Source of the DNA: Actinomycetes bacterium | GTDB taxonomy: Bacteria; Actinomycetota; Actinomycetes; Mycobacteriales; Micromonosporaceae | Length of the DNA stretch: 27,468 nt | Direction: 5' to 3' | NCBI GenBank assembly: GCA_023437285.1 | Contig: JAEZGP010000529.1 | Location: forward strand, 1 to 27,468 | Shown: piece by piece, positions 1 to 27,468 of the stretch | Layout: every line of letters starts with the position of its first letter | Position numbering within the stretch: the stretch's first letter is position 1 | The notes under the pieces: generated by a model | The model's input: only the letters and a program-made list of their open reading frames with translations | What the model was told of the DNA's origin: nothing | The model's database searches: none | Translations under genes and position numbers: made by a program

Positions 1-1044
1 GCCGCGCTGCGCGCGCTGGGGTTGGGCCGGGGACTGGACGCGATCGCGGCCCCGACCACCGCCTCCGGCGTACGCCGCCCGGACGGCCGGTGGCTGGTCG
101 AGGCCCCGGCCGTGCCCGACCAGCCCATGGTCGTGCACGCCGACGACCTGCACGACACGCTGATGGCGGGGTTGGGGGAGACGCTCGAGATCCGTACCGC
201 CACGGAGGTCACCGGCGTGCGTGCCGCCCCCGGCGACCGCCCGGCCGTCACCACGGGCCGCTACACGTTCGAGGCGGACCTCGTCGTGGCGGCCGATGGC
301 GTGGACTCGCTGCTGCGTCGCCGCGCCCTGGCCGGCGCCTCCCCGGTGCCCGGCGGCTTCACCACGTGGCGGGCCGTCATTCCCTGGTTCCGCGCGCCCA
401 AGCTGTCCGCGACGGTGCCGCCGGCCGGCGAGATGCTCGGCTCCGGTCGCCGGTTCGTGCACGCGACGCTCGGCGAGCGCGGGTCGGCCGGGGGCTCGTC
501 GCGTGGCGGCATCTACTGGGTGGCCACCGCCCCCGGCGCGGCCCGCCCGGAGTCGCCCACCACCCAGCTGGCCCTGCTGCGCCGCTGGTTCGCCGACTGG
601 CAGGCGCCGGTCGGCGACCTGCTCGCCGCCACCGAACCCGACGACCTGGTGCAACGCGCCGGTCAGGAGCTGCGCCCCCTGCCGCCGCGCTTCGACACGG
701 CGGTCGGCGGCGGGGGACTGGTCCTGCTGGGCGACGCCGCCCACGCGTCCACCCCGAACCTCGTTCAGGGCGCCTGCCTCGCGTTCGAGGACGCCGCGAC
801 GCTGCGGGCACTGGTGGCACCGGCCCGGCCGGGCCGCGAGCTGGTCGCCGCGCTGCAGGCCTACACCCGGGTACGCCGGTCCCGCGTGACGCGGCTGGCC
901 CGGTCGTCACACCGCCTGGGCCGGGTGTTGCAGGCCCAGGGCCGGCTGACGACCCGCGCCCGCGACGCCGCGCTGGGTGCCGTGGCGCCGCGCCTTTTCG
1001 GCCGGGCCCGCGACACGGCGGCCGACTGGCAACCCCCGTCCTGA
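1..1044 (+). CDS. FAD-dependent monooxygenase, 5'-truncated by window edge
   Basis: This is the C-terminal part of a class A flavin monooxygenase (PHBH fold), which uses NAD(P)H and O2 to hydroxylate a small, often aromatic, substrate. The reading frame is open at base 1, so the N-terminal FAD-binding GxGxxG is outside the window. Visible family motifs are the DG-type segment DLVVAADGVDSLLRR, roughly 95 residues into the visible part, and the FAD-ribityl GD motif LLGDAAHASTPNLVQGACLAFEDA about 100 residues before the end. The C-terminal tail is short and Arg-rich, with no membrane anchor or extra domain. The stop lies 19 bp from the end of a convergent acetyltransferase gene, so this is the last gene of its unit. 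The family is secure. The substrate cannot be told from the sequence. Confidence 0.88.
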   Translation, partial: AALRALGLGRGLDAIAAPTTASGVRRPDGRWLVEAPAVPDQPMVVHADDLHDTLMAGLGETLEIRTATEVTGVRAAPGDRPAVTTGRYTFEADLVVAADGVDSLLRRRALAGASPVPGGFTTWRAVIPWFRAPKLSATVPPAGEMLGSGRRFVHATLGERGSAGGSSRGGIYWVATAPGAARPESPTTQLALLRRWFADWQAPVGDLLAATEPDDLVQRAGQELRPLPPRFDTAVGGGGLVLLGDAAHASTPNLVQGACLAFEDAATLRALVAPARPGRELVAALQAYTRVRRSRVTRLARSSHRLGRVLQAQGRLTTRARDAALGAVAPRLFGRARDTAADWQPPS

Positions 1045-1047
1045 CCG

Positions 1048-1060
1048 CGCCGGCCCGGCG
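1048..1060. terminator. GC palindrome between convergent genes, possible bidirectional terminator
   Basis: CGCCGG-C-CCGGCG lies in the 19-bp gap between the monooxygenase stop and the acetyltransferase stop. The arms are perfect but short and no T-run follows, so a terminator role rests mostly on position. Confidence 0.25.
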
Positions 1061-1063
1061 TCC

Positions 1064-1888
1064 TCAGGTGGGGTTTTCCGCGATGCAGGCGGTGGCGACG
1101 CGGGTGAAGCCGCAGCGTTCGTAGACCCGGGCGACGGCGTCGCTCTCGGCTGCGAGGAACACCAGGCCGCTGCCCCGATCGCGGGCGTGGCGGGCGAGCA
1201 GGTCGCTGACCGCCGCGCCGAGGCCCCGGCGCCGCGCGCTCGGCAGGGTGGCGACGCCGACGACCTCGGCACCGGTGGGGGCGATCTGGACGGCGCCGGT
1301 GGCGACGATGCCATCGGCGGTCTCGGCGACCGCGTGCCGGAAGAAGCCGGCGCGGGCGGCGTCGCGGACGAAGGCGAGCAGGGCGTCGGGTACGGGCGTC
1401 GCGGCGGCGTCGCGTTCGGCGGGGCCGATGGGGCCGGTGGCCGTGCCGAGGTTGGCGAAACCCAGCTCCGCGACGGCGGACTGGGTGGCGAAATCGCGTG
1501 CGAAGTCGGCATCGTCCGGGTCGAGGAGCCGGACGCGGGCGTCCTGCGGGGGCTGGGGCGTCGTCGGCGAGGCGCACACCATCAGGGGTACGCGCGCGAC
1601 GCGCAGGCCGCTCGCGCCCACCGCGTCGAACAGCGCGGGCGTGGTCTCGTGGACCCACTCGAACGCCTCGGGGAGGCCAAGTTCGCGCTGCCGCGCGCGG
1701 ACCGCATCGACGTTCATGACATCAACCGTGGTCGTTCCAATGCGCGGGCGGGCATAATGGGGCCAACCGCCACGGCCCACCCCAAAGATCTCGAACGCTC
1801 CGAGGGTCTCGACGGGCGCTCCGCCGGCGCGGGGGAACTGGTCGTAGGCCCGCTCGATCGCGTGGAGCGTGTCGATGGACGTGGTCAC
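1064..1888 (-). CDS. GNAT family N-acetyltransferase
   Basis: A 274-aa GCN5-related acetyltransferase that would transfer an acetyl group from acetyl-CoA to an amine. The GNAT fold occupies about residues 120-274. The acetyl-CoA pyrophosphate-binding motif A is RRRGLGAAVSDLLARHA, and the C-terminal stretch AVARVYERCGFTRVA is the usual family ending. The N-terminal ~110 residues (FGVGRGGWPHYARP, then MNVDAVRARQRELGLPEAFEWV) form an extra domain seen in actinobacterial relatives. The start is GTG at 1888. No Shine-Dalgarno is visible, but a TAAGGT -10 element sits 8 nt upstream, so the mRNA is probably leaderless or nearly so. It is divergent from gltB and convergent with the monooxygenase gene. 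The substrate is unknown. Confidence 0.85.
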   Translation of the reverse strand: MTTSIDTLHAIERAYDQFPRAGGAPVETLGAFEIFGVGRGGWPHYARPRIGTTTVDVMNVDAVRARQRELGLPEAFEWVHETTPALFDAVGASGLRVARVPLMVCASPTTPQPPQDARVRLLDPDDADFARDFATQSAVAELGFANLGTATGPIGPAERDAAATPVPDALLAFVRDAARAGFFRHAVAETADGIVATGAVQIAPTGAEVVGVATLPSARRRGLGAAVSDLLARHARDRGSGLVFLAAESDAVARVYERCGFTRVATACIAENPT

Positions 1889-1896
1889 GGCTCTGT

Positions 1897-1925
1897 ACCT
1901 TAACGCCCACTAGGTGGGACGCCAA
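1897..1925 (-). promoter_or_regulatory. Promoter of the GNAT gene with dyad in the spacer
   Basis: On the minus strand TTGGCG (1925-1920) and TAAGGT (1902-1897) are separated by 17 nt. The -10 ends 8 nt before the GTG start. The spacer holds the inverted repeat CCCAC-TAG-GTGGG at 1906-1918, a classic place for a repressor or MerR-type operator. Confidence 0.45.
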
Positions 1926-1960
1926 ACGCTTTGTTGATCTGGGGCGCGATGGCGGTCGCG

Positions 1961-1966
1961 TACACT
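1961..1966 (+). promoter_or_regulatory. Candidate -10 element for gltB
   Basis: TACACT fits the actinobacterial TANNNT -10 consensus and lies about 65 nt upstream of the gltB ATG. No convincing -35 sits at 16-18 nt; the nearest TTG-containing hexamer, TTGATC at 1934, is 21 nt away. An activator-dependent promoter is possible. Confidence 0.3.
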
Positions 1967-2031
1967 GCACAGACGGGTAGTTGGGCCGACGTCGTCCCAC
2001 CACGCTTTTGTGATGACGACTGGAGGCACCC

Positions 2032-5000
2032 ATGACCGCACCGCCGGCCCAGGGCTTGTACGACCCCGCCCATGAGCGGGACGCGTGCGGCGTTGCATTT
2101 GTGGCCGACGTTGCCGGTCGGCGCGCGCACGATGTCGTCCAGAAGGGCCTCGACGCCCTTGTCCGGCTCGACCACCGGGGCGCCCGCGGCGCCGAGCCGA
2201 ACACCGGCGACGGCGCCGGCATCATGATCCAGGTCCCGGACGCGTTCCTGCGTTCGGTGGTCGACTTCACCCTGCCGCCGGCCGGCTCGTACGCCACCGG
2301 CCTGGTGTTCCTGCCCATGGACGAGGCCGACGCGGCGCGCGCCGCGACGATCATCGAGAAGTACGCGGTGGTCGAGGGCGCGCAGGTGCTCGGCTGGCGC
2401 GACGTGCCCACGGATGCCAGCGGCCTCGGCGAGTCGGCGCTGGCGGCCATGCCCCGCGTGCGGCAGATCTTCCTGGCGGCCCAGCGGCTCACCGGCGGCC
2501 CCGCGGGCCCGGCCGGCGCGGCGCTGAGCGGCGTCGAGCTCGAACGGGTCATGTTCTGCGTCCGCAAGCAGGTGGAGCGCGAGACCCGCGAGCGCGGCGT
2601 CGGGGTGCACTTCCCCTCGCTGTCGGGCCGCACCATGGTCTACAAGGGCATGCTCACCCCCAACCAGCTGCCGGAGTTCTTCCCCGACCTGCTCGACGAG
2701 CGGGTCGACAGCGCCATCGCGCTGGTGCACTCCCGCTTCTCCACCAACACGTTCCCGTCGTGGCCCCGGGCCCATCCCAACCGGTTCATGGCCCACAACG
2801 GTGAAATCAACACGATCCGGGGCAACAAGAACTGGATGGCCGCCCGCGAGGCGCTGCTGCGCAGCGACCTCATCCCGGGTGACCTGCGCCGGGTGTTCCC
2901 CATCTGCTCGCCGGACGCCTCCGACTCGGCCAACTTCGACGAGGTGCTCGAGCTGCTGCACCTGGCCGGCCGCAGCCTGCCCCACGCCGTACTGATGATG
3001 ATCCCGGAGGCGTGGGAGAACGACACCGCGATGGACCCGGACCGCCGGTCGTTCTACCAGTTCCACGCCTCGCTCATGGAGCCGTGGGACGGCCCGGCCA
3101 GCGTCGTGTTCTCCGACGGCACGCTCGTCGGCGCGGTCCTCGACCGCAACGGCCTGCGACCGGGCCGCTGGTGGCGCACGAGCGACGGGCTCGTCGTGCT
3201 CGCCAGCGAGGCGGGCGTGCTCGACCTCGACCCGGCCACCGTCGCGCAGAAGGGTCGCCTGCAGCCGGGCCGGATGTTCCTGGTAGACACGGCCGCCGGC
3301 CGCATCATCGAGGACGACGAGATCAAGAAGGAGCTGGCCGCCGCCCAGCCGTACGACGACTGGCTGTCGGCCGGCCTGATGCACCTCGACGAGCTGCCGC
3401 CGCGCGAGCATGTCGTCTACACGCACGACTCGGTGCAGCGCCGCCAGCAGACGTTCGGCTACACCGAGGAGGAGCTGAAGATCCTCATCGGGCCGATGGC
3501 GCGGGCCGGCGCGGAGCCGATCGGCTCCATGGGCACCGACACCCCGATCGCCGCGCTGAGCAAGCGCCCCCGCCTGCTCTACGACTACTTTGCCCAGTTG
3601 TTCGCCCAGGTCACGAACCCGCCGCTGGACGCCATCCGCGAGGAACTGGTCACCAGCGTGTCGGCGACGATCGGCCCGGAGGGCAACCTGCTCGACCCGG
3701 GGCCGGCCAGCTGCCGGCAGATCGTGCTGCCGTTCCCCGTCATCGACAACGACGAACTCGCCAAGATCTACTCGATCGACGACGACGGCGACATGCCGGG
3801 CTTCCGGGCGGTACGGGTCTCCGGCCTGTACCGGGTGCGCGACGGCGCCGCCGGCCTCAAGGCGCGGCTGACGGAGATCTGCCGGCACGTGTCCGAGGCG
3901 ATCGAGGACGGCGTGCGCATTCTGGTGCTGTCCGACCGCGACTCGACGGCCGACCTCGCGCCGATCCCGTCGCTGCTGCTCACGGCCGCCGTGCACCAGC
4001 ACCTCATCCGCGAGCAGACCCGCACCCAGGTGGCGCTGGTCGTGGAGTCCGGCGACTGCCGCGAGGTGCACCACGTGGCCGTGCTGCTCGGCTTCGGCGC
4101 GGCCGCGGTCAATCCGTACCTGGCGTTCGAGAGCGTCGAGGACCTCATCGCCACCGGCGCGCTCACCGGCGTCGCGCCGGCCAAGGCGGTGCGCAACTAC
4201 GTCAAGGCGCTCGGCAAGGGCGTCCAGAAGATCATGTCGAAGATGGGCATCTCGACGGTGTCGTCCTACACCGGCGCGCAGGTCTTCGAGGCGGTCGGCC
4301 TGGAGCAGAAGCTCGTCGAGCGCTACTTCGCGGGCACCAGCTCGACCATCGGCGGCGTCGGGCTCACCGAGATCGCCGCCGAGGTGGCCGCGCGGCACGC
4401 CACGGCGTACCCGGCCAACGAGGCCGAGCGGGCCCACCGGCGCCTGGAGGTCGGCGGCGAATACCAGTGGCGCCGCGAGGGCGAACTGCACCTGTTCAAC
4501 CCCGAGACGGTGTTCCTGCTGCAGCACGCCACCCGCGCGCGCCGCTATGAGGTGTTCCAGCAGTACACGTCCGCGGTCGACAAGGCCGCGGCCGACTCCG
4601 GCTACCTGCGGGGCCTGTTCGAACTCAAAATCGGGGTACGCGAGCCGGTGCCGCTGTCCGAGGTGGAGCCCGCCAGCGAGATCGTCAAGCGGTTCGCCAC
4701 GGGCGCCATGTCATACGGGTCGATCTCGGCGGAGGCGCACGAGACCCTGGCCATCGCGATGAACCGCCTCGGCGGCAAGTCGAACACGGGCGAGGGCGGC
4801 GAGGACGTCGAGCGCCTCTACGACCCGCGGCGGCGTTCGGCCGTCAAGCAGGTCGCCAGCGGCCGCTTCGGCGTCACCACGGAATACCTGGTCAACGCCG
4901 ACGACATCCAGATCAAGATGGCGCAGGGCGCCAAGCCCGGCGAAGGCGGGCAGCTGCCCGGCAACAAGGTGTGGCCGTGGGTCGCCAAGACCCGGCACGC

Positions 5001-6669
5001 CACGCCGGGCGTCGGCCTCATCTCGCCGCCGCCGCACCACGACATCTACTCGATCGAGGACCTGGCGCAGCTCGTCTACGACCTCAAGAACGTCAACCCG
5101 GCGGCGCGCATCCACGTCAAGCTCGTCTCGGAGATCGGCGTGGGTACGGTCGCCAGCGGCGTGGCCAAGACCAAGGCCGACGTCATCCTCATCTCCGGAC
5201 ACGACGGCGGTACGGGCGCGTCGCCGCTGAACTCGCTCAAGCACGCCGGCACCCCGTGGGAGCTGGGCTTGGCCGAGACGCAGCAGACGCTGCTGCTGCA
5301 GCGCCTGCGCGACCGCGTGACGGTGCAGGTCGACGGCCAGCTCAAGACCGGCCGCGACGTCATCATCGCGGCGCTGCTCGGCGCCGAGGAGTTCGGTTTC
5401 GCGACCGCGCCGCTGATCGTGTCGGGCTGCATCATGATGCGCGTGTGTCACCTCGACACCTGTCCGGTCGGCATCGCCACGCAGAACCCGGTGCTGCGCA
5501 AGCGTTTCACCGGTACGCCGGAGTTCGTGGAGAACTTCTTCACCTTCCTCGCCGAGGAGGTGCGCGGCTACCTGGCCGCGCTGGGCTTCCGGACGCTGGC
5601 GGAGGCGATCGGCCACGCCGAGCTGATCGACACCCGGCCGGCCGCGAACCACTGGAAGGCGCACGGGCTCGACCTGCGGCCGCTGCTGCACGTACCCGAC
5701 CTGCCGCAGGGCGCGTCGCGCAGCCGCACCACCGACCAGGACCACGGCCTGCGGTACGCGCTGGACCGCCAGCTCATCGAGCGGGCCGGGGTGGGGCTGG
5801 ACCTGCTCGCGGCCGGTGAGCGGATCAGCCTGACGTCGCCGGTACGCAACGACAACCGCAGCGTCGGCGCCATGCTCGGCGGGGAGATCGTGCGGCGGGC
5901 GGGCACCAAGCTGCCCGACGACATCTTCCACGTCGAGCTGCGCGGCACGGCGGGGCAGTCGTTCGGCGCCTTCGCGCCGAAGGGCCTGACGCTGCGCCTG
6001 ACGGGCGACGCGAACGACTACGTGGCCAAGGGCCTGTCCGGCGGACGGGTGATCGTGCGGCCGGACGAGAACGCGCCGTTCGCCGCCGAGGACCAGATCA
6101 TCGCCGGCAACACCATCCTCTACGGCGCCACCGGCGGCGAGCTGTACCTGTCCGGCCAGGTGGGCGAGCGGTTCGCGGTGCGTAACTCGGGCGCCGTCGC
6201 GGTCGTCGAGGGCGTGGGCGACCACGGGTGCGAGTACATGACGGGCGGCACGGTGGTCGTGCTGGGCCGCACCGGTCGCAACTTCGCCGCCGGCATGTCG
6301 GGCGGCTCGGCGTTCGTGTGGCAGCTGGACCCGTCGCGGGTCAACGGCGAGCTGGTCGACCTGAGCCCGGTGAGCGCCGAGGAAGAGCCGGTGCTGCGCC
6401 AGCTCGTGGAGCGCCACCACGCCGAGACGGGGTCAACCGTCGCCGGCCGGCTGCTCGACCGGTGGGAGGCGGCGCTGGGCGAGTTCACCGCCGTCGTACC
6501 GCGCGACTACAAGCGCGCGATCAAGGTCATCCGCGCCGCCGAGGCCGCCGGTCGGGACATCGATGAGTCGATCATGGCGGAGCTGGCGGCCGGACCGGTC
6601 GCCGCACCCGCGCCGGCCGAGGCGGCGCCCCCGCGCCAGGCCGTCGGGACGGAGGTGGCCCGTGCCTGA
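2032..6669 (+). CDS. gltB: Glutamate synthase (NADPH) large subunit
   Basis: The 1545-aa alpha subunit of glutamate synthase (GOGAT). It makes glutamate from glutamine and 2-oxoglutarate in the cytoplasm with the small subunit encoded next. A short propeptide precedes Cys19 (RDACGVAF), the N-terminal nucleophile of the type 2 glutamine amidotransferase domain (about 19-430). The central domain follows, then the FMN-binding synthase domain (about 830-1200). The [3Fe-4S] ligands are C1133-x5-C1139-x4-C1144 in [21 protein letters not shown]. The C-terminal GXGXG beta-helix spans about 1270-1460. A Shine-Dalgarno GGAGG at 2022-2026 supports the ATG at 2032. The length is normal for the bacterial enzyme and no frame disruption is seen. 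Long antisense frames inside it are composition artefacts. Confidence 0.98.
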
Positions 6670-8140
6670 CCCGAACGGTTTCCTGCGCTACGACCGGCGG
6701 CTGCCGCCCCGGCGTCCGGTGCCGGTGCGCCTGCTCGACTGGCACGAGGTCTATCCCGAGGCCAGCGACGAACTCATCCGCGAGCAGGCGACCCGCTGCA
6801 TGGACTGCGGCATCCCGTTCTGTCACCAGGGCTGCCCGCTGGGCAACCGGATCCCGGACTGGAACGACCTCGTGCGCACCGGCAACTGGGACTTCGCGAT
6901 CGAGGCGCTGCACGCCACGAACAATTTCCCGGAGTTCACCGGTCGGTTGTGCCCGGCGCCCTGCGAGGCGGCGTGCGTACTCAGCATCAGCGGCGGGCAG
7001 CCGGTCACGATCAAGCAGGTCGAGGTCGAGATCATCAACCGGGCGTTCGACCGGGGGACGGTCGTGGCCAACCCGTCGCCGACACCGTCGGGCCGGCGCG
7101 TCGCGGTGGTGGGCTCCGGCCCGGCCGGGCTGGCCGCCGCCCAGCAGCTCGCCCGGGCGGGCCACGAGGTCACCGTGTACGAGCGCGACGACGAGCCCGG
7201 CGGCCTGCTGCGCTACGGGATCCCGGACTTCAAGCTCGAAAAGCACCACATCGACCGGCGGCTGGAGCAGCTGCGCGCCGAGGGGGTCCGCTTCGTCACC
7301 AGCTGCAACGTCGGCGTCGACGTCACCGCCGCGCAGCTGCGCGCCGAGTACGACGCGGTGGTGCTGGCGGCGGGTGCGCTCGCCGCCCGCGACACCCCGC
7401 AGACGCCCGGCCGTACGCTCAAGGGCGTACACCTGGCGATGGAGCACCTCGTGCCCGCCAACCGGGTCGTCGCCGGCAAGCAGGACGCGGCCGAGATCGA
7501 CGCGGCCGGCCGTCACGTGATCATCATTGGCGGCGGTGACACGGCGGCGGACTGCCTGGGCGTGGCGCACCGGCAGGGCGCGGCGAGCGTGACGCAGCTC
7601 GACATCTACCCGCTGCCGCCGGAGCAGCGCGACGAGTCGCGCGACCCGTGGCCCACCTGGCCGACGATCCTGCGCAACTACCCGGCACACGAGGAGGGCG
7701 GCACGCGCGCCTTCGCGGTGGCGGTCTCGGAGTTCGTGGGTGACGCCGAGGGCAACGTGCGGGCGGTGCGCATCGCCGAGGTGACGGTGACCCGCAAGAA
7801 CGGCCAGCGGGTCGTCACCGCGGTGCCCGGCACCGAGCGCGAGCTGCCGGCCGATCTGGTGCTGCTCGCCATCGGGTTCCAGGGCACCGAGGAGGGGCCG
7901 CTGCTGGAGCAGCTGGGCCTCGCCCGTACCCCGTCGGGTGCGATATCGTGCGGCCCCGACTGGCAGACGGACGCCCCGGGCGTTTTCGTCGCGGGGGACA
8001 TGCACCGCGGCGCGTCGCTGGTCGTGTGGGCGATCGCCGAGGGCCGCGCCGCCGCGGCCGCGGTGCACGCGTACCTGGGAGGTGCCGGCGTCCTGCCGGC
8101 GCCGGTTGAGCCTGCGGACCGCCCACTGGCGGTGCGCTGA
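6662..8140 (+). CDS. gltD: Glutamate synthase (NADPH) small subunit
   Basis: The 492-aa beta subunit of GOGAT. It oxidises NADPH through FAD and passes electrons through iron-sulfur clusters to GltB. The N-terminal domain carries the cluster cysteines in [24 protein letters not shown] and CPAPCEAAC. The FAD site is [16 protein letters not shown] with [15 protein letters not shown]. The NADPH site is [14 protein letters not shown], and the C-terminal FAD motif is [23 protein letters not shown]. The chosen start is GTG at 6662, which overlaps the gltB end by 8 bp and follows a GGAGG. It gives [13 protein letters not shown], the family's usual beginning. Upstream in-frame starts would only add gltB antiphase sequence. 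The overlap implies translational coupling and a fixed stoichiometry with gltB. Confidence 0.97.
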
Positions 8141-8273
8141 CCGGTGTGAGCGACGAGGCTCATATCGGTTTACCACTATGCGGTCGGGGCGTGGACCGAC
8201 GCGGGCGACGCGGCCCGTTGCGGCGTACTCTTGTCGGTGGTTCCGCCCGGAAGAAATGTCCGTTAAAAGTTGT

Positions 8274-8301
8274 TTGCGGAACGTTCACTGGACGATATGA
8301 G
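8274..8301 (+). promoter_or_regulatory. Possible promoter of the pyruvate kinase gene
   Basis: TTGCGG (8274-8279) and TATGAG (8296-8301) are 16 nt apart in the 198-bp gltD-pyk gap. The perfect palindrome GAACGTTC (8279-8286) overlaps the -35 edge and could bind a regulator. The hexamers are weak, so the call is tentative. Confidence 0.28.
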
Positions 8302-8338
8302 GTCGGCCATGGGGCTGACCTGGGAGAGGCATAGCCTG

Positions 8339-9763
8339 ATGACCGTGACCCGTCGCGCGAAGATTGTCTGTACCCTTGGGCCCGCCGTGGACTCCCCGGC
8401 GCGCATCCGCGAGCTCATCGCCGCCGGTATGGACATCGCCCGGCTCAACATGAGCCATGGCGCTCAGGCCGACCACGAGAACCGGTTCAACATGGTTCGG
8501 GCGGCCGCGGCCGAGGCCGACCGACCCATCGGCATCCTCGCCGACCTGCAGGGTCCCAAGATCCGCCTGGGCAAGTTCGCCGAGGGCCACACCGAGTGGC
8601 GCACCGGCGAGACCGTCGTCATCACCAGCGACGACATCCTGGGTACGCACGACCGCGTCTCCTGCACGTACCGGAGACTTCCCTCCGAGGTCCGGGTCGG
8701 CGACCGCCTGCTCATCGACGACGGCAAGGTCGCCGTCGAGGTCCTCGGCGTCACCGGGCCCGACATCAGCTGCGCCGTCGTCGAGGGCGGTCCGGTCTCC
8801 GACAGCAAGGGCGTCTCGCTGCCCAACGTCGCGGTGAGCGTGCCGGCCCTGTCCGACAAGGACGCCTCCGACCTGCGCTTCGCGCTGCAACTCGGCGTCG
8901 ACATGATCGCGCTGTCGTTCGTGCGCTCGGCCGACGACATCAAGCTCGTCCACGAGATCATGGACGAGGTCGGCGTCCGGCTGCCGGTCATCGCGAAGAT
9001 CGAGAAGCCGGAGGCCGTGGCGAAGCTGGAGTCCATCGTGGACGCCTTCGACGCGATCATGGTGGCGCGCGGCGACCTCGGCGTCGAGCTGCCGCTCGAG
9101 CAGGTGCCGCTCGTGCAGAAGCGCGCCGTCCAGCTCGGCCGCGAGCAGGCCAAGCCGGTCATCGTCGCCACCCAGATGCTCGACTCGATGATCGAGAACT
9201 CGCGTCCCACCCGGGCCGAGGCCTCCGACGTGGCCAACGCGGTGCTCGACGGCGCCGACGCCGTGATGCTCTCCGGCGAGACCAGCGTGGGCGCCCACCC
9301 GGTGCAGACCGTACGCACCATGGCCCGCATCGTCACCACCACCGAGTCCGGCCCCATCTCCGTGCCGCGCCTGCAGCACGACCCCCGCACCCGCGGCGGC
9401 GCCATCACCGCGGCCGCCTCGAACATCGCCCGGGCCACCGGCGCCAAGGCGCTGGTCGCCTTCTCCCAGACGGGCGACACGGTGCGCCGCCTCGCCCGAC
9501 TGCACTGCGAGCTGCCGCTCATCGCGCTCACCCCCGAGCCGGCGGTGCGTCGCCAGCTCGCCCTCAGCTGGGGCGTCGACGCCTACCTGGTGCCGTTCGT
9601 CCAGCACACGGACGACATGTTCCGCCAGGTCGACCAGTCGCTGCTCGGCCTCGGCGTCGCCGAGCCGGGCGACTACGTGGTGATCGTCGCCGGTACGCCG
9701 GCCGGCACTCCGGGCTCGACCAATACCCTACGGCTGCACAAGATCGGGTCGTTGTCGTCGTGA
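8339..9763 (+). CDS. pyk: Pyruvate kinase
   Basis: A 474-aa pyruvate kinase, which converts phosphoenolpyruvate and ADP to pyruvate and ATP at the end of glycolysis. The protein begins MTVTRRAKIVCTLGPAVDS, the canonical start. The active-site signature IAKIEKPEA contains Lys220 and the Mg-ligand Glu222, and GDLGVELP carries the second metal ligand Asp246. The segment ATQMLDSMIENSRPTRAE and the motif VMLSGETSVG follow. The C-terminal allosteric domain is present, so the length is normal. ATG at 8339 is preferred over the upstream in-frame ATG at 8270 because it follows GGGAGAGG and gives the family N-terminus. The stop is overlapped by the next gene's GTG. Confidence 0.96.
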   Translation: MTVTRRAKIVCTLGPAVDSPARIRELIAAGMDIARLNMSHGAQADHENRFNMVRAAAAEADRPIGILADLQGPKIRLGKFAEGHTEWRTGETVVITSDDILGTHDRVSCTYRRLPSEVRVGDRLLIDDGKVAVEVLGVTGPDISCAVVEGGPVSDSKGVSLPNVAVSVPALSDKDASDLRFALQLGVDMIALSFVRSADDIKLVHEIMDEVGVRLPVIAKIEKPEAVAKLESIVDAFDAIMVARGDLGVELPLEQVPLVQKRAVQLGREQAKPVIVATQMLDSMIENSRPTRAEASDVANAVLDGADAVMLSGETSVGAHPVQTVRTMARIVTTTESGPISVPRLQHDPRTRGGAITAAASNIARATGAKALVAFSQTGDTVRRLARLHCELPLIALTPEPAVRRQLALSWGVDAYLVPFVQHTDDMFRQVDQSLLGLGVAEPGDYVVIVAGTPAGTPGSTNTLRLHKIGSLSS

Positions 9764-10752
9764 CGGCGAACGGCAGTGGGGACCGGCCGAACCCGGCCGG
9801 TTCCCAAGCGCCCGCCGACCAGCTCGGACTGGTCGGCCAAGCGGCGGTTGACGCCCTCGTGGCGCTGCTCGACCTGGAAGAGCTGGGCCCGGACATGTTC
9901 CTCGGGGTCAGCCCGCCCGTCGGGCCGCAGCGCGTGTTCGGCGGGCAGGTCGCCGGGCAGGCGCTCGTCGCGGCGGGCCGTACGGTCGACCCGGCGCGTG
10001 CGGTCCACTCGCTGCACGGATACTTCGTGCGGCCCGGCGACCCGACCGAACCCATCACGTACTCGGTGGAGCGGGTCCGGGATGGTCGCTCGTTCTCCGT
10101 GCGGCGCTCGGTCGCCACCCAGCACAACAAGACGATCTTCTTCATGTCCGCGTCCTTCCACGTACCGGAGGAAGGGCTGGACCATCAGGCACCCGCGCCC
10201 CGCGTCGTGCCCGGCGCGCCGACCGGCGACACCGCCGAGCCGGGCGCCGTCGACGACCGGTCGGTACCGCCGCCGGAGGAACTGCCCTCCCTCGTCGAGC
10301 GGCTCGCCCAGTACCCGGAGCGGGCCGCCACCCTCGCCATGCGCGACGTGCCGATCGACGTGCGCTACGTCAACGAGCCCGGTTGGGGACGCCCCGGCAG
10401 CCGGCGCGCGGCGCCGCACCAGCGGGTATGGATGCGCATCGACGGCGCGCTGCCCGACGATCCGCTCCTACACGCGTGTGCGCTCACCTTCGCCTCGGAC
10501 CTGACGCTGCTGGACTCCGTCCTGGCCACGCACGGTGAGGTCTGGGGGCCGGGCGGCATGATCGGCGCGAGCCTCGACCACGCGATGTGGTTCCACCGCC
10601 CGTTCCGTGCCGACGAGTGGTTGCTCTACGACTGCTGGAGCCCGTCCGCCTCGGACGCGCGCGGGCTGGCCACCGGCCGCCTCCAGACCCCCGATGGCCG
10701 TCACGTGGCCAGCGCCGTGCAGGAGGGCCTCCTGCGCCGCGTCGGCGGCTGA
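9760..10752 (+). CDS. tesB: Acyl-CoA thioesterase II (TesB family)
   Basis: A 330-aa double-hotdog acyl-CoA thioesterase, which hydrolyses acyl-CoA to free acid and CoA. Diagnostic stretches are QRVFGGQVAGQALVAA, LHGYFVRPGD, VRDGRSFSVRR, HQRVWMRIDG and DHAMWFHRPF. The catalytic triad of the family (Asp, Thr/Ser, Gln) corresponds to Asp247 in FASDLTLLD, Ser271 in ASLDHAMWF (a Thr in the E. coli enzyme) and Gln321 in AVQEGLLRR. The GTG at 9760 overlaps the pyk stop as GTGA, suggesting translational coupling. It gives an N-terminal extension of about 30 residues relative to E. coli TesB. A later GTG at 9859 would fit the E. coli length but has no Shine-Dalgarno. Its pairing with pyruvate kinase suggests a role in acyl-CoA/CoA balance, which is inference. 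Confidence 0.93.
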   Translation: MTANGSGDRPNPAGSQAPADQLGLVGQAAVDALVALLDLEELGPDMFLGVSPPVGPQRVFGGQVAGQALVAAGRTVDPARAVHSLHGYFVRPGDPTEPITYSVERVRDGRSFSVRRSVATQHNKTIFFMSASFHVPEEGLDHQAPAPRVVPGAPTGDTAEPGAVDDRSVPPPEELPSLVERLAQYPERAATLAMRDVPIDVRYVNEPGWGRPGSRRAAPHQRVWMRIDGALPDDPLLHACALTFASDLTLLDSVLATHGEVWGPGGMIGASLDHAMWFHRPFRADEWLLYDCWSPSASDARGLATGRLQTPDGRHVASAVQEGLLRRVGG

Positions 10753-10843
10753 CGTCGCGCGCCATGATCGGCGATCCGGGTACGGGGCTGCGAGTTTTCT
10801 GCGCGTGTCCTACCCGAGACGCAGATCTTGACGCTTTCGGGGC

Positions 10844-10866
10844 GGAGGAATCGTGGGGAGGAATCG
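10844..10866 (+). repeat. Tandem duplicated Shine-Dalgarno segment
   Basis: GGAGGAATCG occurs at 10844-10853 and again at 10857-10866, a period of 13. Each copy is followed by an in-frame GTG, at 10853 and 10868. The amidohydrolase gene therefore has two ribosome binding sites and two starts five codons apart. Confidence 0.7.
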
Positions 10867-11659
10867 GGTGGCGGAGCTGGGCTTCCGGGCGTTCGCCGGT
10901 GATCGCGCCTCGCCCGTGATCCTTCACGTGCCGCACGCGTCCCGGCACGTTACGCCCGCCGCCCGGGCGAGCATCGTGCTCGACGACGACGCGCTGGTGG
11001 CCGAGTTGGACCGCATGACCGACGCGTACACCGACCTGATCGCCGAGCGCGCCGCGCGGGCCGCCGCCACGACGCCGTGGCGCTTCGTCAACCAGGCCTC
11101 GCGGCTGGTGGTGGATCCGGAACGGTTCTGCGACCCGGCCGCCGAGGAGATGACGACGGTCGGCATGGGCGCCGTCTACACGCGCACGTCGCACGGCGAA
11201 GTGCTGCGCGCCGATGACGCCACCGTCGCCGAACAGTTGCTCGCCGCGCATTTCAGGCCGTACGCCAGGGCGATGACCGACCTGGTGAACGAGCGGCTCG
11301 CCGCCCACGGCCGCGCGGTGATCATCGATGTGCACTCGTACCCGTCGGCGCCGCTGCCGTACGAGCTGCACGGGCGGGACCCGCGTCCGCCGGTCTGCCT
11401 GGGTACTGACGCCGCGCACACCCCGGGCTGGCTGGCCGACGCCGCGCGCGACGCGTTCGCGGGCCTCGGCGTCGGCTGGAACACGCCGTTCGCGGGCTGC
11501 TACGTGCCGCTGGAGCAGTACGGCCGCGACGACCGGGTGGCCGCGCTCATGGTAGAGATCCGGCGCGACACGTACATGGTGGAGCCCGCCGGAGCACCGA
11601 CCGTCGGCCTGGACGCGGTCGTCGGGGCGCTGGCCGCCCTGGTCGACGCCGCCAGTTGA
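10853..11659 (+). CDS. N-formylglutamate amidohydrolase family protein
   Basis: A 268-aa protein of the N-formylglutamate deformylase/amidohydrolase family, metal-dependent enzymes that release formate from N-formyl-glutamate in one branch of histidine breakdown. Family motifs are VILHVPHASRHV near the N-terminus, the metal-site stretch AVIIDVHSYPSAPLPYE, and WNTPFAGCYVPLEQYG followed by ALMVEIRRDTYM. Two start codons are equally plausible: GTG 10853 after GGAGGAATC and GTG 10868 after a second copy of the same Shine-Dalgarno. The second has the better spacing. No hut genes are nearby, so the physiological substrate is uncertain and could be another N-formyl or N-acyl amino acid. Confidence 0.85.
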   Translation: MGRNRVAELGFRAFAGDRASPVILHVPHASRHVTPAARASIVLDDDALVAELDRMTDAYTDLIAERAARAAATTPWRFVNQASRLVVDPERFCDPAAEEMTTVGMGAVYTRTSHGEVLRADDATVAEQLLAAHFRPYARAMTDLVNERLAAHGRAVIIDVHSYPSAPLPYELHGRDPRPPVCLGTDAAHTPGWLADAARDAFAGLGVGWNTPFAGCYVPLEQYGRDDRVAALMVEIRRDTYMVEPAGAPTVGLDAVVGALAALVDAAS

Positions 11660-11661
11660 TC

Positions 11662-11675
11662 GCCGGGGGACCGGC
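11662..11675 (+). terminator. Short GC hairpin after the amidohydrolase gene
   Basis: GCCGG-GGGA-CCGGC begins two bases after the stop codon. It has a 5-bp stem, a tetraloop and no T-run. It may terminate transcription ahead of the Rrf2 promoter. Confidence 0.3.
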
Positions 11676-11694
11676 AAGATCGGCACACCGCGTG

Positions 11695-11722
11695 TTCATG
11701 GTCCGGGCCGGCCGGCGATAAT
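11695..11722 (+). promoter_or_regulatory. Promoter of the Rrf2 gene, probably leaderless
   Basis: GATAAT at 11717-11722 matches TATAAT in five of six positions and ends 6 nt before the ATG at 11729, the spacing expected when transcription starts on the A of the start codon. TTCATG at 11695-11700, 16 nt upstream, is a weak -35. No Shine-Dalgarno is visible. Confidence 0.45.
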
Positions 11723-11728
11723 CACCGC

Positions 11729-12184
11729 ATGCGCCTGTCAGCCCGGGTCGACTACGCCCTCCGTGCCGTCTGTGAACTCGCGTCCGCCGGGAAGGGCGGC
11801 GGGCCGGTGACGTCCGAGCGGCTGGCCACGGCGCAGAGCATCCCGCCGAAGTTCCTGGAGAGCATCCTGCTGCAGTTGCGCCGCGGCGGGGTGGTGAACG
11901 CCCAGCGCGGCCCGGAGGGTGGCTACTGGCTGGCCCGCCCGGCCGACGAGATCACGCTGGCGGACATCATCCGGGTCATCGACGGGCCGCTGGCGCACGT
12001 GCGGGGGCAGCGCCCCGAGGACCTCGGGTACGCCGGGGCGGCCCGTGCGCTGCAGGACGTCTGGATCGCCCTGCGCGCGAGTGAGCGCCAGATCCTGGAA
12101 CTCGTCACGATCGCCGATGTCGTCTCGGGCGACCTGCCCGAGCGGGTCCGCGATCTGGTCGCCGACCCCGCCGCCTGGGTGTGA
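11729..12184 (+). CDS. Rrf2 family transcriptional regulator
   Basis: A 151-aa dimeric winged-helix repressor of the Rrf2 family. It begins MRLSARVDYALRAVCELA. The recognition region VTSERLATAQSIPPKFLESILLQLRRGGVV is followed by the wing NAQRGPEGGYWLARPADEITLADIIRVIDG. Cluster-binding members (IscR, NsrR, RsrR) carry three conserved Cys or equivalent ligands around residue 90-110. Here that region reads HVRGQRPEDLGYAG, with no Cys, and the only Cys in the protein is Cys15. This resembles CymR-like members, which do not bind Fe-S and control cysteine metabolism. It converges on a sulfate transport operon, so sulfur regulation is a reasonable inference. The start appears leaderless. Confidence 0.92.
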   Translation: MRLSARVDYALRAVCELASAGKGGGPVTSERLATAQSIPPKFLESILLQLRRGGVVNAQRGPEGGYWLARPADEITLADIIRVIDGPLAHVRGQRPEDLGYAGAARALQDVWIALRASERQILELVTIADVVSGDLPERVRDLVADPAAWV

Positions 12185-12207
12185 GCAAGGCCGCGGGGCC
12201 GGCGTAG

Positions 12208-12230
12208 GCCTCACGCGGCCGTCGTGAGGC
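12208..12230. terminator. Bidirectional terminator hairpin between rrf2 and cysA
   Basis: GCCTCACG (12208-12215), a 7-nt loop and CGTGAGGC (12223-12230) form a perfect 8-bp stem. It lies between the convergent Rrf2 and ABC ATPase genes and overlaps the ATPase stop codon. There is no T-run, as is common for actinobacterial hairpin terminators. Confidence 0.5.
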
Positions 12231-13188
12231 GGGTGGCCGCGGTACTGATGCCGGCGGGTACGCGCACGTGCACGGTGTCGCCCACGCCGACCCCCAGCGG
12301 CACGAACTGGGCCCGGGTCAGCGACACCTGGATCACCTGGTCGTCGGTGGTGACCTCCACCCGGATCTCGAACCCGACGCGGGTGACCCGGGTGATCCGG
12401 CCGGTCACCGACTCCGGCGACGGATCACCGGTGTGCAGCTCCAGGTCGTGGGGGCGGACGAGGCGGTCGCCGACCTGGGTGACCGGACCGAGGAAGCGCA
12501 TGACGAAGGTGTTGGCCGGCTCGTCGTAGAGCTGGTCGGGGGAGCCGACCTGCTCGATGCGGCCGTCGTTGATCACGACGATCTCGTCGGCGACCTCCAG
12601 GGCCTCCTCCTGGTCGTGGGTGACGAAGATCGTGGTCACGTGCACCTCGTCGTGCAGGCGGCGCAGCCAGTCGCGCAGTTCCTTGCGTACCTTCGCGTCG
12701 AGCGCGCCGAACGGCTCGTCCAGCAGCAGCACCGTGGGCTCCACGGCCAGGGCCCGGGCCAGGGCCATGCGCTGGCGCTGGCCGCCGGACAGCTGCGAGG
12801 GCAGCCGGTCGGCGAACTGCTCCAGGTGCACGAGGGCGAGCAGTTCGTTGACCCGGTCGCGGACCTCGGCCTTGGGCCGCTTGCGGATCTCCAGACCGAA
12901 GGCCACATTGCGGCGTACGGTCATGTGCTTGAACGCCGCGTAGTGCTGGAACACGAAGCCGACGTTGCGTTTCTGGGGCGACAGGTGGGTGGCGTCGATG
13001 CCCTCGATCTCCACCGTGCCGCTGTCGGCGCTCTCCAGCCCGGCGATGATGCGCAGCAGGGTGGATTTGCCGCCGCCGGAGGGACCGAGCAGCGCCGTGA
13101 GCCGGCCGGAGGGGATCGACAGGGACACGTCGTCCAGCGCGACGAAGCTGCCGAAGCGCTTCGTGACGTTCGCTATCTCGATGCTCAA
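12211..13188 (-). CDS. cysA: Sulfate/thiosulfate ABC transporter ATP-binding protein
   Basis: A 325-aa ATPase that powers sulfate/thiosulfate import through the two permeases encoded upstream. It begins (M)[12 protein letters not shown], closely like E. coli CysA. Walker A is GPSGGGKST (35-43), followed by the Q-loop [14 protein letters not shown], the ABC signature [15 protein letters not shown] (133-147), Walker [13 protein letters not shown] (153-164) and the H-loop His191 in [11 protein letters not shown]-terminal TOBE-like regulatory domain follows from about 240. The chosen start is TTG at 13188. It overlaps the permease stop as TTGA and has GGAAG upstream. Longer in-frame starts would run back through the permease gene in the wrong frame and read as Arg-rich nonsense. 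Confidence 0.94.
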
Positions 13189-13988
13189 CGCTCTTCCTTC
13201 GGGCGAATGACGGACACGACGATGACGCTGGCCACGGCCACCAGGGTGAGCAGGAACCCGATGGCGTAGGCGCTGTCGGTGTTGAAGTTCTGGTAGAGCT
13301 CCTCGACAGCCAGGGTGGCGGTGCGGGTCTCGCCGAGCACGTTGCCGGAGACGACCTTCACGGCGCCGAACTCGCCCAGCGAGCGGGCGAGGCTCAGCAC
13401 GACGCCGTAGACGACGCCCCACTTGATGGCGGGCAGCGTGATGCGGCGAAACGTCTGCAGCGCGTTGGCGCCCAGGCTCCGCGCGGCCTGCTCCTGTTCG
13501 TCGCCGACCTCTTCGAGGACCGGTACGACCTCGCGGATGACCAGCGGCAGGGCGACGAAAACGGTCGCCATGACGATGCCCGGAGTGGCGAAGATGATCT
13601 GCAGGCCGGCGTTTTCCAGCGTCGGGCCGAACCAGCCGTTGCGGCCGCCGTAGACCAGGACCAGGGAGAAGCCCACGACGATGGGCGACACGGACAGCGG
13701 CATGTCCAGCAGCGCGCTCAGCAGCCGCTTGCCGGGGAACCGGTAGCGCACCAGCAGCAGCGAGATGCCCACGCCGAACACGGTGTTGATGACGACGGAG
13801 ATCACCGCCACCTGGACCGTCAGGCCCAGCGCGTGGGTCAGGTCGGGGTCGTCGAAGATGTGGCGCAGGCTGTCCAGCCCGTCGGCGAACGCGTTCTTGG
13901 CCACCAGGGTCACCGGCCAGGCGACGAGCAGCACCAGGTACGCCGTGATGACCAGCCGCAGCGCGTACTTCATGGGGTTTCTAACCAC
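13185..13988 (-). CDS. cysW: Sulfate ABC transporter permease CysW
   Basis: A 267-aa inner-membrane permease, one half of the transmembrane channel. It has about six hydrophobic segments, the first at [20 protein letters not shown] and the last at [17 protein letters not shown]. The EAA loop that contacts the ATPase is [23 protein letters not shown]. The stretch [17 protein letters not shown] is characteristic of CysW. The start is taken at GTG 13988, which overlaps the preceding permease gene by 8 bp. An ATG five codons later (13973) gives MKYALRLV and is equally possible, since neither has a strong Shine-Dalgarno. The 3' end overlaps cysA, so translation is probably coupled. Confidence 0.93.
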
Positions 13989-14829
13989 GGCGCACCATCC
14001 TGCGCTGCAGCAGGTCGAGCGTCACGATGACGGTCAGCGAGATGGCCAGCAGCACGGTGGCCACGGCCGCCGCGCTGTCGAGGTTGTCGTTTTCGATGCT
14101 CGACAGGATGCGCACCGACGTGACCTCCGTACGCATGGGCAGGTTGCCCGACAGCAGCACCAGCGAGCCGTACTCGCCGACCGCGCGGGCGAACGACAGC
14201 GCGGCACCGGCGGCGATGGCGGGGATGAGGCTCGGCAGGATGATGCGCCGGAAGATGGTGAACCGGCCCGCGCCGAGCGACGCCGCGGCCGCCTCGGCCT
14301 CCCTGTCCAGCTCGGCGAGCACCGGCTGCACGGTGCGCACCACGAACGGCAGGGTGACGAACAGGAACGCCAGGAACACCGAGGCCCGCGTGTTGGCCAC
14401 GTTGATGCCCAGCGGGCTCTTCGGTCCGTACAGGGACAGCAGGACGAGCCCGGCGATGATGGTCGGCAGCGCGAACGGGATGTCGATGATCACTTCGAGG
14501 ACGCGCTTGCCGAAGAAGCGGTCGCGCACCAGGACCCACGCGATCAGCGTGCCCATGACGACGTTGACGAGCGTGACCAGGAACGCGAAGCCTACCGTCA
14601 GCCTGATCGCCGCGGCCGTCTGCTCGTTGGTCACCGTGTGCCAGAAGTTGGCCCACCCGCCGCCCGCGGCGGTGACCACGACGGCGGCGAGCGGGATGAG
14701 GACCAGCAGGCTGAACCACAGCATCGCGATGCCGAGGCCCAGGCCCGAGGCCCGGGTGAGGGGGAGACCCGCCCGAGCCGACCGGCGGTTGCCCGCCGGC
14801 CGGCCCGTGGCGACTGCCGGTGCGCTCAC
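13981..14829 (-). CDS. cysT: Sulfate ABC transporter permease CysT
   Basis: A 282-aa partner permease of CysW. A basic, cytoplasmic N-terminal tail of about 30 residues precedes the first membrane segment (LGLGIAMLWFSLLVLIPLAAVVV). Further segments follow to the C-terminal AAVATVLLAISLTVIVTLDLL. The EAA loop is EAAAASLGAGRFTIFRRIILPSLIPAI, and FARAVGEYGSLVLLSGN is the CysT/CysU counterpart of the CysW motif. The GTG start at 14829 lies 4 bp after the binding-protein stop. Only a distant GGGAAGG is available as ribosome binding site, so its translation is probably coupled to the upstream gene. Confidence 0.93.
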   Translation of the reverse strand: MSAPAVATGRPAGNRRSARAGLPLTRASGLGLGIAMLWFSLLVLIPLAAVVVTAAGGGWANFWHTVTNEQTAAAIRLTVGFAFLVTLVNVVMGTLIAWVLVRDRFFGKRVLEVIIDIPFALPTIIAGLVLLSLYGPKSPLGINVANTRASVFLAFLFVTLPFVVRTVQPVLAELDREAEAAAASLGAGRFTIFRRIILPSLIPAIAAGAALSFARAVGEYGSLVLLSGNLPMRTEVTSVRILSSIENDNLDSAAAVATVLLAISLTVIVTLDLLQRRMVRRG

Positions 14830-14833
14830 GACG

Positions 14834-15862
14834 CTACTGCGCCTTCCCGGAGGCGGCGATGATCTTCACGATGAGGCCCTCCTTCTCGTCGAAGTACTTC
14901 TTCGACAGGGCCGACCAGCTCTCGAAGTCGTTGGCGACGGTGAGCAGCTTGGCGGGCTTGGGGAAGGGGTTGGCGGCGTCCTGCGCGCCGGTGATGCCGG
15001 TCGTGTCGACGCCCTCGATGACGGGGCGGAAGCCCTTGAGCGCGAACTGCCGCTGGCCGTCCTTGCTGAGCACGAAGTCCAGCCACTCCTTGGCCTTCGG
15101 GTTGGCGTCCTTGAGGATGGCGCCCGGGTTCTCGATCAGCAGGGTCGTGTCCGGGTAGACCCACTCCAGTTCCTGGCCGTTCTGCACCGCCAGGATCGCC
15201 TCGTTCTCGTACGCCAGCAGGACGTCACCCGTACCGCCGAGGAAGCTCGTGGTGGCCTCCCGGCCGCTGCCCGGCAGGGCCACCACGTTCGCGAAGAGCT
15301 TCGTGAGGTACTCCCCGGCCTGCGCGTCGGTGCCGCCGTTGGCGGTGATGTGGCCCCACGCGGCGAGCGCGTTCCAGCGCGCGGCGCCGGACGAGGCCGG
15401 GTTGGGGGTCACGATGCCGATGCCCGGCTTGATCAGGTCGTCCCAGCCCTTGATGCCCTTGGGGTTGCCCTTGCGCACGGCCAGCACCACGACCGAGGAC
15501 GACACGATGCCCTTGGTCGGGCCGGCGTTCCAGCTGGCGTCGACCAGGCCCGCGTCGACCAGGCGGGTGACGTCGCTGCTCACCGAGAAGTGCACGTAGT
15601 CGGCCTTGAGGCCGCTGACGACCGCGCGGCTCTGGTCGCCCGAGGCGCCGTACGAGGTCTTGAACTTCACGCCCTTGCCGGCGGGGGTCTTGTTCCATTC
15701 GGCCGCGATGGCCTTGTTCGCGGCTTCGGGGACCGCGAAGCCGACGATGTTGAGGGTGACGTCCGAGCCCGAGGCGGGATCGTCGCCGCTGCCGCCGCAG
15801 GCCGACAGCGCCAGGCCGGCGGCGACGGTGAGCGCGACAAGGGCTCTGGTACGGATCTTCAT
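14834..15862 (-). CDS. Sulfate/thiosulfate-binding lipoprotein (Sbp/CysP family)
   Basis: A 342-aa extracytoplasmic solute-binding protein that captures sulfate or thiosulfate and delivers it to CysT-CysW. MKIRTRALVALTVAAGLALSAC is a lipoprotein signal peptide with lipobox LSAC and lipidated Cys22. The family anion-site motifs are SYGASGDQSRAVVSGLKADYVHFS and NPASSGAARWNALAAWG, equivalents of the HGGSG..ARAV and NPKTSG..R signatures. The ATG at 15862 is chosen because it opens the signal peptide and follows AGGGAGGA by about 12 nt. An ATG 17 codons upstream would add an Arg-rich extension that spoils the signal. It is the first gene of the four-gene transport operon. Sbp and CysP cannot be separated from sequence alone, so no symbol is given. 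Confidence 0.92.
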   Translation of the reverse strand: MKIRTRALVALTVAAGLALSACGGSGDDPASGSDVTLNIVGFAVPEAANKAIAAEWNKTPAGKGVKFKTSYGASGDQSRAVVSGLKADYVHFSVSSDVTRLVDAGLVDASWNAGPTKGIVSSSVVVLAVRKGNPKGIKGWDDLIKPGIGIVTPNPASSGAARWNALAAWGHITANGGTDAQAGEYLTKLFANVVALPGSGREATTSFLGGTGDVLLAYENEAILAVQNGQELEWVYPDTTLLIENPGAILKDANPKAKEWLDFVLSKDGQRQFALKGFRPVIEGVDTTGITGAQDAANPFPKPAKLLTVANDFESWSALSKKYFDEKEGLIVKIIAASGKAQ

Positions 15863-15884
15863 AAGGGGATCTGTCCTCCCTGAG

Positions 15885-15904
15885 GCGCGCGGGGGCGCGC
15901 GCCG
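15885..15904 (-). promoter_or_regulatory. GC hairpin just upstream of the binding-protein ribosome binding site
   Basis: GGCGCGC (15885-15891), a 6-nt loop and GCGCGCC (15898-15904) form a 7-bp all-GC stem. On the mRNA it ends a few bases before AGGGAGGA. It may act as an attenuator or modulate ribosome access to the first transporter gene. Confidence 0.35.
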
Positions 15905-16015
15905 AGATGTCATACACGTCGAGGGGTCGTGCGTCGGTGCGCTTCGCGGCGATGCGAGGGCGGCCGACCAGGAATCAGCGCGGTAGCTGCGTCGTGCCGG
16001 TGCGCGGGTCGCGGG

Positions 16016-16114
16016 CTAGCGGAGGCCGTCGACCCGCGAGGTACAGCCCTTGGCGCGACGAGCGGCCCGGCCAGGCAGCGCTGCCGTCGGCGCGCACACC
16101 TTCCGAAGGTTCAT
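16016..16114 (-). CDS. Candidate 32-aa leader peptide upstream of the sulfate operon
   Basis: A short ORF starting with ATG at 16114 and ending at TAG, with AGGGAG five bases upstream, one of the better Shine-Dalgarno sites in the window. It encodes an Arg/Ala-rich peptide beginning MNLRKVCAPTAALPG and containing two Cys (7 and 24). It lies between the 17-bp dyad at 16132-16148 and the binding-protein gene, about 150 nt before the latter. Leader ORFs that sense cysteine supply are known upstream of actinobacterial sulfur genes. This one lacks a Cys run and the common RRxVDLCR-type leader motif, so its function is inference. Confidence 0.35.
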   Translation of the reverse strand: MNLRKVCAPTAALPGRAARRAKGCTSRVDGLR

Positions 16115-16131
16115 CGTCGCTCCCTGTATTT

Positions 16132-16148
16132 CCGATCAACTTAATCGG
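16132..16148. promoter_or_regulatory. 17-bp dyad, candidate operator of the sulfate transport operon
   Basis: CCGATCAACTTAATCGG is symmetric at seven of eight base pairs around its centre. It lies upstream of the leader ORF and the binding-protein gene. On the minus strand a TTGACC hexamer sits 7 nt before it, and TAAGTT (a TANNNT -10 match) lies inside it. A bound dimer would block the core promoter. The nearby Rrf2 protein is the obvious candidate ligand, by proximity only. Confidence 0.45.
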
Positions 16149-16186
16149 CTTAGTGGGTCAACCGTAGGTCGTCCCCGCCGTCCCGT

Positions 16187-16228
16187 CAATCGGGAGGGCC
16201 GTCCCAGCGTTGCGCCTTGTCCCGATTG
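16187..16228. repeat. 9-bp inverted repeat upstream of the sulfate operon promoter
   Basis: CAATCGGGA (16187-16195) and TCCCGATTG (16220-16228) are perfect inverted copies 24 nt apart. A nested short hairpin, TCCCG-TCAAT-CGGGA, occupies 16181-16195. The arms could be a paired binding site or a stem. The 15863-16357 intergenic stretch otherwise holds only the leader ORF, dyad and hairpins listed separately. Confidence 0.4.
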
Positions 16229-16252
16229 CCGGCCTCGTCAGCGGGACACCCG

Positions 16253-16277
16253 CCGCCGCACACGCGACCTGCGGCGG
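16253..16277 (-). terminator. Terminator hairpin downstream of the decarboxylase gene
   Basis: CCGCCGCA (16253-16260), a 9-nt loop and TGCGGCGG (16270-16277) form a perfect 8-bp GC-rich stem about 80 nt after the decarboxylase stop. It would separate that gene from the sulfate operon on the same strand. No T-run follows. Confidence 0.42.
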
Positions 16278-16357
16278 AGTCCGGCCGTGCGGGGCCTGCG
16301 CCGCTACGTCCTATCGGCCGGCCACCGGCTGTCGATTCGGCTGTCTCGTGGCGGCGA

Positions 16358-17839
16358 TCAGCTACCTGTCCGATCGGGATTGCCTAAAACCTCGTCGGCC
16401 GCGTCGCGGATCGCCCGCCACGCCGCGGCGATGTCGGCCGCCGTCGTGGCCGGAGACCCCACCGCCAGCCGCAGCGCGAACCGCCCGCGCACCCGCGTGT
16501 GGCTCAACAACACCGCGCCGGTCCCGTTGAGCCGGTCGAGCAGCGCCGCGTTGGCGGCATCGCCGTCGTCGGCCCCACCGCCGCGCAACCGGAAAACCAC
16601 CAGGGCGTACGGGCTGGGAGCCACGATCTCGAACCGCGGATCGGTCCGGACCAGCTCGGCGAAGTCCCGCGCCAGGGCCACCTGCGAGCGGATGTGCGCG
16701 CGCAGCCCGTCGCGGCCGTACCAGCGCAGCACGAACCACAGCTTCAAAGCCCGGAACCGCCGGCCGAGCGGCACCTGCCAGTCCCGGTAGTCGATGACCG
16801 CGTCGTCGTCGGTGGCCGCGGTGCGCAGGTACTCCGGCAGGACCGACAACGCCTGGATGAGTTCGGCCCGGTCGGCCACCCAGAACGCGTCGCAGTCAAA
16901 CCCGGTGAGCAGCCACTTGTGCGGGTCGAAACAGTACGAGTCGGCGTACTCCAGGCCCGTGTGCCCGCCGCGCAGCTCCGGGCAGACCGCCGCCGCCCCC
17001 GCGTAGGCGGCGTCCACGTGCAGCCACAGCCCGTACTCCCGGGTGATCTCGCCGATCGCGGGCAGCGGGTCGACCGCGGTCGTGGAGGTGGTCCCGACCG
17101 TGGCGACCACGAGCGCGGGGACGGCGCCGTCGGCGAGGTCGGCCGCGATCCGCTCGCGCAGCCGGTCCGGGTTCATGGCCAGCGTGTCGTCGTCGACCTC
17201 GATCAGCCGCAGCCCGGCGTCGCCCAGGCCGGCCAGCCGGACCGCCTTCTCGATGGAGGAATGACCCTCGGTCGACGTGTACACCGTGTAGCGGCGGCGC
17301 GTGCCGTGCGCGCGCCAGTCGCCCCCGCTGGCGCGGTGCAACGCGGCGAACGTGGCGACCAGCGTGGCCGAGGACGCGGAGTCCTGGATCACTCCGCCGC
17401 CGGCGGCGTGCGAGCGGAACTTCCCCGGCAGGTCGAGCAGGTCGGCCAGCCAGTCGAGCATCACCGTCTCGACCTCGGTGCACGCCGGCCCGGTGGCCCA
17501 CAGCATGCCCTGTACGCCCAGGCCGGCGGCCACCAGGTCGCCCAGCACGCTGGGGCCGGACGTATTTGCGGGGAAGTATCCGAAGAACCGTGGGTGCTGC
17601 CAATGGGTCAGACCGGGGGCGATGATCGTGTCCAGGTCCTCGACGAGGGTGGCGAGCCCGTCCCCGGTGACCGGCGCGGCGGCGGGCAGCCTGGCCGCCA
17701 CCGCCCCGGGCGGGTCGGCCGAGCGCACCGGCCGCTCGGGCAGCGTCGCCCAGTAGTCGGCCACCCAGTCGACGAGCTGGTGTCCGTACTGGCGGAACTG
17801 CTCCGCCGACATGTGCGGCGGGACTTCTCGATCACCCAT
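16358..17839 (-). CDS. PLP-dependent group II (aromatic-L-amino-acid type) decarboxylase
   Basis: A 493-aa fold-type I PLP enzyme that decarboxylates an amino acid, probably aromatic, to its amine. Family landmarks are HWQHPRFFGYFPANTS near residue 80-95, TEGHSSIEKAV (the His that stacks on PLP), the PLP-nitrogen Asp in HVDAAYAGAA, and the Schiff-base Lys308 in FDPHKWLLTGFDCDAFWV. The length matches the aromatic amino acid decarboxylase/tyrosine decarboxylase group. The ATG at 17839 follows a TACAGT -10 by 6 nt and no Shine-Dalgarno is visible, so a leaderless transcript is likely. An internal ATG at 17812 is less likely. It stands alone between two other units. The true substrate (Trp, Tyr, Dopa, Phe or 2,4-diaminobutyrate relatives) cannot be assigned. 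Confidence 0.92.
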   Translation of the reverse strand: MGDREVPPHMSAEQFRQYGHQLVDWVADYWATLPERPVRSADPPGAVAARLPAAAPVTGDGLATLVEDLDTIIAPGLTHWQHPRFFGYFPANTSGPSVLGDLVAAGLGVQGMLWATGPACTEVETVMLDWLADLLDLPGKFRSHAAGGGVIQDSASSATLVATFAALHRASGGDWRAHGTRRRYTVYTSTEGHSSIEKAVRLAGLGDAGLRLIEVDDDTLAMNPDRLRERIAADLADGAVPALVVATVGTTSTTAVDPLPAIGEITREYGLWLHVDAAYAGAAAVCPELRGGHTGLEYADSYCFDPHKWLLTGFDCDAFWVADRAELIQALSVLPEYLRTAATDDDAVIDYRDWQVPLGRRFRALKLWFVLRWYGRDGLRAHIRSQVALARDFAELVRTDPRFEIVAPSPYALVVFRLRGGGADDGDAANAALLDRLNGTGAVLLSHTRVRGRFALRLAVGSPATTAADIAAAWRAIRDAADEVLGNPDRTGS

Positions 17840-17842
17840 GAC

Positions 17843-17876
17843 GGCACTGTAGTGCCGCCGGCCGGGGCATTGTCAG
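17843..17876 (-). promoter_or_regulatory. Promoter and operator of the decarboxylase gene
   Basis: On the minus strand CTGACA (17876-17871) and TACAGT (17851-17846) are 19 nt apart. The -10 ends 6 nt before the ATG. The -10 is embedded in the perfect inverted repeat GGCACT-GT-AGTGCC (17843-17856), which suggests repressor control. Confidence 0.5.
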
Positions 17877-18111
17877 CTGGCCGACTCATCTTCTACGCGC
17901 AACTGTCTACAGCGGACTTATCCGCGCGAGGCGTTTTTCCGCGCCGTCCGCGCTATTGATCATTTGGCCTGGTCAATGTGGCCGGAGGTAGGCGGGTGAC
18001 GATTCAGGACGGGTCTTGACCGACGCCCGTGATCAAGGTCCTATCGACGAACCTCAGTGCCTGTGTCACGATCGGCGTTACGATGTTGGTTCGTGGTTCT
18101 GGAATGTCGCG

Positions 18112-18117
18112 TACAAT
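18112..18117 (+). promoter_or_regulatory. -10 element for the methyltransferase-led operon
   Basis: TACAAT (18112-18117) matches TATAAT at five of six positions, 42 nt before the ATG at 18160. TTCGTG at 18090-18095 is a weak -35 with a 16-nt spacer. The rest of the 17840-18159 gap, apart from the decarboxylase promoter, is noticeably less GC-rich and shows no convincing gene. Confidence 0.4.
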
Positions 18118-18159
18118 GCGGGTTTTGCCTTGTCGCGGCTGGTCACCCTGGAGCGGTGA

Positions 18160-19044
18160 ATGAGCGACCTGTCGACGGTCGGTCCGACAACCGGTGTCAG
18201 CCGGTCGGTCGCGGCGGTGTTGCATAACGGACAAACCGCGCCAAGCCAAGTAGCATCGGGGTCTGTGATCGGGCCGGGCTGCAACGGGGACTACCGATGG
18301 GACGAGTTCAACACGTACTCGTATCTCGGCGACAACTATTGCGCGCTGCGCGACGACGACCGCCAGATCATCTCGCTGGTCCGGGACTTCTTCGCCGCCA
18401 ACGCGCACCACGCTCCGCGCCAGCCGGACGGCACGCGCACGGGCCTCGACATCGGCACCGGCCCGAATCTCTACCCCGCCATGACCATGTTGCCGTTCTG
18501 CGACTCGATCGTGCTGGGCGAGTGGTCGCTGGCCAACCTGGAGTGGCTGCGCAAGGAGAAGGAGGAGTACGGGCACAACTGGGACCCGTTCTGGGCGGAA
18601 CTGGCCCGTAGCGAGCCCTACCGGTCGGTGGACGATCCCCGCAACGCGCTGCGTCGGGCGGCCCGGGTCGAGCACGCCAGCGTCTTCGACCTGCCGGTCG
18701 CGCGCTATGACATGGGCACCATGTTCTTCGTGGCCGAGTCATGCACCGGCGAGCCCGACGAATTCGACCGGGCGGTACGCCAATTCGCGCGCTCGCTGCG
18801 CCCCGGCGCGCTATTTGCGGCCGCGTTCATGACCGGATCGGCCGGTTACGAGGTGGGCGACCAGCATTTTCCCGCGGTAAAGGTGAATACGAACATCATT
18901 CGACGAAGTCTTCGCCGGTTCGTATCTCGTGGATGGTTGCCGTATGCCGCTAAGCTGAAAGTCTGTCCGATCACGACTGAGATGCCGCTGCGCCACGGTT
19001 ACGACGGCATGGTCGTCGCGTTCGGCCGGATCCGGTCGCGATAA
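18160..19044 (+). CDS. SAM-dependent methyltransferase, SCO2525-like (NNMT/PNMT/TEMT fold)
   Basis: A 294-aa class I methyltransferase related to the NNMT/PNMT/TEMT family of small-molecule N-methyltransferases. The motif I equivalent is GLDIGTGPNLYPAMTMLPF, followed by the acidic strand end in IVLGEWSLANLEWLRKE. The N-terminal WDEFNTYSYLGDNYCALRDDDRQIISLV is the family's substrate-lid region, and MGTMFFVAESCTGEPDEF is the motif IV region. It is the first gene of a four-gene unit matching, from memory, the SCO2525-to-SCO2522 order. The ATG at 18160 has TGGAG six bases upstream. The first ~35 residues are atypical, and GTG 18265 behind TAGCAT is an alternative leaderless start. The acceptor is unknown. 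Confidence 0.82.
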   Translation: MSDLSTVGPTTGVSRSVAAVLHNGQTAPSQVASGSVIGPGCNGDYRWDEFNTYSYLGDNYCALRDDDRQIISLVRDFFAANAHHAPRQPDGTRTGLDIGTGPNLYPAMTMLPFCDSIVLGEWSLANLEWLRKEKEEYGHNWDPFWAELARSEPYRSVDDPRNALRRAARVEHASVFDLPVARYDMGTMFFVAESCTGEPDEFDRAVRQFARSLRPGALFAAAFMTGSAGYEVGDQHFPAVKVNTNIIRRSLRRFVSRGWLPYAAKLKVCPITTEMPLRHGYDGMVVAFGRIRSR

Positions 19045-19068
19045 CGGCGTGAGTTTGGCGGTTTACAG

Positions 19069-20901
19069 ATGAAAATGGAGCCGCGCCAGCAGTTGCTGGA
19101 GGTCTGGGAAGCCACCGTTCGCATGTCGTGGCGCGACGGCGTCTGGCACTGGGGCGGCAGGGACGGCCGCAACTCCATCGCGGACGCCGAGCAGCTGCTG
19201 TGCCTTCTCATGCCGGCCACCCAGCTCGGCGAAATCTTCGGCATCGACCGGCCGGACGCCACGAACGACGAGATCCTCGAGGTGCTCGAGCGGCTGGGCA
19301 ACCAGTCGGAGGTCCCCAGACGACTGGCATCGGCTCTCATCGATTACTTCCAGACCTACCGCGAGGATGGCCGGCCGGTGTTCTCGGGCGGCACCTACTT
19401 CGGTAGCCGGGAGGGTCGCGAGGCCATCACCAAGCAGCAGTCCGACCTCGACATCGTCGACTCGTACGCTATGTCGATCACGCTGTCGCTGGCGTCCATC
19501 GGTTTCGCGCGCGTGTTCCAGAACGCGGTCACCCGCGACGCGCTGCGCGACGAGATCCGGCGGTTGGGCGAGCTGGCCAGCGAGCGCCTGAGCGCCGCCA
19601 TGGTGGGCCTGCTGCGCAGCTTCACCATTTCTGTGCTGGACATGGACGACCCGGAAGGCCGGATTCTCGTCGAGACGATCAACAAGTCCAACGAGCCGCG
19701 CCGCGTCGTCGTCAACCGGCTGCGCGAGCGCCTGCGTCAGACCGTGGCCGCGTTCCGTGAGGTGACCATCGGTTCCGGTCAGCTGCCCGACCTCGACGTG
19801 CTCAACAGCAACACCCGGCTGTTCCAGTGTGGTTGGTCGTGGGGCGTCGTCGTGAACGCCCCACAGGTGGAAACCACCGAGAAGGTCGGCGAGCAGCCCG
19901 AGGGCGTCGCGTTCGACTCGCCGTTCCTCTACTTCACCGTCGTCACGATGGACGCCATCGAGGACCTGTGGTCGGAACGCACCCGCATTCTGGGCCTGCT
20001 CAACGACGAACAGCAGCGACTCGCCCGTGCCCTGCAGTTGCGTTACGACCTCACCCGCCAGTACTGGGCGACGGTCGCGGCGTTCGGCGAGCGGTGGCCG
20101 CTTGAGGACATTCCCTGGCGCACCACCGACGGCGAGGAGTCCGACTACTTCACTCTCCTGGTCACCTCGCTCGCGGTGAAGGGCTTCGTCACCGAGCGCG
20201 GCTCGGACGTCGAGCTGGCCCGGGTCGGCAACCTGCTCAGCGAGCTGGCCAACCGGGGGCGCATCACGCGCCGGCCGCTCGGCCACGACCCTGCCGCCGA
20301 CCTGCACGCGCCGGGCCAAGAGTTCGGCCTCGACGGCAGCGACATCGACGGCGGCCCGGAGCTGACCTGGTCGGCCACCGAGTTCGCCCCGCTGCTCCTA
20401 CAGCGCACCGCGACGATCGCCAGTCTGCTCAACACCGCCGTGGCCCGCAATACGCTGCTGGAGTTGGCCGACGGCGTGTGGAACCACCTGGAGATCCGCC
20501 GGCTCGACGTCGGCCCCGGTCGCGGCCTGTGGGACCAGCCCTCCCAGGCGTTCCCCACCATGGAGCTGCGCTACGACGTGCCGTCGTGGTACTACACGGA
20601 ACGCGTCGTGCACGGCCTCGTTCTGGTCGCCCGTACGCTCAACCGCGTACCGCTGCGCAGTGAGCGGCTCACCCAGATCGCCAACGACCTGCTCTACGAG
20701 GCCGAGCACCTGCTCGATCAGGTGCTGCTCAACACGCCGGCGTCGGGCCGGTCGGGCCTGCGCGCGGTGCGCATCAAGCTCGACCGGGCCCGCCAGATCG
20801 TCGACAACCGGCCGGGCACCTCCGCCGTGCTCGCCAATGAGGTGCTCCGGCAGCTGGAGACCCTCGCCGCGGCGGTGCGGGAAGTGTCCGGGGGGAACTG
20901 A
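19069..20901 (+). CDS. SCO2524-like protein of unknown function
   Basis: A 610-aa soluble protein without signal peptide, membrane segment or recognisable catalytic motif. By size, neighbours and remembered sequence character it matches the actinobacterial family called SCO2524. It appears largely alpha-helical. An N-terminal ~110-residue segment (QLLEVWEATVRMSWRDG...AEQLLCLLMP) is followed by a helical middle around ASIGFARVFQNAVTRDALRDEIRRL. A conserved-looking centre includes SPFLYFTVVTMDAIEDLW, and the C-terminal helical part begins near SWYYTERVVHGLVLVARTLNR. The start is ATG 19069 or 19075, with only a weak GGCGG upstream, 24 bp after the methyltransferase stop. The variant P-loop gene begins one base after its stop, which strongly suggests the two products act together. 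I cannot give a biochemical role. Confidence 0.75.
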   Translation: MKMEPRQQLLEVWEATVRMSWRDGVWHWGGRDGRNSIADAEQLLCLLMPATQLGEIFGIDRPDATNDEILEVLERLGNQSEVPRRLASALIDYFQTYREDGRPVFSGGTYFGSREGREAITKQQSDLDIVDSYAMSITLSLASIGFARVFQNAVTRDALRDEIRRLGELASERLSAAMVGLLRSFTISVLDMDDPEGRILVETINKSNEPRRVVVNRLRERLRQTVAAFREVTIGSGQLPDLDVLNSNTRLFQCGWSWGVVVNAPQVETTEKVGEQPEGVAFDSPFLYFTVVTMDAIEDLWSERTRILGLLNDEQQRLARALQLRYDLTRQYWATVAAFGERWPLEDIPWRTTDGEESDYFTLLVTSLAVKGFVTERGSDVELARVGNLLSELANRGRITRRPLGHDPAADLHAPGQEFGLDGSDIDGGPELTWSATEFAPLLLQRTATIASLLNTAVARNTLLELADGVWNHLEIRRLDVGPGRGLWDQPSQAFPTMELRYDVPSWYYTERVVHGLVLVARTLNRVPLRSERLTQIANDLLYEAEHLLDQVLLNTPASGRSGLRAVRIKLDRARQIVDNRPGTSAVLANEVLRQLETLAAAVREVSGGN

Positions 20902-20902
20902 C

Positions 20903-21820
20903 ATGCTGGTGTTCGCGACGTCCGACAAGGGCGGCACCGGTCGTTCCGTGACGAGTTCCAACATCATGTACCGCCGGGCCCTGCACGGCAGCGACGTCTG
21001 CTACCTCGACTTCGACTTCGGCTCGCCCACCGCCGGGTCGATCTTCGATATCGACAACGCGCTGCGCGGTACGCCGGACAGCGACGGCCTGCACTCCTAC
21101 CTGCAGGGCGTGCGTTCCGAGCCGCGCAAGATCGAGGTGTGGAAGGAGTCCGACCGCCACTCGCTGCGCCGTCGGCCCGCCCTCGCCGGCCGGCTTGTGC
21201 TGCTCCCGGGCGACCTGGGCGGCGCGGAGTTCGCCGCCACCGCCGAGATCGTCGATCGGTGCGCGCGACTGTTCCGCGACCTCGAGGAGGAGTTCGACCT
21301 CACGCTGGTCGACCTCAGCGCCGGCCGCTCGTACGCGACCGAGATCGTACTCGCGGCCACCGCCCGTCCCGAGTTCACCGGGCGTTTCCGGTGGATCGTC
21401 TACCACCGGTGGACCCGCCAGCACGTGCTCGCCGCGGCCAACCTGATCTACGGGCACAAGGGGATCCTGGAGACCGCCCGCGACTGCGGCCACGACCCGG
21501 TGGAGCTCAAGGCGGTCCTGCGGACGGTGCGCACCGCCGTGGTCGACCCCGAGCGCGACGACCTGGGCGGGCTGAGCGAGGCGCAGGTCGCCTGGCTGCG
21601 GGCCAGCAACCGGGGCCTGCGGGAACTGGCGACCACCGAGCGGGTGGGCCGCACGATGCTGCTCGGGTCCGTGCCGCTGGACCCCGTGCTCCAGTGGCGC
21701 GAGCAGTTGATCTCCGACAACGACGTGCTGGACCGGGGCATCGCCAATGAAGCCACGGTCAAGGCCTTCGAATCGTTGGGCAAGCGTCTGGTGACGGACG
21801 AGGCCTGGGAGACGTTGTGA
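20903..21820 (+). CDS. SCO2523-like variant P-loop (MinD/ParA-type) protein
   Basis: A 305-aa protein with the SIMIBI/ParA-MinD layout. The N-terminus MLVFATSDKGGTGRSVTSSN is a deviant Walker A. The signature Lys9 is kept, but the phosphate-binding lysine of KGGTGKS/T is Arg14. The switch-like strand YLDFDFGSPTAGSIFDI holds Asp36 and Asp38, and the Walker B position is LTLVDLSAGRS with Asp137. ParA/MinD proteins are nucleotide-driven dimers that position or regulate partners. The substitution may mean nucleotide binding with little or no hydrolysis. The ATG at 20903 follows GGGGGGAAC and lies 1 nt after the upstream stop. The 3' end overlaps the next gene as GTGA. NCBI-style naming for this family is, as I recall, SCO2523 family variant P-loop protein. 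Confidence 0.82.
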   Translation: MLVFATSDKGGTGRSVTSSNIMYRRALHGSDVCYLDFDFGSPTAGSIFDIDNALRGTPDSDGLHSYLQGVRSEPRKIEVWKESDRHSLRRRPALAGRLVLLPGDLGGAEFAATAEIVDRCARLFRDLEEEFDLTLVDLSAGRSYATEIVLAATARPEFTGRFRWIVYHRWTRQHVLAAANLIYGHKGILETARDCGHDPVELKAVLRTVRTAVVDPERDDLGGLSEAQVAWLRASNRGLRELATTERVGRTMLLGSVPLDPVLQWREQLISDNDVLDRGIANEATVKAFESLGKRLVTDEAWETL

Positions 21821-22800
21821 CCGTGGTTGACGCGATTGGTCCCACCTTCCGCGAGGAGCAGGCGGAGCGGAAGGTGGAATCGGTGCCGCTGTCGCACCTG
21901 TCGGTCGAGTTGGGTCACCTCTACATGGAGGACTTCAACGAGGGCTACGACGCCCTGCGCCGGCATTTCGCGAGAGTGGCGCCCTGGGTGACGGTGGCGA
22001 CCGCGTCCGGCGCCGGGCAGGTGCCCGGCCGCAAGGCGCGGGTCAGCACGTGTTTTCTCATCGATGACTACTTCACCCGGTTCAGCAGCCCGCTGACGGT
22101 CGTGCGGAACCTGGAGCGGGCCGCCGCCGAAAACAAGATCACCATTGACTACATCGCCCGGGAGTCGGCCTGCGCGACGCTCGACGGGGTCGACGTCGCC
22201 CGCCTGGTCGCCGACCGTCTCGTGGTCGAGCCGACCCCGGAGACCACCGGCGTACGCCCGCCGGTCACCGAGAGCGGCTGGCTGTCCAACGGCCAGCGCT
22301 CACCCGTGTCGGGCGCCGCACCGGCGATGGCCGGCCTGTTGCAGTGGAAGCCGCCGGTGGAGACGGCCGCCAACCGGCACTCCATCTTCATGGACGTCCA
22401 GCTCTGGGACGACGACGGCGGCCGTCGGACGTGGTCGTGCCCGTTCCTGGCCGCCGTGTGGCAGTTGCTGCGGTTGGGCCTGCTGCGCCACCGCGGCGAG
22501 GGCCTCGTGCGGCCGGTACCCATGGCCGTGTGGCTCGCGAGCGAGGTGACCGACGACTGGGACCGGATGCCGCCCGTACTCCAGCTCAATGCGCGCGCGG
22601 CGCCGTTCGGGGCGTACCGGACGATGTCCGTACTCGCCTCGCGGTACCTGCCGGTGGAGCACGCGGTGCGGACCATCCTCAACCATGTGGCCGTCGAGGC
22701 GGCGGTCCTGGAGCAGGTGGAGGAGCGCAGCCAGGCCGAGGGCATGAAGCTGCCCGCGGAGCTCGTGGAGCGCATCAGCTACTACTTCGCCGGCGGCTGA
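21817..22800 (+). CDS. SCO2522-like protein of unknown function
   Basis: A 327-aa soluble protein with no assigned function. Distinct segments are SVPLSHLSVELGHLYMEDF near the N-terminus, STCFLIDDYFTRFSSPLTVV around residue 70-90, and ITIDYIARESACATLDGVDVA. The rest contains WSCPFLAAVWQLLRLGLLRH and a helical C-terminus. The acidic IDDYF and the ARESAC stretch look conserved and functional, but I do not recognise an active site. The GTG at 21817 overlaps the P-loop gene's stop (GTGA), and a second GTG two codons on is possible. Coupled translation with the variant P-loop protein suggests a complex or shared pathway. The family name rests on order and remembered similarity. Confidence 0.75.
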   Translation: MTVVDAIGPTFREEQAERKVESVPLSHLSVELGHLYMEDFNEGYDALRRHFARVAPWVTVATASGAGQVPGRKARVSTCFLIDDYFTRFSSPLTVVRNLERAAAENKITIDYIARESACATLDGVDVARLVADRLVVEPTPETTGVRPPVTESGWLSNGQRSPVSGAAPAMAGLLQWKPPVETAANRHSIFMDVQLWDDDGGRRTWSCPFLAAVWQLLRLGLLRHRGEGLVRPVPMAVWLASEVTDDWDRMPPVLQLNARAAPFGAYRTMSVLASRYLPVEHAVRTILNHVAVEAAVLEQVEERSQAEGMKLPAELVERISYYFAGG

Positions 22801-22807
22801 GCCGCCG
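22791..22807. terminator. Hairpin whose loop is a stop codon, between convergent genes
   Basis: CGGCGGC (22791-22797), TGA (22798-22800) and GCCGCCG (22801-22807) form a perfect 7-bp GC stem with the SCO2522-like stop codon as the loop. The converging gene's stop begins at 22808. It probably acts as a bidirectional terminator. Confidence 0.5.
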
Positions 22808-23743
22808 TCACCGCCCTGCGCGGTCGCTCAGGACGGCGCTCAGCGCTACCTGGTCGCGGATGCGGCTCACCGATGTCTCCCATTGGCGGGTGAAGCCGGG
22901 CCGCCGCTCCAGCGCGTCCCAGACGGGCAGCAGCGGCTCCGCGACCCGGGCCGCCGGCATCCACAGGTGCAGCAGGTGGTCGATCGCGGGGCGTAGCTGG
23001 GCGACGCGCTCGGCGGGGCTGACCTGCGCGGTGATCCGGCGGTCCACATAGGAGACCATGGTGGTGAGCAGCCAGTCGTGCAGGGCCAGGTCCTCACAGA
23101 GGTCCACCACCGCGGGCAGCGACGGCACGGGTACGCGCAGCACGAGCGTACGCATGGTGTCCGACTCGACGGAGAACGCGGTGCTGACGGTGGCGGTCGC
23201 ATCCTCCTCGGGCGTCGGGGAGACGAGCCAGCGCAGCCGCGTGCGTTGGGTGCGCAGCGGCGCGCGCCGGTCGAGCAGCCGGGAGCGTTGCGCGTCGTCC
23301 ATCGCCCGGCCCGCGATGGCGCCGAGGTCGAGGCTGCGCTCACTGTCGGTGGCGCGGACCTGACCGTTGCGCAGGTCGGTCAGGTCGACCTTGCCGATCG
23401 TCTCCAGGCGGCCGGGCCGGGCCAGGTAGTAGGACCAGGCCAGCCGGCGTGGCTCGCGACCGGGCGTCACCATGGCGAACGCCGAGCCCTGCAGCACATG
23501 TCCGCCGGTGATCGCGGCGCGGCTCGCGACGGTGCCCACGGCCCGCGTACGGCTGCCGGTTGCGGTGGGCAGCCGGCAGTCCACGCCCGTGAGCCGGTCG
23601 GGTGAGACGGCATAGGCGATGGGCCGCTCGGAGCGGCGCACGCGTTCGCCGAGAACGACATCGAGGATGGCTGTCGCGTCGTCCTGGGAAATGGCGGTGG
23701 AGTTCTGGAGCAGTCCGGTATGGACCTCGCCGAGGATGAGCAT
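22808..23743 (-). CDS. SCO2521-like protein of unknown function
   Basis: A 311-aa soluble protein of the family called SCO2521, partner of the four-gene unit but on the opposite strand and converging with it. It begins MLILGEVHTGLLQNSTAIS. The N-terminal half includes GVDCRLPTATGSRTRAVGTVASRAAITGG and AWSYYLARPGRLETIGKVDLTDL, likely beta-rich. The C-terminal half is helical (LCEDLALHDWLLTTMVSYVDRRI, then IDHLLHLWMPAARVAEPLLPVWDALE). No catalytic or nucleotide-binding motif was recognised. The ATG at 23743 is chosen because GGAGG lies five bases upstream. An ATG six codons earlier would place this Shine-Dalgarno inside the gene. Opposite-strand placement means it is separately regulated from its presumed partners. 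Confidence 0.74.
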   Translation of the reverse strand: MLILGEVHTGLLQNSTAISQDDATAILDVVLGERVRRSERPIAYAVSPDRLTGVDCRLPTATGSRTRAVGTVASRAAITGGHVLQGSAFAMVTPGREPRRLAWSYYLARPGRLETIGKVDLTDLRNGQVRATDSERSLDLGAIAGRAMDDAQRSRLLDRRAPLRTQRTRLRWLVSPTPEEDATATVSTAFSVESDTMRTLVLRVPVPSLPAVVDLCEDLALHDWLLTTMVSYVDRRITAQVSPAERVAQLRPAIDHLLHLWMPAARVAEPLLPVWDALERRPGFTRQWETSVSRIRDQVALSAVLSDRAGR

Positions 23744-23880
23744 GGCACCTCCGTGCTCCATACTGACGGCCCGCTGTCATGGCACCAAATTGAGGCATCG
23801 GGGCAGGCCGCGCCCGGTGTCATCGTTTCACGTGTTGGGGGCCTTGGCCCGCTTCCGGGTCCGGCACCGGCGACGATTAT

Positions 23881-23894
23881 TGTGAGCGCTCGCA
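23881..23894. promoter_or_regulatory. Dyad in the SCO2521-like/oxidase divergent region
   Basis: TGTGAGCGCTCGCA contains the perfect palindrome GAGCGCTC, extended by two further matching pairs after one mismatch. It lies 26 nt upstream of the oxidase -10 in the 189-bp divergent region (23744-23932), so it could serve either gene. Confidence 0.35.
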
Positions 23895-23920
23895 CCATGT
23901 CGCTACGGCCGGTCAGCGCA

Positions 23921-23926
23921 TAGCCT
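23921..23926 (+). promoter_or_regulatory. -10 element of a leaderless oxidase promoter
   Basis: TAGCCT fits TANNNT and ends 6 nt before the GTG at 23933, the same spacing seen at the Rrf2 and decarboxylase genes. No clear -35 or Shine-Dalgarno is visible. Confidence 0.42.
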
Positions 23927-23932
23927 CAGAGC

Positions 23933-24910
23933 GTGACCCCTCCTCGCGTCGATGTCCTCGTGGTGGGCGCCGGCGTGGTCGGCCTGACCACGGCGGTGCG
24001 GCTCGCCGAGGCTGGGCGGTCGGTGCTCGTCCGGGCCCGCGAGCTGCCGAGCGAGACCACGTCGTTCGCGGCCGGCGCCATGTGGTGGCCGCTGTGGGCC
24101 GCCCATGAGCGGGTCCCCGAGTGGAGCGAGCAGACCCTGCGCGCGATGCGTGAGATGGCCGACGACCCGCGCGCCGGCATCCAGTGGGTGAGCGGCCTGG
24201 AGGCGGCCCGGTTCCCGGCCGAGCCGCCGGAGCTCGTCACGCGCGTCGACGGCTTCGTCCGCTGCGATGCGGCGGAGCTGCCCGACGGCTTCGTCTCCGG
24301 GTGGCGCTACACGGTGCCCGTGGTGAACATGCCGCGGTACCTGGCCTACCTGCAGCAGCGCCTGGTGGCCGCCGGGGGGCGCATCGAGCTGGGCGAGGTG
24401 GGCTCACTGGCCGACCCGAGCATCAACGCGGACGTCGTCATCAACTGCACCGGCATCGGCGCTCGTACGCTCGTGCCCGACGGGGGTCTGGTGCCGGTCC
24501 GTGGTCAGCTCGTCGTGGTGCGCAACCCGGGCATCGACCAGTTCTTCGCGGAGTACGGCGAGTCGACGGCGGACGGCGGGTCGACGCCCGAACTGACGTA
24601 CATCCTGCCGCAGGGCGACCACGTGATCCTGGGTGGCACGGCCGAGAAGGGCCGCTCGGACAGCGCGGCCGACCCCGACCTGGCGGCGGCGATCGTGCGG
24701 CGGTGTGCCGCGATCGAGCCGACGCTGCTCGACGCGCTGGTCATCGGTCACCGCATCGGGCTGCGTCCCGACCGGGGACAGGTTCGCCTGGAGCTTGTCG
24801 ACGTGGGCGACCGCAAGGTCATCCACAACTACGGGCACGGCGGCGGGGGAGTGACGTTGTCGTGGGGGTGCGCGAGCGACATCGTCGCGATGGTTCTGGG
24901 CCTCGACTAG
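23933..24910 (+). CDS. D-amino-acid oxidase family FAD flavoenzyme
   Basis: A 325-aa DAO-family flavoprotein, which oxidises D-amino acids to 2-oxo acids, NH3 and H2O2. The N-terminal FAD dinucleotide motif is DVLVVGAGVVGLTTAVRLAEAG. The second FAD segment is VINCTGIGARTL and the substrate-side segment is LVPVRGQLVVV. The C-terminal DAO signature is HNYGHGGGGVTLSWGCASD, containing the conserved H-N-Y-G and Gly-rich turn. The length (about 325-350 in the family) is complete. The GTG start at 23933 is supported by a -10 element 6 nt upstream (leaderless). It sits between the unknown SCO2521-like gene, which is divergent, and the NACHT protein gene (same strand, about 60 bp away). A link to these neighbours is not established. 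Confidence 0.92.
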   Translation: MTPPRVDVLVVGAGVVGLTTAVRLAEAGRSVLVRARELPSETTSFAAGAMWWPLWAAHERVPEWSEQTLRAMREMADDPRAGIQWVSGLEAARFPAEPPELVTRVDGFVRCDAAELPDGFVSGWRYTVPVVNMPRYLAYLQQRLVAAGGRIELGEVGSLADPSINADVVINCTGIGARTLVPDGGLVPVRGQLVVVRNPGIDQFFAEYGESTADGGSTPELTYILPQGDHVILGGTAEKGRSDSAADPDLAAAIVRRCAAIEPTLLDALVIGHRIGLRPDRGQVRLELVDVGDRKVIHNYGHGGGGVTLSWGCASDIVAMVLGLD

Positions 24911-24968
24911 CGGTGCGACAGTGGCCATTATGGACACACGGCAGGTCGGCCGAGCGCGGGAGAAGGTA

Positions 24969-27468
24969 TTGACGAAGGTCTACATCTCGGCGACATTTCT
25001 CGACCTGCAGAGTTGCCGCCTGGCCGCACAGAAGGTGCTGCGGCAGTTGCATTACGAGGACGTCGCCATGGAAACCTACGTGGCCGACGACCGCCGACCG
25101 GTCGACCGGTGCCTGCGCGACGTCGCGGCCTGCGACCTCTACATCGGCATCTTCGCCTTCCGGTACGGGTACGTGCCGCGTGGCGCGACCATGTCGATCA
25201 CCGAGATGGAGTACCGGGAAGCGCAGCGCCTGCGCAAGCCGTGCCTGATCTTCCTGCTGGACGAGGACGCGCCGTGGCCGATCCGCTGGGTCGACCGGGG
25301 TGAGAACCTCGAGCGGATCCTGGCCCTGCGCCAGCACCTGGCGGAGGAGCACGTGTGCGACTTCTTCACCGGCCCGGACTCGCTAGCCCACCAGGTCAGC
25401 GTCGCCCTGACCAACTGGCAGAACGACACCGGCACCGCCGCGCCCGGCCGTGAGGCGCTCAGCCAGGACAGCCTCAACCGTTACCTGGCCCGACTGCGCG
25501 CGCACTGCGCCGGCGTCGACGTGGAACTGCTGCGTCCGGCCGTACACCCCGACGTGCGCCAGGCCAACCTCGCGGAGGTGTTCGTCGAGCCGACCGTCCG
25601 GGAGAACCAGCCGCGAGTGGAGATCCCCCGGGAGTGGCGCCGCCGCCTGCCCGAGGCCGGCGACGCGGCGTGGGTGCCGGCTGACGTCGGCGACGTGCAG
25701 CGGCTGTGGCAGGCCCTGCACGCCGGCCCCGAGCGGCGGCTGTTCGACGTGCTCACCGAGCGCGGTCAGCGCACGATGGTGCTGCTCGGCGACCCCGGCA
25801 GCGGCAAGTCCACGATCGCCCGCTATCTCATGGGCGCGCTGGCCGGCACCACCACCGACCGGCGGCTGAGCGCCCTCACCGAGCATCTGCCGGTCCTGGT
25901 GGAGTTGCGCTCGTACGTGGCGAAGATGCGGGCCGGGCGGTGCCAGAGCTTCCTGGACTACCTCGACATCGAGGCCGACGGCAACGGCCCCGGACTGGCC
26001 CGGGAGGTGCTGGAGCCGTACCTGCGCGCCGGGCACAAGGCGCTCGTCGTCTTCGACGGGCTCGACGAGGTGCCCCGCCAGGACCTGCTGCGGGCCGAGA
26101 TCGCCCGCCAGATCGCCGGCTTCGCCGCGGAGTACCCGCAGGTGCGGGTGATCGTCACGAGCCGGGGGGTCGGCTACGCGGCCACGTCATTGGGCGACTT
26201 CGCCCACTTCACCCTTCAGGACCTCGACGGGGCCCAGATCGGCGACTTCCTGCGCCGCTGGTCGGCGGAGGTGCGGCGCACGCCGGAGGTGGGCCAGGTG
26301 AACCGCATGGTCGCCGCGCTGAGCGACTCCGCCACGATGCGCGAGCTGTCCGGCAACCCGCTGCTGCTGACGATCCTCGCGCTCGACGGTGACGGCCAAC
26401 CGCCACGCGGCCGCTGGCAACTGTGCCAGCACGCGGTGTCCGTTCTCGTGCGGCGGTGGGACGGCATCCCCCGCCCCAACGACGACCCGCTGGCGTTCCT
26501 GACCGCGACCGACCATCTGCGCTTGCTGCGCAACCTGGCCTTCCGCGCGGTGACCGGCCAGCTGTCCGTGGCCGACAACGTGATCAGCCAGGAAGACCTG
26601 TGCGGCGCGTTCGAGGAGTACCTGAGCCCCAAGTTCATCCAGGAGCCCGATCGCGCCCGACTGCTGGCCAGCCTGCTGGTCGACGAGTTCCGCGAGCGGC
26701 ACTTCATCCTCAGCCGCTTCGGCGACGAGCACGTCGGGTTCGTGCATCGCACGTTCCTGGAGTTCTTCGTCGCGGACGCCATCGTGCACTGGCACGCCGA
26801 GGGCACGTTCACCGCGACCGACCTCGCCGACCTCTACCGCAGCCACTGCGCCGACGCCGCCTGGCACGAGATCCTGCGACTCATCGCCGCCCACCCCGAC
26901 GTGGACGTGGGCCCGCTGCTGACGGTGCTGACCAGCCGGTCCGAGCGCCCGTGGCCGGCGGCGGAGTTCGACGAGCCGCCCACCCACATCGCCCTCGCGG
27001 TGCAGTGCCTCGCCGAGGTCGCGGACCCCGACACGGTGGCCGAGCCCGCCGCCGCTCTGCTGCACCAGGTGATCCTGTTGCTGGAGCACGGCGTCACCCT
27101 CGACGACCGGGCCACCGACCTGATGGTCGAGACCGAGCTGCTGCCCGCCGCCGCGCTCATTGGCACGCGGTGGCCAGGCCGCAAGGAATACCTGCGCTGG
27201 TACCGCCGGCGCGGTTCGGCCATCGTGTCGGCCCCCATGTCGTCACACGCCGCCCGGCTGGCCGCGATGCTCGCCGACGAGTACGACGGGGTGGTAAACC
27301 TGCTCGACCAGCTCGGCCGGCCGCGGGCGCCGCTCGCTGCCGCCCTGGCCTCCGTGGCGGGCATCGAGGAGCTGGCGCGGACCGCCCTGCGCGACGTCGG
27401 CGTCGGCGGCGAGGCGACCGCCGACGAGCCGGGCGGGGGCGCGACACCGCCCAGGACCGGCGCCCAGC
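24969..27468 (+). CDS. DUF4062-NACHT STAND NTPase, 3'-truncated by window edge
   Basis: The frame is open to the window end (over 830 residues). Residues 1-~100 form a DUF4062 domain: MTKVYISATFLDLQ, then CDLYIGIFAFRYGYVP and SITEMEYREAQRLRKP (76-91), a Rossmann-like module often fused to NACHT ATPases. A linker leads to the NACHT domain with Walker A GDPGSGKST (Lys280), Walker B VVFDGLDE (Asp363, Asp366, Glu367), the sensor-like VTSRG, and GNPLLLTILAL. FVHRTFLEFFVADA near 591 is the winged-helix ending typical of such proteins. A helical, possibly repeat-bearing C-terminus continues out of view. The TTG at 24969 follows GGGAGAAGG and gives the family N-terminus. ATG 24930 is the alternative. 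Such STAND proteins act as ligand-triggered switches in signalling or anti-phage conflict. The role here is inferred. Confidence 0.88.
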   Translation, partial: MTKVYISATFLDLQSCRLAAQKVLRQLHYEDVAMETYVADDRRPVDRCLRDVAACDLYIGIFAFRYGYVPRGATMSITEMEYREAQRLRKPCLIFLLDEDAPWPIRWVDRGENLERILALRQHLAEEHVCDFFTGPDSLAHQVSVALTNWQNDTGTAAPGREALSQDSLNRYLARLRAHCAGVDVELLRPAVHPDVRQANLAEVFVEPTVRENQPRVEIPREWRRRLPEAGDAAWVPADVGDVQRLWQALHAGPERRLFDVLTERGQRTMVLLGDPGSGKSTIARYLMGALAGTTTDRRLSALTEHLPVLVELRSYVAKMRAGRCQSFLDYLDIEADGNGPGLAREVLEPYLRAGHKALVVFDGLDEVPRQDLLRAEIARQIAGFAAEYPQVRVIVTSRGVGYAATSLGDFAHFTLQDLDGAQIGDFLRRWSAEVRRTPEVGQVNRMVAALSDSATMRELSGNPLLLTILALDGDGQPPRGRWQLCQHAVSVLVRRWDGIPRPNDDPLAFLTATDHLRLLRNLAFRAVTGQLSVADNVISQEDLCGAFEEYLSPKFIQEPDRARLLASLLVDEFRERHFILSRFGDEHVGFVHRTFLEFFVADAIVHWHAEGTFTATDLADLYRSHCADAAWHEILRLIAAHPDVDVGPLLTVLTSRSERPWPAAEFDEPPTHIALAVQCLAEVADPDTVAEPAAALLHQVILLLEHGVTLDDRATDLMVETELLPAAALIGTRWPGRKEYLRWYRRRGSAIVSAPMSSHAARLAAMLADEYDGVVNLLDQLGRPRAPLAAALASVAGIEELARTALRDVGVGGEATADEPGGGATPPRTGAQ

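What the first reader, a model, noticed from the sequence alone, without database searches (positions are those of the whole stretch)
18160..23743. Five-gene SCO2521-SCO2525-like system of unknown function
A methyltransferase, a 610-aa unknown protein, a MinD/ParA-like variant P-loop protein and a second unknown protein are tightly packed (gaps 24 bp, 1 bp, then a 4-bp overlap), with a fifth member converging. The tight packing implies stoichiometric expression of products that act together. The families carry names from S. coelicolor, but I know of no function. One model is a P-loop switch that organises the two unknown proteins, with the methyltransferase modifying a small molecule or partner.
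Basis: partly seen in the sequence, partly recalled or inferred. Interest (0 to 1): 0.72.

Follow-up and report, generated by a model that had tools for sequence, protein, structure and literature searches.

The report
Actinomycete gene core with swappable partners
Four soil-actinomycete genes that are nearly always found together, often with a methyltransferase, look like a small enzyme complex tied to one of several different membrane or immune-type proteins, which gives a testable idea of what this unexplained gene set does.

The parts
18160..19044 (+). SCO2525-family SAM methyltransferase (NNMT/PNMT/TEMT superfamily); optional member
   Evidence: NCBIfam NF040568 294.7 bits; PF01234 56.2 bits over cut-off; nearest solved relatives nicotinamide N-methyltransferases, E 4.7e-6. 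The model match starts at residue 42, so the true start may lie downstream.
19069..20901 (+). SCO2524-family protein, core; predicted (alpha/alpha)6 toroid
20903..21820 (+). SCO2523-family MinD/ParA-like protein, core
   Evidence: NF040564 471.6 bits; weak AAA_KGGVGR 38.2 bits, below its cut-off of 90.
20927..20947 (+). Variant P-loop KGGTGRS: signature Lys kept, Walker A Lys replaced by Arg
   Evidence: KGGTGRS in 79 and KGGTGRT in 2 of 81 loci.
21817..22800 (+). SCO2522-family protein, core; predicted class I aminoacyl-tRNA-synthetase-like (HUP) fold
21895..21918 (+). HIGH-like motif HLSVELGH at the end of strand 1
   Evidence: H.S.E.GH in 79 of 80 SCO2522 genes; the 80th keeps SIELGH. Strand 26-35 in the model.
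22808..23761 (-). SCO2521-family protein, core; fold unknown
23933..24910 (+). D-amino-acid-oxidase-type flavoprotein, divergent from SCO2521; accessory
   Evidence: PF01266 145.2 bits; D-aspartate/D-amino-acid oxidases, best E 6.3e-43; within 6 kb of the core in 20 of 27 Micromonosporaceae loci.
24921..27468 (+). DUF4062-NACHT-HEAT (STAND/NLR-like) partner, cut by the window end
   Evidence: PF13271 76.6 bits and PF05729 40.4 bits over cut-offs in the window part; HEAT repeats in full-length relatives.
24975..25223 (+). DUF4062 (TIR-like) domain with conserved Glu in SITEMEY
   Evidence: Pfam residues 19-101; SITxxEY in 9 of 9 relatives over 1300 aa and in the window.

Best explanation
The locus is a modular actinomycete system. 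SHOWN: a four-gene core (SCO2524-2523-2522-2521) that is present or absent as a unit; an optional SAM methyltransferase; and a neighbouring partner that differs between loci (2-TM/PLD-like, DUF4062-NACHT-HEAT, or channel-like). INFERRED: SCO2522 (aminoacyl-tRNA-synthetase-like fold) and SCO2524 (toroid fold) act on an amino-acid or amine compound, as a complex gated by the nucleotide state of the slow or non-hydrolysing SCO2523 P-loop protein. The methyltransferase, D-amino-acid oxidase or GNAT protein, all of families that act on amino groups, tailor or neutralise that compound. The partner reads the output: the 2-TM or channel-like protein would change membrane permeability, the DUF4062-NACHT protein would hydrolyse NAD+. 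I think the physiological role is self-limiting stress or conflict control in filamentous actinomycetes. Confidence by step: one unit 0.95; partner genes belong to it 0.8; core is enzymatic 0.6; partners are effectors 0.45; conflict role 0.35. The figure below is for the whole chain down to effectors.
For: Same 10 of 121 genomes for all four core families over cut-off. The 2-TM family is strong (E below 1e-80) in 6 of those 10 and in 0 of the other 111. Among neighbour clusters, after the core the widest by named family are the 2-TM protein (5), SCO2525 (5) and the GNAT (4); the next reach 3. Counting hits over 150 bits, no locus has two partner types: 60, 12, 4 and 5 without one, of 81. A NACHT-FGE protein sits in one of the five (L020). 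Away from the core, the 2-TM gene still sits with SCO2525 and the oxidase in 6 loci (L085, L095-L099). Folds. DUF4062 is reported as an NADase family acting in antiphage defence (preprint PMC13174449: abstract, sections 5, 8, 11, passages). Inactive MinD/ParA-like domains, some fused to an AP-ATPase in actinobacteria, occur in conflict systems (passages of PMC7159879). The methyltransferase is reported as necessary for normal growth.
Against: PADLOC gave only weak matches for ten proteins, best E 3.7e-5 (oxidase to a desaturase model) and 0.0048 (SCO2523 to PDC-M28B). SCO2524 has no match in plasmid or phage records and none confirmed in viral contigs. Shared gene order in Streptomyces and Streptosporangiaceae suits a housekeeping role. 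Partner exchange is only two or three events on the tree. In 5 of 12 DUF4062-type genomes the 2-TM gene survives elsewhere, so it was not simply replaced. Four core-less genomes have weak 2-TM-family matches, E 6e-12 to 9e-5. Profile comparison gives no sequence support for the aaRS link: 0.17% for ArgRS, no better than unrelated controls. No KMSKS motif was identified. SCO2521 is unexplained. Two of 10 system genomes have no recognised partner (L082, L083). One genome (G174) also has 2522 and 2521 without 2524/2523 on the fetched stretch (L087).
Confidence: 0.4

Rival explanations
1. A small-molecule pathway without any conflict role: SCO2522 joins an amino acid to an amine or sugar (as MshC does for mycothiol, recalled), SCO2524 isomerises or binds the sugar part, SCO2525/GNAT/oxidase tailor it, and the product is a growth or developmental factor; the membrane partner transports or senses it.
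For: Epimerase-like toroid and aaRS-like fold; an amine-type enzyme in cis in 73 of 81 loci; growth and morphogenetic role of SCO2525 in passages; shared chromosomal synteny.
Against: A NACHT-DUF4062-HEAT protein, a NACHT-FGE protein and a channel-like protein as alternative neighbours are unusual for a biosynthetic pathway. I did not annotate every neighbour cluster, so a transporter or carrier is not excluded.
Confidence: 0.3
2. One reading: SCO2523 is a MinD/ParA-type spatial or assembly switch that organises SCO2524 and SCO2522 (and SCO2521), the methyltransferase modifying a partner.
For: Invariant deviant P-loop with the signature Lys and acidic residues kept; strict co-occurrence; close or overlapping genes.
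Against: The replaced Walker A Lys argues against the usual ATP-hydrolysis cycle of ParA/MinD; the presumed scaffolded proteins have enzyme-like predicted folds.
Confidence: 0.15
3. The methyltransferase is a nicotinamide N-methyltransferase that removes the nicotinamide released by the DUF4062 NADase partner, so the five genes plus 24921 form an NAD-depleting unit.
For: Nearest solved relatives are NNMTs; DUF4062 releases nicotinamide (abstract of PMC13174449); both genes flank the core in this window.
Against: SCO2525 accompanies the 2-TM partner far more often than DUF4062, and 8 of 12 DUF4062 loci lack it in cis. Similarity to NNMT is weak (E 4.7e-6).
Confidence: 0.06

Closest known systems
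NCBIfam SCO2521-SCO2525 families (NF040564-NF040568)
   Same: All five proteins are over the curated cut-offs.
   Different: The model names give no function and cover only these five; the 2-TM/PLD-like, DUF4062-NACHT-HEAT, channel-like, GNAT and oxidase partners are outside them.
Swarozyc (DUF4062 antiphage NADase)
   Same: The partner at 24921 carries DUF4062 with a conserved Glu.
   Different: Here DUF4062 is fused to NACHT-HEAT (DUF4062 beside NACHT is described for human TEP1 and NWD1) and sits beside the SCO252x core; NADase activity is not shown.
NTP-dependent conflict systems of multicellular prokaryotes (eLife 2020, PMC7159879, passages)
   Same: Predicted inactive MinD/ParA-like domains, in actinobacteria also fused to an AP-ATPase; FGS domains there are mostly cyanobacterial, here one NACHT-FGE neighbour.
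   Different: None of the five window proteins matches a MoxR or vWA family in Pfam; here the MinD-like protein is a stand-alone core gene with enzyme-like neighbours.
CBASS/Thoeris-type signalling with interchangeable effectors (recalled)
   Same: An enzyme-like core with alternative membrane or NADase-type partners.
   Different: None of the five window proteins matches a nucleotidyltransferase or TIR family in Pfam or PADLOC; the core folds are different.
MshC, mycothiol cysteine ligase (stand-alone class I aaRS-like ligase)
   Same: Stand-alone class I synthetase-like protein in actinobacteria; a GNAT in both pathways (recalled for mycothiol).
   Different: No sequence relation: hhalign 0.19%.

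Membership tests
SCO2521-SCO2525 NCBIfam equivalogs | Score over the curated cut-off | tested here: met
   All five over cut-off.
MinD/ParA P-loop NTPases | Deviant Walker A KGGxGK[ST] | tested here: not met
   KGGTGR[ST] in 81 of 81: signature Lys present, Walker A Lys is Arg.
MinD/ParA P-loop NTPases | Fold and remaining motifs | tested here: inconclusive
   N-terminal profile matches to iron-sulfur carrier (Mrp-type) chains, E 1.3e-5, and a site-determining protein, E 0.0031; D36, D38, D137 invariant in 38 of 38 aligned; not folded.
Class I aminoacyl-tRNA synthetases (SCO2522) | Catalytic HUP fold | tested here: met
Class I aminoacyl-tRNA synthetases (SCO2522) | HIGH and KMSKS motifs | tested here: inconclusive
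   E-[LVI]-GH in place of HIGH at the end of strand 1; no KMSKS identified by eye.
Class I aminoacyl-tRNA synthetases (SCO2522) | Sequence-profile similarity | tested here: not met
   hhalign 0.17% to ArgRS, 0.19% to MshC; the ArgRS-MshC control itself only 40.8%. So not filed as an aaRS.
AGE/2-epimerase-type (alpha/alpha)6 toroids (SCO2524) | Toroid fold | tested here: met
AGE/2-epimerase-type (alpha/alpha)6 toroids (SCO2524) | Catalytic residues and activity | not tested
   Model coordinates were not among the session files.
NNMT/PNMT/TEMT methyltransferases (SCO2525) | Pfam PF01234 over gathering score | tested here: met
   56.2 bits against 25.
DUF4062 NADases / Swarozyc | DUF4062 domain and conserved Glu | tested here: met
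   76.6 bits; SITxxEY in 9 of 9 and the window; equating this Glu with E97 of KpSwz is my inference.
DUF4062 NADases / Swarozyc | NAD+ hydrolysis on phage trigger | not testable with these tools
   Needs biochemistry.
Phospholipase D (2-TM partner) | HKD catalytic motif | tested here: not met
   No HxK...D pattern in 60 of 63; some sources name relatives PLD-like.
Known antiphage systems (PADLOC) | Profile match | tested here: not met
   Ten proteins scanned; best matches E 3.7e-5 and 0.0048, partial and not convincing.

The most novel reading that the evidence does not exclude
The core is a new kind of signal generator: a synthetase-like protein (SCO2522) and a toroid enzyme (SCO2524), gated by a non-cycling MinD-like protein, make an amino-acid-derived messenger. 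This messenger opens 2-TM/PLD-like or channel-like proteins or triggers a DUF4062-NACHT-HEAT NADase, while the methyltransferase, oxidase or acetyltransferase acting on the amino group switches it off. That would be an aminoacyl-type messenger system with interchangeable killers.
Probability: 0.15. Interest if true: 0.92.

Novelty: new variant of a known kind. Interest (0 to 1): 0.62.

Why it matters
The SCO2521-SCO2525 families are named but unexplained, and one of them is reported as necessary for normal growth of the model S. coelicolor. Fold predictions for two of the unknowns, a strict co-occurrence test and alternative membrane and NACHT partners turn an unexplained operon into specific experiments: what does the SCO2522/SCO2524 pair make, and does it act through the partner? 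If the partners are effectors, this adds a signalling core unlike those I know of to the immune-like repertoire of multicellular bacteria.

Tried and rejected
Upstream PLP decarboxylase (16358-17839) as a member: rejected, no relative among the flanking ORFs of the 80 loci in the all-against-all comparison. MTase as a strict member: rejected. 'The DUF4062 protein replaced the 2-TM gene' as a general rule: weakened, since 5 of 12 such genomes keep the 2-TM gene elsewhere. c6 oxidase of Streptosporangiaceae as a member: left open, because it sits in a stretch of shared gene order in that family. SLATT/DUF4231 identity for the 2-TM part: only E about 0.1, not claimed. Ion-channel identity of the third partner: weak, E 0.03-0.05 in 2 of 5 members scanned with Pfam and no match in 3; it rests on two hydrophobic segments in 4 of 4. 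Sequence-level proof that SCO2522 is an aaRS: failed. No PDB sequence relatives for SCO2521 and SCO2522 at E up to 1; SCO2524 gave three weak rows, E 0.03-0.64; the 2-TM family gave one, E 0.25. Searches for the system in print: SCO2521-2525 (three papers), KGGVGR, SLATT, DUF4231, DUF6879 and 2TM effector (mostly unrelated), FxSxx and others, DUF6879, DUF4062, SCO2520, SCO2526, Gehring and methyltransferase, a mixed query; no listing or passage that I saw describes the system's mechanism.

Rows dropped: alignments are subsets after length and 85% identity filters. A1 uses all 56 kept rows (from 80 passing length), A2 47 of 53 (from 78), A3 55 of 60 (from 79), A4 38 of 48 (from 77), A5 44 of 46 (from 63). 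The genome scan kept 80 of 238 confirmed loci. Protein searches list 120 of 2289, 1332 and 183 matches. In the search one of 19 genomes (L068) was not held.
Full report
OBSERVATION. Of the five, only the methyltransferase is over a Pfam cut-off in the Pfam copy scanned; a newer Pfam family, PF28097, is precomputed for the SCO2522 relatives listed. The P-loop protein also has a weak, below-cut-off match to the KGGVGR-motif variant AAA domain (38.2 bits).

CO-OCCURRENCE. A scan of the genome collection with SCO2524 confirmed 238 relatives, of which 80 loci were kept. With the window that is 81 loci. SCO2524 and SCO2523 are in 81, SCO2522 and SCO2521 in 80 (L009 lacks both), SCO2525 in 39 within the flanks. 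The 24-23 gap is at most 50 bp in 80 of 81 and the 23-22 gap in 80 of 80 (a few are large negative values from uncertain starts). These loci were chosen by SCO2524. In 121 genomes of one order (including the centre genome, chosen because it has the system), the four core families occur over cut-off in the same 10 genomes and in none of the other 111; for SCO2523 nine further genomes have weak matches below cut-off. SCO2525 is over cut-off in 6 of the 10, with one weaker relative in a genome lacking the core. In 149 genomes across the phylum, centre included, 4 carry SCO2524.

PARTNERS. Clustering flanking ORFs and ranking clusters within 6 kb of the core by the number of named families puts, right after the four core genes, a 2-TM protein (5 families), SCO2525 (5) and a GNAT acetyltransferase (4); the next reach 3. 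The 2-TM family, about 310 aa, has a C-terminal DUF6879-like domain (over cut-off in 2 of 3 scanned); some sources call relatives phospholipase-D-like, but an HKD pattern is missing in 60 of 63. By a simple hydropathy threshold 43 of 63 have two membrane segments, 19 one and 1 none. Counting profile hits over 150 bits, 60 of 81 loci have this protein, 12 a DUF4062-NACHT-HEAT protein, 4 a protein with two C-terminal hydrophobic segments and at best a weak Ion_trans_2 match, and 5 none (L009, L014, L020, L047, L079); no locus has two types. L020 has a 917-aa NACHT-FGE-sulfatase protein convergent with SCO2521. The window is of the DUF4062-NACHT type: the gene starts at 24921, 10 bp after the oxidase, and is cut by the window end.

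HOW OFTEN PARTNERS CHANGED. On a FastTree of joined SCO2524+SCO2523 (81 rows, midpoint root), the DUF4062 loci form one clade (support 0.98, containing the partnerless L009 and L014) with a 2-TM locus as sister; the channel-like loci form one clade (1.0); L020 is nested among 2-TM loci (0.99). So there were two or three changes, not many. The change is not always a replacement: of 12 DUF4062-type genomes searched (11 behind loci, plus G193), 5 keep the 2-TM gene elsewhere. In those, and in the genome of L014, it sits beside SCO2525 and the oxidase (L085, L095-L099), which links the three accessory genes to each other away from the core. In the genome of L079 the 2-TM gene lies apart, with neither of them in the 4 kb seen (L094). 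In four genomes with the channel-like partner no 2-TM gene was found (G280, G281, G283, G052); nor in those of L020 and L047. Of the 10 system genomes in the order sample, 8 have a recognised partner; the two behind L082 and L083 have none. Strong 2-TM matches are confined to core-bearing genomes (6 of 10; 0 of 111); four core-less genomes have weak ones.

CHEMICAL THEME. SCO2525 is nearest to nicotinamide N-methyltransferases, the window's oxidase to D-amino-acid and D-aspartate oxidases, and c12 is a GNAT. All belong to families that commonly act on amino groups (established knowledge). At least one of SCO2525, oxidase or GNAT lies near the core in 73 of 81 loci; this count includes the Streptosporangiaceae oxidase c6, which may be mere synteny. 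Of the other eight loci (L001-L005, L009, L020, L034), the genomes of L001, L003 and L005 carry the satellite module. With a synthetase-like core protein this suggests an amine or amino-acid compound as the common substrate. This is inference.

LITERATURE. Passages (not whole texts) state that sco2521-sco2526 is an operon under HupS control and that SCO2525 is necessary for normal growth (PMC11472566), that it is HrdB-controlled with a morphogenetic role (PMC6344877), and that its mutagenesis has been discussed with SAM effects (PMC3017869). The primary paper, Gehring et al. 2004, was not held. DUF4062 as a TIR-like NADase in antiphage defence is from a 2026 preprint, PMC13174449 (abstract, sections 5, 8, 11 and passages). 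Inactive MinD/ParA-like domains in conflict systems, and FGS domains (there mostly cyanobacterial), are from passages of PMC7159879.

JUDGEMENT. Unity of the core: strong. Partner genes belonging to it: good. Enzymatic core: moderate, fold-based. Effector and conflict role: tentative; PADLOC and plasmid, phage and viral searches with SCO2524 give no support, and shared synteny suits a physiological role equally well. A growth defect on loss of the methyltransferase fits an intrinsically harmful core activity that the methyltransferase restrains, and equally fits a simple metabolic need; the double-deletion test separates them.

Noticed in passing
window 2032-6669 (+): Large subunit of glutamate synthase: GATase_2, central, synthase and GXGXG domains all strong. 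Ordinary housekeeping gene.
   Followed up: no
window 12211-13422 (-) and 14834-15913 (-): ABC ATPase with TOBE domains and a solute-binding protein, probably one transporter; unrelated to the finding.
   Followed up: no
L085:7573-10840 and L095-L099: Satellite module of the 2-TM/PLD-like gene, SCO2525 and the D-amino-acid-oxidase gene, away from the core, in genomes whose core carries DUF4062-NACHT-HEAT (or no partner, L098).
   Followed up: partly
L086, L087 (G174) and L088, L089 (G191): Genomes with more than one core copy, some in tandem, with several SCO2525 copies and some incomplete sets, such as 2522 and 2521 without 2524/2523 on L087.
   Followed up: no
L020:14630-17380 (-): NACHT protein with a C-terminal FGE-sulfatase domain right after SCO2521 in Planotetraspora thailandica, in place of the 2-TM gene.
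   Followed up: partly
L009 (Actinoplanes solisilvae): Reduced locus with only SCO2524 and SCO2523, although the same genome has a full locus (L022).
   Followed up: no
SCO2522 family, P0001-P0120: A newer Pfam family, PF28097, which gave no hit in the Pfam copy scanned here, is precomputed for the SCO2522 relatives listed.
   Followed up: no
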